From positions 62,001-126,000 of the forward strand of contig NZ_CP006269.1 in assembly GCF_000737535.1 (NCBI RefSeq): a stretch of DNA of 64,000 nucleotides, written 5' to 3'. The translations under genes were made by a program, and so were the position numbers. The number at the start of each line of letters is the position of its first letter. Position 1 is the first letter of the stretch. The notes under the pieces are model-generated. The model was given only the letters and a program-made list of their open reading frames with translations. It searched no databases and was not told the DNA's origin. This DNA is from Synechococcus sp. KORDI-100. Its GTDB lineage: Bacteria; Cyanobacteriota; Cyanobacteriia; PCC-6307; Cyanobiaceae. This document shows positions 1 through 64,000 of this stretch, in pieces.

Positions 1-1
1 A

Positions 2-613
2 GCCGCGCTGGCGATCGAATCGGGCGATCGGGTGATCGGCCTGTCCTTCGACTACGGGCAGAGGCATCGCCGTGAACTGGAAGCAGCAGACCGACTCGCG
101 CACAGCCTCGGATTCGCCGAGCACCATCGGATCCACGTGAACCTTGCCGCCTGGGGTGGATCTGCCTTGACCGATCACCAGGTCCACATCCCGATCGATG
201 GCATCAAAGACGAGGGAATCCCTGTGACGTACGTCCCCGGCCGCAACACCGTCTTCATCGCCATCGGTCTAAGCCTGGCGGAGGCAAGAGCGGCTCACCG
301 CCTTGTGCTGGGGGTGAATGCGGTGGACTACTCCGGGTACCCGGATTGTCGCCCTGACTATCTCCAGGCCTTTCAGACCCTGGCGGGTCTCGCCAGCAAA
401 GCCGGCCGCGAGGGGCATGGAACCGAACTTTGGGCACCCCTGGTGACCTGGAGCAAAACCAGGATCGTTGAAGAAGCTCTGCGTCTGGGAGTCCCCATCG
501 CAGACACCTGGAGCTGCTACAGCGGTGGAGACCGTCCCTGCGGAGTCTGCGACAGCTGTCGCATTCGCGATGCCGCCCTCCGCGACGCCGGTCGCCCGGA
601 TCTGTGCAGCTGA
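2..613 (+). CDS. queC: 7-cyano-7-deazaguanine synthase QueC (5' end outside window)
   Basis: QueC converts 7-carboxy-7-deazaguanine to preQ0 using ATP and ammonia, in the queuosine pathway. The reading frame is open from base 2 ([14 protein letters not shown]...), so the start and the N-terminal SGGLDS ATP-binding loop lie before the window. Visible family features are [11 protein letters not shown], the VPGRNTVF block, [15 protein letters not shown], and a C-terminal zinc site, [15 protein letters not shown], holding four cysteines. The stop overlaps the next gene by 10 bp, which suggests coupled expression with pabB. The GTG at base 32 is internal and is not the start. Identification is firm; only completeness is uncertain. 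Confidence 0.93.
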
Positions 614-1923
614 CCGAACCGATCCGACGCGAGCTGGCCTGGCGTCAACCAGCTGCCGTCGCCAGACGGCTGGCAGAGGAATGGGGGGAAGCCGGTCTGA
701 TTTGGCTGGATGGAGACGGCAGCGAAAGAGGTCGTTGGGTCACCCTCGCGGTCGACCCTGTCGAGCAACGATGCAGCCGCGGCAGACCCGACCAGCCAGA
801 CGCACAAAATCCGTTTGCACTGTTGCGGCAACTGGGGCACGGCCATTGGTGCGGCTGGCTCAGCTACGAAGCCGCGGCCTGGACGGAACCCGCCAACCCC
901 TGGCATGGAGATGCCATGGCAAGCCTCTGGATCGCAAGGCACGACCCCGTTCTGCGCTTTGATCTGCGCACGCAAGCCCTCTGGATCGAGGGGATGAACC
1001 CCCGTCGTCTCGAGCGGATGTCGAACTGGCTTGCGGAGTTCGATGCAGCAACAGAGGTGCAGGAGGACGCGATCGGGATCGCTCCGGAGCAATGGCAGTG
1101 GCACAGCGATCGTGCCAACTTCACCGCTGGTGTGCAGCGGATCAAAGACCTGATCGCGGCGGGGGACTTATTCCAAGCAAACCTCACAGCGTGCTGCAGC
1201 ACGCTGTGGCCGCCGGAACGATCCTGTCTCGATGTCTTCCTGAGGCTTCGGCAGCGTTGCCCTGCGCCCTTTGCAGGACTGCTGATCGGCGACGGTGAGG
1301 CGCAGGGGGAAGCCGTGCTCTCCACCTCACCGGAACGGTTTCTGCAGGTCGACGCCGGTGGCAGCGTCGAGACACGACCGATCAAAGGCACACGACCGCG
1401 CGCTCAGGATCTGCAGCGGGATGCCGACCTGGCCGCGGATCTGATCTGCAGTGACAAGGACCGGGCTGAAAACGTGATGATCGTCGATCTGTTGCGCAAC
1501 GATCTGGGCCGGGTCTGCAGACCCGGTTCCATCCACGTCCCGCAGCTGCTGGGGCTGGAGACCTACTCAGCTGTGCATCACCTCACATCCGTGGTGCAGG
1601 GCGAACTGAGAGAGGGGCTGTCCTGGGTGGATCTGCTGCAGGCCTGCTGGCCCGGCGGCTCAATCACGGGTGCCCCGAAACTCCGGGCCTGCCAGCGACT
1701 CGCTGAACTGGAGCCGGTCAGCCGGGGACCCTATTGCGGGTCCTTGATCCGGGTCGACTGGGACGGACGATTCGACAGCAACATCCTGATCCGTTCCCTG
1801 ATGCGCAAGGGCGATCGACTGAGGGCCCACGCCGGCTGCGGGATCGTCGCCGACTCCGACCCGGACAATGAAGCCGACGAGCTCAACTGGAAACTGCGAC
1901 CTCTTCTCGACGCCCTGCGATGA
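604..1923 (+). CDS. pabB: Aminodeoxychorismate synthase component I (PabB, chorismate-binding)
   Basis: A 439-aa chorismate-binding enzyme that, with a glutamine amidotransferase subunit, aminates chorismate for p-aminobenzoate and folate synthesis. The C-terminal half has the family blocks: [44 protein letters not shown] and [10 protein letters not shown]. The N-terminal third is weakly conserved, as usual. The GTG start overlaps queC by 10 bp, and the stop overlaps pabC in an ATGA. The pabC neighbour favours PabB over anthranilate synthase TrpE, since both belong to one superfamily. No amidotransferase domain is fused to it, so the PabA partner must be encoded elsewhere. Confidence 0.88.
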
Positions 1924-2732
1924 GCCAAGCAGTCGCCTGGATGGATGGTCGGTGGAGCACCCCTGATGAACTCGGCATTCCGGTGAGTGATCGCGGCCTG
2001 CGACTGGCCGATGGACTGTTCGAAACCATCCTGGTGATCGGCAGCAGGCCACAGTTGTTTTCGCTGCACCTTGAGCGATGGCGAACGGGTGCCGAGCTCC
2101 TCGCCATGCAGCCACCCCCGCCACGAAGCGACCTCGACCCGCTGGTGGTCGACGCCGTCACGAGGGCGAACCTGGGCCAGAGTCCGGCTGCTTTGCGATT
2201 GAACTGGAGCCGTGGATCAACCGGCGGCCGCGGCCTGACGATGCCCGGATGCGGCTCCGAACGCTTCTGGCTCACCCTCGACCCCTGTGAAACAGACTTC
2301 AGGCCTGTCACGACAATGATCAGTCGCCATGAACGACGCAACGCCGACAGCCGCATGAGCCGTTGCAAGACCTTTGCCTACAGTCAGGCCGTGATGGCAC
2401 GTCTCGAGGCGGGTTCCGCCGGAAAAGACGATGCTCTGCTGCTCAACAGCACCGGAGAACTCTGCTGCAGCACCAGTGCCAATCTGCTGGTCCGCCGAGA
2501 TGGTGCCTGGTTGACGCCACCGCTCAGCAGCGGCTGCCTGCCAGGGGTGATGCGCGCCAGAGCGCTGGCAACAGGGTTGTGCCGGGAAGCCTGGATCGGG
2601 GCAAACCTGAAGCCGACGGATCAGGCCCTGTTGGTCAACAGTCTCGGTTGCCGAGCGATTCAATCCGTGAACGGCAACACCCTGGACTGGGACATCCAGA
2701 GCCAGGAGCTCTGGACCAATCTTCTCCTCTGA
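1920..2732 (+). CDS. pabC: Aminodeoxychorismate lyase / class IV aminotransferase (PabC-like)
   Basis: A 270-aa fold-type IV PLP enzyme, most likely the lyase that releases p-aminobenzoate and pyruvate from aminodeoxychorismate. It starts with an ATG overlapping the pabB stop. Family features are the early GIPVSDRGLRLADGLFET block, a probable PLP lysine in RCKTFAYSQAVMA, and the NSTGELCCSTSANLLV segment. Direct coupling to pabB supports the folate role. A branched-chain or D-amino-acid aminotransferase would share the fold, so the exact substrate is inferred from context. It converges on the next gene with only 10 bp between the stops. Confidence 0.86.
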   Translation: MSQAVAWMDGRWSTPDELGIPVSDRGLRLADGLFETILVIGSRPQLFSLHLERWRTGAELLAMQPPPPRSDLDPLVVDAVTRANLGQSPAALRLNWSRGSTGGRGLTMPGCGSERFWLTLDPCETDFRPVTTMISRHERRNADSRMSRCKTFAYSQAVMARLEAGSAGKDDALLLNSTGELCCSTSANLLVRRDGAWLTPPLSSGCLPGVMRARALATGLCREAWIGANLKPTDQALLVNSLGCRAIQSVNGNTLDWDIQSQELWTNLLL

Positions 2733-2742
2733 GGAAGCGCAA

Positions 2743-3546
2743 TCAGTCGCTCAGCAATCTCTGAACCGACTCGGCCCAACCGCTGCCGTGAGGAGCTCGA
2801 GCCAACTGAAATCGGCCATCGTCAATCCCTTCGATCAACGTCGGGTGCGGTCCCTTCACCCCCGGAACAACAACGGCGATGTCTGCCACCTCAAGCAGTG
2901 GTAGATCGTTGGGCGAATCCCCGAGTCCCAGAATCTGCACATCGCTGCATCCCTGATGCTGCTTCAGGGCCTCGAGAGCACGACCTTTGCTGATGCCCTC
3001 ACCCAGGAGATGGGCCATGCGGTTCCCTTCGACGATCGTGAGTCGGTAGTCCTGAACCATCGCGATCAACCGATCACGGCTTGAAGGGGGTGGGGCCACA
3101 AAGGGAACGCTGCATCGGCGACGTTGAGCCATGCGCAACGCTTCACCGCTGAGACCGAGCAATCGATCTCCTTCTGCATCACTGAGTTCATCGAGAGCAA
3201 GCAATGGCTCGCCAAGCTCTGCTTCCATCAGCTTGAGCTTGGGTCTGAGCTCCTGCCAACCAGGGCCGAGACTGATCTCCCATTCCTCGCCGTCGGGATG
3301 CTGCCCATGGATGGCGGCACCGTTCTCAACGATGAACGGATCAGACAGGTCTGCATCCTGACGGAACCGGCGAACCTCCTCAGCCGTCTTGCTGGTGCAG
3401 GGAATCACCGGAATCCCCTGCCGTTGGAGCCAGCGAATCGCCTCAGCGGCGGGGGTCCAGTCGTAACGGTGATCCAGCAGCGTGCCGTCGAGATCGGTCA
3501 CGACCCACCAGGACGAGCGTTCCTGGATCACTGACTGACGAGCCAT
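2743..3546 (-). CDS. gpgP: HAD phosphatase of the mannosyl-3-phosphoglycerate phosphatase family, probable glucosyl-3-phosphoglycerate phosphatase
   Basis: A 267-aa HAD hydrolase. Motif I is VVTDLDGTLLDH near residue 15; a late block, LGLGDSPNDLPLLEVAD, gives the Mg-binding motif IV. The cap domain and PCTSKTAEEVRR resemble mannosyl-3-phosphoglycerate phosphatases. It lies immediately after a GH13 phosphorylase, overlapping it by 19 bp, and near a divergent gpgS. It therefore probably dephosphorylates glucosyl-3-phosphoglycerate to glucosylglycerate, a charged compatible solute of marine picocyanobacteria. The substrate is inferred from context. The gene symbol is provisional. Confidence 0.82.
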   Translation of the reverse strand: MARQSVIQERSSWWVVTDLDGTLLDHRYDWTPAAEAIRWLQRQGIPVIPCTSKTAEEVRRFRQDADLSDPFIVENGAAIHGQHPDGEEWEISLGPGWQELRPKLKLMEAELGEPLLALDELSDAEGDRLLGLSGEALRMAQRRRCSVPFVAPPPSSRDRLIAMVQDYRLTIVEGNRMAHLLGEGISKGRALEALKQHQGCSDVQILGLGDSPNDLPLLEVADIAVVVPGVKGPHPTLIEGIDDGRFQLARAPHGSGWAESVQRLLSD

Positions 3547-5261
3547 GCCACTTGGTAGGGATCGAGTTGAAGCTGCTGCTGACCGATCTCCAGATCACGC
3601 TCCCGGAGAGAGTCGTGCCACGACGATAGGGCGGCTTTTTCGCTCAGGGTGCTGAGGGGAAGGTTGAGACGTGCACTGGTCATGTTGTGCACGGCATAGA
3701 GGGGTTGTTGCGTGTTGCCGCGTTTCAGAACAACCAGATCGGAGCGACCGCCGCTGATCAAGGTCATGGGAGTGTCCGGATGCAGAGCTCGTATCGACGC
3801 ACGCACGCGCATGGCATGGCGCAGAACCTTCAGAACCAGGGTGGGGTCGCTCTCAGGATCATCCAGTCGACGTTCAAGCGAGTCGGTTTTGAACTGGGGT
3901 CGGTTGAGATCACGACGCTGGCCTGTTTTTCGGAATTTCGACACGTCATTGGGACTGGCCAGCAGAGCTGGAAGGTAGAAAGCCGGCACGCCAGGCAACG
4001 CCATCACGAGCAACTGCGTCAGAAGGAATCTCTCCAGCTGGAAATGGGAGGGATCAATCCCCCCATCGGCCATGGCACTCCACCAGCTGATGTTGATCTC
4101 ATAGGGAACATCGTCTCCGGAGCTGAGACGGCGATGGCTGATCAATCCCCCACGCTGCTCGCATGCGATCAGAAACTGCAGCAGACGTTTGTCGGGCATC
4201 AACCCCTCCAACGGCCGCAGGCCGACGCCGTCATGACAGGCGGTGAAGTTGAGCAACCCCGTTTGTTTCGGCAACGTCGGCCAGCGGGCGAGCCAGGCGT
4301 TGAGGAGATCGGCACGGCCGCTGATCGCACCCTCCAGAAGGAGAGGAGGAAGAGGGAAGTTGTAAGCGAGATGGGCTTCCTGACCGTTACGGAGATAGGA
4401 CAGGTTCTCCTGCTCAGGAACATTGGTTTCGGTGACGACAACGCCATCCGGACAAAGCGACTGGAGCAGCAGACGCAGAATCTGAACAAGGCGATAGGCC
4501 TCCGGCCTGTGGATACAGGTGGTGTTGGGTTCCTTCCAGATGAAGCCGACCGCATCAAGACGAATCCAACGCACACCGTGGCTTGACATCCGACGCAGCA
4601 GATCGGCGAATCCAATCAGCACATCGGGACTTCGCCAGTTCAGATCCACCTGATCCGGACCGAATGTGGTCCACACCTGACGTTTGCCGTTCGGTGGACC
4701 GAGCTGGGTGAACAGGGCCGTGCTGCGGGGCCGGACAACGTCGTTCCAACAGGGATCCGGACCGGCCTCAAGAACACAGGATTGGCCGGGATCCTCATGT
4801 CGAAGAAATTGCCGAACCCAGGGATGGGAAGCGGAGACATGGTTCAGAACAAGATCTGCCATCAACCGACGTCCCTCCGCCAGAGCGGAGAGATCGCTCC
4901 AATCGCCATGGCGCTCTTCCAGCTGTTCGTAGCTGGCCACTGCAAAACCGCCATCACTGGTGGATTTGAGAAACGGCAACACGTGGATGACTGCAGCGAA
5001 ATCCGTCAGATGGCGGTTCACGAGGCTGCGAAGACTTTGCAGACCGGAACGGCCCGCATCCACCACGGTGTCGGCATAGGTGATCAACACAGCATCTCCA
5101 CCGCTCCAAAGCGATGGACGAGCCTCTGGGGTGTCCCAGTTCCCTGACGGGTAAAAAGATTGCAGCAATTGTGACGACAGTTCCTCGAGATCACCGGAAG
5201 AATCAACCGGGTATACATCTCCGAGAAGCTTCCGCAACGTTCCCGCCTGCGGGTCATGCAT
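3528..5261 (-). CDS. GH13 sucrose-phosphorylase-family enzyme, probable glucosylglycerate phosphorylase
   Basis: A 577-aa enzyme of the GH13 subfamily that contains sucrose and glucosylglycerate phosphorylases. The catalytic aspartate is D236 in RWIRLDAVGF, the acid/base is E278 in VVVTETNVPEQE, and the transition-state aspartate is D343 in TACHDGVGLRP. All three are present, so it should be active. It is cotranscribed with and overlaps the phosphatase gene, and is divergent from gpgS. That context favours reversible phosphorolysis of glucosylglycerate over sucrose. It starts with ATG at 5261, and the 72 bp to the gpgS start must hold both promoters. Sucrose phosphorylase activity remains the alternative. 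Confidence 0.85.
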   Translation of the reverse strand: MHDPQAGTLRKLLGDVYPVDSSGDLEELSSQLLQSFYPSGNWDTPEARPSLWSGGDAVLITYADTVVDAGRSGLQSLRSLVNRHLTDFAAVIHVLPFLKSTSDGGFAVASYEQLEERHGDWSDLSALAEGRRLMADLVLNHVSASHPWVRQFLRHEDPGQSCVLEAGPDPCWNDVVRPRSTALFTQLGPPNGKRQVWTTFGPDQVDLNWRSPDVLIGFADLLRRMSSHGVRWIRLDAVGFIWKEPNTTCIHRPEAYRLVQILRLLLQSLCPDGVVVTETNVPEQENLSYLRNGQEAHLAYNFPLPPLLLEGAISGRADLLNAWLARWPTLPKQTGLLNFTACHDGVGLRPLEGLMPDKRLLQFLIACEQRGGLISHRRLSSGDDVPYEINISWWSAMADGGIDPSHFQLERFLLTQLLVMALPGVPAFYLPALLASPNDVSKFRKTGQRRDLNRPQFKTDSLERRLDDPESDPTLVLKVLRHAMRVRASIRALHPDTPMTLISGGRSDLVVLKRGNTQQPLYAVHNMTSARLNLPLSTLSEKAALSSWHDSLRERDLEIGQQQLQLDPYQVAWLVSQ

Positions 5262-5333
5262 GGAGCTTCACCTGCTGGATATGCCACAGGTATGGAGCAG
5301 GTCCCTTCGTCTTGTTGTCGCCTTCAACACCGC

Positions 5334-6611
5334 ATGGATTTTCAGCAAGGTCTGATCACCACGGTCCATGACTACGGCCTCGGAAATCTTGACGCCGTCG
5401 CTTTCAGGAAAGAACTCGCTCAAAAACGAACGGCACTGCTGATCCCATGCCTGATGGACGAGTTCAGTCGACCTGCTCTCGGACTGATCCGTGACGCTCT
5501 GAAGGAACTCAGTGGTCTCAGCTGCCTGGTGATCGCACTCTCCGCAGAGACGGCGGACGACGTTGCTGCAGCGGAGACGTTTTTCGAAGGAATGCCTTTT
5601 CCGGTCCAGGTTCACTGGACCAACGGTCCCGCCGTCCGGGACGTGCTCCTGTCTGTTCAGGACCTGGGACTGGAAGTGACAGGACCACCAGGGAAGGGCT
5701 GGGCCGTCTGGCAAGGTCTCGGTGTGGCCTGCAGTCAGGCCGAAGTGGTCGGACTATTCGACGCTGACATCCGCACGTTCGGATCGTCCTATCCCGAGCG
5801 AATGCTGCGTCCTCTGCTCGATCCATCCCATGGTGTGGCCTATGTGAAAGCGTTCTACAGCCGCCTCTCTCTCGAAACACAGGCATTGCAAGGACGAGCG
5901 ACACGTCTCTTCGTCGGTCCATTGCTTGCCAGCTTGGAACAGATCTTCGGCCCCCTCCCCTACCTTCGCTACCTGCAGTCGTTTCGTTACCCGTTGGCCG
6001 GGGAATTCGCCTTCACAACCGACTTGGCGATGAACCTCCGCATCCCGTCGGATTGGGGGCTGGAAGTTGGTCTGTTATCCGAGGTCTATCGCCACGTCGC
6101 GTCCAGCCGGATCGCTCAGGTTGATCTTGGACTGTTCGATCACAAACACAAAACTCTTGGCAACAAACCCTCGGAAGGCCTGCAGAGAATGGCCGGTGAA
6201 ATTTTCTGTACCGTTCTCCGCAGCTTGATGGAACACGAAGGTTGCGTGGTCTCAACCGATCAACTTCCCACTCTTGAAGTGCTGTATCGACGGGTTGGCG
6301 AAGATCGTGTGCGGCAGTTCGGCCTTGATTCGGCGATCAACCGTTTGCCTTACGACAGACATCGCGAAGAACTTGCCGTCCAGAGTTTTTCAAGTCTGCT
6401 GAGACCTGGACTGAAGCGGTTCCAGGACACCCCGATCGCCCATCAACTACCCAGCTGGTCACGATTGAACAGCTGTAATCCAATGCTTCAGAAAGATCTT
6501 GCTGAAGCGGGCCAGTCCGATCGAAAAATCTCTAGTCGAGCAACGATGATGCAGCGACCTCAATACCCTGCATTCGTCTCTCAAACTCTGACGAGTGAGA
6601 CTGCAGCCTGA
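5334..6611 (+). CDS. gpgS: Glucosyl-3-phosphoglycerate synthase (GT81)
   Basis: Transfers glucose from a nucleotide sugar to 3-phosphoglycerate, the first step to glucosylglycerate. The 425-aa protein has the GT-A nucleotide-sugar and metal motif LFDADIRTF (DAD at 143-145) and the preceding GKGWAVWQGLGVA segment of the family. I chose the ATG at 5334 (MDFQQGLITT); the open frame extends upstream to 5256, but that part would overlap the divergent phosphorylase and looks non-coding. It pairs with the phosphatase and phosphorylase on the other strand. The glycolytic substrate makes this route compatible with nitrogen-poor conditions, since the osmolyte has no nitrogen. Confidence 0.87.
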   Translation: MDFQQGLITTVHDYGLGNLDAVAFRKELAQKRTALLIPCLMDEFSRPALGLIRDALKELSGLSCLVIALSAETADDVAAAETFFEGMPFPVQVHWTNGPAVRDVLLSVQDLGLEVTGPPGKGWAVWQGLGVACSQAEVVGLFDADIRTFGSSYPERMLRPLLDPSHGVAYVKAFYSRLSLETQALQGRATRLFVGPLLASLEQIFGPLPYLRYLQSFRYPLAGEFAFTTDLAMNLRIPSDWGLEVGLLSEVYRHVASSRIAQVDLGLFDHKHKTLGNKPSEGLQRMAGEIFCTVLRSLMEHEGCVVSTDQLPTLEVLYRRVGEDRVRQFGLDSAINRLPYDRHREELAVQSFSSLLRPGLKRFQDTPIAHQLPSWSRLNSCNPMLQKDLAEAGQSDRKISSRATMMQRPQYPAFVSQTLTSETAA

Positions 6612-6621
6612 GCCCCACCTC

Positions 6622-6786
6622 TCATAACTCCTGCATCTGCTGACGAATCACCCAGTCCGTGGCAGCTCTCTGTGATTGCCAGGCTTGCAGCAACTGCTTG
6701 GCAATGATCTGAAGTTGATGAGGATCTGCCGTTGCGTCAATCGCGCGGTTCATCTTCTCAAGCTCAAATTGCTGAGTGATGCTCAT
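6622..6786 (-). CDS. Small conserved-looking cyanobacterial protein, unknown function
   Basis: A 54-aa predicted helical protein (MSITQQFELEKMNRAID...). It is rich in Gln, Ala and charged residues and has no membrane segment or signal. I recall similar small proteins with QFELE.MNRAID and AKQLLQAW blocks in marine picocyanobacteria, but no function. The ATG at 6786 is preferred over an in-frame GTG at 6804. The gene converges on gpgS with a 10-bp gap. The two helices might suit a small adaptor, but nothing in the sequence identifies a partner. Confidence 0.6.
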   Translation of the reverse strand: MSITQQFELEKMNRAIDATADPHQLQIIAKQLLQAWQSQRAATDWVIRQQMQEL

Positions 6787-6881
6787 GCTGATTCCCTTGG
6801 TCACGGAAAAATCATCAACGCGAGCCCTTTATCGCTGCTGCTTACAAAAAGAAACGTCTCTGTTGCGACGAAAAGCGACCC

Positions 6882-7163
6882 ATGTCAGCCGTTTCAGATC
6901 AAACTGAAGATGACAAAATCTTTCGCACCAACGCAGACAAGCGTTGTGGACGATTCTCCTGGCTTAGAAACAAGTCATCCTTCGTGCGTGGCATGCATTA
7001 CAACTGGGATCAACACCAGCGCCTGGCACAGACCATCGCATGCACATCGAAAGGGGATTTCGGTGTGGGACTCGCCTTGATGGGAGTTGCACTCCTCATG
7101 CTGTCAAAAGATCTCGAAAGGGATCTGGTGGATCAGTCAGCCGATCGCGATGCCATCGTTTAA
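6882..7163 (+). CDS. Hypothetical small membrane protein
   Basis: A 93-aa protein with a polar N-terminal 60 residues (SDQTEDDKIFRTNADKR..., WDQHQRLAQTIACTSKG), then one hydrophobic helix, FGVGLALMGVALLMLS (about 61-76), and an acidic tail. This looks like a single-pass membrane protein with a soluble N-terminal part. I do not recognise a family. It is divergent from the small gene before it and is followed by about 140 bp of AT-rich DNA. Coding status rests on length and composition only. Confidence 0.45.
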   Translation: MSAVSDQTEDDKIFRTNADKRCGRFSWLRNKSSFVRGMHYNWDQHQRLAQTIACTSKGDFGVGLALMGVALLMLSKDLERDLVDQSADRDAIV

Positions 7164-7301
7164 TGTTCTGCAGGGCACATTACTTTTGAAAAAGTATCCA
7201 TCGATAACATTGAAATATTAAGGAAAGTGGTTTTGGTGGCGACGCTAACAAAATAATCAAAAAAGTAAATCGATACTCATAGCACTGATTATCCCTTTTC
7301 A

Positions 7302-7538
7302 ATGCTCGAATGTTGGTACAAGAACAATTCCAGCAAAATGGTGATTTTGAAATGCATTGGGCCTGACCGGTTCTACCGAGAAAAGGTCGTCATGCCGATG
7401 GAAACCTTCTGCTTCGAGGCTCCAACGGAGGCCAGGCTTGAAATCTGGCAGATGTCCCTCGGGGGTCAGATGCTGCATCTCCGGGCTGACGCTGCAGATT
7501 ATGCCGTTGACACCTATGACAAAACCCTTGTGGCTTAA
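7302..7538 (+). CDS. DUF1830 family protein
   Basis: A 78-aa protein resembling the cyanobacterial DUF1830 family: an early CWYKNNSSKMVILKC strand pair, then FYREKVVMPMETFCFEAP and RLEIWQMS, the order typical of that family. It is predicted soluble and beta-rich, with no signal peptide. No biochemical role is established for the family that I know of. It stands alone between two AT-rich gaps of about 140 and 460 bp, so it probably has its own promoter. Confidence 0.72.
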   Translation: MLECWYKNNSSKMVILKCIGPDRFYREKVVMPMETFCFEAPTEARLEIWQMSLGGQMLHLRADAADYAVDTYDKTLVA

Positions 7539-7999
7539 ACAAGGAACGATCAGCAGACTTTCAACAACGGCCAATCGAGAATAATGATCAAGACCTCATT
7601 TACACAATCCCTACAGCATCGCAGCCAACAATCTCATAAAAATTATAAATTGCTTACATACTTTTTAAGGTATTTGTGATCATTTGGTTGAGATCAAAAC
7701 AGATTGACCAGACCAATCATTTTCTATAAAGTTACGGCTACACAGAAACTTTAAAAGCCACAACAACTCCTCTCACAACAGATCAGTCAATAAGAAGACT
7801 ACATTTGAATCAACTCGTAAAGCTACTTTTTGCTTTGGACATCAAATCCAGATCAAAGAATTTTCTAAAATCAGGATGGCAGCTTTACCAATAGCATACA
7901 AATACTCTCAGAATGAGAGACGAGAGGCCATCAGCAACTCATCTGTCTTGATTGGAATTCAACAGGTGTGCCTGAACAGGTCGATCTTGAATCAAATCC
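7539..7999. other. AT-rich intergenic region without a recognised gene
   Basis: About 460 bp that is visibly AT-richer than the surrounding DNA. I see no convincing reading frame, tRNA fold or repeat. It contains short A and T runs and could hold a promoter, a small RNA or decayed sequence. A stretch near 7765 (ACTCCTCTCAC) only loosely resembles the cyanobacterial Yfr1 core and I do not call it. Confidence 0.5.
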
Positions 8000-8287
8000 T
8001 CAGACGTTCACCCCTCCAGGAGTGATGCCAAGCAACTCAGCCGTCAATCGTGAACGAATGACGCCACCCGGCTGCACAGGCTGCTGCGAATGGTTTGAAC
8101 GAGCCGGATCAGGACCAAACACCTCATGATTGAGCTGCAGGAGCTCCGCTGTCTTCGCAGAACGGATAACCCCTTTCGACCGTTGCTTGAAGGCAGAACG
8201 GCGGTAGATGAGTTGCGAGGACTGAGACGCCGCCTTTGGGTCCAGCGCCAGTCCCGTTCGCGTAGCCTTGGTGGGAAGGTTTGACAT
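8000..8287 (-). CDS. Hypothetical protein with an internally repeated VIRS..TAELL motif
   Basis: A 95-aa basic protein (MSNLPTKATRTGLAL...) with no signal or membrane segment. It carries two copies of a short motif, KGVIRSAKTAELLQL in the middle and GGVIRSRLTAELLGI near the end, suggesting an internal duplication. I prefer the ATG at 8287; the open frame continues to 8326. I do not recognise the family. It is isolated: an AT-rich gap lies downstream and a divergent lipoprotein gene upstream. The function is unknown. Confidence 0.5.
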   Translation of the reverse strand: MSNLPTKATRTGLALDPKAASQSSQLIYRRSAFKQRSKGVIRSAKTAELLQLNHEVFGPDPARSNHSQQPVQPGGVIRSRLTAELLGITPGGVNV

Positions 8288-8514
8288 GGTGGTTGCCTCT
8301 GTGAATCCAAGGCCATTCGTTTCCACTCTTCAGAGAAACCGGACCTTGTATCGTGATGAACATCTGTAGCCTTCGCTACCATTTAATAGTGCCAAGAATC
8401 ACCAGCAAAAGAGGTTCGGCCTGAAACTCAGCTCTTAAAAAGATAGATTTTTTAATGATTCACAACCTTCTTCAACAATCTTTCCGTCTACCTGGGTCTC
8501 TGCCCTTTAGAGCA

Positions 8515-9006
8515 ATGAATCGCCTCCCCTTGAAACAGTGCATCCTGATCTCTGCGGTCGCTCTGTTGATGCCGTTTCAAGGGTGCAAGACCGTTCCGAA
8601 AGAAGTGAAGTACCAAGACGCACAACCGGGAGATGTCCTTGTCGTAAGCGACAACACGATGATCGAACTGTCCCATCCCTTCAAGGGAGGAGAACCAAAC
8701 GGCCTCTTTGACGGGGGTGTCATCGTTATCGAACCCGACAACACCCGAAAACAGATCGAAATCAACGTTGTCTGCAGCATGCCCGACCTGCCTAACTGGC
8801 CTGAGTACGACAACATCTACGGACGCTGGCTGGAGACCGACGAGAAACCAGGGGTTGCTGGGGGAGACACCGATTGGCAACTGTTGATGTACTTCGATGG
8901 CAACCTTGTCAATCAAGGAAAAGAAGAATCGCCGCCATGGGCGAAACGCCTTGCTGAGAACCTCTGTCGCAAGGGCGACTTCCAAGACGAGACGACGAAA
9001 ACTTAG
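8515..9006 (+). CDS. Putative lipoprotein, unknown function
   Basis: A 163-aa protein with a lipoprotein signal. A basic N-terminus (MNRLPLK) precedes a hydrophobic stretch, CILISAVALLMP, and a lipobox, FQGC, with the modified Cys at 24. The mature part has QPGDVLVVSDNTMIELSHPF and WLETDEKPGV, with no family I recognise. The ATG at 8515 gives the correct signal-peptide length; the open frame begins at 8455. It lies just upstream of the formamidase genes and in the same direction. The stop codon abuts a perfect NtcA-type box, so it is probably a separate transcription unit. Confidence 0.68.
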   Translation: MNRLPLKQCILISAVALLMPFQGCKTVPKEVKYQDAQPGDVLVVSDNTMIELSHPFKGGEPNGLFDGGVIVIEPDNTRKQIEINVVCSMPDLPNWPEYDNIYGRWLETDEKPGVAGGDTDWQLLMYFDGNLVNQGKEESPPWAKRLAENLCRKGDFQDETTKT

Positions 9007-9019
9007 TAACGCCTGATAC
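9006..9019 (+). promoter_or_regulatory. Candidate NtcA binding site upstream of formamidase amiF
   Basis: A perfect GTA-N8-TAC palindrome (GTAACGCCTGATAC), starting at the last base of the preceding stop codon and 105 bp before the amiF ATG. NtcA activates nitrogen-scavenging genes in cyanobacteria through this consensus. No TA-N3-T box sits at the canonical 20-24 nt downstream; the nearest, TAGTTT at 9056-9061, is 36 nt away. The box is clear, but promoter geometry is not ideal. Confidence 0.5.
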
Positions 9020-9123
9020 TTAAATCAGCAACCCTTCCCAAAAACAAGCCTGAAATAGTTTCAGATGCAACATACGGCGGGCGAACCGTGATGCACCATG
9101 AAAATGGTTCTCATTCTTGCCCT

Positions 9124-10170
9124 ATGGCCAGTACAGGTAGCGTCAGTTCCTGGGACGAATCACTGCTTGTTGCGATGATTCAGTACCCAGTTCCTGTGAT
9201 CAAGGGACCGGAAGACATCCAGACACAGGTCGATCAAATCTGCAAAGCTGTTGCCACAACCAAGGCCGGCTACCCAGAAGCTGATCTGATCGTGATGCCT
9301 GAGTACTCCACTCAGGGACTCAACACAGCGATCTGGACCTACGACGAGATGCTTCTCCGCATCGACTCACCCGAAATTGATCGTTTCCGACAGGCATGCA
9401 AGGAAAACGACGTGTGGGGCGTCTTTTCTTTGATGGAAGTGAACGACGATCCAAGCCTCCCGCCGTTCAATTCCGCGATCATCATCAACTCAGACGGTGA
9501 AATCGCTCTGCACTACAGGAAACTGCAGCCATGGGTTCCCATTGAGCCCTGGTCACCCGGCAACTATGGAATGCCTGTGTGCGATGGACCCAAAGGCTCA
9601 AAACTGGCTGTCTGCATCTGCCACGACGGCATGTTCCCAGAGCTGGCCAGAGAAGCCGCATACAAGGGAGCCAACGTTTACATCCGTATTTCTGGTTATT
9701 CCACACAGGTGAATGATCAATGGATCTGGACGAACAGAACGAACGCTTGGCAGAATCTGATGTACACAATTTCAGTCAACCTGGCTGGATATGATGGTGT
9801 CTTCTACTACTTTGGCGAAGGAACAGTCTGCAATTACGACGGCAATGTTATCCAGCAAGGGCACCGCAACCCCTGGGAAATTGTGACGGCAGAACTCTTC
9901 CCCCGATTGGTGGATAAAGCCCGCGAGAACTGGGCACTCGAGAACAATATCTTTAATCTTGGTTGCCGGGCCTACGTAGGCAAACCTGGAGGAGAAAAAG
10001 CCAATTACCTTACCTGGGTTGAGGATCTCGCCAATGGTGAATACAAACTGCCATGGGATAGCAGTGTTCGCATTCGCGATGGCTGGAAGTACTACCCAGA
10101 CGGGGTCAAGCTTGGGCCGATGCCAAAAGCAGAAACCCCTGCAGCTGAACCAGTAACAGCACCTGTCTGA
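9124..10170 (+). CDS. amiF: Formamidase, nitrilase superfamily (AmiF type)
   Basis: Hydrolyses formamide to formate and ammonia. From the ATG at 9124 the 348-aa protein places the Glu-Lys-Cys triad at E60 (VMPEYSTQG), K133 (HYRKLQPW) and C166 (AVCICHDGM). These are the same positions I recall for Helicobacter pylori AmiF, which supports both the call and the start over the ATG at 9088. The blocks [27 protein letters not shown] and [16 protein letters not shown] match formamidase rather than the broader aliphatic amidase AmiE. The C-terminal tail is Pro/Ala-rich. It is cytosolic, with no signal peptide. A second, unrelated formamidase follows. Confidence 0.92.
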
Positions 10171-10183
10171 GTTCAACTCATGT

Positions 10184-10210
10184 CAGGCCCCAAGGATTGC
10201 TTGGGGCCTG
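10184..10210 (+). terminator. Hairpin terminator after amiF
   Basis: A perfect 11-bp stem (CAGGCCCCAAG pairing with CTTGGGGCCTG) around a 5-base loop, 13 bp after the amiF stop. The following bases are only moderately T-rich. It separates amiF from fmdA, which then has about 170 bp of AT-rich leader. Confidence 0.65.
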
Positions 10211-10379
10211 ATTAGTTCATTGAGAAATAAAATTTCGCATTAGCATTACCAACTTTTCTGCGCAGTTAAATTAGTAACAACGTTATGAAATAACAATAAT
10301 CATTTTTGTCAGCACGTATCAACTGCAACCATTGGATCTGGAATGTCTGGATTCAATGGGATTGTTGCATGCAGCATTA

Positions 10380-11585
10380 ATGCCTGAAACTCTTTTCAAA
10401 GTTGATCTCACGAAACCGATGGATCAACAGGAAATGCCAGGACATAACAGGTGGCATCCCGATATTCCAGCCGTTGCCTCTGTCAATCCAGGTGACGTCT
10501 TTCGGATTGAATGCAAGGACTGGACTGACGGCCAGATCAAAAATGACGACAATCCGCAAGATATTGCTGATGTGAATCTTGAGGTTGTTCACGTTCTCAG
10601 CGGGCCAATTTGGGTGAATGGTGCGCAACCCGGAGATATTCTTGTCGTCGATATTCTTGAAGTTGGCGCATTACAAGGAGACGAGTGGGGATTCACTGGA
10701 ATCTTTGCCAAGGAAAATGGTGGCGGTTTTCTGACTGATCACTTCCCGAAAGCTGCAAAGGCGATCTGGGATTTAGAAGGTGTATACACATCCTCACGAC
10801 ACATTCCAGGCGTTCGATTTGCTGGCATTACACACCCTGGACTAATTGGTTGCGCTCCCTCAATGGAGCTGCTCAATGAGTGGAATCGACGCGAAACCGA
10901 ACTGGTCAACACAGCTCCGGATCGCCGCACCTACGGCGCAGGACTTTCTGGAAGTGAACCCGTTCTCGCAGCACTTCCAAATCCCAACAGTGCCATCCTT
11001 GGCAACGTTGAAGCCAGCGATTTTGATCGAATCGCAAACGAAGCCGCACGCACAGTTCCTCCGAGAGAACATGGTGGAAACTGTGACATTAAAAACCTGA
11101 CCAAGGGGACAAGAATTTACTTCCCTGTGTATGTTGAGGGTGGAAAACTTTCAATGGGCGACATTCACTTTTCACAAGGTGACGGCGAAATCTCCTTCTG
11201 CGGAGCTATTGAAATGTCTGGCTACCTTGATTTGCATGTTGATGTGATCAAAGGAGGAATGGCAAAGTACGGAATGGTCAACCCAATGTTTAAAACCAGC
11301 CCTGTTGAACCTCACTTCACAGATTACCTTGTTTTTGAAGGTATCTCTGTTGATGAGTTTGAAGGCAAGCAGTATTACATGGATGTGCACATCGCATACC
11401 GTCGAGCGTGCTTGAATGCGATTGAGTATTTAAAGAAGTTTGGATACACTGGAGAACAGGCCTATTTACTTCTCAGTTGCGCGCCTGTGGAAGGACGCGT
11501 TAGCGGGATCGTTGATATTCCAAATGCGTGTTGTACACTTGCGCTTCCCACTTCAATCTTTGACAAAGATATTCTCCCTTGCTAA
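10380..11585 (+). CDS. fmdA: Formamidase/acetamidase, FmdA-AmdA family
   Basis: A 401-aa amidase of the FmdA_AmdA fold, unrelated to AmiF, also converting formamide to formate and ammonia. It resembles Methylophilus FmdA along its length: LFKVDLTKPMDQQEM, HNRWHPDIPAVASVNPGD, IKNDDNPQDIADVNLE, HVLSGPIWVNGAQPGD, GGGFLTDHFPKA, SRHIPGVRFAGITHPGLIG and the C-terminal LLSCAPVEGRVSGIVD. The ATG at 10380 matches the family start; the frame is open from 10332. It follows amiF in the same direction but after a terminator. Acetamide or other short amides may also be substrates. Confidence 0.92.
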   Translation: MPETLFKVDLTKPMDQQEMPGHNRWHPDIPAVASVNPGDVFRIECKDWTDGQIKNDDNPQDIADVNLEVVHVLSGPIWVNGAQPGDILVVDILEVGALQGDEWGFTGIFAKENGGGFLTDHFPKAAKAIWDLEGVYTSSRHIPGVRFAGITHPGLIGCAPSMELLNEWNRRETELVNTAPDRRTYGAGLSGSEPVLAALPNPNSAILGNVEASDFDRIANEAARTVPPREHGGNCDIKNLTKGTRIYFPVYVEGGKLSMGDIHFSQGDGEISFCGAIEMSGYLDLHVDVIKGGMAKYGMVNPMFKTSPVEPHFTDYLVFEGISVDEFEGKQYYMDVHIAYRRACLNAIEYLKKFGYTGEQAYLLLSCAPVEGRVSGIVDIPNACCTLALPTSIFDKDILPC

Positions 11586-11616
11586 TTCTTCTAATTAATT
11601 AACCCGATCAACTAAT

Positions 11617-11644
11617 AAGCTTCCATCAATTTCGGTGGAAGCTT
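11617..11644 (+). terminator. Hairpin terminator after fmdA
   Basis: An 11-bp stem (AAGCTTCCATC with GGTGGAAGCTT, one G-T pair) with a 6-base loop, followed by a T-rich stretch. It lies 32 bp after the fmdA stop and just before fmdB. Confidence 0.65.
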
Positions 11645-11660
11645 TCTTGATTCACTCACT

Positions 11661-11939
11661 ATGCCTGTCTACGAATTTGAATGCAAGTCTGACACTTGTT
11701 CATCTGTGTATGAAGTCTGGAGGTCAATTGACCAACGCTCCTCAGACACGCAATGCCCTGAGTGTGGTTGTGATGGCAAAAGACTGTTCTCTCCACCAAT
11801 GATGCTATCGACAACTATTCGGTTGAAGACAGAGGATAAGAATCCAAAGGTTGTACGCCGGAAGGTTCAGGAACCAGGCAACAAGCCAAGGTTACGTTCC
11901 GGTGACTCTCGTCCATGGATGCTGAATCGGGGTTGCTGA
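11661..11939 (+). CDS. fmdB: FmdB-family zinc-ribbon protein
   Basis: A 92-aa protein beginning MPVYEFECKSDTC, with a second cysteine pair, CPECGCDGKRLFSPP. The likely zinc ligands are C8, C13, C32 and C35. This is the FmdB zinc ribbon, named from the Methylophilus formamidase locus and presumed regulatory. The first pair is CX4C rather than the common CX2C, a small deviation. It lies just after fmdA and ends facing the urt operon. Proximity to two formamidases fits a role in their expression, but the sequence shows no clear DNA-binding domain beyond the ribbon. Confidence 0.85.
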   Translation: MPVYEFECKSDTCSSVYEVWRSIDQRSSDTQCPECGCDGKRLFSPPMMLSTTIRLKTEDKNPKVVRRKVQEPGNKPRLRSGDSRPWMLNRGC

Positions 11940-11960
11940 ACAAACGAGTCAACAACCCCG
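11928..11960. terminator. Probable terminator hairpin between fmdB and urtE
   Basis: An 8-bp inverted repeat (CGGGGTTG and CAACCCCG) with a 17-base loop, overlapping the last codons of fmdB and lying between two convergent transcription units. It may end transcription in either direction. Confidence 0.4.
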
Positions 11961-11993
11961 GTACTAAAAACAAACTGATTTAAATGATTCGAA

Positions 11994-12740
11994 TTATACA
12001 GTCAAAAACTCTTCAATAACTTGATCTGACAACTGTGAGGTAGGTCCACTCGAAACGATACCACCCCGTTGCATTGCGTAATAGAAACTGGATTGCTTCA
12101 CAAAATGGAGATGCTGCTCCACTAACAAAACGCTGATGCCTGTTTCTTTGATGATTCTCTGAACAGCTCTTTCGATATCTAGAATGATAGAAGGTTGAAT
12201 ACCCTCTGTTGGTTCATCGAGAAGAAGGAGTTTTGGCTTACCAAGTAAAGCTCTGGCAATGGCAAGCTGTTGCTGTTGGCCGCCGCTGAGATCACCTCCA
12301 CGTCGGTTCAAAAACTGCTCAAGAATTGGAAACAATTCAAACACAATTGGATCAATATGCTTATTTTTACTCATGCCACCTGGAAGCGATTCCATTCCGA
12401 TCATCAAATTTTCTTTGACAGTGATTCTTGGAATAATGTCGCGTCCTTGTGAAACGTAACCAATTCCACGTCGAGCACGTTTATAAGGGGCTTGATCACT
12501 TAAAAACACTCCATCATATTCAATCGATCCAGAACGTTGCTCAAGCAATCCAATAATTGTTTTCAAAAACGTCGTTTTACCGACGCCGTTACGACCAATC
12601 AGGCAAATCATCTCTCCTTCAGGTATGTGCAGATCCACATTCCTGAGGATATGACTTTCGCCATAATATACATTTAACCCGCTAGACTTGAGAATAGTCT
12701 TTGTTGAAGAAGGATGCGATTTGGTTTGGAGTTGAGTCAT
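11994..12740 (-). CDS. urtE: Urea ABC transporter ATPase UrtE
   Basis: A 248-aa ABC ATPase of the LivF type, one of two that energise urea uptake. Walker A is GRNGVGKTT, the signature is LSGGQQQQL, and Walker B is LLLLDEPTEGIQPS. An 18-residue polar extension precedes the core, which begins near LNVYYGES. It is the last gene of a five-gene minus-strand operon, urtABCDE, 30 bp after urtD. The order and the neighbouring urease identify the substrate as urea rather than branched-chain amino acids. Related Fmd transporters take up short amides, so formamide import is possible. Confidence 0.93.
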   Translation of the reverse strand: MTQLQTKSHPSSTKTILKSSGLNVYYGESHILRNVDLHIPEGEMICLIGRNGVGKTTFLKTIIGLLEQRSGSIEYDGVFLSDQAPYKRARRGIGYVSQGRDIIPRITVKENLMIGMESLPGGMSKNKHIDPIVFELFPILEQFLNRRGGDLSGGQQQQLAIARALLGKPKLLLLDEPTEGIQPSIILDIERAVQRIIKETGISVLLVEQHLHFVKQSSFYYAMQRGGIVSSGPTSQLSDQVIEEFLTV

Positions 12741-12770
12741 GATCGTTTGAAAAAGTTGAATGTGGAATAA

Positions 12771-13514
12771 CTAGTCAGATTGGCCTAGATACACTTCAAT
12801 CACTTTTGGATCGGCTTTCACTTCGTCCAACGTTCCCTCTGTAAGCTTCTGACCTTGATGCAACACAGTGACTGGTGCTCCAAGATCGCGAATAAACTCC
12901 ATATCATGCTCAATCACAACAACAGTATGTTCTCCTGCTAGAGATTTGATGAGCTCAGCAGTTTTATTCGTCTCTTCATCTGTCAAGCCAGCCACTGGTT
13001 CATCCAACAAAATGATGTCTGGAGATTGAGCAACAAGCATGGAGATCGCCAACCATTGCTTTTGGCCATGGGAAAGCGAACCTGCATCAGACTTTGCATA
13101 TGGAGCTAAACCCACATAATCCATTAAGCGATGAACCTCATCCTTGACAGTACTGCTCAGCTTTTCAAACATCAATTGAAAAGGGGCTTTGTTCGGCGAA
13201 GCAGCCAGCTCAAGATTTCTTGCTACAGATAAGTTCTCAAAAACACGAGGTGTTTGAAATTTACGCCCAACACCGAGATTGGATATTTTTTGTTCGGATA
13301 ATCCAACGATGCTTGAGCCGCGTAGTGACACTGAGCCTTTGGTAGGTCTTACCTTGCCAGTAATCACGTCAAGAAACGTTGTCTTACCCGCTCCATTGGG
13401 ACCAATGATTGAGCGTAATTCTCCGGGTTGTAAAGAGATGGACAGATCAGTGAGGGCAAAAAAACCATCAAAATCGACACTTACATCACTAAGCTCGAGA
13501 ATTGGAGTCGTCAT
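12771..13514 (-). CDS. urtD: Urea ABC transporter ATPase UrtD
   Basis: A 247-aa ABC ATPase of the LivG type. Walker A is GPNGAGKTT, the signature is LSHGQKQWL, and Walker B is IILLDEPVAGLTDEE. The conserved histidine appears as VVVIEHDMEFI. It partners UrtE on the inner face of the membrane against the UrtB/UrtC permeases. It lies 49 bp after urtC. Nothing is missing compared with functional UrtD proteins. Confidence 0.93.
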   Translation of the reverse strand: MTTPILELSDVSVDFDGFFALTDLSISLQPGELRSIIGPNGAGKTTFLDVITGKVRPTKGSVSLRGSSIVGLSEQKISNLGVGRKFQTPRVFENLSVARNLELAASPNKAPFQLMFEKLSSTVKDEVHRLMDYVGLAPYAKSDAGSLSHGQKQWLAISMLVAQSPDIILLDEPVAGLTDEETNKTAELIKSLAGEHTVVVIEHDMEFIRDLGAPVTVLHQGQKLTEGTLDEVKADPKVIEVYLGQSD

Positions 13515-13563
13515 AATTTCTAGGTGAGTGAAAGAGGCAAGAAAATTGGTTTAAGGAGTAATG

Positions 13564-14676
13564 TCATCCGGTATAGCCTTCATCCATGTCGATTTTCGGA
13601 TATGTTGGAGATTTTTTAGCAATTCCGAAGGCTGCAAGCATGGTTTGGAATCCTCCATTCTTGAACCAGCCATAGATTCCATCAGGCATCAAGGTAACAA
13701 CAAAGATAAACAGAGCGCCTTGAACAAATAACCAGGCTTCCGGCAACGCTTCACTGACAAGACTACGAAGATAGTTAACAATGACTGCTCCAATGATCGG
13801 TCCGATCAACGTTCCTCTTCCTCCCACAGCAACCCAGATCACCATTTCGATTGACATCGAAATCGCCATATACTGAGGAGAAACAATTCCCGATTGCACG
13901 GTATACAAGGCACCGGAAATTCCTGCCAAACCTCCAGCAACCAAGAAAACAATGACCTTGAAAGGAACAGGATTGAAGCCACTGAAACGTAAACGAGCTT
14001 CATCGTCCCGAATACCGATGAGAGCATCACCGAAACGACCGCTGGTTAGAAACTTGCAAAGCAAATATGCAAGTGGCAGTAAAACCAAGGTAATTCTGTA
14101 AAATATAATTTGCGCATCGTCTGAACCAACAATCAACCCAAAAATCTCAGTAGTGCTTGTTTTCAATCCATTCGTACCGTTAACAAGCTTCTGCTGACCA
14201 TTAAAGAAATGGTAAAAAACCATCAACGATGCTTGGGTAATGATCGAAAAATAAACTCCTTTGATTCGATTCCTGAAAATCAAGTATCCAACTAAACCAG
14301 CGACAATTGCTGGTATGAGCCAGATGGCAATCAACGTCCAAGGGAAAGACCAGAACGGTTGCCAGAAAAATGGCAGGTTGTCAACTCCGTAATTCTCAAA
14401 GAATTTAGGAAGACCGTTGGCACCCGTTGTGAAATCGTTCTGGGTCACCAGCAACAAGTGCATACCTATCGCGTAGCCGCCCAGTGCAAAGAAGATTCCC
14501 TGACCCAAACTCAGAAGACCTGTATATCCCCAGATCAGATCAATCCCCAACGCAACAATTGCAAGTGAAAAATATCTACCGAAAAGATTCAAACGAAACT
14601 GTGAAAGAATTGCTGGCAGAACGAAAAATGCAAAAGCAAGAAGTAGCCAGGGGATGAGCTTTTTGAAGAGTTTCAT
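13564..14676 (-). CDS. urtC: Urea ABC transporter permease UrtC
   Basis: A 370-aa multi-pass permease of the LivM family with about ten hydrophobic segments. The family signature GYTGLLSLGQGIFFALGGY lies near the N-terminus, and AGISGALYTVQSG and VAVGGRGTLIGPIIGA near the middle. The C-terminal tail is polar. It lies 21 bp after urtB, so the two are probably cotranscribed. It forms the heteromeric membrane channel with UrtB. The DNA is noticeably AT-richer than the urease genes next door. Confidence 0.92.
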   Translation of the reverse strand: MKLFKKLIPWLLLAFAFFVLPAILSQFRLNLFGRYFSLAIVALGIDLIWGYTGLLSLGQGIFFALGGYAIGMHLLLVTQNDFTTGANGLPKFFENYGVDNLPFFWQPFWSFPWTLIAIWLIPAIVAGLVGYLIFRNRIKGVYFSIITQASLMVFYHFFNGQQKLVNGTNGLKTSTTEIFGLIVGSDDAQIIFYRITLVLLPLAYLLCKFLTSGRFGDALIGIRDDEARLRFSGFNPVPFKVIVFLVAGGLAGISGALYTVQSGIVSPQYMAISMSIEMVIWVAVGGRGTLIGPIIGAVIVNYLRSLVSEALPEAWLFVQGALFIFVVTLMPDGIYGWFKNGGFQTMLAAFGIAKKSPTYPKIDMDEGYTG

Positions 14677-14697
14677 GGTGAATAAGGGGAAAAAGGA

Positions 14698-15855
14698 TCA
14701 AGATTCAACAGAACGTCCCTTTTGAGGGAACATCCCTGTAGGCTTGAATTGAAGGAACGCAATGATGAAAATAAAGATCAGCACATAAGACATGCTGGTC
14801 GTCGCAAAAAACTCAATCACTGCAGATGCCGGATTAGGAATATTGGGGAATGCAATCAAGATGGCTCCTGAACCAATAATTGATTGAATAATGCCCAGCA
14901 TCATCGAAGCAATCACTGTTCCAACCAAATTTCCAACTCCTCCCAAAACAATCACCATAAAGCAGGAAACGATGTAAGCCGCACCCAAATTTGGACCGAC
15001 GGAACCAAGCAGTGTGATGGCACTTCCAGCAACACCTGCAAGGCCAGAACCGATGCCAAATGTAATACTGTCAACGCTATCTGTAGGAATGCCCAAGCAA
15101 TTACTCATCTGCCGGTTCTGCGTCACTGATCGTATACGTAGTCCCCACACACTCTTCGTCAAAAACCAGGCGACAAAAGCGAGTAACAGCGCAGAAAGAA
15201 TAATGATGAATATTCTGATCCCAGGCAATTCAATGCCTGCGATGGATCCCCAACTTCCCTGTAGCCATTTCGGGGCGGTCACATCAATATTCCGTGGTCC
15301 AAACCATGGTTTCGCCAATGCCTTTGAACCAGACATCGCAGAAATAGTTATAAATCCAATAATTGCAGATACAATCCAGAATATCCCGGAGACGTATGGG
15401 TAAAAAGCCGCCCGCTTTAGCGATTTGGGAGAAAAGCGTGATGCTAAAAAACCAAGGACAACAGCCACGACGATTCCAATCGTCATGCTGGTGGAAACGC
15501 TGCGAATAAATTGAATTAAAACCAAACTCACACCCCAGGTAGCGAGAAGCGTTTCCAGTGGGCGTCCATATAATTGGCGTATCAATGTACGCTCCAGCAA
15601 AACACCTACAAGCGCCGTTACGATAAACGCAAACACCAATGCAAACAGGTAGTACAGCTGAAAAACCCCTTCGCCCAACGGACGAAACATGTTCTGAGTC
15701 ACGAATGTCACATATGCCCCAACCATCATCAATTCGCCATGAGCCAGATTGATGACACCCATCAAACCGAAAACAATGGCAAGACCTGTTGCTGCCAGGA
15801 GGAGCACCGAGCCGATGCTCAGGCCATCAAGGAGTTGAGAGAAAATTAATTCCAT
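14698..15855 (-). CDS. urtB: Urea ABC transporter permease UrtB
   Basis: A 385-aa permease of the LivH family. The N-terminus carries LDGLSIGSVLLLAATGLAIVFG and GVINLAHGELMMVGAY, the classic start of the family. Later blocks are GLRIRSVTQNRQMS and VVLGGVGNLVGTV. Several further hydrophobic helices are evident. It is the second gene of the operon, about 100 bp after urtA, a gap in which partial termination after the abundant binding protein could occur. It pairs with UrtC. Confidence 0.92.
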   Translation of the reverse strand: MELIFSQLLDGLSIGSVLLLAATGLAIVFGLMGVINLAHGELMMVGAYVTFVTQNMFRPLGEGVFQLYYLFALVFAFIVTALVGVLLERTLIRQLYGRPLETLLATWGVSLVLIQFIRSVSTSMTIGIVVAVVLGFLASRFSPKSLKRAAFYPYVSGIFWIVSAIIGFITISAMSGSKALAKPWFGPRNIDVTAPKWLQGSWGSIAGIELPGIRIFIIILSALLLAFVAWFLTKSVWGLRIRSVTQNRQMSNCLGIPTDSVDSITFGIGSGLAGVAGSAITLLGSVGPNLGAAYIVSCFMVIVLGGVGNLVGTVIASMMLGIIQSIIGSGAILIAFPNIPNPASAVIEFFATTSMSYVLIFIFIIAFLQFKPTGMFPQKGRSVES

Positions 15856-15959
15856 CGGTTCATAGTGAAAAAAAAGTGGGCCTACAAATAATCGTGACCC
15901 ACTCGGGAGGATATTTCAGATGTAAAAATTACATCTTGAGCGTTCCAGTGTCAGAACGA

Positions 15960-17303
15960 TCAGGAGTCCATCTTGAACTTTCCGGCATCAGGACGATCAA
16001 GCGTCCAGTCGCACTTGAAGCCCTTCGTTTCAGGCACGTACTGGTTCCACGTGATCGGAGCGACAGGGGTCTTGCTGTCCCAGAGGATTTCAAACTGACC
16101 ATCCTCTTTGGCTTGTCCAATGCGGACAGTCTGAGAGATGTGGTGATTGGGGTACATCTCAATCGGACCCTGAGGAGCATCAAGTTTGATGCCAATCAGT
16201 GCATTTCTGACGGCATCAAGATCCTCATAGGTTCCAGCCTTCTCGACTGCAGCCTTCCACAGATAAACCATGTTGTAGGCCGACTCCATTGGGTCGTTGG
16301 TCACACGGTCGTCGCCATATTCCGCAAGGAAAGCAGCGTTGAAGGTGTTAGCAGCCTCAGTTCCGAGGGACATGAAGTAGTTCCAAGCGGCATAGGTGTC
16401 GCCCACATACTCAGGTCCGATCTGACGGATTTCCTCTTCCGCAATGGAGAAGGACATGATCGGGTACTTATCAGGAGTGATGCCCGCAGCCTTGAACTGT
16501 TTAAACAGTGCGACGTTGGAGTCACCATTCAGGGTGTTGATGATGATTCCACCGTCAGGGAACTCCTTCTTGATCTTGGCGATGATCGGAGCAACTTCCG
16601 TGTTGCCCAGAGGAATGTAATCCTCACCAACGGTTTCACCACCGAGGCTCTTCACCTGCTCTTTGATGATAGTGTTCGCGGTCCGTGGATAGACGTAATC
16701 GGAGCCGACGAGGTAGACCTTCTTGCCGTATTTGTCGGAGAACTGCTCAAAGAGCCAATCAACAGCGGGCTCAGCCTGCTGGTTCGGGACAGCACCCGTG
16801 TAGAAGATGTTCTTGGAGCACTCCTGACCTTCGTACTGAATCGGGTAGAAGAGGAAGTGGTCTTTTGCTTCGTAGACAGGAAGCATGGCCTTGCGGCTGG
16901 CAGACGTCCATCCACCAAAGACAACGGCGACCTCATCAGCGTCGATCAGCTTCTGAGATTTCTCAGCGAAGGTGGGCCAATCGGAGGCACCGTCTTCTGA
17001 GGTGTAGACGATCTTGTAGCTCTTGCCGTCGACGGAGACGCCGCCTGCCTCATTGATCTCCTTGATGGCGAGCTCTTCGACCTCTTTCAAGGTTGTTTCG
17101 GAGATGGCCATCGTTCCACTCAGAGAATGGAGGATGCCAACCTTGATCTCCCCATCAAATTCGGTGGCTGCGCCACCGCTGTCGCCATCGCTGGCGGTAT
17201 CACCGCCACCGCCACCACCACTTCCGCCACAGGCGGTCATGGTTACGCCAACTGCTGTCGCAGCAAACGCTGCCAGCAAACGCTTTGATAGTGCAGAAGT
17301 CAT
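15960..17303 (-). CDS. urtA: Urea-binding lipoprotein UrtA
   Basis: A 447-aa substrate-binding protein of the urea ABC transporter, anchored as a lipoprotein. The ATG at 17303 gives a normal signal (MTSALSKRLLAAFAATAVGV) and a lipobox, MTAC, with Cys25; the longer frame to 17414 would bury this signal. A glycine-rich linker (GGSGGGGGGD) follows. The core starts IKVGILHSLSGTMAISE and continues GGVSVDGKSYKIVYTSEDGASDW, typical of UrtA/AmiC-like sensors. It is the first gene of the urt operon. A candidate NtcA-type promoter lies 47-88 bp upstream. Confidence 0.94.
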   Translation of the reverse strand: MTSALSKRLLAAFAATAVGVTMTACGGSGGGGGGDTASDGDSGGAATEFDGEIKVGILHSLSGTMAISETTLKEVEELAIKEINEAGGVSVDGKSYKIVYTSEDGASDWPTFAEKSQKLIDADEVAVVFGGWTSASRKAMLPVYEAKDHFLFYPIQYEGQECSKNIFYTGAVPNQQAEPAVDWLFEQFSDKYGKKVYLVGSDYVYPRTANTIIKEQVKSLGGETVGEDYIPLGNTEVAPIIAKIKKEFPDGGIIINTLNGDSNVALFKQFKAAGITPDKYPIMSFSIAEEEIRQIGPEYVGDTYAAWNYFMSLGTEAANTFNAAFLAEYGDDRVTNDPMESAYNMVYLWKAAVEKAGTYEDLDAVRNALIGIKLDAPQGPIEMYPNHHISQTVRIGQAKEDGQFEILWDSKTPVAPITWNQYVPETKGFKCDWTLDRPDAGKFKMDS

Positions 17304-17349
17304 AAAAAGGAACACACACTGTGGTGAATCCGCCGTGAGGCGAAACGTG

Positions 17350-17391
17350 ACGGTATGAACCAGATATGACCGCCTTTGTATCATCAGCAAC
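17350..17391 (-). promoter_or_regulatory. Candidate NtcA-activated promoter of the urt operon
   Basis: Read on the minus strand, GTT-N8-TAC (17391-17378) differs from the NtcA consensus at one base. After exactly 22 nt comes TACCGT (17355-17350), matching the TA-N3-T -10 element. This is the canonical NtcA-class layout and predicts a transcript start about 40 nt before the urtA ATG. Confidence 0.55.
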
Positions 17392-17410
17392 CTTTTGGGA
17401 AGTGCCGCCC

Positions 17411-18022
17411 TCAAGCGGCCGATTTCGGTAGCTGTTGCAACAAGAATGAGGAAACTTTCTCGAAACCCTCACCAGTCACCAAATTGGTAAAACACCACGG
17501 CCTGTTACCCCTCATGCGGTCGGCGTCCCGTTCCATCACACCAAGATCGGCCCCAACAAAAGGAGCCAGATCGATCTTGTTGATGACCAGCAGATCGGAT
17601 TTGGTGATTCCAGGCCCTCCCTTGCGGGGAATCTTGTCGCCGGCAGCCACGTCGATGACGTAGATGCACAAATCCACCAGCTCAGGACTGAAGCTGGCAG
17701 CGAGATTGTCTCCACCGCTTTCCACCAACACCACATCCAAGTTGGGGAACTGGACTTCAAGGTCCGCCACGGCGGCACGGTTGATCGAACAGTCCTCACG
17801 GATCGCGGTATGCGGGCAACCGCCGGTCTCCACTCCGCGGATGCGCTCCGGCTCCAGAGCACCGGATCGCGTCAAAAACAGGGCATCCTCCTGGGTGTAG
17901 ATGTCGTTGGTCACAACGGCGAGCTCAAGCTGGTCCCGCAAACGACGGCAGAGTGCTTCCACAAGAGCCGTTTTTCCAGATCCCACAGGACCCGCGACTC
18001 CAAGCCTCAGCTTGCTGCTCAT
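17411..18022 (-). CDS. ureG: Urease accessory GTPase UreG
   Basis: A 203-aa SIMIBI GTPase that drives nickel insertion into apo-urease. The P-loop is [18 protein letters not shown] near the start, with [10 protein letters not shown] and the metal-binding [14 protein letters not shown] (Cys-Pro-His) motif. [13 protein letters not shown] and [14 protein letters not shown] complete the set. It abuts ureF and belongs to the minus-strand ureEFG unit. The urtA gene begins 108 bp further on, so read-through is possible. Confidence 0.95.
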
Positions 18023-18693
18023 CAGCTTCGAAACAGACGCGAATACAACTCAGCATGGGCGAGCTGAGCCATCGATGCACCGACCCCACGACTCCAGAGC
18101 TGTCTTGGGTCCTGGGACTGCAGCCAGGCAGCCTGCTCGGCGATCAGCGGCAGCAACCGTTGCTGAACAATCTGAGCCCTCGAAGGACCGAGTGGCAGCA
18201 ACCGCACTGCAGCGCTGAGTTGATTGGCCACCCATCCATAGAGATAACCCTGCGTCATGTCGGGAAGGGAAACATCCAGCGCAACCGCCGCCCATGCCCA
18301 CGCTGATGGCCAGCTCAACGGCATCGCCTGGGGCAGCGGGTGTCCCATCTCGCTCATCAGTTGAAGCAGCGATGCACCCATCTGGGTCTGCTGCGCGCGC
18401 ACGTCAGCCGACTCTCGGTTGGCCAGCAGCCAGGAGTCCTGATCCATCAGCCAATGGCGTGCCTGCTGGTCGCCATGGTCCTGCCATTGCCGCAGAGCCT
18501 CCGACAGGCCCCTGAGCGCCGCTGCCTCGAGACGAAGCGCTCCCTGCCGCAGTTCAGCCTCGAGCCAGTCCTGAACCTGACGCTCGTCGTTGAGGGTGGC
18601 GGCCTGAATGAGCACTTCCAAACCCTCTGAATAACTGAAGGCACCAACCGGCAGGGCCGGACTGACGAGCTGGAGCAGTGCGAGGGACGTCAT
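18022..18693 (-). CDS. ureF: Urease accessory protein UreF
   Basis: A 223-aa helical accessory protein that joins UreD and UreG on the apo-urease and acts in the activation complex. The start [26 protein letters not shown] is the hallmark UreF N-terminus, so the ATG at 18693 is chosen and the much longer frame to 19023 is rejected. Its start shares bases with the ureE stop (TGATG), and its end abuts ureG, so the three genes are translationally coupled. Confidence 0.93.
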
Positions 18694-19145
18694 CAGTGGT
18701 GGTGCCCTTCGTAGGCCCCGCCCTCCGGCTGAAATGCCTGCTTGCATGGGCGTACGTGCAAACCCCGCCCCACGAGCATCGCCGCAAGCACAGGATCGTC
18801 GAGCAGAAGCAGTCGATCGGGCTGCAGGTCCAGCGCCACATGGCGATTGCCCAGGTGGTAGGCAGCCTGAAGCAGTTTCAGAGGTGACTCCGCACGCACC
18901 TCCAGAAGCCGCTCCTCGGCAGCCATCACCCGGACAAGATTGGAATCCTGACGATCGGAGAGAAGGTCGCCCGGAACCAGAGGGCCCTGTCTGGGCAACT
19001 GCAACAACACCTCCCGGCCACACAGCGTGGTGCGACGACCTCGCATCGACGTGCGCTGCTCAGCCGTCAGCGGCAGTGTCAGACCATCCACTGCCCCCGG
19101 GCGCTGACCATGACGCCGCTCCAGAACAATCACCGTCTCGCCCAT
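18693..19145 (-). CDS. ureE: Urease accessory nickel chaperone UreE
   Basis: A 150-aa UreE that delivers nickel to the urease activation complex. The N-terminal domain starts METVIVLERR-like (MGETVIVLERRHGQ), followed by the metal-binding C-terminal half with YHLGNRHVAL and LLLLDDPVLAAML. The tail ends GGAYEGHHH, a much shorter histidine tail than in Klebsiella UreE. The ATG at 19145 fits homologues; an in-frame start at 19190 is possible. It is the first gene of the ureEFG unit and is divergent from ureD. Confidence 0.9.
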   Translation of the reverse strand: MGETVIVLERRHGQRPGAVDGLTLPLTAEQRTSMRGRRTTLCGREVLLQLPRQGPLVPGDLLSDRQDSNLVRVMAAEERLLEVRAESPLKLLQAAYHLGNRHVALDLQPDRLLLLDDPVLAAMLVGRGLHVRPCKQAFQPEGGAYEGHHH

Positions 19146-19258
19146 GCCAGTCGATCCAGCTTCGAGGAGCCTGCCCAGCTCGACCACCATTTTTGGTGTG
19201 CAACGCTACTGATCCGTGGGGTCTCCCATGCCGAACGTGGGTACCACGCGACACTGCA

Positions 19259-20194
19259 ATGAAGGGACCTGATCCGTGGCATGGCTCCTGCAAACTGCAG
19301 TTCCTCAGCACCGAGAACGGAACCGTCCACCAGGGTGGCTGCAGCGCGCCGTTCAAGTTGCTCCGGGCTGAGCAGGGGGGAGATGGCCGTTGTGAACTGC
19401 CTTTGCTCCACACCGCAGGCGGACTGGTGGGAGGCGATCGCCTCAACATCGATCTGACGCTTGAATCCAACAGCCGAGCACTGGTCACCAGTGTTGCTGC
19501 CCAGAAGGTGTACGGCTCCGTCGGTCGCAGCCGCCTGCATCCGCAGGGAGCCTGGTCTCACCAGAGGATGAGGGGCCAACTGAAAGCCGGCAGCGACCTG
19601 GAGTGGTTGCCCCAGGAACTCGTGCTCTACGCAGGCGCCCTGCTGGAACAACAGCTGACGGTGACACTGCCTTGGGATGCTTCATTTCTCAGTGCCGAGA
19701 TCGTGCGTCTCGGACGCACCGCAGCAGGTGAAACCCTCGACCGCGGCTGCTGGAGAACCAGCCTGGCCCTGCAGCGCAGTGACGGCGTCGACCACCGCTG
19801 GGAGATGGTGGATCGACTGGAACTGGGAGGCAGCAATCTCAAGAGCGTGCACGGCTTAGCCGGTGCACCGGTCTTCGGCTCCCTGGTTTGGGCAGCGCCG
19901 ATGCATCTCGAGCCAGCGGCGATGACCTCTCTGCTCGAGGGAACTCGTGAGGATCGCTGCGGCCTGGAGGGAGTGATGCGCTGCAGTGCGCTGCAACAGG
20001 GAATGGTCGCCCGTTATGCCGGCCACTCAAGCCGTGATGCTCGATTCTGGTTCAGCCGCATCTGGTCCAGAACCAGAAGCCTGCGGGGACTTCAGCCAGC
20101 GAGGATTCCGCGTGTCTGGCCCTTGCAGGAAGAGCCATTGCGGCGACAAACGTTCACATCAAACGCTCAAACGGCTGCGGCAGGGACAAACTGA
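19259..20194 (+). CDS. ureD: Urease accessory protein UreD
   Basis: A 311-aa scaffold (UreD/UreH) that binds apo-urease and recruits UreF and UreG. Family blocks are WHGSCKLQFL, GTVHQGGCSAPFKLLRA, LPLLHTAGGLVGGDRL and ALVTSVAAQKVYGS. The ATG at 19259 (MKGPDPWHGS) fits this start; the frame is open far upstream, to 18734, where it only shadows ureE. It heads the plus-strand ureDABC unit. The 113 bp to the divergent ureE start must contain promoters for both halves of the cluster. Confidence 0.92.
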   Translation: MKGPDPWHGSCKLQFLSTENGTVHQGGCSAPFKLLRAEQGGDGRCELPLLHTAGGLVGGDRLNIDLTLESNSRALVTSVAAQKVYGSVGRSRLHPQGAWSHQRMRGQLKAGSDLEWLPQELVLYAGALLEQQLTVTLPWDASFLSAEIVRLGRTAAGETLDRGCWRTSLALQRSDGVDHRWEMVDRLELGGSNLKSVHGLAGAPVFGSLVWAAPMHLEPAAMTSLLEGTREDRCGLEGVMRCSALQQGMVARYAGHSSRDARFWFSRIWSRTRSLRGLQPARIPRVWPLQEEPLRRQTFTSNAQTAAAGTN

Positions 20195-20212
20195 AACCGA
20201 GCGAGGCTCTCC

Positions 20213-20515
20213 ATGTATCTCAGTCCGCAGGAAAAGGACAAGCTCCTGATCGTGACCGCTGCCCTGCTGGCTGAACGCCGCCTTGGCAGGGGGTTGAAGC
20301 TCAACCACCCTGAAGCTGTGGCCTGGCTCAGCTTTCTCGTCCTCGAAGGTGCGCGTGATGGCCGAACCGTTGCGGAGCTGATGCAGGAGGGCAGCACCTG
20401 GCTCAACAAGGATCAGGTGATGGAGGGGGTGCCCGAACTGGTGCACGAGGTTCAGATCGAGGCGGTTTTTCCAGACGGCACCAAGCTCGTCACCCTGCAC
20501 GACCCAATTCGCTGA
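20213..20515 (+). CDS. ureA: Urease gamma subunit UreA
   Basis: The 100-aa gamma subunit of nickel urease, full length for the family. It starts [23 protein letters not shown] and contains [21 protein letters not shown] and [22 protein letters not shown], all diagnostic. It lies 18 bp after ureD and 11 bp before ureB. The three separate subunits are the usual bacterial arrangement. Confidence 0.97.
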
Positions 20516-20526
20516 GGACGTACCGA

Positions 20527-20847
20527 ATGTCACCCCTGATTCCCGGCGAACTGCTCGCTGAACCCGGCGAACTCGAACTCAACGCCGGTCGCCCAGTCAC
20601 CACCATCCATGTCGCCAACAGCGGCGATCGTCCGGTTCAGGTGGGTTCCCACTTCCATTTCTTCGAAGCCAACGCAGCGCTGCAGTTCGATCGAACTGCA
20701 GCGCGCGGACAGCGGCTTGACATCCCTGCCGGCACCGCCATCCGCTTTGAACCCGGCGACAGCCGCGACGTGAACCTGATCCCCTTCGCCGGTGATCGGC
20801 GTGCCATCGGCTTCAACGGACAGATCAACGGACCCCTCGACGCCTGA
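20527..20847 (+). CDS. ureB: Urease beta subunit UreB
   Basis: The 106-aa beta subunit, starting [19 protein letters not shown]. Diagnostic blocks are [34 protein letters not shown] and [16 protein letters not shown]. It forms the (alpha-beta-gamma)3 core with UreA and UreC. The stop is 3 bp before the ureC start, so translation is very likely coupled. Confidence 0.97.
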
Positions 20848-20850
20848 CCC

Positions 20851-22560
<1,710 letters not shown>

Positions 22561-22562
22561 CC

Positions 22563-24143
22563 TCAGGGCACCTCTTTCAGGCCTGGTTCCAGCTGCTCGA
22601 GCTGCTCCATGGTCAGGCTGGAACGCATCAGCAGCGGTAAGGGGTCGCTGCCGGCGCTGAAGCCGGCATTGCCAGGCGGCGCCAGAGGTGATGTATCACT
22701 ACGGCCCAGCAGATGGCGATCAAAGAACAACTTGGCCATTCCCCTGAGTTCAGTCCGGGCCAGTGGCTGATCAGGTCCGGTGACAACAGGCGGCAGCGTG
22801 GATGTGGCATCCAGAAACGAGAGATGGGTGCCGTTTTTCTGGACCGCCAGCACCGAACCTGGCTGACGGATGGCTGTGAAAGGGCTGAGCTGCTGAGACA
22901 CCGGCGGTGCAAACACATCCTTCATGCCAGCGATGATCAGCATCGGAACTCCGACCTGTGACATGGAACCGCTGCTGAAGATGGGATTGGTGACCGGGTT
23001 CACTGCGACAGCAGCTTTGACCCGTGGGTCACGAAAACTTGTCTGCTCCACCACCCGATTGGGGGCGGTGCACTGCCAGACAATGGCTGGGTTGAGCACC
23101 ACCGTGTTCGGATCGTCGAGCTGACGGCATCCCTGCACGAGATGGGGCCAATCGAGCGTCGCCCCAGCCAGGGCCGTCACCGTGTAACCACCGAGAGACT
23201 GACCGAGAACGCCGACGCGCTTGGTGTCCACCCGGTTTCCCCAGCGCTCCTGAATTTGATCAATCAGTTCACTGACCGTGATGGGTTGGCGATACCAGGC
23301 ATTCGCCGGAGGAATAGCCCCTGTTCCCTCGATCGCCGCCGTCTCCGTGTCCGCACTGGTGAAAGGCAGATTGAGAGCAGCCACGGCATAGCCATGGCTG
23401 GCGAGCGTGTCCCCGACGTACAGAAGAGCGTTCATATCGGTGTTCAGACCAGGAACAAGAACCACCAGGGGCGCCTTGCTCTCAGCCGTTGCAGTGGTCG
23501 GCAGATACAGCGCGGACTTGATGCTCTTGGCGACACGGCCTGCGAACGTGAACGGCAACTGTTGAAAAGCGACGCTGCCGTTCAGGCCTGCCAGCTTGAG
23601 ATCAGGTCCGCTCGTTGGGGCTCCACCCAGTCCCGACAGTCCGGCGAAGAGCTTGTTCTGAAGGTTGTAATCCTGTTTGAGTGTGCGCAGAAGAGATGCC
23701 AACGCGCCGACATTGATCGGGATGTTCGTTGTGGGATACGCCTCCAGCACTGAAACGATGCGAAGGCTCTCAGACGATGAGGCCCCGAGAATCAAGGCGG
23801 AGCTCAGTGCATTTTTCGCAACATTCGCCGGCTGATTGATGACCTTCGCAAGTTGCTGGACCGTTCGTCGACCAAGGGCTGTGCCGAGGTAGTTGGACGC
23901 CATCACGGCATTGACAGGAGCCGACTGGTTCAACGCGGCACGCAGCGAGGTTCGCTCCGACGGTTTCAACAAGCGCAGAACCTCACGAAGCTTTGGTCCA
24001 GGGGGGTCACCAGCCGCAAAACCGGCAAGCTCAGCAATCGGTATCGAACGTTCAAACTCTCCGAACTGAAAGCTGATCTGATCAGCGGACAGGGCCGGAA
24101 CAGCGAGGGCGGACAGTCCAATCGCCGCAAGGAAGGAACGCAT
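22563..24143 (-). CDS. Exported alpha/beta hydrolase with DUF1400 N-terminal domain
   Basis: A 526-aa protein with a signal peptide (MRSFLAAIGLSALAVPALSA), a DUF1400-like N-terminal region (ISFQFGEFERSIPIAELAGFA, LREVLRLL), and a C-terminal alpha/beta hydrolase domain. The nucleophile elbow is GQSLGGYT, and LVVLVPGLNTDMNAL gives the oxyanion strand. A late HLSFLDA may hold the catalytic His. The family is common in cyanobacteria and is often annotated as platelet-activating-factor acetylhydrolase-like or dienelactone hydrolase-like; the substrate is unknown. It is a standalone gene convergent on ureC. Confidence 0.8.
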   Translation of the reverse strand: MRSFLAAIGLSALAVPALSADQISFQFGEFERSIPIAELAGFAAGDPPGPKLREVLRLLKPSERTSLRAALNQSAPVNAVMASNYLGTALGRRTVQQLAKVINQPANVAKNALSSALILGASSSESLRIVSVLEAYPTTNIPINVGALASLLRTLKQDYNLQNKLFAGLSGLGGAPTSGPDLKLAGLNGSVAFQQLPFTFAGRVAKSIKSALYLPTTATAESKAPLVVLVPGLNTDMNALLYVGDTLASHGYAVAALNLPFTSADTETAAIEGTGAIPPANAWYRQPITVSELIDQIQERWGNRVDTKRVGVLGQSLGGYTVTALAGATLDWPHLVQGCRQLDDPNTVVLNPAIVWQCTAPNRVVEQTSFRDPRVKAAVAVNPVTNPIFSSGSMSQVGVPMLIIAGMKDVFAPPVSQQLSPFTAIRQPGSVLAVQKNGTHLSFLDATSTLPPVVTGPDQPLARTELRGMAKLFFDRHLLGRSDTSPLAPPGNAGFSAGSDPLPLLMRSSLTMEQLEQLEPGLKEVP

Positions 24144-24196
24144 CACAAAAACGGCACTGCTGAGGAGACCCTATAAAAGGCAAGCAGACGTGTCAC

Positions 24197-24222
24197 GGGG
24201 CAAAGGAATGAATCCTTGCCCC
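24197..24222. terminator. Hairpin in the gap before the ATP-grasp operon
   Basis: A roughly 10-bp stem (GGGGCAAAGGA with TCCTTGCCCC, one bulged A) lies between the divergent hydrolase gene and the ATP-grasp operon. No strong T-run follows. It may be a terminator or part of a leader. Confidence 0.35.
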
Positions 24223-24315
24223 TGGAGATCCATCAACCGATCAGCTGTTCAGTAGCGATTGAAACCTGAACCTTCCGGTCATCACTTTTTGATGTGACCA
24301 AGGATCCGCCAGGTG

Positions 24316-25770
24316 ATGTTCACCCAATACCGGCCGACAAAGGGATATGACGAATACTTCTGCCGGGAGCGACAGGAGCCTCGGGCAGATCTCGAACCAC
24401 TGCTCTCCACCCTTGGCCAGCTCGGACTCTCGGAACTGAATCGAAACCATGCGTCCGCCAGCCATCTTCTGCGCAGGCTCGGAGCCACCTTTCGCCTGAA
24501 TGGCAGTGGGAGACAGGGCGGGGAACGAATCCTGCCGTTTGACCCCCTCCCACGCCTGATCCACCGAAACGACTGGTCCACTCTTGAACAGGGTCTGTTT
24601 CAACGCCTCGAGGCGATTGATCTGTTTCTGAACGACGTCTACGGAGACCAACACATCCTCAACGACGGCGTCATCCCCCGCGAAGACGTCGAGAGTTCTC
24701 AGGGGTGGCGCCCCCAGATGAAAGGCATCCAACTCCCACTCAATCGCTGGTGCCACATCTCAGGGCTTGATCTGATCCGGGATGGTGAAGGCACATGGAG
24801 GGTTCTGGAAGACAATCTTCGCTGCCCGTCAGGCGTCGCGTACTTCCTTGAAAACCGGCGGGTGATGAAACGTCTGTTTCCAAGTCTGTTTCGATCGCGA
24901 ACCGTTCAACCGATCGACGACTACCCCTCACATCTCCTGAGAACGTTGCAGGATCTGGCTCCATGGAGTGATTCACCCAGGGTTGTGTTACTCACTCCAG
25001 GGGTCTTCAACAGTGCCTATTTCGAACACAGTTATCTCGCTCAACAGATGGGTATCACCCTCGTCGAAGGCAGAGATTTGATGTGTGAAAACGGTCGTGT
25101 CTGGATGCGCAGCACAGGAGGACTCGAGCCAGTGGATGTGATCTACAGAAGGATCGATGACGACTTCCTTGATCCAACCGTCTTCCGACGTGACTCGATG
25201 CTCGGCGTGCCAGGAATGATGGACGTCATGCGTCATGGACGACTTGCGATTGCCAATGCTCCAGGAACAGGAGTTGCCGACGACAAATTGATTTATGCCT
25301 ATCTACCGACAATCATTCGCTACTACCTGGATCAGGAACCAATCATTGAAAACGTCCCAACGTATCTCTGTTCGAGACCAGATGATCAGACTTACGTGCT
25401 CGAGCATTTAAAGGATCTTGTGGTCAAATCAGTTGCCGAAGCGGGTGGTTATGGCATGCTGATCGGTCCACACGCGTCAGCAGATGAAATCGAAAGTTTC
25501 GTCGCCAAGATCAAAGCGAATCCTCGTAATTTCATCGCTCAACCCACGTTAGAACTATCCACGGTTCCCTCCCTGAGCGACGGTGAACTCTATCCCTGCC
25601 ACGTTGATCTACGCCCCTATGTTCTGCGTGGAAAAACCAATTGGGTGAGTCCCGGCGGTTTAACACGCGTTGCCCTCAAGCGCGGATCCTTGGTTGTGAA
25701 TTCCTCCCAGGGTGGTGGCTGCAAAGACACCTGGGTTGTCAGTGACAGCCAGGAGAACACGCTGTGCTGA
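24316..25770 (+). CDS. Circularly permuted ATP-grasp family protein
   Basis: A 484-aa member of the circularly permuted ATP-grasp family (formerly DUF404/DUF407). Visible blocks are YRPTKGYDEYF, RLEAIDLFLNDVYGDQHIL, VLEDNLRCPSGVAYFLENR, GPHASADEIESF and the C-terminal LRPYVLRGKTNWVSPGGLTRVAL. Such proteins are predicted to form peptide or amide bonds. It is the first of three overlapping genes with an alpha-E protein and a transglutaminase-like protein, a conserved trio proposed to make or process a peptide. The product is unknown. The ATG at 24316 follows an in-frame GTG. Confidence 0.88.
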   Translation: MFTQYRPTKGYDEYFCRERQEPRADLEPLLSTLGQLGLSELNRNHASASHLLRRLGATFRLNGSGRQGGERILPFDPLPRLIHRNDWSTLEQGLFQRLEAIDLFLNDVYGDQHILNDGVIPREDVESSQGWRPQMKGIQLPLNRWCHISGLDLIRDGEGTWRVLEDNLRCPSGVAYFLENRRVMKRLFPSLFRSRTVQPIDDYPSHLLRTLQDLAPWSDSPRVVLLTPGVFNSAYFEHSYLAQQMGITLVEGRDLMCENGRVWMRSTGGLEPVDVIYRRIDDDFLDPTVFRRDSMLGVPGMMDVMRHGRLAIANAPGTGVADDKLIYAYLPTIIRYYLDQEPIIENVPTYLCSRPDDQTYVLEHLKDLVVKSVAEAGGYGMLIGPHASADEIESFVAKIKANPRNFIAQPTLELSTVPSLSDGELYPCHVDLRPYVLRGKTNWVSPGGLTRVALKRGSLVVNSSQGGGCKDTWVVSDSQENTLC

Positions 25771-26747
25771 GTCGCGTTGCAGACTCTTTGTACTGGATTA
25801 ATCGCTACATCGAGAGAGCAGAAAATATTTCGCGCTTTCTTGAAGTGAGTGAATCAATGGCTCTGGATTGCCCACCGGGAAGCGCCGAACCATGGCTGCC
25901 GTTGATCGACGCCAGCGGTGATCGGCGCTTTTTTGATCAACGCTATCCCAATGGTTCACCAAGCGATGTCATGACATTCCTACTCTTGGATCGGGACAAT
26001 TCAAATAGCATTGTCAGCTGTATCGATAATGCCAGAGAAAATGCAAGACAGATCCGCGATGTAATCACCACAGAGATGTGGGAGCAATTGAATGATCTCT
26101 ACTGGTGTGTTCAGGATGGTGAAGCGTTATGGCAGGAACCTGATCAGGAACAGTTGCGGACGATTCGACGCGGCTGCCAACTGTTCTTTGGGATCACAGA
26201 TGTCACGCTGAGTCGAGATCAGGCCTGGCTATTCAGTCGTCTTGGACGCCTGATTGAGCGTGCCGACAAAACATCCAGAATTCTCGACGTGAAATACTTC
26301 TTGCTTCTGCCAGCGCCAACGGAAGTTGGCGGTGTACTGGACGAACTGCAGTGGATTTCACTGCTGCGCACTGCAGGTGCTTATCAGATGTACAGGCAGC
26401 GTGTTCAGCAATCCATCACACCGGCATCCGTCGCGCGTTTCCTGCTGCTGGATCCGATCTTCCCAAGATCTGTGCGCTTTTGTTTGCAGGAGATCAACGA
26501 CACATTGCGGCAGATTCAACAACAACCCCCATCAGGGCCTCCGGACGACCTGGAATGCTTACGTGGTCAGCTGCTGGCGAAGTGGAGTTATGTACGCATC
26601 GACTCGCTGATCAACAATGGGCTCCATGAAGCGATTGACCAGCTTCAAACCGATCTCAATCAACTCCACCAACTGATTCACGACAGCTATTTCGTTGTCA
26701 CGGATTTCGGCTCCGCTCCCAGGGATCCCTCATGCGCGCTCAGTTAG
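25764..26747 (+). CDS. Alpha-E domain protein (DUF403)
   Basis: A 327-aa all-helical protein starting LSRVADSLYWINRYIERAENISRFLEV, the signature of the alpha-E domain. A second helical repeat has LFSRLGRLIERADKTSRILDVKYF. It begins with GTG inside the end of the ATP-grasp gene, and ends inside the transglutaminase gene. The domain almost always accompanies circularly permuted ATP-grasp proteins and is presumed to be its partner. No catalytic residues are assigned in the family that I know of. Confidence 0.88.
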   Translation: MLSRVADSLYWINRYIERAENISRFLEVSESMALDCPPGSAEPWLPLIDASGDRRFFDQRYPNGSPSDVMTFLLLDRDNSNSIVSCIDNARENARQIRDVITTEMWEQLNDLYWCVQDGEALWQEPDQEQLRTIRRGCQLFFGITDVTLSRDQAWLFSRLGRLIERADKTSRILDVKYFLLLPAPTEVGGVLDELQWISLLRTAGAYQMYRQRVQQSITPASVARFLLLDPIFPRSVRFCLQEINDTLRQIQQQPPSGPPDDLECLRGQLLAKWSYVRIDSLINNGLHEAIDQLQTDLNQLHQLIHDSYFVVTDFGSAPRDPSCALS

Positions 26748-27631
26748 ATCACCGCCTGACTTACACCTACAACGCCCAGGTGAGCCTTGGTGAACACCGG
26801 CTGTGTCTACGTCCAAGAGGTCAAGGACACCAGCGTTTGATTGAGCATCATCTGGCCGTCACACCGCAACCATCCCACAGTCACGACCTGTTGGCAGCGA
26901 GCGGTGATGCCATTCAGCGGGTGCGGTTCTTGGGGTCAACCGATGAACTCATGATCCATGCCAGCAGCCTGGTGGAAACCGTCCTAACGACACCCCTGCT
27001 GGATTGCTTCAACGGATTGGAGCCTCCACTTCCGTACCCAAGAGGTCACCTGAATTCCGATCTTCAAGGAGCACTGGAAGGCTGGCTTCCGAACGGCCAG
27101 CACGACCCATCGGCCGTGGAATTGGCGCAGGACGCCCTGATGGGAAGCAATCAACAGGCCATCCCCTTCCTGCAGCAGCTGATGGAGATGATTCAGGATC
27201 GTGTCAAATACACCCAGCGGCACATCGGCCCAGCGTGGCCGGCAGGTCGAACGCTGAGGGAAAGAGTGGGATCCTGCCGTGATCTCGCCATGCTCATGGT
27301 CGAATGCAGCAGAACCGTGGGATTGCCAGCTCGTTTCGTCAGCGGTTATCACCTGGCCGATCCAGCACCCGAGAGTTACGACCTGCATGCCTGGGCTGAA
27401 ATTTATCTGCCCGGAGCTGGGTGGCGGGGATTTGATCCCAGCGCAGGTTGTGAAATCAGCGATCGCTACATCGTGTTGGCGACATCATCAAAACCTGCAC
27501 TGACAGCAGCTGTCAGTGGCACCTTCAGTGGGCCACCTGGAACGAGGAGTGAGTTGTCATGGACGATCGAAGCCTCGACCGACCATGACAACTCAGCTTC
27601 AGCATTCAAAGACGTTGTTCACGCCGCTTGA
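26732..27631 (+). CDS. Transglutaminase-like cysteine peptidase family protein
   Basis: A 299-aa protein with a beta-rich N-terminal domain (LDHRLTYTYNAQVSLGEHRLCLRP) and a transglutaminase core. The triad is intact: Cys in RERVGSCRDLAMLMVE, His in YDLHAWAEIYL, and Asp in GWRGFDPSAGC. In bacteria these domains are usually peptidases or amidases. It overlaps the alpha-E gene by 16 bp, completing the trio. It overlaps the convergent cupin gene by 13 bp at the 3' end. No signal peptide is present, so the trio acts in the cytoplasm. Confidence 0.88.
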   Translation: MRAQLDHRLTYTYNAQVSLGEHRLCLRPRGQGHQRLIEHHLAVTPQPSHSHDLLAASGDAIQRVRFLGSTDELMIHASSLVETVLTTPLLDCFNGLEPPLPYPRGHLNSDLQGALEGWLPNGQHDPSAVELAQDALMGSNQQAIPFLQQLMEMIQDRVKYTQRHIGPAWPAGRTLRERVGSCRDLAMLMVECSRTVGLPARFVSGYHLADPAPESYDLHAWAEIYLPGAGWRGFDPSAGCEISDRYIVLATSSKPALTAAVSGTFSGPPGTRSELSWTIEASTDHDNSASAFKDVVHAA

Positions 27632-28104
27632 AGCTCCGGCCAGAGCTGAGGTCGTGGTGCTGATGTGGATGTGACAGCCATCAATGCTGGTATCTCAGCG
27701 CTGTTGTAGACACGGAATTCATCCACCAACGAAACACCGGGCTCTCGGACAGCTTGGTTGAGCACCACCGAGCCATCGGGATCAGAGATCGAGCGATGGA
27801 AAGTTCCGGGAGGAATCCGAAGAATATCCCCACCGCTATCGAGACGAACAATGTGGAACGGAACGGACCAGGCGAGATTCACGAGATAGAAGGTGCGACC
27901 TCCGCTGGCAGCAAGCAGATTGTCTTCCTGGTGGGGATGAAGATAAAACTGCCAGGCGCCGGATTTGGGATCGTCGGGGGGGCTCACGGCGGGCCCTGAG
28001 TGCACAACGAGATCTCTGGCGTTGGATGAACCCACCGTCACATCGAAAAACCTGACGGCTGGAGTGTCCCGGAAACGCTTGCAGGGCAAACGTTCAAACA
28101 TCGC
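27619..28104 (-). CDS. Cupin-like protein
   Basis: A 161-aa single-domain beta-barrel protein. Cupin features are WQFYLHPHQEDNLLAASGGRTFYLV (motif 1 with HPH and later Glu/Asp) and ILRIPPGTFHRSIS (motif 2 with His). It resembles dTDP-sugar epimerase-like cupins in having IPPGTFH, but it is short and lacks a clear active-site set. The ATG at 28104 starts MFERLPCKRF; the frame is open to 28146. The function is not assigned. It is convergent with the transglutaminase gene. Confidence 0.65.
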   Translation of the reverse strand, partial: AMFERLPCKRFRDTPAVRFFDVTVGSSNARDLVVHSGPAVSPPDDPKSGAWQFYLHPHQEDNLLAASGGRTFYLVNLAWSVPFHIVRLDSGGDILRIPPGTFHRSISDPDGSVVLNQAVREPGVSLVDEFRVYNSAEIPALMAVTSTSAPRPQLWPELQAA

Positions 28105-28211
28105 TTTAACCCGTAGAACCAGAACCGAGCCCCTCATAGGGAACAATCCTCAGGACAGTCGTCGTCGTTGCGACGGTTTTCACACGAAACTGATCTGACT
28201 GCGTTTGAGAG

Positions 28212-28946
28212 ATGCTCGAGCGATCCGTGTCCATCAGACGACGCTCCTTTTTGCTGGGTAGCGGCCTCACAGCCCTTGGCCTGACTGGCGACAACCTGGG
28301 CGCATCGCCTGTCGCAGCGGAGGAAACACTGCGGTCGTGTCGTCCTGATGACCCCCTGGAGGCTCTGAAAAATGGCAACGATCGCTTCGCGGCCGCCTGG
28401 CAAAACAAAAACAGAGCCTCCACACCACAGGACAGGGCCCAGGTGATGGCCAGCATGTGGCTTGACCACTGCTTCCTGCCATCAAGCGTGCTGGACACAG
28501 GTCAGGCCCCTTGGGCAACGATCCTGACCTGCGCTGATTCACGCGTCTCTCCGGAGTGGGTTTTCGATGCTGCGCCCTCCGATCTGTTCGTGATTCGCAG
28601 CGCCGGCAACACGGCGTTTGATGAAGCGGTTGCATCCATCGAATACAGCGTTGAAGTTCTGAAAACCCAGTTGATCATGGTGATGGGGCACAGTTCCTGC
28701 GGGGCGGTGGACGCTGCTCGGCGCAGCGAACCACTCAGCCCCCTGCTGGAACGGCTCGTGGGGCCAATCCGAAGCTGTCTCAACGCAGAGGACGACCTGG
28801 AAGCTTCGGTGAAGAGCAATGCCTGGAATACAGCACAACAATTGACCGAAAAAAGTGACCTGATCGGCAAAGCAATCACCGAAAACAAACTCCAGATTGT
28901 TGTCAGTTACTTCAACATCAGCAATGGCGTCGTCAGCCTGATCTGA
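28212..28946 (+). CDS. Tat-exported beta-class carbonic anhydrase
   Basis: A 244-aa enzyme interconverting CO2 and bicarbonate. The zinc ligands C107, H160 and C163 (TCADSRVSPEW and MGHSSCGAV) and the D109-R111 dyad are intact. The N-terminus has a twin-arginine signal, SIRRRSFLLGSGLTALG, followed by a hydrophobic stretch and a probable cleavage after VAA. It should therefore act in the periplasm or thylakoid lumen, like EcaB-type enzymes and unlike the carboxysomal shell enzyme. It has about 107 bp upstream, divergent from the cupin, and could share a promoter region. Confidence 0.88.
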   Translation: MLERSVSIRRRSFLLGSGLTALGLTGDNLGASPVAAEETLRSCRPDDPLEALKNGNDRFAAAWQNKNRASTPQDRAQVMASMWLDHCFLPSSVLDTGQAPWATILTCADSRVSPEWVFDAAPSDLFVIRSAGNTAFDEAVASIEYSVEVLKTQLIMVMGHSSCGAVDAARRSEPLSPLLERLVGPIRSCLNAEDDLEASVKSNAWNTAQQLTEKSDLIGKAITENKLQIVVSYFNISNGVVSLI

Positions 28947-28986
28947 GAGAATGGCCTCATTCTCAAGCCTTGGACAAGCGAGCTCA

Positions 28987-30048
28987 ATGAATTGGTTCAA
29001 GACAAGACAACGATCCAATAAAACACTCTGGATCCATGCAGGCCCGCACAAAACAGCAAGCACTTATATCATCAAAAATATTAGAAAAAACAGGGCTGCA
29101 CTTAGGAAGAAAGGCGTTCTTATTTCCAAAGATAACATTGAAGACTCCCATCATCTAATTCACAAAAACTGGGATTTCTTTGATCATAAAATTAAAAGCA
29201 TACCCAAGAATATTGATCACTACCTGCTGAGCCGCGAAACACTCCATACGCGCATCGTTAGACCCAGCTTTTTTGAGCCGTTAATCGATATTGCCTCACG
29301 CCACGGCTTTCGATTGGGCTTGATCTTTGTTCTTCGCGACCAAGCCGATTGGATTAATTCGATGTTCGCCCATCGCATACGTTGCTTTCAAGAAAAAGGA
29401 TCATTTAATCACTACAGAAAGGCCATTCAAAACCGCAGCTGGTTTCGCGGAGTGAATTACAACGAAAAGTTTGAGGCAATCACAAACCACCCAGAGATCG
29501 AAACAGTCTTCATTCCATTAAGCAAAAGAGCCGCTATCAAAGATCCATTTTTAGCCCTGATGGCTGCACTGAATCTTGAGATACCACCTGATCACTGGTC
29601 CTTGATTGAAGCCGGCGAATCAAACATTCAACCAGGTAACAAAGCAATCTGGCTATCGGAAATTTGTCGTAACATCATGATCAATCACAATATCGACTTA
29701 AAAAATCTCAAGGGAAAAGCCCAAGCGATTCGAAATATCGCGATTGAGCATGAATGGCAACAAGATCGCTACTATGCGTTCACGCCGTTGCAATACCAGA
29801 AAACAAGAAACTTTTATGCCAAATCAAATGCAACATTTGCATTACATCATTGGGGTTGCGACTGGCAATCGCTCTTCCCGGAACGTGATTTAACGGCGCA
29901 AAGCACTTACAACGGTCCGCGCTCCAAGCAAGAACGTCAGCTCATGCTGACGGTACTGTTGCAAGCGCTCAGAGAAATGAATCTTCCCAACGATTACCGG
30001 TCGGTCGTGCGAAAAGCGTTCCGAAAAGAATGTCGTCGTCTCTCATGA
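28987..30048 (+). CDS. Sulfotransferase-like P-loop protein
   Basis: A 353-aa protein with a likely PAPS-binding loop, LWIHAGPHKTASTYIIKNI, near residue 11, and a second motif, GLIFVLRDQADWINSMFAHR, matching the 3'-phosphate site of sulfotransferases. The remainder is helical, without membrane segments. The ATG at 28987 is preferred over a frame open from 28951. The gene is AT-richer than its neighbours and resembles cell-surface modification genes found in cyanobacterial islands. The acceptor is unknown. It converges on moaA with a 4-bp gap. Confidence 0.68.
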   Translation: MNWFKTRQRSNKTLWIHAGPHKTASTYIIKNIRKNRAALRKKGVLISKDNIEDSHHLIHKNWDFFDHKIKSIPKNIDHYLLSRETLHTRIVRPSFFEPLIDIASRHGFRLGLIFVLRDQADWINSMFAHRIRCFQEKGSFNHYRKAIQNRSWFRGVNYNEKFEAITNHPEIETVFIPLSKRAAIKDPFLALMAALNLEIPPDHWSLIEAGESNIQPGNKAIWLSEICRNIMINHNIDLKNLKGKAQAIRNIAIEHEWQQDRYYAFTPLQYQKTRNFYAKSNATFALHHWGCDWQSLFPERDLTAQSTYNGPRSKQERQLMLTVLLQALREMNLPNDYRSVVRKAFRKECRRLS

Positions 30049-30052
30049 CCGC

Positions 30053-31096
30053 TCACCCACCCAGATAAGCCATTTCCTGGCGCCGTTGTTCCTGATTGAA
30101 ACGTCCTCGTTCCTCGCTGTAGCGATTCTCACGAGCCATCCACAGCTCACGAATCGCATTGGTCAAACCATCCTCATCCACGCCAGGCTGAAGCCAGGGA
30201 CGCAGGTCCACTCCCTGAGTTGCGAAGAGACAGGGAAAAGCGATGCCATCGGCAGTGACCCTCAGCCGGTTGCAATCACCGCAGAAGGGTTCGCTGATCG
30301 ACGCAATCGTGGCGACAAGACCTCGTCCGTCACTGAAACGCCAGCGGCTGGCTGTGCTGCCGATGGCACGACCCAACGGCTGCATCGGCCAATGTTCACG
30401 CAACACCTCGAGCATCTCCGAGGCCGTGATCACCTGATCCTGATGCCAGTGGTTGCGATGCCCAACATCCATGAATTCGATCAGACGCAACTCGATGCCA
30501 TGACGGCGAGCCAGACGGGCCAGTGGAATCAACTGATCCTCGTTGTGATGACGTTGGATCACGCTGTTGATCTTGAGTTCACCTTTGCTTGGATCAAAGC
30601 CAGCATCCAGGGCAGCATGCAGGCCAGACAGCACCCGTTCGAAAAGATGGGCTGAGGCGCTCGGCATTCCTGCCATTCGAACGAATCCTTCTCGATTGGC
30701 TGCGTCGAGACTCAGGGTGATTCGATCAAGACCAGCCTGACGCAGAGCAGCGGCTCTTTCACGGGAAAGCAGAACACCATTGCTGGTGAGCGCGACCTCC
30801 TGAAGACCCGCCAGAGGATCGCTTGGATCGGTACGGCCGCGCGTGATCGCTTGAAGCAACGGTTCCAGCTGGGGACTGAGCAGGGGCTCACCGCCCGTTA
30901 AGCGCAGAGACTGAAGCCCCAACCTGCTGGCAGCTCGGATCACCGCCATCTGCGCCGGACGATTCAGCCGGTTCGATGGTTCATCCCCTGCAGGACGGCA
31001 ATACGTGCAGGCGAGATTGCATCGCGCTGTCAGCGAGAGGCGCAACACGCCCAGGGGACGTCCAAGACGGTCCTGACTCCAATTACGAGTGCTCAT
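30053..31096 (-). CDS. moaA: GTP 3',8-cyclase MoaA (molybdenum cofactor step 1)
   Basis: A 347-aa radical SAM enzyme that starts molybdopterin synthesis from GTP. The N-terminal cluster is C26/C30/C33 in RCNLACTYCRP, and the C-terminal cluster lies in FCGDCNRLRVTADGIAFPC. The protein ends YLGG, the functional Gly-Gly tail. The ATG at 31096 is chosen over one at 31132. It overlaps the mobA end by 14 bp. The pathway serves NarB downstream. Confidence 0.95.
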   Translation of the reverse strand: MSTRNWSQDRLGRPLGVLRLSLTARCNLACTYCRPAGDEPSNRLNRPAQMAVIRAASRLGLQSLRLTGGEPLLSPQLEPLLQAITRGRTDPSDPLAGLQEVALTSNGVLLSRERAAALRQAGLDRITLSLDAANREGFVRMAGMPSASAHLFERVLSGLHAALDAGFDPSKGELKINSVIQRHHNEDQLIPLARLARRHGIELRLIEFMDVGHRNHWHQDQVITASEMLEVLREHWPMQPLGRAIGSTASRWRFSDGRGLVATIASISEPFCGDCNRLRVTADGIAFPCLFATQGVDLRPWLQPGVDEDGLTNAIRELWMARENRYSEERGRFNQEQRRQEMAYLGG

Positions 31097-31679
31097 CAGA
31101 CAAGGCTGCCAAATCCTCGGGACAGTTGGCATTGAGAAGAGCCTCGGCAGGCAGCGCCACGGGTTGGTGAGGAATGCAATCCAACCAGGCGTGCCAACTC
31201 CAATGGTCGCCCTTGAGCTGATTGGTCAGCGTTGACTGGAAAGGGGGACCCGATGGGTAAATCCCGAGCAGCGGCTGTAACCGCTCTCCGTCGTGGGCCA
31301 CAGCCGCAACCTCAGGCTCTCTTGACCAAGCCTTGATCAGGCCTTGCAGAACTGTCGTGGTCAGACGCGGCATGTCAACGGGCAACACCATCAACGGTTG
31401 ATCCGAGGTCGGGGACAGAACCTGAGCGAAGGCCTGCAAGGGGCCGTTCCAGGGAACAGGTTCCTGCAGGAATGACACCCCGTCACGACCACGGACCAGA
31501 GCGGCATGAATCTCATGACCACTGACGACGACAACGGGCAGAGCAAGGGCACACAGCTGATCCAGAAGAGCCGTCAACCAGACCCCACCGCGTGGATGGG
31601 GAATCAGAGCCTTATCCGTCCCCATGCGTCGGCTCATGCCACCGCAGAGAAGACAGGTCGACAGACGACCATGACCCAT
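31083..31679 (-). CDS. mobA: Molybdenum cofactor guanylyltransferase MobA
   Basis: A 198-aa nucleotidyltransferase that adds GMP to molybdopterin. This makes the bis-MGD form that NarB needs. The N-terminal motif is CLLCGGMSRRMGTDKAL, then PVDMPRL gives the metal-binding region. The ATG at 31679 is used; the frame is open to 31739 and would add 20 residues. It is upstream of and overlaps moaA, and both diverge from nrtP. Its presence beside narB is consistent with a DMSO-reductase-type cofactor in NarB. Confidence 0.9.
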   Translation of the reverse strand: MGHGRLSTCLLCGGMSRRMGTDKALIPHPRGGVWLTALLDQLCALALPVVVVSGHEIHAALVRGRDGVSFLQEPVPWNGPLQAFAQVLSPTSDQPLMVLPVDMPRLTTTVLQGLIKAWSREPEVAAVAHDGERLQPLLGIYPSGPPFQSTLTNQLKGDHWSWHAWLDCIPHQPVALPAEALLNANCPEDLAALSDEHS

Positions 31680-31795
31680 GTCATTTGATGCCAGCTGGGG
31701 ACGAACAACCACAACAGAAAGGGTGCTGGTAACGGGCACTGATGAAAAGGATCACCGAATCAAATGTTTGCGCTGAACAGTGCCGGAGATGTTTG

Positions 31796-31837
31796 GTAAC
31801 AATGGCAACGGTTCTTAAGGCGTCGCAGTTGTTAACT
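31796..31837 (+). promoter_or_regulatory. Candidate NtcA-type promoter upstream of nrtP
   Basis: GTA-N8-AAC (31796-31809) has one mismatch from the NtcA consensus. A TTAACT element follows after 22 nt (31832-31837), close to the TA-N3-T -10 motif. It lies in the 249 bp between divergent mobA and nrtP. The long leader to the ATG at 31929 is about 85 nt. Support is moderate. Confidence 0.35.
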
Positions 31838-31928
31838 ACCCCATGTTGGGCGGACATTTCTTCAGGACCGTCTTGTCAAACCACGGGTGCTGCACTTTTG
31901 AAGCCCGGGGCTCAACTCTCTTCTATTC

Positions 31929-33491
31929 ATGCTTGGCGACCTCTGGTCATTCCAGGGGAGATATAGAACTCTTCATCTCACCTGGTTCGCCTTTTTTCTG
32001 ACGTTCGTCGTCTGGTTCAATCTCGCCCCACTGGCAACGACTGTTCGAGCAGATCTCAACCTGGAAATTGGTCAGATCCGCACTGTGGCCATCTGCAATG
32101 TGGCCCTGACCATCCCAGCTCGCGTGTTGATCGGCATGCTGCTGGACAAATTCGGTCCGCGAATCACATACTCCACCTTGTTGGTGTTCTCAGTGATTCC
32201 ATGCCTGCTGTTTGCATCAGCCCAGGATTTCAACCAGCTCGTCGTCGCACGATTGCTGTTGTCCATCGTTGGCGCAGGCTTTGTGATCGGCATCCGCATG
32301 GTGGCTGAGTGGTTCCCTCCAAAGGAAATTGGATTGGCCGAAGGGATCTACGGAGGCTGGGGAAACTTCGGATCTGCCTTTTCAGCCTTGACCATGGTGG
32401 CTATAGCGGGCTTCCTGTCGTTTTCCGGAGGGTTCACGCTGCCATCGGGCGAAATTCTGAACTGGCGTGGTGCCATCGCACTCACCGGAATTATTTCGGC
32501 CGCCTATGGAGTCTTCTACTTCTTCAGTGTCACGGACACACCCCCTGGCAAGAGTTATCAGCGTCCACAACGAACGGCCGGCTTGGAAGTCACCTCAATT
32601 CGTGATTTCTGGGGCCTGATTGGAATGAATGTGCCTTTCGCGGCCATTCTCTGTGTGCTGTGCTGGCGTTTGAAAAAGGTCGGTTTTCTGACCGAATCCA
32701 CGTATCCCCTGGCACTTGCAGCCGTGGGTGTGTGGTTCGCTTTTCAAACCTGGGGGATCATCCGCACCAACCGCGAATTGCTCAGCGGATCCAAGGTTTA
32801 CCCAAAGGAAGACCGCTACGAATTTCGACAGGTAGCCATTCTTGAGCTCACCTACATCGTGAACTTCGGTTCAGAACTCGCAGTGGTCTCGATGTTGCCG
32901 ACCTTCTTCGAAACCACCTTCGATCTCCCCAAGGCGACGGCGGGAATTCTCGCGTCGTGCTTCGCATTCGTGAATCTGGTGGCACGCCCTGCAGGCGGTC
33001 TGATCTCAGACCAACTCGGAAGCCGTAAAAACACCATGGGCTTTCTCACCGCCGGCCTGGGCGTCGGCTACCTGGTGATGAGCATGATCAAACCGGGGAC
33101 CTTCTCAGGGACGAGCGGCATCGTTGTTGCCGTGCTGATCACCATGCTGGCATCCTTCTTCGTGCAGTCCGGTGAAGGTGCCACCTTCGCTCTGGTCCCG
33201 CTCGTGAAGCGCAGGGTCACCGGTCAGGTTGCCGGTCTAGTCGGTGCCTATGGCAACGTCGGTGCCGTGACCTACCTGACCATTTTCAGCCTGTTGCCGA
33301 TGTGGATGGGCGGTGGCAAAGATCCCTCACCAGAGGTCATAGCCAGTTCCAACAGTGCCTTCTTCCAGGTGCTCGGAATCGCTGGGTTGATCGTTGCCTT
33401 CTTCTGCTTCTTCTTCCTCAAGGAGCCGAAGGGCTCATTTGATGAACTGCATGAAGGCGAAGTTGCGACTCCAGCCATCGCGACCAACTGA
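31929..33491 (+). CDS. nrtP: Nitrate/nitrite permease, MFS NNP family (NrtP/NapA)
   Basis: A 520-aa permease for high-affinity nitrate and nitrite uptake. It has about 12 hydrophobic segments. The family's nitrate signature appears as GIYGGWGNFGSAFSALTM, with a counterpart, GLVGAYGNVGAVTYL, in the second half. WFNLAPLATTVRADLNL and the RMVAEWFPPKEIGLAEGIY loop match the cyanobacterial type. It is upstream of narB. Marine Synechococcus use this MFS permease instead of the ABC nitrate transporter. Confidence 0.94.
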   Translation: MLGDLWSFQGRYRTLHLTWFAFFLTFVVWFNLAPLATTVRADLNLEIGQIRTVAICNVALTIPARVLIGMLLDKFGPRITYSTLLVFSVIPCLLFASAQDFNQLVVARLLLSIVGAGFVIGIRMVAEWFPPKEIGLAEGIYGGWGNFGSAFSALTMVAIAGFLSFSGGFTLPSGEILNWRGAIALTGIISAAYGVFYFFSVTDTPPGKSYQRPQRTAGLEVTSIRDFWGLIGMNVPFAAILCVLCWRLKKVGFLTESTYPLALAAVGVWFAFQTWGIIRTNRELLSGSKVYPKEDRYEFRQVAILELTYIVNFGSELAVVSMLPTFFETTFDLPKATAGILASCFAFVNLVARPAGGLISDQLGSRKNTMGFLTAGLGVGYLVMSMIKPGTFSGTSGIVVAVLITMLASFFVQSGEGATFALVPLVKRRVTGQVAGLVGAYGNVGAVTYLTIFSLLPMWMGGGKDPSPEVIASSNSAFFQVLGIAGLIVAFFCFFFLKEPKGSFDELHEGEVATPAIATN

Positions 33492-33516
33492 AGCTTCTGG
33501 CTTTTCTGAACGTGTT

Positions 33517-33542
33517 GAACCCGGGGCCTGAGCTCCGGGTTC
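33517..33542 (+). terminator. Hairpin between nrtP and narB
   Basis: A 10-bp stem (GAACCCGGGG with CTCCGGGTTC, one G-T pair) and a 6-base loop in the 69-bp gap after nrtP. No T-run follows, so it may only attenuate or stabilise the nrtP message. Confidence 0.4.
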
Positions 33543-33560
33543 ATCGTCTGATTCCCTTCC

Positions 33561-35777
33561 ATGACGAACGAACGCCGCAGTGTTCGCAGTCAATGCCCTT
33601 ACTGCGGCGTGGGCTGCGGACTTGAAATGTTGTCACCTGCCCAGGCAGGTCAAGCTGTTCGGCGGGATGCAGAAGGCAACCCCATGTGGACGGCTCGAGG
33701 TGACCGGCAGCATCCATCCAGCCTCGGGCAGGTGTGCATCAAGGGAGCCACCGTGGGGGAAACCCTGGCCCTCGGTCGCCTGAGGAGCCCTCTTTATCGA
33801 GAGGATCGAACACAGAACTTTGCACCGATCAGTTGGGACGCCGCGATCCAACTGATCACGCAACGCATTCAGACCTCTCTGCGTACAAAGGGACCGAATT
33901 CAATTGCGATGTATGGATCAGGACAATTCCATACGGAGGATTACTACGTCGCCCAGAAACTGCTGAAAGGGGCGATCGGTACAAACAATTTCGACGCGAA
34001 TTCACGCCTTTGCATGAGTTCTGCTGTTGCGGGGTACAGCCGCAGCCTCGGCTCGGACGGTCCCCCATGCAGTTACGACGACCTCGACCACTGCTCGGTG
34101 GCGTTCTTGATCGGCACGAACACAGCCGAATGCCACCCCGTGCTGTTCCAGAGACTGCTGAAACGCCGCAAACGCAACGCGGGCAGCGTCAAGATTGTGG
34201 TGGTGGATCCTCGCTGCACCGATACGGCCAAAGCGGCAGACATCCACTTAGCCATTGCTCCTGGAAGCGACCTGGCCCTGCTCCATGGTCTTGCCCACCT
34301 GGTGCTGCTGAACGGCGGGCAAGATCAGGCCTTCATCTGGGATCACACCGACAACTTTGACGACTTCTCCAATGTCGTTTCCCGCTGGACACCCTCTCTG
34401 ACTGCACAGTTCTGCGGCATTCCGGAACGCGATCTGCGTGAGGTGGCTGATCTCTTCCACCGACAGGAGAGCGTGTTGAGTCTCTGGTCCATGGGTGTCA
34501 ACCAGCGTCGTGAAGGGACAGCCGTCGTCGGAGGCCTGATCAATCTTCATCTGCTCACCGGTCAGATCGGCCGCCAAGGGAGCGGGCCCTTCTCACTGAC
34601 CGGCCAACCCAATGCCATGGGTGGGCGAGAGGCCGGTGGTCTCTCGCACCTGTTGCCTGGATATCGAGTGGTCAACGATGACGACCACCGTGCCGATGTT
34701 GAGAAGGCCTGGGGGTTCCAAACGGGGAGCATCGCTCCAGCCCCGGGGATGGCGGTTTGGGACCAGGTGGAGGCGATGGAACGTGGAGAGCTCGATCTCT
34801 GGTGGGTCGTGGCCACCAACCCGCTGGTGAGCCTGCCGGATCTCGACCGGGTCAAGGCAGCGATTCAGCGCTGCCCCATGGTTGTGGTCAGCGAGGCTTA
34901 TCAGGCATCGGAAACAGCTTATTACGCCCATCTGCTGCTGCCGGCAGCGCAATGGAGCGAAAAATCAGGCGCCATGACCAATTCAGAGCGACGTGTGACG
35001 TACTGCCCGGCCTTTCGTCGTCGCTATGGGGAAAGCCGTCCGGACTGGGATGTGTTCGCCGAAGTCGGGCGACGTCTCGGATTTGAACACCAATTCAGCT
35101 ACGACTCATCTGCCGAGGTGTATGAGGAATTCACCCAACTCACCAAAGGAAGGTTGTGTGATGTCTCCGGCCTCAGCCATCAACTCCTGGCCGAAGACGG
35201 TCCCCAGCAATGGCCCTATCCGGCGGGAAGCACATCAACAACCGCTGCCAAACGGCTGTACGAAGATCACCACTTCGCCACCCCGAACGGCCGCGCCCGA
35301 TTCAGGGCCGATCGACCGCTGGGGCTGGCAGAGCCACCCTGCGAGACCTACCCGTTGGTTCTGACAGTGGGGCGCTACCTGGGGCAGTGGCACACGATGA
35401 CCCGCACGGCGAAAGTTGAGCGGCTCAATGCCATGCACCCCGAGCCTCGCCTGGAAATCCACCCCGACGATGCGGCCGCACTGAGCATTGAAGATGGCTG
35501 TCTTGCAGTGATCAGCTCACGGCGGGGTCACCTCACCGCCCGCGCCAAGGTCACGGAGTCCATTCGCAGGGGGTCGGTGTTCCTGCCGATGCACTGGGGG
35601 TTCAACCAGATTCAGGCTTGTGAGGCCAACACCTTGATGCACGAACAAGCCTGTCCGATCTCGAAACAACCCGAACTGAAAGCCTGTGCCGTGATCGTGG
35701 CTCCGGCCGTGTCGGTCGTGAAACCGATCGAACAGAACGACGGCATGGTGAAGGCGCTGAAACGCCTGTTCAAGTAA
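33561..35777 (+). CDS. narB: Assimilatory nitrate reductase NarB
   Basis: A 738-aa ferredoxin-dependent nitrate reductase. The [4Fe-4S] site is C12, C15, C19 and C59 (CPYCGVGCG and GQVCIKG). It continues with the bis-MGD molybdopterin domains: MYGSGQFHTEDYYVAQKLLKG, GTNTAECHPVLFQRL and LTGQPNAMGGREAGG. The C-terminal domain has LPMHWGFNQIQACEANTLMH. Length and motifs fit cyanobacterial NarB. Formate dehydrogenase alpha subunits share the superfamily, but the nrtP, moa and nirA context argues for NarB. Confidence 0.95.
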   Translation: MTNERRSVRSQCPYCGVGCGLEMLSPAQAGQAVRRDAEGNPMWTARGDRQHPSSLGQVCIKGATVGETLALGRLRSPLYREDRTQNFAPISWDAAIQLITQRIQTSLRTKGPNSIAMYGSGQFHTEDYYVAQKLLKGAIGTNNFDANSRLCMSSAVAGYSRSLGSDGPPCSYDDLDHCSVAFLIGTNTAECHPVLFQRLLKRRKRNAGSVKIVVVDPRCTDTAKAADIHLAIAPGSDLALLHGLAHLVLLNGGQDQAFIWDHTDNFDDFSNVVSRWTPSLTAQFCGIPERDLREVADLFHRQESVLSLWSMGVNQRREGTAVVGGLINLHLLTGQIGRQGSGPFSLTGQPNAMGGREAGGLSHLLPGYRVVNDDDHRADVEKAWGFQTGSIAPAPGMAVWDQVEAMERGELDLWWVVATNPLVSLPDLDRVKAAIQRCPMVVVSEAYQASETAYYAHLLLPAAQWSEKSGAMTNSERRVTYCPAFRRRYGESRPDWDVFAEVGRRLGFEHQFSYDSSAEVYEEFTQLTKGRLCDVSGLSHQLLAEDGPQQWPYPAGSTSTTAAKRLYEDHHFATPNGRARFRADRPLGLAEPPCETYPLVLTVGRYLGQWHTMTRTAKVERLNAMHPEPRLEIHPDDAAALSIEDGCLAVISSRRGHLTARAKVTESIRRGSVFLPMHWGFNQIQACEANTLMHEQACPISKQPELKACAVIVAPAVSVVKPIEQNDGMVKALKRLFK

Positions 35778-36234
35778 GAACCTCGCTGAAGGCCGCATCA
35801 AGGTTGTGGTGGTCGTGACCAGGCCGGGCCAGCTTGCACAGGGCGAAACGCTCCAATTCCTGAAGGGCGCACCAGCCATGCAGGCTGAGCTCCACCCCTC
35901 GGGCTTCCGAGGCCTGGACCAAGCGATCCGGAACAGACAGTGTTTGCTGCCAGGGCTCTTCCTGCGCAGGAGGGAGATCCTGAGCCATGCCATCGGCCAT
36001 CTCACAGGTGCGATCTTTCAGGTGAGATCGCAAACGCTCAAGAGAGCTCGGATCGTCCGCCCAGTCGACAATCTCCTGACGTTCGTGGGAGGAACATTCC
36101 AGCCAATGACTGAGTTTCAACTTGAGACCGATCAGATCCAATTTCCGGCGAACGCAGAGCGGAATACAGCGCCAGTTGCCGATGAAATCCTTTTCAAATT
36201 CAAAGCAATGACTGGCCTGCTTCGAAATGGCCAT
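35770..36234 (-). CDS. Nitrate-reductase-associated protein
   Basis: A 154-aa soluble protein. Its N-terminus, CFEFEKDFIGNWRCIPLCVRRKLDLIGLKLKLSHW, matches the conserved cyanobacterial family found beside narB (Pfam nitrate-reductase-associated). Its molecular role is not established, though linkage suggests NarB activity or assembly. It converges on narB and overlaps its end by 8 bp. The C-terminal third is less conserved-looking, with several His near HGWCALQELERF and PGHDHHN. Confidence 0.82.
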   Translation of the reverse strand: MAISKQASHCFEFEKDFIGNWRCIPLCVRRKLDLIGLKLKLSHWLECSSHERQEIVDWADDPSSLERLRSHLKDRTCEMADGMAQDLPPAQEEPWQQTLSVPDRLVQASEARGVELSLHGWCALQELERFALCKLARPGHDHHNLDAAFSEVLT

Positions 36235-36317
36235 GACGCAGGGCTTCGAATGGTGTCAATTATGACAACAGTGAAACAGTTGAGACGCGACAGTTCATTC
36301 ACATAAGAGATCTGTCC

Positions 36318-36488
36318 ATGCGCTTCGCGATGTCCCTCGGAATGCTGTTGGGCATGGCGCATGGCTGGATCAGTTCAGAACAGACACCGATCGCGACGCA
36401 GCACGGAGTGGAGCTGACCAACACTGTTAAATCTGATACAGATTTCTTGCCGGTACGTTCCCAAGCGTTTGGTTACTTTCCATACTGA
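36318..36488 (+). CDS. Possible small secreted or membrane peptide (low confidence)
   Basis: A 56-codon frame beginning MRFAMSLGMLLGMAHGW, which looks like a short signal or membrane segment, then a polar tail ending RSQAFGYFPY. It lies in the gap between the divergent nitrate-reductase-associated gene and a small repeat protein. Coding status is doubtful: it could be chance in a 280-bp gap. Confidence 0.22.
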   Translation: MRFAMSLGMLLGMAHGWISSEQTPIATQHGVELTNTVKSDTDFLPVRSQAFGYFPY

Positions 36489-36511
36489 AATTCAGTTTCA
36501 GTGTGTTTTCG

Positions 36512-36844
36512 ATGACAAACAGCCTCTCCCGCGTTGTTGACCGCAGTCCCATCACCATCGCTGCTGGCTTCATCGGAGCCTTCATCGTTGGGTCCCTGGC
36601 GGTCCAGCTTGTGCGCACTCAAACGGCATTGCTGCCAGCGGCTCCGGCGTCCAGCAATGCATCGGAGACGGTCGAACCGGTGATCGCAGGCCCTGCAGCC
36701 CTGTGGTCCACGCTCGGCGAACGGGATATCACACTGTCACCAACACAGAACACCGGAACAAGATCTTCAGCAGCAACCGCTCCCGCAACAGCACTGGTGG
36801 TGGGATCCGAGGCCACGCTCTGGTCCAGCCTTGGCGAGCGCTGA
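36512..36844 (+). CDS. Hypothetical membrane-anchored protein with repeated LWS.LGER motif
   Basis: A 110-aa protein. An N-terminal membrane helix, ITIAAGFIGAFIVGSLAVQLV (about 14-34), precedes a low-complexity Ala/Thr/Pro region. It carries two copies of the motif A(A/T)LWS(T/S)LGER, one mid-protein and one at the extreme C-terminus. The ATG at 36512 is preferred over the GTG at 36503. I do not recognise the family. It sits between the nitrate genes and moaC, 25 bp before moaC, so it may be cotranscribed with the Mo cofactor genes. Confidence 0.6.
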   Translation: MTNSLSRVVDRSPITIAAGFIGAFIVGSLAVQLVRTQTALLPAAPASSNASETVEPVIAGPAALWSTLGERDITLSPTQNTGTRSSAATAPATALVVGSEATLWSSLGER

Positions 36845-36869
36845 AGCGGTCTCCACCTCAGGATGATTG

Positions 36870-37346
36870 ATGGGCGACGACATTAGTCATCTCAATCCAA
36901 GCGGTGAGGTCCACATGGTGGATGTGGGTGACCGACCGGTCACCCATCGAGAAGCTGTTGCAGAAGGTGCCATCCGCATGGCTGCCTCCACACTGGACTT
37001 GATCCGCAGAGCGGAAACGCCCAAAGGCGATGTGCTGGCTGTGGCGCGAGTCGCTGCAATCCAGGGCGCAAAACGAACGTCAGATCTGATCCCTCTCTGT
37101 CACCCACTGCCACTGGATGGCATGGAGGTGACGATTACTCCCAGCGACTCCCTGCCGGGACTTGTCATCAGCTGCCGCTGCCGCACCAGCGGCAAAACGG
37201 GTGTCGAGATGGAAGCAATGACCTCGGTTTCGATCGGACTGCTGACGCTCTACGACATGCTCAAGTCGGTCGATCCCGCCATGACCCTTGGCGAGATTCG
37301 CTTGTTGCGCAAGGAGGGCGGACGCCATGGCACCTGGATCCGCTGA
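36870..37346 (+). CDS. moaC: Cyclic pyranopterin monophosphate synthase MoaC
   Basis: A 158-aa enzyme acting right after MoaA to form cyclic pyranopterin phosphate. Diagnostic blocks are [38 protein letters not shown] and [22 protein letters not shown]. The ATG at 36870 follows an in-frame TTG. The end overlaps the moeA start by about 20 bp, so the two are coupled. Confidence 0.95.
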
Positions 37347-38592
37347 ACCCTACGGACGAGAGGGTCTGCCGCTGGAGACGGCATGCCGGAAGGTGCTTCT
37401 CAGTCTTGATGGGATGACAGCGCCGGCAACGGAACCATGTCGACTCGACCAGGCGCTGGGTCGAGTCTGTGGAAAGGATGTCCACGCCACGGAGGCGGTC
37501 CCGGGGTTTCGGGCTTCGATCATGGATGGCTACGCCCTCGGTCAAAACTCGCAGCCTCACGTCGAGGATCAATGGACACTCAAGGGGCGCTCAGCACCTG
37601 GCGCACCCTTTGAGGGCACTCTCCAGCACGGTGAAGCCGTCCGCATCCTCACGGGAGCGCCGTTACCGGAAGGCGCCGGCTGGGTCCTGCCCCAGGAGAT
37701 GGTGCAAACAGTCGATCACACTCAAACGCTTCGCTTGATCAAGCCGGCCTCTGATCAGGCATGGATCCGTGCCGAGGATGAGGAATGTCGACCTGGAGAC
37801 CAACTGATTGCAGCCGGCACGCGCCTCTCCTCCGCAGCTCTTGGTCGCTTGTCGGGATGCGGCGTCGCCCATCTTGCTGTCTATCGATCGCCTCGGATCG
37901 GACTCCTGATCACAGGTGATGAACTGGTGCCGAGCCATGCGCAACGACCACCGGGAGCCATCTGGGAAAGCAACGGGACCCTGTTGGAAGCCGTGCTCAG
38001 CAAACTTGACCAGACCATTCACGACCGTCGGGTGATCGCCGATGAGCCATCTCGGCTCAAGGACGCCTTGCAAGACATGGCGGATCGCTGCGACGTGGTG
38101 GTGAGCACAGGGGGCGTCTCCGCGGGAGACAGCGACTGGATCCGAACGGTGGTCGATGACATCGGCGACATCAGCTTCTGGAAGCTGTTTCTGAAGCCAG
38201 GCCGGCCCTTTGCCTTCGGACAACTGAAGGGGAATGTGCCCTTCTTCGGGCTCCCCGGGAATCCGGTTGCCGCTGCCGTCACGGCACTGCAGCTTCTCTG
38301 GCCCGCACTGCAACGACTCGAAGGGCAGGCGGAACCGGAGCGATTCCCAAGAGTCAAAGTGCGTCTGGCACATCCTTTGCAGCGCCGAGCGGGTCGGCCT
38401 GAACTGGCGCGAGGGAGGCTGCTCTGCAATGCCGATGGAGATCTGCTGGCTGAGATCAAGGGCTCCCAGGCATCCTCACGAATCGGGTCGCTGGACAACG
38501 CCGATCTGCTGCTGGAACTCCCTGCAGAGGCGTCATCACTCGAAGCAGGCCATGAGCTTTGGGCTCAACTCATCCGCAGAGCTGTTTTCTGA
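37327..38592 (+). CDS. moeA: Molybdopterin molybdenumtransferase MoeA
   Basis: A 421-aa enzyme inserting molybdate into adenylylated molybdopterin. Motifs are [29 protein letters not shown], the nucleotide site [15 protein letters not shown], and the [18 protein letters not shown] loop. The ATG at 37327 ([10 protein letters not shown]) is chosen; the frame is open from 37288, which only shadows moaC. It ends 9 bp from a convergent DUF3598 gene. Confidence 0.94.
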
Positions 38593-38601
38593 GCGCTGAG
38601 G

Positions 38602-39399
38602 TCAAGTCGGATCCGGATGAAACATTCGGCGCTCCCATGCGGAGAGTTCACCGGATGCATCAAACAGGATGCTCACCTGCTGGAACAGCTGAGGACCAAG
38701 CAAGCCGCCCACCTCCAAACGGAACGCAGTCTCTGGCAGCTGCTCTGGCACTGAAAACACCAAGCCATCAGGCATGGCCACTGAACAAGGGTGAATCAGG
38801 AGTTGCTTCGGATCAAACCTCAGCTCCTGCTGTGTGGTGGGTTGCAGCTCAACACCAACCGCTGGCATCAGCCGTTGAACCCTGCCATGCCAACCCCGCA
38901 AAGGTTCCAACATCGCCTCAGCTGTCCCGCCTGTGGGACGCTCAGGCTCCTGGACCGCTGCAGTCTGACAACGGAAACCCACGGCCCCTGCCACCTGCAA
39001 CACCCACTGATCGGCCGACCGCGTCCAGATCAGCACCAGCATGCTGCGGGATCGCCCGTGAAAAAGATTGATCTCGTGGCCGAAACGCGGTTGATCCGGA
39101 TCCAGAAGGCGACTGGACTGTCCGCCGGCGCCCTCGAATTGCCAGCAACTCCCACCGCCGTTGTAGGTCGACCTACTGATCGGATACTGGGCTGTTCCTC
39201 TGGGAGCAAAAAACAGTCCGGATCCATCCCATAAGCCTGTGTCCGGATCACTGAAACTGATCAGATAGCGGGTTGGATCAATCACGCGAGTGGGAACGGT
39301 CCAATCAATCGGCTGCTCGCCCAGTCGTTCAAACCATCGTCCAACGCCCTGCCAGCACCCCTCGAAATTGCGACGATTGAGAATCCACTGATCAGTCAT
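38602..39399 (-). CDS. DUF3598 family protein (lipocalin-like)
   Basis: A 265-aa protein with many Trp/Phe and beta-strand patterns, resembling the cyanobacterial DUF3598 family: NRRNFEGCWQGVGRWFE, then repeated Y/F-x-strand elements and RRMFHPD at the C-terminus. The family is predicted to be two lipocalin-like barrels, related in fold to phycobilin lyases of the CpcS type, but its function is unproven. It interrupts the Mo cofactor genes on the opposite strand. The ATG at 39399 is used; 39420 is an alternative. Confidence 0.7.
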   Translation of the reverse strand: MTDQWILNRRNFEGCWQGVGRWFERLGEQPIDWTVPTRVIDPTRYLISFSDPDTGLWDGSGLFFAPRGTAQYPISRSTYNGGGSCWQFEGAGGQSSRLLDPDQPRFGHEINLFHGRSRSMLVLIWTRSADQWVLQVAGAVGFRCQTAAVQEPERPTGGTAEAMLEPLRGWHGRVQRLMPAVGVELQPTTQQELRFDPKQLLIHPCSVAMPDGLVFSVPEQLPETAFRLEVGGLLGPQLFQQVSILFDASGELSAWERRMFHPDPT

Positions 39400-39458
39400 G
39401 ACTGTCACCTCCGCCTTCACCCAGCCTTTTTAGGGTTTCTGTTGTGTCAGACATTGCG

Positions 39459-40334
39459 ATGCGGCTGACCATCGTGGGTTGCGGTTACGTCGGCATGGCC
39501 CTGGCTCGCGAACTGCGGCGTCATCACAGCCAGGCTCAGCTCACCCTCACGACCACCAGTGAAGAACGGCGGGGGGAGCTGGAGCCACTGGCGGAGCGGG
39601 TTCTGATCTGCAATGCGAGCAAGACCGATGAGCTTTACAAGGCGCTGATCGACGCCGACGTGGCAGTGGTCTGCCTCGGACCGAAAGGGGATCGCCAGGT
39701 GGATGCGGAGGGATACCGACAGACCTTCCTCGACAGCCTGAACTGCCTGCAGCAGCTTCTTCCAAAGCTGCCGAAGCTGAAACAGATCTCGTACACCAGC
39801 AGTTGCTCGGTCTATGGGAACGCTGATGGCGGCTGGGTCGATGAAACGACCCCGGCACAGCCTCGCGATGAGCACAGCGCCGTGCTGCTCGACGCCGAAC
39901 AGTTGCTTCAGGACGCGGCAGCAATCCCAAAGAAGCGCGTCTGCATCCTGCGGCTCGCGGCACTTCACGGTCCAGGTCGCGACCTGGACCAGCGCTTCCA
40001 GGGGCTTGCCGGTCAGACGCGTGCCGGTGATGGTCAAGGCTTCACGAACTGGATCCACGTTGCGGACGCAGCAGGCGCGCTCCTCAGATCCATCGAAGAA
40101 GGCTGGTCCGGGGTTGTGAATGTCGTGAACGACGAACCGATCCGACTGGCGGATCTCGTCGATGGCGTCCTACGCAGACAGGGACTGGCCGCAATCCAAT
40201 GGAGTGGTGCAACCAAGCAAGGAGGCTGCAATCGACGGATCTCCAATCACAGACTCAAGGCTCTGGGTTACGAGCTCAGACAGCCGACGATCCTGGGTCA
40301 ACGTGGCGTGTTGGAGGTGAGCCAGGTTCCCTGA
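39459..40334 (+). CDS. NAD-dependent epimerase/dehydratase-like SDR protein
   Basis: A 291-aa extended SDR. The N-terminal Rossmann loop is LTIVGCGYVGMALARELR, a GxGxxG pattern. SYTSSCSVYG holds the Ser/Thr region, but the usual YxxxK is not obvious, so the dehydrogenase activity is uncertain. Later LRLAALHGPGRDLDQRF is typical of NAD-dependent epimerases. The start is the ATG at 39459, with an in-frame GTG at 39444. The 3' end overlaps convergent moaE by 37 bp. Its link to cofactor synthesis is only positional. Confidence 0.78.
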   Translation: MRLTIVGCGYVGMALARELRRHHSQAQLTLTTTSEERRGELEPLAERVLICNASKTDELYKALIDADVAVVCLGPKGDRQVDAEGYRQTFLDSLNCLQQLLPKLPKLKQISYTSSCSVYGNADGGWVDETTPAQPRDEHSAVLLDAEQLLQDAAAIPKKRVCILRLAALHGPGRDLDQRFQGLAGQTRAGDGQGFTNWIHVADAAGALLRSIEEGWSGVVNVVNDEPIRLADLVDGVLRRQGLAAIQWSGATKQGGCNRRISNHRLKALGYELRQPTILGQRGVLEVSQVP

Positions 40335-40729
40335 CCTTCGCACCACTCCCGTTTCCAAAACGGAGCATCGTGCTTGAGGGCCTCCAGCAAGGCGGAACAG
40401 CAGCTTAAGGCTGCACCGCGACGATCAGCCCGTACGGCTACCAGAACGATCACCTCGCCGGGCAAAAGCCTGCCGACACGATGCAGGACGAGAGCCTGAT
40501 CAGCCTGATGCACGGACAACAACGCCTTGGCTGCCTGTTCGATGCACTGCTCGCAGAGGCCGGCGTAATGCTCAACCTCAAGGGCCTGCAGGACGCGCCC
40601 ATCGATCGTGGTTCCTCTCACCCGTCCAAGGAACAGTGCATCAGCAGCAGCGTCGCTGCGCCACAGGTCAAGTTCCGCCGGAGGAGAGAAACGCTGTTGA
40701 CGGATCTCAACGTGCACGGCGGACGCCAT
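40298..40729 (-). CDS. moaE: Molybdopterin synthase large subunit MoaE
   Basis: A 143-aa large subunit that transfers sulfur from the MoaD tail to precursor Z. Family features are DALFLGRVRGTTIDGR, LEVEHYAGLCEQCIEQAA, LVLHRVGRLLPGEVIVLVAV and the catalytic-region lysine in KHDAPFWKREW. The ATG at 40729 leaves 4 bp to the moaD stop; a start at 40771 would overlap it. It forms the moaD-moaE unit on the minus strand. Confidence 0.9.
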   Translation of the reverse strand: MASAVHVEIRQQRFSPPAELDLWRSDAAADALFLGRVRGTTIDGRVLQALEVEHYAGLCEQCIEQAAKALLSVHQADQALVLHRVGRLLPGEVIVLVAVRADRRGAALSCCSALLEALKHDAPFWKREWCEGQGTWLTSNTPR

Positions 40730-40733
40730 TCCT

Positions 40734-40961
40734 TCAGCCACCGGTGAAGGGAGGGAGAAAGGCAAGCTCATCTCCAGGCTTCAGAGCATGGTCTGGTCCC
40801 ACCAACTGACGGTTAACGGCAACGCTCACAGATCCGAGCGAACCGAGTTGCAGTTGATGCCAGACATCGCGCGCTGTTGTCGATCCAGGCGACAGGTCGA
40901 CCTGTCGCTCACTCCAACCGGCGCGATCGCGCAAGGCAGCGAACAACAGCACCTTCAACAC
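40734..40961 (-). CDS. moaD: Molybdopterin synthase small subunit MoaD
   Basis: A 75-aa ubiquitin-like sulfur carrier ending FLPPFTGG, the Gly-Gly tail that is thiocarboxylated. The start is a GTG at 40961 (LKVLLFAALRDRAGW), which matches the length of the family; the frame is open to 41108 but the extra residues are basic and unlike MoaD. It is divergent from moaB with about 55 bp between. Confidence 0.87.
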   Translation of the reverse strand: MLKVLLFAALRDRAGWSERQVDLSPGSTTARDVWHQLQLGSLGSVSVAVNRQLVGPDHALKPGDELAFLPPFTGG

Positions 40962-41016
40962 ACGCGAAGAAACCCTCTGATCCGGTTCTAGCGTCTGAAG
41001 AACCTGCGGAGTCGCC

Positions 41017-41526
41017 ATGGCCCTTGCCATCGCCCTTCTCACCATCTCCGACAGTCGCACCTTCAGCAACGATGTCAGTGGAGATCGTTTGCAGGAACGC
41101 TTGCTCAACGCTGGGCATCAGCTGCATCAACGCAAGATCTGCCCTGACGACCGCTACAGGATTCGCGCTGATCTCTGCCATTGGATCGCTGAACCAACGG
41201 TGGACGTGGTGATCACCTGCGGAGGGACAGGGGTGACCGGACGCGACGGAACACCAGAGGCCATTGAACCGCTGCTCGACAAAACGATCGACGGTTTCGG
41301 CGAACTGTTCCGCGTTCTGTCCTTCGAATCGATCGGCACCAGCACTCTGCAGAGCCGCTGCCTGGCTGGCGTGGCCAATGGCACCTTCGTGTTCGTCCTG
41401 CCTGGATCGGAAGACGCCGTCACGACAGCCTGGGATCGACTGATTCAGGCGCAACTGGATGAAACGACGCGACCCTGCAACCTGGCTCAACTCCGGTCCA
41501 GATTGAAGGAATCAGCACAGAACTGA
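41017..41526 (+). CDS. moaB: Molybdenum cofactor adenylyltransferase-like MoaB
   Basis: A 169-aa protein of the MoaB/MogA fold that activates molybdopterin with AMP or a related step. Motifs are [17 protein letters not shown] near the start and [19 protein letters not shown] in the middle. It starts with ATG and ends 1 bp before the convergent cobA stop. No MogA-like second copy is seen in the window. Confidence 0.92.
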
Positions 41527-42312
41527 TCAGAACGGGATCGGCATCGTGACGGCCGCGGGTCGTGGGGCACAGCTCGGCACCTCGTGATTGATGACCTCGC
41601 CGACCAGCACAATCGAAGGGGAACGGAACCCTTGATCAACAGCCATCGAGGCAATGTACGAGAGCGGTGCTTTCAAGCATCGTTGACCTTCCACGGTGCC
41701 CTGTTGAATCACCGCCGCTGGCGTCTGCGACGAGAGACCACCAGCCATCAGCTCTTCGGCGATTCTGTGCAGGTTATGGAGACCCATGTAAATCACCAAT
41801 CCGTCGCTTGCACTGGCCAGGGCTCGCCAATCGACGGATGGACGTCGCTTATCGATCTCTTCATGACCCGTCACGAAGGTGACCGAGGAACCGGCCCGAC
41901 GATGGGTCACCGGAATCCCCGCGTAGGCAGGAGCTGCAATTCCGGACGTAACGCCGGGAACCACTTCCACTGGAATGCCCTGGGAAGCCAGATGCGCGGC
42001 CTCTTCTCCTCCCCGTCCGAACAGGAAGGGATCTCCTCCTTTCAGTCGGACAACATGACGATGACGTTTGGCCAGCTCAACGAGGACGGCATTGGTGCTC
42101 GGTTGCGGCACGGAATGGTGGCCTCGACGTTTTCCGACGAACTGGCGGACGCACTGGTCAGGGACGAGATCAAGCACCTCCTCGGGAACCAGGGAGTCGT
42201 AAACGACGGCATCACAGCTCTGAAGCAAGCGGTGCGCCTTAACCGTCAGCAGCTCAGGATCCCCTGGTCCGGCTCCCACCAGATAAACGGTTCCGATCAA
42301 CGACTGATTCAC
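41527..42312 (-). CDS. cobA: Uroporphyrinogen-III C-methyltransferase
   Basis: A 261-aa SAM-dependent methyltransferase making precorrin-2 for siroheme and cobalamin. Motifs are YLVGAGPGDPELLTVKAHRLL, VYDSLVPEEV, RLKGGDPFLFGRGGEE and VPGVTSGIAAPAYAGIPVTHR. It is a single-domain enzyme, not the CysG fusion. Siroheme is required by NirA nearby, so the location fits. It overlaps the upstream chelatase-like gene by 4 bp. Confidence 0.94.
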   Translation of the reverse strand: MNQSLIGTVYLVGAGPGDPELLTVKAHRLLQSCDAVVYDSLVPEEVLDLVPDQCVRQFVGKRRGHHSVPQPSTNAVLVELAKRHRHVVRLKGGDPFLFGRGGEEAAHLASQGIPVEVVPGVTSGIAAPAYAGIPVTHRRAGSSVTFVTGHEEIDKRRPSVDWRALASASDGLVIYMGLHNLHRIAEELMAGGLSSQTPAAVIQQGTVEGQRCLKAPLSYIASMAVDQGFRSPSIVLVGEVINHEVPSCAPRPAAVTMPIPF

Positions 42313-42971
42313 GGCAGTGCTGCTAACAGATCGATCAGCCCATCACGCAGCAAAGGGCGTTCCAGCAACGGCGCTGTGACAGAGGGTGGAGTCATCTCCG
42401 CAGACATTCTGTTCGGAGCCAGAACCAATGGAAACGGGCTGGCATCAGGATGGCGAGCCCTGTAATCCGGCCAGTCATCAAACGACGTCATTGGGCAGCC
42501 AAGACGGCGTGACAGCGACCAGAGGAAGCGATCTGCAACTCCAGAACGAAGCTGATGGTGAATCAGGGTGGTGTTGGGCCCGAATCGAGCCTGCTCAAGA
42601 TCCTGCGATACCAATGTCCACCAGGCCGGCCAGGCACCCAGGAAGGGGAGAAGGGTCACACGGGAGTAGCTCTGAATCAATCGACGCCGAATCGCCGGAA
42701 GATCGAGCAGCACATGGGTTCCCGGGAACAGGAGCAGAGGGATTAACCAGAGCGAATTTGAAGACGCAGCCGGATGGTGCTCAGCCGTCAGAACTTCCAG
42801 ATCAACCGGTGCCTTGCGTCGACGTTGCAGACGATCGACAAAATCAGTGACACAGGCCGGAACCAGACCCTGAGGGCGCCCATGCACTACGAGACGGATC
42901 GCATCATGACCGGACCACGCGTCACAACGGAGAAGCTCCCAAGGATTCTGTGGCGACTCAGCGAGAGACAT
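42309..42971 (-). CDS. CbiX/SirB-like sirohydrochlorin chelatase
   Basis: A 220-aa protein resembling the CbiX chelatase family: LVVHGRPQGLVPAC near the N-terminus (the VVHG motif holding a metal-binding His) and WLIPLLLFPGTHVLLDLPAIRRRL, close to the PLFLFPGVHVxxDIP block of SirB/CbiX. It probably inserts iron into sirohydrochlorin for siroheme. It sits beside cobA and nirA, and its stop overlaps cobA. The C-terminal half is divergent, so the call is moderate. An in-frame start at 42977 is also possible. Confidence 0.65.
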   Translation of the reverse strand: MSLAESPQNPWELLRCDAWSGHDAIRLVVHGRPQGLVPACVTDFVDRLQRRRKAPVDLEVLTAEHHPAASSNSLWLIPLLLFPGTHVLLDLPAIRRRLIQSYSRVTLLPFLGAWPAWWTLVSQDLEQARFGPNTTLIHHQLRSGVADRFLWSLSRRLGCPMTSFDDWPDYRARHPDASPFPLVLAPNRMSAEMTPPSVTAPLLERPLLRDGLIDLLAALP

Positions 42972-43192
42972 CGTCAATCAATTGACTGATCGAGAAACGA
43001 TTCCAAAGCACAGAGATCTCATCCAACACTACTCCGGAGCCGGGTTGTCATTCATCGGCGCTCGCCTCATGAAAGGGTGCCAAGAAGTTGTACTAATATG
43101 GGAAGGGCGTTCAAACCTTCGTGAAACGCTGATTCAGCACTGCGACGGAGCACAGATTCAGTCAATCCAGCGCAGGGCTAGAACCACTCAAC

Positions 43193-44737
43193 ATGCCATC
43201 GAACAATCCTTCGTCCAAAGTTTATTTGGAAGGGAAAAAGCTGAATAAAATTGAACAACAAAAAGCCGAAAAAGATGGTTTAGACATTGGTTCTGAACTG
43301 GACCATTTCGCCAAGATTGGCTGGGAAAAAATGGATAAGACAGATTTGGAACTCAGATTGAAATGGTACGGAATGTTTTGGAGACCCAAAACTCCCGGCA
43401 AATTCATGATGAGGCTGCGGATACCGAATGGGATCCTCAACGCTCAACAAACAAGAGTCATCGCGACCATTGTTGAGCGCTATGGAGATAGCGGAAGCTG
43501 CGATATCACAACCAGGCAGAACCTACAACTCAGGGGAGTCCTGATCAATGACCTTCCAAACATTATTCAACAGCTCAAGAGCGTTGGTCTACACACACTT
43601 CAATCCGGATTCGACAATCCAAGAAACGTCACTGGAAATCCATTGGCTGGCATCGACCCAAAAGAAATTATAGATACACGCCCCTTCACAATAGAACTTC
43701 AAGACTTTTTAACCAACAAAGGGGAGGGGAATCACGAATTTTCCAATTTGCCGCGCAAATGGAACACGGCCGTCGCAGGAGCAAAAGACAATTTTCTACT
43801 CCACAATGATATTGTTTTTCATCCAGTGGAAAACAATGGAACACTTGGGTTTGGCGTTTGGATTGGAGGAATTCTTTCTCCGCAGATGAATTCCTATGCA
43901 GTCCCGCTGAATGCCTGGATTCCTCAAGAAGACATCTGCAGAATGACTGATTGTGTGATCCGAGTTTGGCGCGACAACGGCGAACGAAACGTGCGCACAA
44001 AAGGGCGATTCAGATTTTATATGGAAGCCATCGGTCTGGAGAACGTTCGCCAACAGATTGAAGAGATGTATGGCCCTTTAACACCAGACCCTGGCTCAAT
44101 TTTTAATGAACAGCCGAGAATCCATTATGGCATCCACGAACAAAAGCAGAAAGATCTTTACTACGTCGGGTTGCATGTTCCTGTTGGACGGTTAACAGCT
44201 GAAGACCTGCACGATCTCGCTACAGCAGCCAGTACCTATGGGGATGGTGAACTACGCCTCACCGAAGACCAGAATTTGATTCTTGCCAATATCAAGCAGG
44301 AACATCTTGACAATCTGAAGAAGGATCCCCTGTTGAAACGCTTCCCAAGAGATCCCGGAACTGTGGCCTCTGGAACAGTGTCATGCACTGGCAGCGCTTA
44401 CTGCAGCTTCGCCATGGTCAATACAAAAGATCGAGCCAGAACAATTGCCGAGGAACTCGACCAAGAACTCCATCTTCCCGAAGAAGTGAAGATTCACTGG
44501 ACGGGATGTCCCAACACATGCGGCCAGGCCTTCATGGGAGCCATTGGTCTCACAGGTAAAAAAGCCAAAAACAGTGAGGGCGTCACAGGCGAGGGATTCC
44601 AGATCACCGTTGGCGGCTCTCAAGGGCCTGATCCAAGTGTTGGGGATATCTACATGAAGACAGTTCCTGCCGAAGAGGTGAAATCTGTCATCAAAGACCT
44701 GTTAATTGAAAGATTTGGAGCAACCAGCAAACGCTAA
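43193..44737 (+). CDS. nirA: Ferredoxin-nitrite reductase NirA
   Basis: A 514-aa enzyme reducing nitrite to ammonium with six electrons from ferredoxin. The siroheme/[4Fe-4S] ligands are C398 and C404 (SCTGSAYC) and C439 and C443 (TGCPNTC). Earlier blocks are FMMRLRIPNGILNAQQTR, DITTRQNLQLRG and GFDNPRNVTGNPLAG. The ATG at 43193 opens MPSNNPSSKVYLEG. The gene is AT-richer than the flanking Mo cofactor genes. The 221 bp upstream hold TAATAT at 43094, but I see no clear NtcA box. Confidence 0.96.
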   Translation: MPSNNPSSKVYLEGKKLNKIEQQKAEKDGLDIGSELDHFAKIGWEKMDKTDLELRLKWYGMFWRPKTPGKFMMRLRIPNGILNAQQTRVIATIVERYGDSGSCDITTRQNLQLRGVLINDLPNIIQQLKSVGLHTLQSGFDNPRNVTGNPLAGIDPKEIIDTRPFTIELQDFLTNKGEGNHEFSNLPRKWNTAVAGAKDNFLLHNDIVFHPVENNGTLGFGVWIGGILSPQMNSYAVPLNAWIPQEDICRMTDCVIRVWRDNGERNVRTKGRFRFYMEAIGLENVRQQIEEMYGPLTPDPGSIFNEQPRIHYGIHEQKQKDLYYVGLHVPVGRLTAEDLHDLATAASTYGDGELRLTEDQNLILANIKQEHLDNLKKDPLLKRFPRDPGTVASGTVSCTGSAYCSFAMVNTKDRARTIAEELDQELHLPEEVKIHWTGCPNTCGQAFMGAIGLTGKKAKNSEGVTGEGFQITVGGSQGPDPSVGDIYMKTVPAEEVKSVIKDLLIERFGATSKR

Positions 44738-44738
44738 A

Positions 44739-45500
44739 ATGGCTGTCAACAATCAATATGATTCTGTCCTATCGTCAGAAGCAGAAATCTGGGATCAGCT
44801 TCATACAAAACGGCGTAAGCCCATGGCTCCAGAGTGGCTTTATGAGCACTACTCAGTTGATAGCAGTCGAGAACTAAAACTGATCATCTGTGAACAATTA
44901 GGCCATCAAGGGAGTGAAGGATGGCAGCAAATAAAAACATTAATCAAATGCCACGGTGTGCAACATGAATTCATTCATGCTGCGGGCCTTTGCCACCAGA
45001 AAGAGGCTTTCCGGTGGCTTCTCTCCCTGATGGCAGATCAACAGGAACACATTGATTATGGGAATCTTGCGGAGGCACTAGCGTGTTGGGGAGCCGAAAT
45101 TCCAGAACAAATATTAATTGGGTGCATTTTGCACCACAGCCAAAAGGTTCAACTTTCAGGTTTAGCGATGCTGAACTTTCGATCCTATCGACTATCAGCA
45201 AAAGAACTGTTGAATTACTGCGACATGGCTCTTCAAAGAAATATTGATTCAATCAACCTGGAAGTCATCCGCATCTTGCAAAGAAGAGACGAAGATCAAA
45301 TTTCAGAACGATTATACAAACTTTGCACTGAAGGTTCCGATGCTACGTCATTGTCCGCCCTCAAAGCATTGGGCTGCATGAACAGTACAACAAGTCGACA
45401 ATGCCTCAAACGGCTGACCGAGACGCTGAGTGAACGACACAAAAGAGAATTGGCCGTGAAACAGTTATCGCAACAGTGTGTGTCCATGCACCAGGACTGA
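44739..45500 (+). CDS. Helical-repeat (HEAT-like) protein linked to nirA
   Basis: A 253-aa soluble, all-helical protein. The sequence shows repeated helix pairs, such as EAFRWLLSLMADQQEHIDYG, NLAEALACWGAEIPEQIL and SLSALKALGCMNSTTSRQC, consistent with HEAT or PBS-lyase-like repeats. The ATG at 44739 is one base after the nirA stop, so it is almost certainly cotranscribed. I do not recognise a named family. The context suggests an accessory of nitrite reductase or phycobilisome-lyase-like scaffolding, which is inference only. Confidence 0.6.
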   Translation: MAVNNQYDSVLSSEAEIWDQLHTKRRKPMAPEWLYEHYSVDSSRELKLIICEQLGHQGSEGWQQIKTLIKCHGVQHEFIHAAGLCHQKEAFRWLLSLMADQQEHIDYGNLAEALACWGAEIPEQILIGCILHHSQKVQLSGLAMLNFRSYRLSAKELLNYCDMALQRNIDSINLEVIRILQRRDEDQISERLYKLCTEGSDATSLSALKALGCMNSTTSRQCLKRLTETLSERHKRELAVKQLSQQCVSMHQD

Positions 45501-45670
45501 TCAAGACAACCATTTCGATCAAGCTTGCAGGCAGGTTGCGTCAGTGAACATTAGATCAGACAAATTAACCGCAGCCAGACAAGCGATTAAAGTTTGATAT
45601 TAAAAAAACAAGGCGGCAATAGCTGCAGGAACCAGTCAGGGACTTGATCAACATTCATCTTGAGCAACTC

Positions 45671-45694
45671 TTGCAATCATCACATTGATTGCAA
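45671..45694. repeat. Perfect 8-bp inverted repeat in intergenic DNA
   Basis: TTGCAATC, 8 bases, then GATTGCAA: a perfect inverted repeat in the 223-bp gap between the nirA-linked gene and a convergent hypothetical. No T-run follows. It could be a terminator stem or an operator. Confidence 0.4.
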
Positions 45695-45723
45695 CATCCA
45701 TCACAAAACTGATGCGGTCACGA

Positions 45724-46125
45724 TCAATAACCACCCACTAATTGCTGTAAACCAATGCCAAGATACGTCGCTTCTTTAAAGAGTTGCTGAGTCGCATCGC
45801 GATCATCAAGCTCAAGAGCCTTCTGGTAACGCTTTCTGAGTGACTGAAGAATCGCAACATCGCGCTGGGTGACGATGTTCATGGGCGCCAGGACGGAGAG
45901 CCATAGTGTATCAGTTGATACGTATTTTGCCTTGGAGCTCCCAAGCCCGATCTCGTGATCGCTAAAACCCACCGCCGATAACGACACGCCTGAAGACACG
46001 GCAAACCACGCCTCTGGAAGAGACCAACAAACGACTGAACCAATGAATTCACTGGCCATCAGAACAAGCGCCAAAATTGCCGAACTTAAAAGTGCAGCAA
46101 AAAACATCTCAAACAAGAGCTTCAC
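45724..46125 (-). CDS. Hypothetical membrane-anchored protein
   Basis: A 133-aa protein with an N-terminal hydrophobic stretch, MFFAALLSSAILALVLMASEFIG, that is a signal anchor or signal peptide, then a region with SLPEAWFAVSSGVSLSAVG. The C-terminal half is helical and charged (VTQRDVAILQSLRKRYQKALELDDRDATQQLFKEA). I do not recognise the family. It converges on the nirA-linked gene and has its promoter in a roughly 250-bp AT-rich gap. Confidence 0.55.
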   Translation of the reverse strand: MKLLFEMFFAALLSSAILALVLMASEFIGSVVCWSLPEAWFAVSSGVSLSAVGFSDHEIGLGSSKAKYVSTDTLWLSVLAPMNIVTQRDVAILQSLRKRYQKALELDDRDATQQLFKEATYLGIGLQQLVGGY

Positions 46126-46287
46126 CTGCTAGCCAGCAGCCAAACAACAATTCTTTAAAAACGTCATCGACACCCAATCAACCGTAAAGCATTGACCACT
46201 ACTCTTTGAGAATTCGAAGCGTCAAATCAAAGCTGCTCTCTTCATCAATAGATTTTTATATTGCAGAACATTATTGATTTCAAGATT

Positions 46288-46327
46288 GTCTACCGCTCTA
46301 CGGCGCATTCATGGGGTGATCTAGTGT
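46288..46327 (+). promoter_or_regulatory. Candidate NtcA-type promoter upstream of the TrpD2-like gene
   Basis: GTC-N8-TAC (46288-46301) has one mismatch to the NtcA consensus and satisfies the looser GT-N10-AC. After 20 nt comes TAGTGT (46322-46327), matching TA-N3-T. The predicted transcript would start about 40 nt before the gene. The layout is good but one box base deviates. Confidence 0.35.
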
Positions 46328-46372
46328 CAATGGTGCTTGAATCCACCAACTCTCTTTTGAGCAGGTCCCATC

Positions 46373-47479
46373 GTGATTCTGCCTTGTCGGTTGGTTCCGG
46401 ATGATCCAGTGACCAGACCTTCAACCGCTAAATCCACACGATTCAAGACCTACCTGCAGAAGGTTGGCAGTGGAGAACACACGAGCCAGGGCATGAGCCG
46501 TGAGGAAGCGGCTGACGCCATGGCCCTGATGCTGCATCAGGACGCAACTCCTGCGCAGATCGGCGCATTCCTGATTGCTCATCGCATTCGTCGTCCAGAA
46601 CCCCAGGAACTCGCAGGCATGCTCGACACCTATCGAGAGCTTGGCCCTGTCCTGAAATCACCGAAGAACGCCATTGCCCCGATCTGCTTCGGGATGCCCT
46701 TCGACGGACGGACACGCACCGCACCGATTTACCCACTCACTGTGCTCGTGCTCCTGGCTGCTCTTCAGCCCGTGGTGCTTCAGGGCGGAGACAGGATGCC
46801 GATCAAATACGGGGTCACAACCATTGAATTGTTCAAGGCTCTTGGCCTCGATCTCTCCGGATTGCATCTGAGATCCGTAGAGGAAGGATTCAAGCGCCAC
46901 GGATTCGCACTCATCCACCAGCCTGAACACTTCCCGATCGCTGAAAGCCTGGTCGGTTATCGGGAAGAACTCGGAAAACGTCCTCCGGTGGCGAGCCTTG
47001 AATTGCTGTGGACTCCTCATCAGGGTCCACACATTCTTGTCAGCGGTTTTGTTCATCCACCAACCGAAAGTCGTGCCTGGGATGCCCTGCGTCAGGCGGG
47101 CGAAACGGATCTCGTGACCGTTAAGGGCCTCGAAGGTGGCACCGACCTTCCCATCGGACGGGCTTGCATCACGGCGACGATGAAGGAAGGACGTGTCGAA
47201 CGTCTGATCCTTCATCCACGAGACCACGGTTGTCATGCCAAAGACGTGGAATGGCAAGACCTGGACACCTGGACCGTTCAGGCGCGTCAGGCACTGGGCA
47301 ATCAAGGTCCGCTCAGCACTGCACTGCGCTGGAACGCCGGCAGCTATCTCTGGTTCTGCGGCATGGCGGATGACATTCAGGCAGGGCTGAAACAAGCCGA
47401 GGCTCTGCTTGAAGGAGGTGCCGCACTCTCAATCCTGCATCAACTGTGCACATGGCGCAGTGAGAACGCCATCTGGTAA
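46373..47479 (+). CDS. TrpD2-like protein of the anthranilate phosphoribosyltransferase family
   Basis: A 368-aa protein with the TrpD fold: an N-terminal helical domain, MSREEAADAMALMLHQDATPAQIGAFLIAHRIRRPEPQELAGML, then the catalytic domain. The expected PRPP-binding GTGGD motif is replaced by CFGMPFDGRTRTAPIYP, while a later QGGDRMPIKYG is retained. It is thus a TrpD2/YbiB-like paralogue, likely not in tryptophan synthesis, and may bind nucleic acid. The GTG at 46373 is the first start; another in-frame GTG lies at 46409. A candidate NtcA box precedes it. Confidence 0.78.
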   Translation: MILPCRLVPDDPVTRPSTAKSTRFKTYLQKVGSGEHTSQGMSREEAADAMALMLHQDATPAQIGAFLIAHRIRRPEPQELAGMLDTYRELGPVLKSPKNAIAPICFGMPFDGRTRTAPIYPLTVLVLLAALQPVVLQGGDRMPIKYGVTTIELFKALGLDLSGLHLRSVEEGFKRHGFALIHQPEHFPIAESLVGYREELGKRPPVASLELLWTPHQGPHILVSGFVHPPTESRAWDALRQAGETDLVTVKGLEGGTDLPIGRACITATMKEGRVERLILHPRDHGCHAKDVEWQDLDTWTVQARQALGNQGPLSTALRWNAGSYLWFCGMADDIQAGLKQAEALLEGGAALSILHQLCTWRSENAIW

Positions 47480-47913
47480 CGCTCAAACGGAACGCCTGCA
47501 ATGGTGATGTGCTCAGGAGCGATCAGACGCCACCCCCGTTTTTCAAGCAACGGTCGACTGAGCTGACTGGCCTCGGTGGTAAGAGAATCAATTGGCTCGG
47601 ATGCTGCCTCAGCTTCCAGCCGATCCAGAAGGGTCGTGGCATGCCCACGCCCGGACGCCCGGCCGCGGCAATACAACAGGGCGAGACGATTGGACGGATA
47701 GCGGATCGCGAATGCATCTCCATTACCGCTGATCCATCCGGAACCCTCCGCAAACGTTCGATCCAGAACACCAGGAAGCCAGGCCAGTGAAGCCCAGGCG
47801 CGCACCTGAGCTGGTGAGTAGGAACCGGGTGCCTGAGTCTCAACGGCATCGGCGTAGATCTCACGCAACAGAGCATGATCCCGCTCATGAATCGGACGCA
47901 GGGTCATGGTCAT
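47440..47913 (-). CDS. GNAT family acetyltransferase
   Basis: A 157-aa GNAT starting MTMTLRPIHERDHALLREIYADAV. The acetyl-CoA loop appears as LALLYCRGRASGRGHATTLLDRLE, an R/Q-G-x-G/A-type motif. It lacks a signal peptide; the substrate is unknown. The ATG at 47913 is used; the frame is open to 48147 but only shadows the MFS gene. It overlaps the TrpD2-like gene end by 40 bp and is divergent from the transporter with 14 bp between. Confidence 0.75.
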   Translation of the reverse strand: MTMTLRPIHERDHALLREIYADAVETQAPGSYSPAQVRAWASLAWLPGVLDRTFAEGSGWISGNGDAFAIRYPSNRLALLYCRGRASGRGHATTLLDRLEAEAASEPIDSLTTEASQLSRPLLEKRGWRLIAPEHITIAGVPFERYQMAFSLRHVHS

Positions 47914-47927
47914 GGGCTTGTGGGAGT

Positions 47928-49223
47928 GTGAGTGTCCCCAAACAGCCAGATGCCGTGAAGCGCTTTCGGATACCAATCCTTCTGAGCGCCTTCCTGACCC
48001 TGCTGAACGATCGCTTGAGCGAAAGCATCGTTTTTCCGCTGCTTCCATTTCTCCTGGCGCAGTTTGCTCCTGACGGTCGGACCCTTGGACTGCTGGCCGG
48101 TAGCTATGCCCTGGCCCAGTTCCTGGTGACCCCTCTGATCGGCACACTCAGCGATCGTCACGGTCGACGACCGGTGATTGCCATCTGCGTCTGCGGATCG
48201 ATTGTCGGACTTGGGATCTTCGCCACCACCGTGAGCCTGCCCTGGCCGGAGGCGGCCCCGTTTCCACTGCTGCTTCTCTTCGTTGCACGCATCATCGACG
48301 GCATCAGCGGCGGCACCGCAGCCACGGCTGGCGCAGTGCTGGCCGACATCAGTCCTCCGGATCGTCGGGCACGGGCCTTCGGGCTGATCGGGGTCGCGTT
48401 CGGACTTGGCTTCATTCTTGGACCTGGCCTCGGTGGCTGGTTGGCGACCTTCAACATCGCTCTACCGGTCTGGGTCGCCACTGGCTTTGCTGTGCTGAAC
48501 CTGCTCGTCGTGCTGACGATGCTGCCGGAGACCCATCCTCCGGAGGCACGGCCGACATCTATGCAGCAAGAAACCGCTGTCCAGCAAGAAACAGCCATGC
48601 AGCAAGAAACAGCCATGGAACAGCGGGAGCTCAACCCTTTCGCGAGGATTGGAAGCCTGATGAGCACAGACAGCATCGGTCGCCTCTCTGCCGGTTTCTT
48701 CCTGTTCTTCCTGGCTTTCAACGGCTTCACGGCCATTTTGATTCTCTATTTCAAACAGACATTTGCGTGGGGACCGGAGCTCGCCACAACAGCATTTCTG
48801 ATTGTCGGACTCGTGGCCACGCTGGTTCAGGGCGTTCTGATCGGACCGCTCGTGAAACACTTCGGTGAGTGGCGCCTCACGTTGGCTGGATTGGGACTGG
48901 TGATCGCGGGATGTCTCTTGATCCCGGCGATCGGAAGCGCCAACCGCATCAGCAGCGTCTATGTTGCCGTCGGGATGCTGGCATTTGGAACAGGACTGGT
49001 CACCCCGAGTCTGCGCAGCCTGGTTTCGAGACGTCTGGGCGACAGCGGTCAAGGCGCCGCACTAGGAAGTCTGCAATCGCTTCAAAGCCTTGGAAGCTTC
49101 CTGGGTCCTCCATTGGCAGGCCTGAGCTATGACGTCCTGGGTCCAGCCAGCCCATTTGCAGGAGCTGCCTTCCTGCTCGTCATCGTGATTGCCATAGTCG
49201 CAAACAGTTGCACCCGCGTGTGA
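47928..49223 (+). CDS. MFS efflux transporter (TetA-like)
   Basis: About 431 aa and 12 hydrophobic segments. MFS signatures are GTLSDRHGRRPVIAICVC and later GAVLADISPPDRRARAFGLIGVAFGLGFILGPGLGG, which suits the drug:H+ antiporter-1 type. The central cytoplasmic loop holds an 18-bp tandem repeat encoding QQETA units. The start is ambiguous: GTG at 47928 or 47934; the frame is open from 47787, which shadows the GNAT gene. The substrate is unknown. Confidence 0.82.
   Translation: MSVPKQPDAVKRFRIPILLSAFLTLLNDRLSESIVFPLLPFLLAQFAPDGRTLGLLAGSYALAQFLVTPLIGTLSDRHGRRPVIAICVCGSIVGLGIFATTVSLPWPEAAPFPLLLLFVARIIDGISGGTAATAGAVLADISPPDRRARAFGLIGVAFGLGFILGPGLGGWLATFNIALPVWVATGFAVLNLLVVLTMLPETHPPEARPTSMQQETAVQQETAMQQETAMEQRELNPFARIGSLMSTDSIGRLSAGFFLFFLAFNGFTAILILYFKQTFAWGPELATTAFLIVGLVATLVQGVLIGPLVKHFGEWRLTLAGLGLVIAGCLLIPAIGSANRISSVYVAVGMLAFGTGLVTPSLRSLVSRRLGDSGQGAALGSLQSLQSLGSFLGPPLAGLSYDVLGPASPFAGAAFLLVIVIAIVANSCTRV
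48561..48614 (+). repeat. 18-bp tandem repeat inside the MFS gene
   Basis: Three in-frame copies of an 18-bp unit encoding (M/V)QQETA, followed by a degenerate MEQREL unit. They fall between the two halves of the transporter, a variable loop. Copy number would change loop length without breaking the frame. Confidence 0.75.
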
Positions 49224-49266
49224 TTGCTACCTTTCTGAGGGCGATGCCACCGCATTTGCAGCCATC

Positions 49267-51402
49267 ATGCCCACTGAGGTTCTGTCTCCCGATCGCTACA
49301 TCAACCGTGAGCTGAGCTGGATCTCCTTCAACGAGCGGGTGTTGTCTCAGGCCTTCGACAAGCGCACACCTTTACTGGATCAGGCGAAATTCAGCGCCAT
49401 TTTCAGCAACAATCTCGATGAATTTTTCATGGTGAGGGTGGCCTCACTGAAATCACAGGTTGAAGCAGGCATCACCAGCCCAAGCGAAGACGGCAAAACA
49501 CCTCTGGAGCAATTGCTCACCATCAGGGAACGGCTGATCCCCCTGTTGCAGCGACAACAGAAGCATTACAGCCAAAGCCTCAGGTCAGACCTGCACAGCC
49601 ACGGTGTTCAACTGCTTGATTACGAGCAGTTGAATGATGCACAACGCCAATGGATTGACGAGTACTTCAGAACGTCAGTGTTTCCGGTCTTGACACCGCT
49701 GGCGGTTGACCCGGCACACCCGTTTCCATTCGTCAGCAATCTGAGCCTCAACGTCGCAGCCGTGATCAGGGATCCGGAAACCGATCATCGACAATTCGCA
49801 AGAGTGAAGGTGCCCCAGAAAAACCTTCCTCGTTTCGTTGCGATACCAAAAGAGCTCAGTTCGTCAGAGCCAACCCCGATCCACACCGCAACCCCACTGG
49901 AGCAGTTGATCGCGTTCAACCTTGGCGAGTTGTTCCCGGGGATGACGATTGAGGGGCACTATTTCTTCCGGGTGACACGGGACGCCGATCTGGAATTAAG
50001 GGATCTTGAGGCGGATGATCTGATGCTTGCCCTTGAACAGGGACTGCGTAAACGACGGGTTGGCGGAGAGGTTGTGCGGCTTGAGGTGCCAAGTGAGATG
50101 CCGGACAACGTCGTCGACATGCTGATGACAGGCCTGGCCGTCGAAGAAGAGGACCTTTATCGAATCGACGGGCCCCTCGGCTTGGATGACCTGTTTGGGC
50201 TGATTGGTTTGCCTTTGTCTCACCTCAAGGAAAAGGCCCATAAAGGATCAACCCCAGCAATTCTTGCAAGAACCCAACAGCATCTGGTTGAGGAAGGGTC
50301 AATCAAACCGGAGGAATTCGAGAGCATCTTTTCCATCATGAGACAACAGGACATCCTGTTGCATCATCCCTATGAACTCTTCTCAACATCCGTTGAGGAG
50401 TTCATCAACCAGGCAGCCGATGATCCGCAGGTGATGGGAATCAAAATGACCCTTTACCGGACATCAAAGGATTCGCCAATCATCGATGCCTTGATCCGGG
50501 CATCAGAGAACGGAAAACAAGTGATGGCACTGGTGGAGCTGAAAGCGCGGTTTGACGAGGACAACAATATCCAGTGGGCTCGGCATCTTGAACGATCTGG
50601 TGTCCATGTAATCTATGGCGTTCTAGGGTTAAAAACACACACAAAAATCGTGCTGGTCGTTCGCAAAGAACGTGAAAGATTGCAAAGCTATGTACACATC
50701 GGCACTGGCAATTACAACTCAAAAACCTCGAAGCTCTACACGGACCTTGGCCTGCTCTCGGCTCGACCTGAGCTGGGGCAAGACCTCGTGGAACTATTCA
50801 ACTATCTGACAGGATTCTCCAAACAGCAAAGTTTCCGAAAACTTCTTGTCGCTCCAGTGACCCTCCGCAAGGGAATGGAATCTCTGATCAGACGAGAGAT
50901 CGAACATGCCCGTGAAGGACGCCAAGGTCAGATCCGAGCCAAGATGAATTCGCTTGTCGATCCAGAGATCATCAGCTTGTTGTATGAAGCCTCAAACGCC
51001 GGCGTCAAAATCGATCTTATTATCCGAGGGATGTGCAGCCTGTACCCAGGACGCGACAACCTCAGTGAAAATATCAACGTCGTGAGCATCATCGGACAAT
51101 TTCTAGAGCACTCCAGGATTTTCTGGTTTGGCAATGGAGGGTCCCCTGAGGCCTATATCGGCAGTGCCGACTGGATGCCGAGAAATCTGGATCGTCGGAT
51201 TGAAGCTGTCACACCGGTTGAATCACCCGAGCTTCGCAAAAAACTGGAGCAGCTTCTCGAGCTCTACCTTCGGGACAACCGCGGCGCCTGGGACATGAAG
51301 AGTGACGGCAGCTTTGTACAGAGACATCCAGAAGACTGCGAAGAGCGGAATTCTCAGATTCAACTGATCGATTTGTGGGCCAAAGGTTGTCCTATATCTT
51401 GA
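49267..51402 (+). CDS. ppk: Polyphosphate kinase
   Basis: A 711-aa PPK1 that polymerises phosphate from ATP. The N-terminal domain starts YINRELSWISFNERVLSQAFD and continues FFMVRVASLK. The catalytic histidines are in GLKTHTKIVLVVRK and SYVHIGTGNYNSKTSKLYTDLGL, the latter being the usual autophosphorylation region. YIGSADWMPRNLDRRIEAVTPV closes the C-terminal domain. It starts with ATG at 49267. It has no obvious Pho box upstream. It ends about 200 bp before the sigma factor. Confidence 0.96.
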   Translation: MPTEVLSPDRYINRELSWISFNERVLSQAFDKRTPLLDQAKFSAIFSNNLDEFFMVRVASLKSQVEAGITSPSEDGKTPLEQLLTIRERLIPLLQRQQKHYSQSLRSDLHSHGVQLLDYEQLNDAQRQWIDEYFRTSVFPVLTPLAVDPAHPFPFVSNLSLNVAAVIRDPETDHRQFARVKVPQKNLPRFVAIPKELSSSEPTPIHTATPLEQLIAFNLGELFPGMTIEGHYFFRVTRDADLELRDLEADDLMLALEQGLRKRRVGGEVVRLEVPSEMPDNVVDMLMTGLAVEEEDLYRIDGPLGLDDLFGLIGLPLSHLKEKAHKGSTPAILARTQQHLVEEGSIKPEEFESIFSIMRQQDILLHHPYELFSTSVEEFINQAADDPQVMGIKMTLYRTSKDSPIIDALIRASENGKQVMALVELKARFDEDNNIQWARHLERSGVHVIYGVLGLKTHTKIVLVVRKERERLQSYVHIGTGNYNSKTSKLYTDLGLLSARPELGQDLVELFNYLTGFSKQQSFRKLLVAPVTLRKGMESLIRREIEHAREGRQGQIRAKMNSLVDPEIISLLYEASNAGVKIDLIIRGMCSLYPGRDNLSENINVVSIIGQFLEHSRIFWFGNGGSPEAYIGSADWMPRNLDRRIEAVTPVESPELRKKLEQLLELYLRDNRGAWDMKSDGSFVQRHPEDCEERNSQIQLIDLWAKGCPIS

Positions 51403-51605
51403 TTTTTCGACATGAAGTAATTAAAAGGAATTGTCAGGATTGCTACATCATTCAAAGGTGATTCGATCAACGACTGATTTCGAATGCCCCATTGAATTGA
51501 CTGCGAAGCTCGCGTGATGAGCTCCTGAATGTTTTCGGTTTCATCACGGTTACAACGGTTCTTCGGTGCTAAATTCAGCCCAAATTCATTTAGGAGACCA
51601 GGGTG

Positions 51606-52592
51606 ATGGGGATCCCTCTGGAGTCCTCTGATTCGGCTGCGAAGTCGAACCGGAGACAACCTGCGCTGCCGGCTTCGGTACGGCGTTCATCTGGACGTTC
51701 GGGTGGTCGTCTCGCGACCGATTCGATCGGCTTCTATCTCAGCAGCATTGGGCGCATCCCATTGCTGACTGCAGCTGAAGAAATCGAGCTTGCCCATCAC
51801 GTGCAGGCTATGAAACAACTTCAGGAGTTGGCTTCACAGGAGTTGACCGCCCGTCAGAAACATCAGATCCGCATGGGTAAACGCGCCCGGGATCGAATGA
51901 TGGCCGCGAACCTTCGACTCGTCGTCAGCGTTGCCAAAAAGTACCAAAATCAAGGCCTGGAGCTTCTCGATCTCGTTCAGGAAGGGGCGATTGGTCTTGA
52001 ACGCGCAGTCGACAAATTCGATCCAGCCATGGGATATAAGTTCTCAACTTACGCCTACTGGTGGATCCGGCAGGGAATGACCCGGGCGATTGACAACAGC
52101 GCTCGAACCATCCGATTGCCGATTCATATCAGTGAAAAACTGTCCAAGATGCGTCGCATCTCCCGGGAACTTTCCCATCGCTTCGGACGCCAGCCCAACC
52201 GGCTCGAACTCGCCAGTGCCATGGGCATTGAACCCCGTGAGCTAGAGGATCTGATTTCACAGAGCGCTCCCTGCGCCTCCCTCGACGCCCATGCCCGTGG
52301 CGAAGAAGACCGCAGCACATTGGGCGAACTCATTCCAGACCCCAACGGTGATGAACCGATGGAGGGGATGGATCGCAGCATCCAGAAGGAGCATTTGGGC
52401 GGATGGCTGTCACAACTCAATGAACGGGAACAGAAAATCCTGCGACTTCGCTTTGGATTGGATGGAGAAGAGCCACTGACCCTTGCCGAGATCGGTCGCC
52501 AGATCAATGTCTCCCGCGAAAGAGTCCGACAGCTCGAAGCCAAAGCCATCCTGAAACTGAGAAACATGACCAACCAACAGCAGGCTGCCTGA
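51606..52592 (+). CDS. Group 2 RNA polymerase sigma factor
   Basis: A 328-aa sigma-70 of the non-essential group 2 type. Region 1.2 (DSIGFYLSSIGRIPLLTAAEE), 2.1-2.4 (AANLRLVVSVAKKYQNQGLELLDLVQEGAIGLERAV, STYAYWWIRQGMTRAI), 3 and 4.2 (SRERVRQLEAKAILKLR) are complete. It lacks the long region 1.1 of primary sigma factors. The N-terminal 35 residues are basic and unstructured. The ATG at 51606 follows an in-frame GTG; AGGAG lies just upstream. Which SigB/SigD type cannot be told here. Confidence 0.92.
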   Translation: MGIPLESSDSAAKSNRRQPALPASVRRSSGRSGGRLATDSIGFYLSSIGRIPLLTAAEEIELAHHVQAMKQLQELASQELTARQKHQIRMGKRARDRMMAANLRLVVSVAKKYQNQGLELLDLVQEGAIGLERAVDKFDPAMGYKFSTYAYWWIRQGMTRAIDNSARTIRLPIHISEKLSKMRRISRELSHRFGRQPNRLELASAMGIEPRELEDLISQSAPCASLDAHARGEEDRSTLGELIPDPNGDEPMEGMDRSIQKEHLGGWLSQLNEREQKILRLRFGLDGEEPLTLAEIGRQINVSRERVRQLEAKAILKLRNMTNQQQAA

Positions 52593-52599
52593 GCCAGCC

Positions 52600-53265
52600 T
52601 TGACAATCGCAGAACAATTTGCGGCGCTCGGTCTCATCGTCGGGCTGTTGGCGCTCTTCGCCACTTGGACCCGTTCCCAATGGCCTGAAGCCAAGGAATT
52701 ATCCCGAAAGGTGATCCACATCGGCTGTGGACTCCTTCTTCCTCTGTCCTGGTATCTGGGCCTTCCCAAAAACCTGGCGCTCGCAGCAGCAGCCGTTGCA
52801 ACAGTCATCGTTTGCATCAACCATCGAACACGCTGGTTGGCGTTGATTGAGGATGTGGAACGCAAGACCTACGGAACAATCCTTTACTGCCTCTCCATCT
52901 GTTGTTTGATCATTTTTTTCTGGAATTCTTATCCGAGCGCCATGCTTTCAGGTGCCTTGGTCATGGCCATATCTGATGGTTCAGCCAGTTTGCTGGGACG
53001 ATTGATCCCATCGCCAAAGTGGGAACTCTATGGCCAAACAAAATCCATGGCAGGAACATCGGCCATGTTGCTGTCGACGCTGGGAATTATCTCTGTTGTT
53101 CAATGGTCAATGGGCTCAGGTTTGTCAGTAGCGCAAATCCTGTTCGTTAGTATTTTCGTTACGGGATTGGAACAACTGAGTAGCTACGGACTTGATAATT
53201 TAAGTGTTCCGCTAGCAACAGCATCCCTGATCAGCCTGGTCAGCGAATCACTGAAAGCAACTTAA
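52600..53265 (+). CDS. Phytol/dolichol-kinase-like membrane protein
   Basis: A 221-aa protein with about six membrane helices. The family motif appears as SRKVIHIGCGLLLPLSW near the start, and AISDGSASLLGRLIPSPKWELYGQTKSMAGT in the C-terminal half, typical of CTP-dependent phytol or dolichol kinases (VTE5-like). It starts with TTG 7 bp after the sigma factor stop and is probably cotranscribed. A role in phytyl recycling to tocopherol or chlorophyll is inferred from family. Confidence 0.78.
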   Translation: MTIAEQFAALGLIVGLLALFATWTRSQWPEAKELSRKVIHIGCGLLLPLSWYLGLPKNLALAAAAVATVIVCINHRTRWLALIEDVERKTYGTILYCLSICCLIIFFWNSYPSAMLSGALVMAISDGSASLLGRLIPSPKWELYGQTKSMAGTSAMLLSTLGIISVVQWSMGSGLSVAQILFVSIFVTGLEQLSSYGLDNLSVPLATASLISLVSESLKAT

Positions 53266-54284
53266 CATTCGAAAACTGTCCCCCTGAAAACATTGCTGTA
53301 ACGCTGCAAAATATCAGGCTGAGCATTGACTAACCTCTCAAGCTCTTTGTATCGTTCGCGGACAAAAGCCTGACCTTTAACAATCTCATCACCAACATCG
53401 CACTGATTAACAAACTCGTCAAAACCTCTCTGATAACGACTGCTTCTTCGACTCTTAATCTTAAACTCAATTGGATCTCCGATTGTACGATTTGACTCTT
53501 TGTATGCAATAAATCCAGAACGATTATCCTTGATCGGAGCATCATTGGAACGATGCTTGCGACCACGCATCAGACTGGCGCAGTATTCATCATGACTGCG
53601 AAAAATCCTATGGTAAATGAACCATGGCTCCATCTGACCGATCGATTGCAGTCGATAATCTCGGCCGACGCGTTTCCCTAAACCAGAGTATTGAATTGGC
53701 AAGCCACTACTTATGCAGGCCTTAATCTTTGCAGGATAACGCTTAATCCCACTGAAATTATGAACAACTGGCATGCCAATTTTTGATCTTAGTCGCCCAA
53801 TAGACTTTAAGATAGCCATTTTTTGCAACATTTGAGACTCACAGAAAAACCGTGAAAAGGGTTCGGCCTTTGAAGGAAGATCTGAATACCAAAGATTCGA
53901 TAAAACATCAAATTCTCCAGCAGATCTCAACAATGAGCTGATGGTTTGACCGAACTCAGCCGAAACAAGATATTCATCTATATCTAAAAATGCAAGATGG
54001 GAAAAGTGTTTTTTTCGACGCTCTGTAGACCAAGCGAAGCGGTAGATAATCTGTTGAAATGAGGATTTAGCACGAATACTGGTCGCCATCAAGCTATCTG
54101 CATTATAAAAATTGACGTTCTTGAATTTAGAACCAATCAGACGCATCAATCGATAACTATTGTCCGTAATACCGTTCAAATAGATATCAATTTCATCGAT
54201 TCCAAGGCTCAAATGATGATAAATCCACTCCGCTAGATAGGCCGCTTCATCCTTGGCAATGGCCACCAATTTAATTGAAGCCAT
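53262..54284 (-). CDS. Glycosyltransferase-like protein (GT-A type)
   Basis: A 340-aa protein with KLVAIAKDEAAYLAEWIYHHLSLGIDEI near the N-terminus and a DXD-like FLDIDEYLVS, as in GT2 and GT92-like transferases. The C-terminal half has MEPWFIYHRIFRS and several basic stretches. It overlaps the phytol-kinase-like gene's stop by 4 bp on the opposite strand. The DNA is clearly AT-richer than either flank, suggesting a variable surface-polysaccharide gene. The substrate is unknown. Confidence 0.68.
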   Translation of the reverse strand: MASIKLVAIAKDEAAYLAEWIYHHLSLGIDEIDIYLNGITDNSYRLMRLIGSKFKNVNFYNADSLMATSIRAKSSFQQIIYRFAWSTERRKKHFSHLAFLDIDEYLVSAEFGQTISSLLRSAGEFDVLSNLWYSDLPSKAEPFSRFFCESQMLQKMAILKSIGRLRSKIGMPVVHNFSGIKRYPAKIKACISSGLPIQYSGLGKRVGRDYRLQSIGQMEPWFIYHRIFRSHDEYCASLMRGRKHRSNDAPIKDNRSGFIAYKESNRTIGDPIEFKIKSRRSSRYQRGFDEFVNQCDVGDEIVKGQAFVRERYKELERLVNAQPDILQRYSNVFRGTVFEC

Positions 54285-54433
54285 TGAAAAAATACTGTTA
54301 TTGACAACTTATCATATGGCGTAAGCGGATCCATGATCAGGGAAGCCATCAATCGATGCCAGGGATCAAAGCCGATCAACAATCAAGATGGTGCAATCAA
54401 ACGCATGATAAAGTTGTAACACTAAAGTTTTTA

Positions 54434-55096
54434 ATGATGCAAAAAACAACCCTGCCGAAGGTGTTTGTTATTGGACATCACAAAATTGCCACAAGAAGTA
54501 TTCACCAGCTTTTTAAGGTCGACGGTTACAAGTCCATCCATTGGAAGGGTGGTCGCATCGCGGAGACCATGCTCAAAAACATGAGAATGTCCCAGCCCTT
54601 GTTGAAGGGCATCGAGAGCGCGTGCGTTTACTCGGACATGGAATATCTCCATGACGACGGAGAATTCTTTTACGGGCACCGACTGTTCCCGATTCTCGAC
54701 CTTCAATATCCTGGATCAATCTTCATATTCAATACTCGAAATTTAGATTCCTGGATCAAGTCCCAGCTGGCCCATAAATCAAAAAAATCTGGCTTGTACG
54801 TGAGACGAATCAGGAAGGGCCTGAAAACCATTTACCCCGGTCGCAAAATCAAAAACCGTGATGTGATCAAAATGTGGCGTCGCACTTGGCAACAACACGA
54901 GGATGAAGTAAACCGATACTTTTCAGGCAAAAGTAATCTGCTGAGAGTCAACATTGAAAGTGTTGAGAGCAAGAAGCAGCTCATCAGCTCCCTGAGAACT
55001 TTCGGCTATGAACTCACGAGTGACGATCTGCCCTATGTCGGAGCCACCCCGAAGAAAAGAAAGATCTCAAGCCGTCACGGCAAGTCCGCGGACTGA
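54434..55096 (+). CDS. Sulfotransferase-like P-loop protein
   Basis: A 220-aa protein with an N-terminal loop, PKVFVIGHHKIATRSIHQLFK, that fits a sulfotransferase 5'-phosphosulfate site, and FIFNTRNLDSWIKSQLAH as the probable 3'-phosphate motif. The C-terminus is basic. The ATG at 54434 (or 54437) puts the loop near the start; the frame is open from 54356. It overlaps the convergent DAHP synthase gene by 30 bp. Being AT-rich, it pairs with the neighbouring glycosyltransferase as a possible surface-modification unit. Confidence 0.62.
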   Translation: MMQKTTLPKVFVIGHHKIATRSIHQLFKVDGYKSIHWKGGRIAETMLKNMRMSQPLLKGIESACVYSDMEYLHDDGEFFYGHRLFPILDLQYPGSIFIFNTRNLDSWIKSQLAHKSKKSGLYVRRIRKGLKTIYPGRKIKNRDVIKMWRRTWQQHEDEVNRYFSGKSNLLRVNIESVESKKQLISSLRTFGYELTSDDLPYVGATPKKRKISSRHGKSAD

Positions 55097-56128
55097 ACCG
55101 GCCAGCTCTGTCAAGAGCAGGCGTGTGGTTTCAATGCTGATGCACGCATCCGTGATGCTCTGGCCGTAAGAAAGCTGTGAGAGATCAGAGGTCAATGTCT
55201 GATTGCCTTCCACGAGATGACTTTCAAGCATCACCCCCATCAATGACCTCGACCCGTCTCTGACCTGCTCTGCAACAGCTTTCAACACATCAGCCTGACG
55301 CCGGTAATCCTTGTTGGAGTTGCCGTGGCTGCAATCCACCATCAATCGATCCGGTAAGCCGGCTGCCGCCAATTCACCGGATGCCGCCTGAACGGCTTCG
55401 TGGTGATAGTTGGTCCCCCTGTTTCCGCCTCGCAACACCAGGTGGCCATCCGGATTGCCAGTGGTGCTGACGATCGATGCGTGCCCTTCATGGTTGATTC
55501 CCAGGAAGTGGTGCGGCTTGGATGCCGCCTGCATCGCATTGATCGCGATCGTGGCACTGCCATCCGTACTGTTTTTGTAACCGATCGGCATGGAGAGCCC
55601 AGACGCCATCTCTCGATGGGTCTGGCTTTCCGTGGTGCGAGCTCCGATCGCTGTCCAGCTGATCAAATCCGCGATGTACTGCGGCACGACTGGGTCCAAC
55701 AATTCCGTGGCCGCCGGCATTCCCTCCCTGGCCAGATCAAGCAGCAGTCCTCGGGCGCGGCGCAGCCCGGTGTTGATGTCGTAGGAGCCATCCAGATGGG
55801 GGTCATTGATCAGCCCCTTCCAGCCAACGGTTGTGCGGGGTTTCTCGAAATACACCCTCATCACGATTTCCAACTCAGCGGCATGCCGTTCCCGAATCGG
55901 TGCCAAATGCCTGGCGTACTCCCGCGCCGCATCAACGTCGTGAACGGAACATGGGCCGACAATCACAAGCAGACGCTGGTCCTCGCCACGCAGGATCGCC
56001 CGGATGCGCCGTCTGGACGCGGCAACGGTCTCCGTGGCCAGGGCATCAATCGGCAGATCACAGTGAAGCAGGGCCGGTGCGACCAACGGTCGCGTTTCCA
56101 CCACATGGAGGTCGGAGGTGGTGGCCAT
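55067..56128 (-). CDS. aroG: 3-deoxy-7-phosphoheptulonate synthase (DAHP synthase, type I)
   Basis: About 353 aa and first enzyme of the shikimate pathway, condensing PEP with erythrose-4-phosphate. Motifs are LLVIVGPCSVHDVDAAREYA, MRVYFEKPRTTVGWKGLINDP, TESQTHREMASGL, GYKNSTDGS and DCSHGNSNKDYRRQ, with the metal-binding residues. The start is probably ATG at 56128 (MATTSDLHVVE), with 56146 and 56245 as alternatives. Which feedback type it is cannot be told. It is divergent from acnB and converges on the sulfotransferase gene. Confidence 0.92.
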   Translation of the reverse strand: MATTSDLHVVETRPLVAPALLHCDLPIDALATETVAASRRRIRAILRGEDQRLLVIVGPCSVHDVDAAREYARHLAPIRERHAAELEIVMRVYFEKPRTTVGWKGLINDPHLDGSYDINTGLRRARGLLLDLAREGMPAATELLDPVVPQYIADLISWTAIGARTTESQTHREMASGLSMPIGYKNSTDGSATIAINAMQAASKPHHFLGINHEGHASIVSTTGNPDGHLVLRGGNRGTNYHHEAVQAASGELAAAGLPDRLMVDCSHGNSNKDYRRQADVLKAVAEQVRDGSRSLMGVMLESHLVEGNQTLTSDLSQLSYGQSITDACISIETTRLLLTELAGSVRGLAVTA

Positions 56129-56243
56129 TGAGCAAAGGAAAGACATCTCAAGGCTACGCACCCCCGCACGCTGGACCCAGACCATGCCATTCAGGACCGT
56201 GCCGATGAAGAATGGTTTTCTGTTCCGTTGATATCCCGTCGTC

Positions 56244-58826
56244 ATGCTCAGCGCCTACCGCAAGCTGGCCGCCGCCCGGGAAGCCCAGGGTGTACCTGCA
56301 CTTCCGCTCAACGCCGAGCAGACCCAGGGACTGACGGAACTGCTGCAGAACCCTCCCGCTGGCGAAGAGGCGTTCCTGCTGCACCTCCTCAGCGAACGGA
56401 TCCCCCCGGGTGTGGATGAAGCCGCCTACGTGAAGGCCACCTGGCTCAGCGCCGTGGCCCAGGGAGACGCCAACAGTCCCCTGGTGTCAGCGCTGGAGGC
56501 CACGCGTCTGCTGGGAACGATGGTAGGGGGATACAACGTCGCTGCCCTGATCGAGCTGCTGAAGCACTCCGACGCTGCACTGGCCGGCTGCGCTGCGGAG
56601 GGACTCAGCCGAACCCTGCTCGTCTACGACGCGTTCAACGAAGTGATGGATCTGACGGCGGACAACCGCTTTGCCCAACAGGTCGTGGACAGCTGGGCCG
56701 CAGCCGAGTGGTTCACCTGCAAGCCAGAACTGGCCGACAGCATCACCGTGACGGTGTTCAAGGTCGAGGGCGAAACCAACACCGACGATCTCTCGCCGGC
56801 CACCCACGCCACCACCAGGCCGGACATCCCCCTCCATGCCCTGGCGATGCTTGAAACCCGGGATCCAGAGGGCCTGAAGACCATCGCAACCCTGAGAGAA
56901 AAAGGCCATCCCGTGGCCTACGTCGGCGACGTGGTGGGTACCGGCAGCTCCCGCAAGAGCGCCATCAATTCGGTGCTCTGGCATACCGGCAATGACATCC
57001 CCCATGTGCCCAACAAACGGGCGGGCGGCGTGATTCTTGGAGGCAAGATCGCCCCGATCTTCTTCAACACAGCAGAAGATTCCGGAGCTCTGCCGCTCGA
57101 ATGCGATGTCACCGAACTGAACACCGGTGATGTCATCACCATCCGACCCCATGCCGGCACGATCGAACGCGACGGCACTGTGATGAGTCGATTCGAGCTC
57201 AAGCCCACCACCATCGGCGATGAAGTACGGGCCGGCGGACGCATCCCCCTGATGATCGGTCGCGCTCTCACAGACAAGGTGCGCGCCAAGCTTGGCCTCT
57301 CCCCTTCGGATCTGTTCATCCGCCCCTCAGCACCGGCGGACACCGGCAGGGGATTCACCCTGGCTCAGAAGATGGTGGGCAAGGCCTGCGGCCTCGCCGG
57401 AGTGCAACCCGGCACCAGCTGCGAGCCGCTGATGACCACCGTCGGCTCCCAGGACACCACCGGCCCGATGACGCGTGATGAAATGAAGGAACTGGCCTGC
57501 CTCGGCTTCTCCTCCGATCTGGTGATGCAGAGCTTCTGCCACACGGCCGCCTATCCGAAGCCGGTGGATCTGCAGACCCAGAAGGAGCTGCCCGACTTCT
57601 TCGCCCAGCGCGGTGGCGTGGCCCTGCGACCCGGTGACGGCATCATCCACAGCTGGCTGAACCGCATGCTTCTGCCCGACACCGTCGGTACCGGCGGCGA
57701 CAGCCACACCCGCTTCCCCCTCGGCATTTCCTTTCCCGGCGGGTCCGGTGTGGTGGCCTTTGCGGCCGCCATCGGCGCCATGCCGCTGGACATGCCGGAA
57801 TCGGTGCTGGTGCGCTTCAGCGGATCCCTGCAACCCAGCGTCACGCTCCGGGACGTGGTGAATGCCATCCCCTGGGTGGCCATCCAGCGGGGACTGCTCA
57901 CTGTTGAAAAGGCCAACAAGAAGAACCTGTTCAACGGCCGGATCATGGAGATCGAAGGTCTGCCCGACCTGAAGCTGGAACAGGCCTTCGAACTCACCGA
58001 TGCCAGCGCCGAGCGCTCCTGCGCCGGCTGCACGATCAAGCTCTCCGAAGACACGGTGAGCGAATACCTGCGCAGCAACGTGGCACTGCTCAAGAACATG
58101 ATCGCCCGCGGCTACAGCGATGCCCGCACCCTGGCCCGCCGGATCAAGGAGATGGAGGCCTGGCTGGCGAACCCGCAGCTGATGAGCGCCGACGCTGACG
58201 CTGAGTACGCGGAAATGCTGGAGATCAACCTCGACGACCTCACCGAACCGGTGGTGGCCTGCCCCAATGACCCCGACAACGTGAAGTTGCTCAGCGAGGT
58301 GGCCGGTGATCCGGTGCAGGAGGTGTTCATCGGCTCCTGCATGACCAACATCGGCCACTACCGTGCCGCGGCCAAGGTGCTGGAGGGCGCCGGTCAGAAC
58401 ACGGCGCGCCTCTGGGTCTGTCCCCCCACCCGCATGGATGAGGAGACATTGAAAGCCGAGGGCTACTACGCCACCTTCGAGGCCGCCGGGTCCCGCATGG
58501 AGATGCCCGGCTGCTCCCTCTGCATGGGCAATCAGGCCCGCGTGGAGGACAACACCACGGTGTTCTCCACGAGCACCCGCAACTTCAACAACCGCCTTGG
58601 CAAAGGTGCTCAGGTGTACCTGGGCAGCGCCGAACTGGCCGCCGTCTGCGCCCAGCTGGGTCGCATCCCCACCCCCGAGGAGTACCGCAGCATCGCGGCG
58701 GAGAAGATCGATCCACTCTCCGACGAGCTCTACCGCTATCTGAACTTCGATCAGATCAACGGCTTTGAAGACCAGGGGCGGGTGGTCAGTGCCGATGACG
58801 AAGCAACCGTTCTGGCTCAGGCCTGA
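56244..58826 (+). CDS. acnB: Aconitate hydratase B
   Basis: An 860-aa AcnB of the citrate cycle with the B-type domain order: an N-terminal HEAT-like domain, then swivel (NTDDLSPATHATTRPDIPLHA) and catalytic domains. The iron-sulfur cysteines appear in RSCAGCTIKLSEDT-type and PGCSLCMGNQARV segments; GSCMTNIGHYRAAAKVL is present. It starts with ATG at 56244. It has 115 bp to the divergent DAHP synthase start. Confidence 0.96.
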   Translation: MLSAYRKLAAAREAQGVPALPLNAEQTQGLTELLQNPPAGEEAFLLHLLSERIPPGVDEAAYVKATWLSAVAQGDANSPLVSALEATRLLGTMVGGYNVAALIELLKHSDAALAGCAAEGLSRTLLVYDAFNEVMDLTADNRFAQQVVDSWAAAEWFTCKPELADSITVTVFKVEGETNTDDLSPATHATTRPDIPLHALAMLETRDPEGLKTIATLREKGHPVAYVGDVVGTGSSRKSAINSVLWHTGNDIPHVPNKRAGGVILGGKIAPIFFNTAEDSGALPLECDVTELNTGDVITIRPHAGTIERDGTVMSRFELKPTTIGDEVRAGGRIPLMIGRALTDKVRAKLGLSPSDLFIRPSAPADTGRGFTLAQKMVGKACGLAGVQPGTSCEPLMTTVGSQDTTGPMTRDEMKELACLGFSSDLVMQSFCHTAAYPKPVDLQTQKELPDFFAQRGGVALRPGDGIIHSWLNRMLLPDTVGTGGDSHTRFPLGISFPGGSGVVAFAAAIGAMPLDMPESVLVRFSGSLQPSVTLRDVVNAIPWVAIQRGLLTVEKANKKNLFNGRIMEIEGLPDLKLEQAFELTDASAERSCAGCTIKLSEDTVSEYLRSNVALLKNMIARGYSDARTLARRIKEMEAWLANPQLMSADADAEYAEMLEINLDDLTEPVVACPNDPDNVKLLSEVAGDPVQEVFIGSCMTNIGHYRAAAKVLEGAGQNTARLWVCPPTRMDEETLKAEGYYATFEAAGSRMEMPGCSLCMGNQARVEDNTTVFSTSTRNFNNRLGKGAQVYLGSAELAAVCAQLGRIPTPEEYRSIAAEKIDPLSDELYRYLNFDQINGFEDQGRVVSADDEATVLAQA

Positions 58827-58844
58827 TCCCGGATCACCTCATCT

Positions 58845-60293
58845 GTGCCAACACTGAGCGAACCCAAACAACGGCGCCACCATCTCGGCTCGAGCAGAAG
58901 CATCCGAAACCTTCTCGAGCGCCGCTGGCTGGTGGTCGTTCTTGCGCTGGCACTCACGGGTCTGGGTGCCGCGATCACCGGGATGCTGTTCAAAGGCGGC
59001 ATCAATCTCCTTCGCGATTGGCGCCTGGCCCTGCTGGATGATTTCCCCGCATGGCTGGTCCTGCCGGCACTCGGAGCCTTTGGAGGACTGCTGTCCGGCT
59101 GGTTGGTGACGAACTTCGCCCCAGCGGCAGGTGGCGCTGGCGTGACCCACATCATGGGATTTCTGCGCCACCGCTCGGTACCCATGGGGTTGCGGGTGGG
59201 GCTCATCAAACTGATCGCTGGAATCATCGCGATCGGCTGCGGTTTTCCGCTGGGACCTGAGGGCCCCGCCGTCCAGATGGGAGGCTCTGTGGCCTGGCAG
59301 ATGTCCCGCTGGTTGAAGGCCCCTGTGGCATTTCGGCGCGTGATCGTGGCCGCTGGCGGTGGCGCCGGAATCGCTGCTGTTTTCAGTGCGCCGATCGGTG
59401 GCTTTGTCTACGCCATCGAAGAGCTGCTCCACTCGGCCAGACCGGTGGTGTTGCTGCTGGTGATCATCACCACCTTCTCCGCCGATACCTGGGCGGATGT
59501 GATCGGCTTCCTGGGACTCAACCCCGGCAGCAGTGGGCTGCATCGAACCCTGGGTTTTCAGCTGGAACGCGAATTCACACCGACGGTCGACTTTCTGCCG
59601 ATCGATCTCGCCTATCTGATCGCACTTGGGGCCGTCATCGGCCTTCTGGCTGAGCTCTACTGCCGATATGTGCTTGTGATGCAGCGCCAGGGCAATCGCT
59701 GGTTCGGCAACCGACTGATTCTTCGCATGACCCTGTGCGGGTTGATTCTGGGCGGCAGCTACGCGCTCATGCCGGAGATCTTCCACAACACCACCGAATT
59801 AAAGGTGTTGATCGCTGAGGGGGATGCGGGGATCCCTCTGGCACTGGGGGGATTTGTGGTGATGTTCTTCAGCACTGGGCTGGCCGCGGCTTCCGGGGCA
59901 CCTGGGGGATTGTTCATGCCGATGCTCACCCTTGGTGGCGCCATCGGTCTGGCCTGTGGTGGCTGGGTGGAAGCGCTCACAGGTCATGTTCCCAGCACCT
60001 ATGTCTTCGCCGGCATGGGAGCGTTCGTCGCGGGTTGTTCACGAACACCCATCTCAGCGATGTTCCTGGCCTTCGCGCTCACAAAGGATCTGCTCATCCT
60101 GAAACCGATCCTGGTGGCCTGCCTGATGAGCTTCGTCGTCGCCAGGCTGTTTCATCCACACTCGATCTACGAGCGTCAGATGGGAATGGAACTGGAGGTT
60201 GAACAGGCGCTGCAGGTGAGGCTGGAGCGACATCGGCGCCCGTTCACGCCTCCACCACTGCCGGAGAGCGGGCGAGACGGAGTCAACCTCTGA
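58845..60293 (+). CDS. CLC-family chloride channel/antiporter
   Basis: A 482-aa multi-pass CLC protein. The selectivity-filter motifs are visible as CGFPLGPEGPAVQMGGSVAW (GxxGPxx with E), GAGIAAVFSAPIGGFVYAIEE and GAPGGLFMPMLTLGGAIG, then VAGCSRTPISAMFLAFALT. The gating glutamate of GPEGP is kept, suggesting an antiporter or gated channel. It starts with GTG 18 bp after acnB. It lacks C-terminal CBS domains. Confidence 0.92.
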   Translation: MPTLSEPKQRRHHLGSSRSIRNLLERRWLVVVLALALTGLGAAITGMLFKGGINLLRDWRLALLDDFPAWLVLPALGAFGGLLSGWLVTNFAPAAGGAGVTHIMGFLRHRSVPMGLRVGLIKLIAGIIAIGCGFPLGPEGPAVQMGGSVAWQMSRWLKAPVAFRRVIVAAGGGAGIAAVFSAPIGGFVYAIEELLHSARPVVLLLVIITTFSADTWADVIGFLGLNPGSSGLHRTLGFQLEREFTPTVDFLPIDLAYLIALGAVIGLLAELYCRYVLVMQRQGNRWFGNRLILRMTLCGLILGGSYALMPEIFHNTTELKVLIAEGDAGIPLALGGFVVMFFSTGLAAASGAPGGLFMPMLTLGGAIGLACGGWVEALTGHVPSTYVFAGMGAFVAGCSRTPISAMFLAFALTKDLLILKPILVACLMSFVVARLFHPHSIYERQMGMELEVEQALQVRLERHRRPFTPPPLPESGRDGVNL

Positions 60294-60322
60294 ACCAGGA
60301 AACACTGCTGTTCGATCCGGCA

Positions 60323-61936
60323 GTGCCGGAACCCGGTGCCCTGCGCGCCGTGCTGGCCTTCCCCAGCACCTATTCGGTCGGCATCACCAGCCTGGGATAC
60401 CAGGTCGTCTGGGCCACCCTGGCCCGACGTCAGGACGTGGATGTTCGACGCCTGTTCACGGATCAAGGCGACCCCATGCACCGCCGCTGTGATCTTTTTG
60501 GGCTCTCCCTGAGCTGGGAACTGGATGGGCCTGTGTTGCCGGACTTGCTCAGCCGTCAGCGGATTCCGCTCTGGTCAGCCCAGCGCAATGACGAGGATCC
60601 CATCGTGTTCGGAGGCGGTCCGGTGCTCACGGCCAACCCGGAACCCCTCGCCCCGTTTTTTGATGCCGTCCTTCTAGGGGACGGCGAACAGCTGCTGCCG
60701 GCCTTCATCACCGCGCTGCTGAGCTGCCGTTCCGCACCTCGAGAGGAACGCCTGCGGAGGTTGTCCCAGGTGCCTGGTGTCTATATCCCGGCGCTGTATG
60801 TCCCCCGCTACGACAGCAGCGGCCAGCTGGTGGCCGTCGATCCGATCGACTCGGATGTCCCAGCGACCGCCGAAAAGCAAACCTGGCGGGGGAACACCCT
60901 GAGTCACTCCACGGTGATCACCCCTGAGGCTGCCTGGCCGGACATCCACATGGTGGAAGTGGTGCGCAGTTGTCCGGAACTCTGTCGTTTCTGCCTGGCC
61001 AGCTATCTGACCCTTCCCTTCCGGACAGCTTCCCTGGATGACGGCCTCATTCCAGCCGTGGAACAAGGCCTGATGGTCACCCGCCGACTGGGACTGCTGG
61101 GGGCATCGGTCACTCAGCATCCGCAATTCAATGAACTGCTCCAGTGGCTGGATCAGGATCACTTTGATGACACGCGCGTCAGTGTGAGCTCGGTGAGAGC
61201 CGCCACGGTGACGCCGGACCTTAGTCGGATCCTGGCGAAACGGGGCAGTCGTTCGCTCACCATTGCGATCGAAAGCGGCAGCCAGCGAATGCGTGAACTG
61301 GTGAACAAGAAACTCAGCCACGAGGAGATCGAGGCGGCGGCAAGCCATGCCCGCCAGGGAGGACTCAAGGGTCTGAAGCTCTACGGAATGGTGGGCCTGC
61401 CCAGCGAAACCGACGACGATGTGGATGCGACCGCTGAGCTGTTGCTTGGCCTGAAGAGATCAACCAAGGGACTGCGCTTCACCCTCGGCGTGAGCACATT
61501 CGTTCCCAAAGCCCAGACCCCGTTTCAGTGGCAGGGCGTGCGGCCGGAAGCCGAGAAACGACTGAAACGACTGGCCAAACAGCTCAAACCGAAAGGAATT
61601 GAATTCCGACCGGAAAGCTACGGATGGAGTGTCATCCAGTCCCTCCTGTCCAGGGGAGATCGTCGTCTTGCCCCCGTCATTGCTGCTGTTGGTGAGGCGC
61701 GGGACAGCATCGGTGGCTGGAAGAGGGCCTACCGGGCTGCACTCAACCATGAGTTGGAGCCCATGCCAGGGCCTGAACTGCCAGAACCATCCCCCTGGAA
61801 GGATCTGGTTCAGGACACCTGGGAGGGATCAAGGATTCTTCCCTGGACCCATCTCAGAGGTCCGCTGTCTGCGGAAACACTGCGGAACCATCGTGATCTG
61901 GCTCTGGAGCGTCATGGCTCTGAAGAAAGCCGCTGA
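60323..61936 (+). CDS. Radical SAM protein with N-terminal B12-binding-like domain
   Basis: A 537-aa protein. The N-terminal half has a cobalamin-binding-like domain (LAFPSTYSVGITSLGYQVVW, DLFGLSLSWELD, IVFGGGPVLTANPEPL). The radical SAM cluster is VRSCPELCRFC, a CX3CX2C, followed by SVRAATVTPDL and TIAIESGSQRMRELVNKKLSH. It resembles uncharacterised radical SAM proteins of the TIGR03960 or MiaB-like type. The GTG at 60323 may be internal; an upstream start in the clc gene is possible. It overlaps the convergent membrane gene by 83 bp. Confidence 0.85.
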   Translation: MPEPGALRAVLAFPSTYSVGITSLGYQVVWATLARRQDVDVRRLFTDQGDPMHRRCDLFGLSLSWELDGPVLPDLLSRQRIPLWSAQRNDEDPIVFGGGPVLTANPEPLAPFFDAVLLGDGEQLLPAFITALLSCRSAPREERLRRLSQVPGVYIPALYVPRYDSSGQLVAVDPIDSDVPATAEKQTWRGNTLSHSTVITPEAAWPDIHMVEVVRSCPELCRFCLASYLTLPFRTASLDDGLIPAVEQGLMVTRRLGLLGASVTQHPQFNELLQWLDQDHFDDTRVSVSSVRAATVTPDLSRILAKRGSRSLTIAIESGSQRMRELVNKKLSHEEIEAAASHARQGGLKGLKLYGMVGLPSETDDDVDATAELLLGLKRSTKGLRFTLGVSTFVPKAQTPFQWQGVRPEAEKRLKRLAKQLKPKGIEFRPESYGWSVIQSLLSRGDRRLAPVIAAVGEARDSIGGWKRAYRAALNHELEPMPGPELPEPSPWKDLVQDTWEGSRILPWTHLRGPLSAETLRNHRDLALERHGSEESR

Positions 61937-63134
61937 GTCCGGCCAGAAGGATCCAACCAAGAAGATTGAGGCGACTGTCAAAGAACGGCAGATCAGTGGC
62001 GTGCATGCCAACCAGCACAAAAGAAGCGGCCCACCAGGCCCGATCCATCGGGCCGCGTTTGAGCATGCCCCGTCGCAGGGCGATCACCAAAAGGACAAGC
62101 ACCAGCCCCACCACCAGAACGGCGACGGGCCACCCATGGCTGACACCAAGCTCGATCGGAAGGTTGTGGGAGTGGCCGTGCCACCTCCGCTGAGCATGGA
62201 TCGGATACAGAACACTGAAGGCCGCCGCTCCCCACCCAAACCAGGGACGCTGGCTGATCAGTTGCAGACCGAAACGCCATTGAGCCAGGCGGGTAAGGCT
62301 GTCATTGGACTGTCCCTCCAGGAGACGCTGTCGCAAGCTGGCCGGCAGGAGGGCTTCAGCCCACTGCTGGATCGCTGCAGGCACCCCGGGCAACACGGCC
62401 AGCAACAGCGGTGCCGAGAGCAGAAGAAACAGGGGAAACAGCCACCACCACTGGGCGGGTCCGAGCACCCAAGGCACGGCGAGTGGCAGGGCCGCCATGG
62501 CGTTCCTGGAACGGGTGAGCACGACTGCCGCGACGATCGCCGCAGCCAGCAGGAATGCCAGAGCACGACACCAAAGGGGATCGCGTCGGGCCAACACCGC
62601 CGCCAGAGCAAACGACCACACCACGGCCAACCAGGCCCCGGCGATGTTGGCGTAATCAAACAGACCGGATAAGCGACCTTCCGGCTGCCCACCTGGAGCG
62701 AGAAACCAGATGATTCCGCCCCCGAACAACTGCCAGGGCCCCGTCCAGCCAAGCTGCATCTGGCCAAAGCCTGTGATCAGCACCGGCACTGTGCCCGCCA
62801 GCAGGCATCGGGCCGCCCGCTGACGGCGCGAGGCTGTAAGCAGGAAGGGACGAAACGCCCAGAAGCCCCAGAAAAACGGAATCCAGTTGGCGAGTCCGGC
62901 CCAGGCCAGACCCGCATCGTCGGCCAGGATTGCGCCGATCAGCATCAGAACGGCTGCCAGCAGCAAGGGACGCATCCAGGGGTCGTTCAGGGGAACCTCG
63001 GCCCGATTGCGACTGCCGGCAACACAGCTGACAAACAGGCAAACGCCTGCCAGCAAAGCGCTCGACGGCAACAGAAACAGACCGAACTGAAAAGCCAGCC
63101 AACCCGGTGATTTGATGCTGAACACACCTCTCAC
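61854..63134 (-). CDS. O-antigen ligase/Wzy-like membrane protein
   Basis: A 426-aa protein with about ten hydrophobic segments and the Wzy_C signature: a large periplasmic loop containing RPWFGWGAAAFSVLYPIHAQRRWHGHSHNLPIEL. SRNAMAALPLAVPW precedes it. The family includes O-antigen ligases and IctB-like proteins; the actual role, polymer ligation or another, is not clear. It overlaps purU by 4 bp (ATGA) upstream and the radical SAM gene by 83 bp downstream. Confidence 0.78.
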   Translation of the reverse strand: MRGVFSIKSPGWLAFQFGLFLLPSSALLAGVCLFVSCVAGSRNRAEVPLNDPWMRPLLLAAVLMLIGAILADDAGLAWAGLANWIPFFWGFWAFRPFLLTASRRQRAARCLLAGTVPVLITGFGQMQLGWTGPWQLFGGGIIWFLAPGGQPEGRLSGLFDYANIAGAWLAVVWSFALAAVLARRDPLWCRALAFLLAAAIVAAVVLTRSRNAMAALPLAVPWVLGPAQWWWLFPLFLLLSAPLLLAVLPGVPAAIQQWAEALLPASLRQRLLEGQSNDSLTRLAQWRFGLQLISQRPWFGWGAAAFSVLYPIHAQRRWHGHSHNLPIELGVSHGWPVAVLVVGLVLVLLVIALRRGMLKRGPMDRAWWAASFVLVGMHATDLPFFDSRLNLLGWILLAGLSGFLQSHDAPEPDHDGSAVFPQTADL

Positions 63135-63985
63135 GCGAAGACCGCTGTACGTCCGCGGTAAACGATCACCTGCCGCTGAAGATGCAACCGCAGCGCGCGT
63201 GCCAGAGCCATGCGCTCGGTATCGCGCCCCTTACGAATCAGATCCGCCACCTCATCGCGGTGACTGACGGGAACGGTGGTCTGCTCGATGATCGGGCCGT
63301 CGTCCAACTCCTCCGTCACATAGTGCGCCGTGGCCCCGATGAGCTTGACGCCGCGATCCCAGGCCCGCTGGTAGGGCTGAGCCCCTTTGAAAGCAGGCAA
63401 AAACGAATGGTGGATATTGATCACATCAGGAAATCGGGCCAGGAAATCAGCGCTCAACACCTGCATGTATTTCGCCAAAACCGCCAACTCAATCTGGTTG
63501 TCCTCCAACAAGCCGAGAATGCGCTTCTCCACCTCAGGCTTGTTCTCCTTGCTGGAGGGAATGCAAACAAAACGGACGCCAAACCCCGCACAGAGAGACT
63601 CAAGATCCGGGTGATTGGCAATCACCAGAGGCACCTTCATCGGCAGCTCACCGCTCTGCACACGCCAGAGCAGATCCACCAGACAATGGCTCTGCTTGCT
63701 CGCGAAAATGGCGACCTTCGGCCAGGCATCCGAAAAATGCAGCTGTGCCTGACCAGAGAGTCGCTCGGCGAGTGCCTGTGCCGCTGCAGGCAGAGCCTGG
63801 CGAGGGATCCCGAATCCCTCCAGCTCCCATTCGATCCGGCTGAGAAACACGCCGGCGCCGGCATCGGTGTGGTGGTCGGCATGGCGGATGTTGCCACCAT
63901 TGGCTGCCACCCAGCCGGCAAGCTCACTCACCAGTCCAGGACGATCCGCACAGATCAGCTGCAGGATCACGGTCGCTGCCGTCAC
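63131..63985 (-). CDS. purU: Formyltetrahydrofolate deformylase PurU
   Basis: A 284-aa enzyme releasing formate from 10-formyl-THF. An N-terminal ACT domain (VILQLICADRPGLVSELAGWVAANGGNI) precedes a formyltransferase-fold domain with KYMQVLSADFLARFPDVINIHHSFLPAFKGAQPY, where the His and Asp-like residues are kept. The GTG at 63985 lies just inside the window edge and matches the family start. Its stop overlaps the O-antigen ligase start by 4 bp. Formate is also the product of the formamidases at 9-11.6 kb. Confidence 0.92.
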   Translation of the reverse strand: MTAATVILQLICADRPGLVSELAGWVAANGGNIRHADHHTDAGAGVFLSRIEWELEGFGIPRQALPAAAQALAERLSGQAQLHFSDAWPKVAIFASKQSHCLVDLLWRVQSGELPMKVPLVIANHPDLESLCAGFGVRFVCIPSSKENKPEVEKRILGLLEDNQIELAVLAKYMQVLSADFLARFPDVINIHHSFLPAFKGAQPYQRAWDRGVKLIGATAHYVTEELDDGPIIEQTTVPVSHRDEVADLIRKGRDTERMALARALRLHLQRQVIVYRGRTAVFA

Positions 63986-64000
63986 GGAAACGCTTTGAAA

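Follow-up and report, generated by a model that had tools for sequence, protein, structure and literature searches.

Two formamidases beside the urea transporter of Synechococcus sp. KORDI-100: a conserved fmdA-fmdB-urt block and a mobile amiF with a Zur-type box

Why does a cyanobacterium carry two unrelated formamidases side by side, next to a urea transporter? The question is posed by a 64,000-nucleotide stretch of the Synechococcus sp. KORDI-100 genome (hereafter the window), in which a first-pass annotation made from the sequence had placed amiF, fmdA, fmdB, and urt genes and had read them as a plausible undescribed formamide-scavenging module. All of these genes are present, in the order and directions it gave (Table 1), and both formamidases score above curated cut-offs. 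The reading we prefer, with a probability of roughly 60%, is that the locus combines a nitrogen block containing FmdA with a zinc-starvation formamidase, AmiF, and that the two enzymes are partly interchangeable.

Table 1. Features of the amiF-fmdA-fmdB-urt locus; positions count from the first nucleotide of the window
Feature	Position	Strand	Basis or remark
Palindrome GTAGCCTTCGCTAC, NtcA-type core GTAN8TAC	8366-8379	+	Upstream of lipoprotein-like gene
Conserved lipoprotein-like protein	8455-9006	+	Just upstream of amiF; no Pfam match
Zur-type box CATGAAAATGGTTCTCATT	9097-9115	+	Score 17.9; 8 nt before amiF ATG
amiF, nitrilase-superfamily formamidase	9124-10170	+	NF009803, 597.8 bits (cut-off 406)
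Weak Zur-like box upstream of fmdA	10292-10310	+	Score 11.9
fmdA, FmdA_AmdA-family formamidase	10380-11585	+	NF045496, 668 bits (500); PF03069, 625 (27)
Terminator-like hairpin after fmdA	11617-11644	+	11-pair stem, T-rich tail
fmdB, zinc-ribbon protein	11661-11939	+	TIGR02605, 39.4 bits (31.3); PF09723, 41.2 bits
urtE	11994-12740	-	TIGR03410, 312.6 bits (285.8)
urtD	12771-13514	-	TIGR03411, 361.3 bits (304.1)
urtC	13564-14676	-	TIGR03408, 441.9 bits (296.2)
urtB	14698-15855	-	TIGR03409, 348.1 bits (250.3)
urtA (ORF)	15960-17414	-	TIGR03407, 585.4 bits (492.75); urea-type pocket, Tyr at 192
ureG, first urease accessory gene	17411-18022	-	TIGR00101, 328.5 bits

The closest solved chains to AmiF are formamidases (5g3o, 2dyu, and 2e2k), and residues E60, K133, W137, E141, C166, D168, and Y192 were all found (roles from PMC10781810; the number of the triad lysine, 133, from the first-pass annotation); the E60-K133-C166 triad of that annotation is exact when numbered from 9124. 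The reading frame extends back to GTG 9088, and the start was placed at ATG 9124 because of the upstream sequences of relatives, some of which hold in-frame stops (by eye). By family and residues, AmiF should be a formamide-hydrolyzing enzyme. FmdA, whose closest solved chain (2wkn) is labeled "formamidase" and whose likely start, ATG 10380, matches those of relatives, should likewise yield ammonium from formamide. All five UrtABCDE subunits exceed their own TIGRFAM cut-offs, the true start of urtA probably lying inside the tabulated ORF. Next to urtA, ureG and ureF follow on the minus strand, with ureD, ureA, ureB, and ureC divergent (UreF and UreD assigned by Pfam, UreABC by NCBIfam); because urease genes adjoin urtA, the transporter's primary partner is urease.

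The urease genes and the lipoprotein-like gene upstream of amiF were absent from the first-pass listing. The latter gene likely starts at 8515, with a lipobox Cys at 8584-8586 (both by eye); its AlphaFold model has a pLDDT of 87, a Foldseek search returned no PDB match at E ≤ 0.001, and a separate VIA comparison gave a best Z of 5.6. Further along the window lie a molybdopterin oxidoreductase, a nitrite/sulfite reductase-family protein, a MoaA-like protein, MoeA, and MFS transporters. An Rfam scan of positions 5000-25000 gave a single match, to the H. pylori-type 5′ ureB sRNA, inside ureC, which is probably a mere likeness of coding sequence. One pattern-based scan each for AmiF and FmdA relatives in viral contigs found none.

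The fmdA side of the locus is strongly conserved. The lipoprotein-like gene, fmdA, and fmdB, facing a convergent urtEDCBA, are intact at 33/33 testable picocyanobacterial fmdA loci, with amiF inserted within the lipoprotein-fmdA-fmdB-urtE block at two of them, and the lipoprotein-like gene lies upstream of fmdA at all 35 loci examined. Because the arrangement is conserved in dozens of genomes, chance is excluded. Among 400 genomes of the family (thresholds of at least 76% identity for the F-type UrtA and at least 91% for fmdA), F-type UrtA was found in 62, fmdA in 62, and both in 58; three of the four misses are contig ends inside urt (G019, G338, G342), and in the fourth (G009) fmdA is reduced to a short degenerate fmdA-like piece. 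The urt genes of eight sampled congeners lacking fmdA occupy the same site at 53-71% identity, with neighbors normally conserved. The fmdA-fmdB block is inherited together with one urt version. As the block is both strongly conserved and co-inherited in this way, a formamide/urea scavenging role for it is reasonable. Of the longer order amiF-fmdA-fmdB-urt, whose conservation had been proposed as a check, the fmdA-fmdB-urt part is strongly kept, but the full order was seen in 11 genomes, all of one genus, and in one of them fmdA is broken.

Adjacency alone could be the source of this co-inheritance. The locus would then be a nitrogen island, with genes for urea, nitrate, and nitrite following, in which the fmdA-urt segment, from ureG to the upstream gene, is swapped as a unit by homologous recombination, which would keep fmdA with urt. 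The adjoining urease genes, the oxidoreductase, reductase-family, MoaA-like, MoeA, and MFS genes further on, and swap borders that fit recombination at conserved flanks agree with such a history. However, outside picocyanobacteria an urt-like operon lies beside fmdA in 21/73 named loci (including filamentous cyanobacteria, Methylophaga, and a Verrucomicrobiales bacterium), where fmdA, often fmdB, and the transporter regroup in other orders; moreover, G009 is the only F-type genome in which the fmdA gene was found lost. We consider mere neighborhood a rather doubtful account of the locus, though a possible one.

Co-inheritance with fmdA, and the recurrence of urt-like operons beside fmdA in those 21 loci, might instead mean that F-type Urt, the importer proposed in the first-pass annotation, takes in both urea and formamide, both formamidases serving this uptake, with a tyrosine for phenylalanine adapting the UrtA pocket. 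All eight residues of the urea site (W120, S122, Y141, Q144, E146, Y190, N246, and S274) are kept in KORDI-100 UrtA; the residue set is that of PMC10392092, with positions assigned by motif (two candidates each for Asn and Ser, both of them kept). Position 192 is Tyr, not Phe. It is Tyr in 29/29 F-type receptors and in one further receptor (L115), whereas the 17 FmdD-like receptors that adjoin fmdA all have Tyr or Trp. Receptors not beside fmdA have Phe in 33/33 readable cases (three of 36 were not read in this comparison, two of which gave Phe in another). Four additional UrtA sequences, three F-type and one P-type, agree with the pattern. No fmdA occurs within 1.5 kb of 29 urt loci from across the phylum.

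Several observations tell against such an importer. The F-type UrtA retains Gln144 and Asn246 along with the rest of the urea site, unlike the 17 FmdD-like receptors (putative FmdD orthologues), all of which lack both; an FmdDEF-type pocket is not what the F-type receptor has. Because the F-type receptors are a single clade, the Phe192Tyr change counts only once, and mutation of Phe192, a residue described as not highly conserved, hardly changed urea binding (PMC10392092). The other 52/73 named loci show no urt-like operon with fmdA in the available DNA (some contigs being short), urease adjoins urt, and formamide may enter by diffusion. We put this reading, import of formamide by Urt with both formamidases serving it, at somewhat below even odds.

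amiF behaves differently from the block and is a mobile addition to the locus. A full-length copy is present in 20/62 fmdA genomes, several copies lying at other sites; the remaining 42 gave no amiF match, two of them keeping a truncated copy (G020 and G024, with fmdA kept). In G002 fmdA carries three in-frame stops and in G009 only the fmdA piece is left, amiF being kept in both. One or the other formamidase is thus broken in four genomes, and both in none of those examined, a pattern which, as part of the best explanation, would have AmiF and FmdA partly interchangeable. A kinetic division of labor was not relied on: Km values are 32 and 108 mM for AmiF and 2.1 mM for Methylophilus FmdA (PMC10781810, Table 1), but this division was set aside because a lupin FmdA-type enzyme has 71 mM.

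The start of amiF carries a box of the kind found at zinc importer genes. The genus yielded 28 znuA upstream regions, all of which fit TGANAATNATTNTCA at 10-12 of 12 fixed positions, and a matrix trained only on these 28 promoters matched, at a score of at least 10, upstream of amiF in 21/23 loci, of fmdA in 11/35, and of other genes in 0/308. The amiF site lies 26-28 nt before the start in those 21 loci, as the best site in 19 and the second-scoring in two (L073, L236). One of the two exceptions has no box at the start (L057); in the other (L235) the 5′ end of amiF is ambiguous, and Zur boxes stand some 500 bases before its projected start. In all six genomes in which amiF lies away from urt it is among Zur-boxed genes, adjoining CobW-type GTPases in two (G086, G108) and an FAD oxidoreductase gene in four (G200, G254, G303, G354); we know of no zinc role for this oxidoreductase. 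KORDI-100 has three Fur-family genes, and attribution of the amiF box to Zur rests on the znu promoters, the znuC-znuA box having been studied experimentally in Synechococcus WH8102 (PMC9337993). By its box, amiF looks like a member of the zinc regulon, the unexpected part of this locus, and its apparent link is with zinc control, not with urt. The scavenging module of the first-pass annotation is reasonable for the block co-inherited with urt but is not supported for amiF.

Zinc-free paralogues under Zur control are a general pattern, and the box might accordingly be read as zinc sparing, in which a zinc-needing FmdA is replaced by a metal-free AmiF when zinc runs out. Consistent with this are the near-universal boxes at amiF, the CobW-type zinc-response neighbors in two genomes, and a strong Zur box in KORDI-100 that precedes an operon encoding a P-loop protein and a metallophosphatase; next to these lies a gene resembling metal-independent carbonic anhydrase, which at 174 bits falls short of the cut-off of 350. 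H. pylori AmiF is without metal according to a review (PMC10781810), and the FmdA pattern H-GGN-D plus GD-H-GDGE, a possible metal site, recurs in three of the four distant PF03069 structures aligned (by eye), 3b9t departing from it. However, no statement that FmdA holds zinc was found in the available literature text, and in that of PMC12421990, which names the FmdA family, "zinc" and "metal" are both absent. Zur boxes scoring at least 14 also occur at fmdA in 8/35 loci, which sparing does not predict and because of which zinc is not a mark of amiF alone; the many fmdA genomes without amiF are a further difficulty. Sparing is a tentative account, less likely than not. Its extension, in which Zur would run nitrogen scavenging as a whole, with zinc-free AmiF replacing a metal FmdA and UrtA retuned for formamide by the Phe-to-Tyr change, seems to us unlikely.

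The block itself has NtcA as only a candidate regulator. NtcA promoters carry a TAN3T −10 box about 22 nt downstream of GTAN8TAC. Upstream of the lipoprotein-like gene, GTAN8YAC is present in 17/17 loci of the same type (1.4 expected from shuffling), and it is conserved in 18/18 of a second set; however, the −10 box at the usual spacing was found in 0/17 and 1/18, so that NtcA control of the block, palindromes notwithstanding, was not adopted. The strict pattern shows no overall excess (34 in 430,357 bases versus 79 after shuffling), was found upstream of urtA in 0/32, ureG in 0/30, and fmdB in 0/33 loci, and upstream of amiF in 2/21 against 0.9 expected, which is chance and led us to reject NtcA control of that gene. 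Read as an RNA hairpin, the palindrome yielded its five-pair stem and no further consensus structure. The hairpin after fmdA is weak as a terminator, because the scan returned six such sites versus 4.0 in shuffles.

The reading we favor therefore has two units. In the first, the lipoprotein-like protein, FmdA, and FmdB, facing UrtABCDE and urease, would form a picocyanobacterial nitrogen-scavenging block, inherited with its own urt version and supplying ammonium from urea via urease and from formamide, its presumed substrate, via FmdA. In the second, amiF, encoding a cysteine-nucleophile formamidase found at several sites, would bring its own operator; because this operator fits the Zur box found at the zinc importer genes, zinc-loaded Zur would be expected to bind and repress amiF, and zinc shortage to switch it on. 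FmdA would belong to the nitrogen block and AmiF to the zinc-starvation response, and the Zur-type site on a mobile amiF may explain why there are two formamidases at all.

In diverse phytoplankton, formamidase genes reportedly go up when nitrogen is limiting, in a role called unknown (PMC9599627); this locus offers a concrete picocyanobacterial case, in which paired formamidases come with an importer version that matches them and with a control that can be tested. If the zinc link is true, the choice between the two formamidases would depend in part on zinc supply, and the single annotation "formamidase" would mask two differently regulated functions. Were Zur control joined to a retuned UrtA, zinc and nitrogen limitation would be tied together in picocyanobacteria; the Phe/Tyr switch provides a direct test of the difference between urea and amide importers.

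Among the titles listed by literature searches, none concerned this fmdA-urt block or cyanobacterial control of a formamidase by Zur. Though conserved, the module is not entirely new, and the word "undescribed" in the first-pass annotation does not hold for its architecture, which has precedents in Methylophilus and Bradyrhizobium (PMC10781810; PMC3098086). It is a relative of the amide/urea operon fmdCABDEF of Methylophilus methylotrophus, which encodes a formamidase, a putative positive regulator, a porin, and a short-chain amide/urea ABC transporter (PMC10781810). Both bring together an FmdA-type formamidase, FmdB, and an amide/urea-type ABC transporter (high-affinity in Methylophilus), and the corresponding set of fmdA, fmdB, and linked transporter is found at 33/33 testable loci, the transporter being convergent and outside the operon. 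KORDI-100 differs in its urea-type UrtABCDE with urease, convergent to fmdA, in the lipoprotein-like gene upstream, and in a second formamidase with a Zur-type box. In Bradyrhizobium, an urt-like operon likewise lies beside a PF03069 acetamidase/formamidase and a PF00795 nitrilase-fold aliphatic amidase, but its transporter was inferred to carry amides rather than urea (PMC3098086), whereas the KORDI-100 receptor keeps the urea pocket. The eight-gene amiF/amidase cluster of hot-spring Synechococcus is also accessory and holds an annotated cyanobacterial amiF; likened here by description alone, it comes with no urt, fmdA, or zinc link in the available text of PMC4477158. The Zur regulon of Synechococcus WH8102 (znuABC, bmtA) shares the znuC-znuA intergenic box, as at one of our loci (L195); the words "amidase" and "urea" are absent from the main text of that paper (PMC9337993). 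Finally, H. pylori AmiF belongs to the same family and, though metal-free, is under metal-dependent regulators (PMC10781810); there AmiF and AmiE answer to Fur and NikR with acid, whereas the KORDI-100 gene carries a Zur-type box, and its partner formamidase comes from a different family.

The genome that holds the window is a single contig of 2.79 Mb and, to judge by its relatives, that of a picocyanobacterium. The first-pass annotation had called amiF, fmdA, fmdB and urtABCDE here, and every call was exact in both place and family model (see the table). All of E60, K133, W137, E141, C166, D168, and Y192 are present in AmiF (numbered from ATG 9124), in agreement with the AmiF description in PMC10781810; its nearest solved chains are the formamidases 5g3o, 2dyu, and 2e2k, and that of FmdA is 2wkn, deposited as a formamidase. 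Since the urease genes ureG and ureF, then divergent ureD, ureA, ureB, and ureC, adjoin urtA, the urt transporter is a urease partner. An antisense match to the Rfam 5′ ureB sRNA inside ureC probably reflects coding-sequence likeness, an antisense RNA being the less probable alternative. After the urea cluster come nitrate-assimilation-like genes.

Features of the amide and urea region and other sites in the window
Feature	Position	Strand	Evidence
Lipoprotein-like gene	8455-9006	+	
Zur-type box	9097-9115		8 nt before amiF ATG
amiF	9124-10170	+	NCBIfam formamidase model, 597.8 bits (cut-off 406)
fmdA	10380-11585	+	FmdA model, 668 bits (cut-off 500)
fmdB	11661-11939	+	FmdB zinc ribbon
urtE, urtD, urtC, urtB, urtA	11994-17414	-	Each over its TIGRFAM model
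RF02514 match	21006-21292	-	158 bits
Nitrate-assimilation-like genes	31929-44737		MFS transporter, molybdopterin oxidoreductase, MoeA, nitrite/sulfite reductase family
Zur-like site inside the nitrite/sulfite-reductase-family gene	43805-43823		Score 14.3

The fmdA block is inherited as one piece, as follows from the co-occurrence of FmdA with one urt version, the fixed gene order, and the presence of both urt versions inside several genera. Among 400 family genomes, FmdA (at least 91% identity; the 36% homologue of genome G311 is omitted from FmdA counts) is found in 62 and UrtA in 308, of which 62 carry the version co-inherited with fmdA (F-type, at least 76% identity; the rest reach at most 72% among the matches listed); FmdA and F-type UrtA occur together in 58. 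Four F-type genomes have no FmdA match: in G019, G338, and G342 the contig ends inside urt, and G009 holds only a short degenerate fmdA-like piece. Four FmdA genomes have no F-type row (G211, G218, G101, G091); G211 and G218 carry F-type urt beside fmdA, and the G101 contig stops before urt could appear.

Within the genus, FmdA exceeds its cut-off in 13 of 34 genomes and AmiF in 12 of 34. Regions were compared by tblastn in 14 more congeners with F-type urt, 8 without, and selected other family members. The fmdA-fmdB-urt association proved real in relatives: the order lipoprotein gene, (amiF), fmdA, fmdB, (amiF), convergent urtE recurs in 33/33 picocyanobacterial fmdA loci with long enough contigs (the window, 12 congeners, and loci L059, L061, L063, L074, L076-L084, L087-L091, L242, and L243; L086, a duplicate record of L074, was excluded). 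The lipoprotein gene is present in 35/35 loci when L060 and L085, whose contigs stop short of urt, are included. Its family, of ~140 residues and tied to fmdA (window gene and L045-L091), has invariant residues, two Cys among them, with no Pfam match and no clear PDB fold. Where fmdA is lacking (8 congeners compared), the urt operon at the same site is only 53–71% identical, its flanks reach 78–80% (upstream gene) and 85–90% (ureG), and lipoprotein gene, fmdA, and fmdB gave no tblastn match at the urt site. Between L065-L072 and L045-L057, the entire urtABCDE operon is swapped between two versions at the same chromosomal place in one genus.

Judged by its pocket, the F-type Urt is a urea importer, with one substitution accompanying fmdA. 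Nine residues surround urea in UrtA, eight highly conserved (PMC10392092); the eight are kept in 29/29 F-type receptors read, in seven of the other version, which has no fmdA beside it (P-type), and in 26 readable phylum-wide receptors (three phylum sequences were unreadable here, two of which read separately as Phe at 192). The ninth, at position 192, is Phe in 33/33 receptors that lack fmdA as a neighbor; 29/29 F-type receptors have Tyr there, and further readings gave Tyr in three F-type receptors and Phe in one P-type. The 17 FmdD-like receptors that adjoin fmdA in other groups have Tyr or Trp at 192 and have lost Gln144 and Asn246, and fmdA lay within 1.5 kb of none of 29 phylum urt loci. 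In locus L115 (a Synechococcaceae MAG), fmdA-fmdB adjoins a urea-type urt of 33–55% identity with Tyr at UrtA 192; a second, partial urtA lies on the opposite strand. As a sign of formamide import, Phe192Tyr is a lead, not proof, because Phe192 is not highly conserved and has little weight for urea (PMC10392092), and because F-type UrtA forms one clade in a FastTree tree.

The amiF gene behaves differently. Of the 400 family genomes, 21 carry it, and 20 of these have fmdA as well. Its place is between the lipoprotein gene and fmdA in 11 genomes of the own genus (one with a broken fmdA) plus G009; in three genomes from other genera it follows fmdB, and in six it lies elsewhere, away from urt. 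The proposed order amiF-fmdA-fmdB-urt thus holds steadily for its last three members, with amiF a separate unit found at several places. A Planctomycetota MAG contig (L157, 274-1278) carries an amiF that shares 92% identity with that of the window; a 65% fmdA stands divergent to it, and the Zur-type box is absent. Either recent transfer or misbinning would account for it.

A conserved 7-1-7 palindrome immediately precedes the amiF start codon. In the own genome, the pattern TGANAATNATTNTCA is matched exactly at a single place, which has a ZnuA-family gene on one side and, on the other, divergent genes for an ABC ATPase and permease of metal type; with at most one mismatch it occurs at eight places, and the reversed control pattern at none. 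The 28 znuA upstream regions identified in the genus (from 28 of 34 genomes) all match 10 to 12 of the 12 box positions, and the znuC-znuA box of Synechococcus WH8102 has been studied experimentally (PMC9337993). A matrix built solely from these 28 promoters and scanned over 687,289 bases (window plus loci) gave 33 sites scoring at least 14: 19 precede amiF, nine precede fmdA, and four stand before genes encoding CobW-type GTPases or before a CaMKII_AD-type gene; the last, inside a nitrite/sulfite-reductase-family gene, is unexplained. In fixed 220-base upstream stretches, scores of at least 10 occur at 21/23 amiF and 11/35 fmdA loci and in 0/308 stretches of eleven other genes (leaving out L086, matches below 37% identity, and stretches shorter than 100 bases; related genomes contribute stretches that are not independent of each other). 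Away from urt, amiF lies among Zur-boxed genes in 6/6 genomes, with neighbors named solely from query matches: CobW GTPases, metallophosphatase, and WD40 proteins in G086 and G108, and, in G200, G254, G303, and G354, an adjoining FAD oxidoreductase gene that is not known to have a role with zinc. By these sequence comparisons, amiF is a separate, mobile unit with a zinc-sensor box. The Fur family has three members in the own genome. Outside the window (L234 5150-8240; contig C1 ~1435149-1438239), a Zur-type box scoring 25.3 precedes genes for a P-loop protein (no family match) and a metallophosphatase, adjoining a metal-independent carbonic anhydrase-like gene (174 bits against a cut-off of 350); this region may be a zinc-starvation island.

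Either formamidase may be broken. G002 has an intact amiF and an fmdA with three in-frame stops; G009, a weaker case because its assembly is incomplete and contains N's, retains amiF and, of fmdA, a degenerate remnant of 49 residues (37% identity, E 1e-6 against 525 bases); G020 and G024 have intact fmdA and amiF cut to ~73 residues. Among the F-type loci examined along their whole length, none is missing both genes. The pattern fits a pair of enzymes that share one task but serve in different circumstances. Our preferred, unproven explanation for the presence of two is that AmiF spares zinc by replacing an FmdA that would depend on zinc, although the Zur-type boxes before some fmdA genes count against its simplest form.

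Nitrogen control is a further possibility. A GTAN8YAC palindrome lies upstream of the lipoprotein gene in 17/17 loci of this kind (1.4 expected) and of fmdA in 18/18 Cyanobium-like loci (1.2 expected; L086 among them repeats L074). NtcA stays a candidate regulator of the block because this core is compatible with it, yet the −10 box that would go with NtcA activation is found at 0/17 lipoprotein and 1/18 fmdA loci. Arthrospira FmdA is up under nitrogen limitation (PMC4509649).

The first-pass annotation had proposed an undescribed formamide-scavenging module. The mobility of amiF and its zinc-sensor box were unforeseen; the association of an importer of amide/urea type with fmdA and fmdB is a variant of a described kind, as Methylophilus fmdCABDEF (PMC10781810) likewise joins FmdA and FmdB to such an importer.
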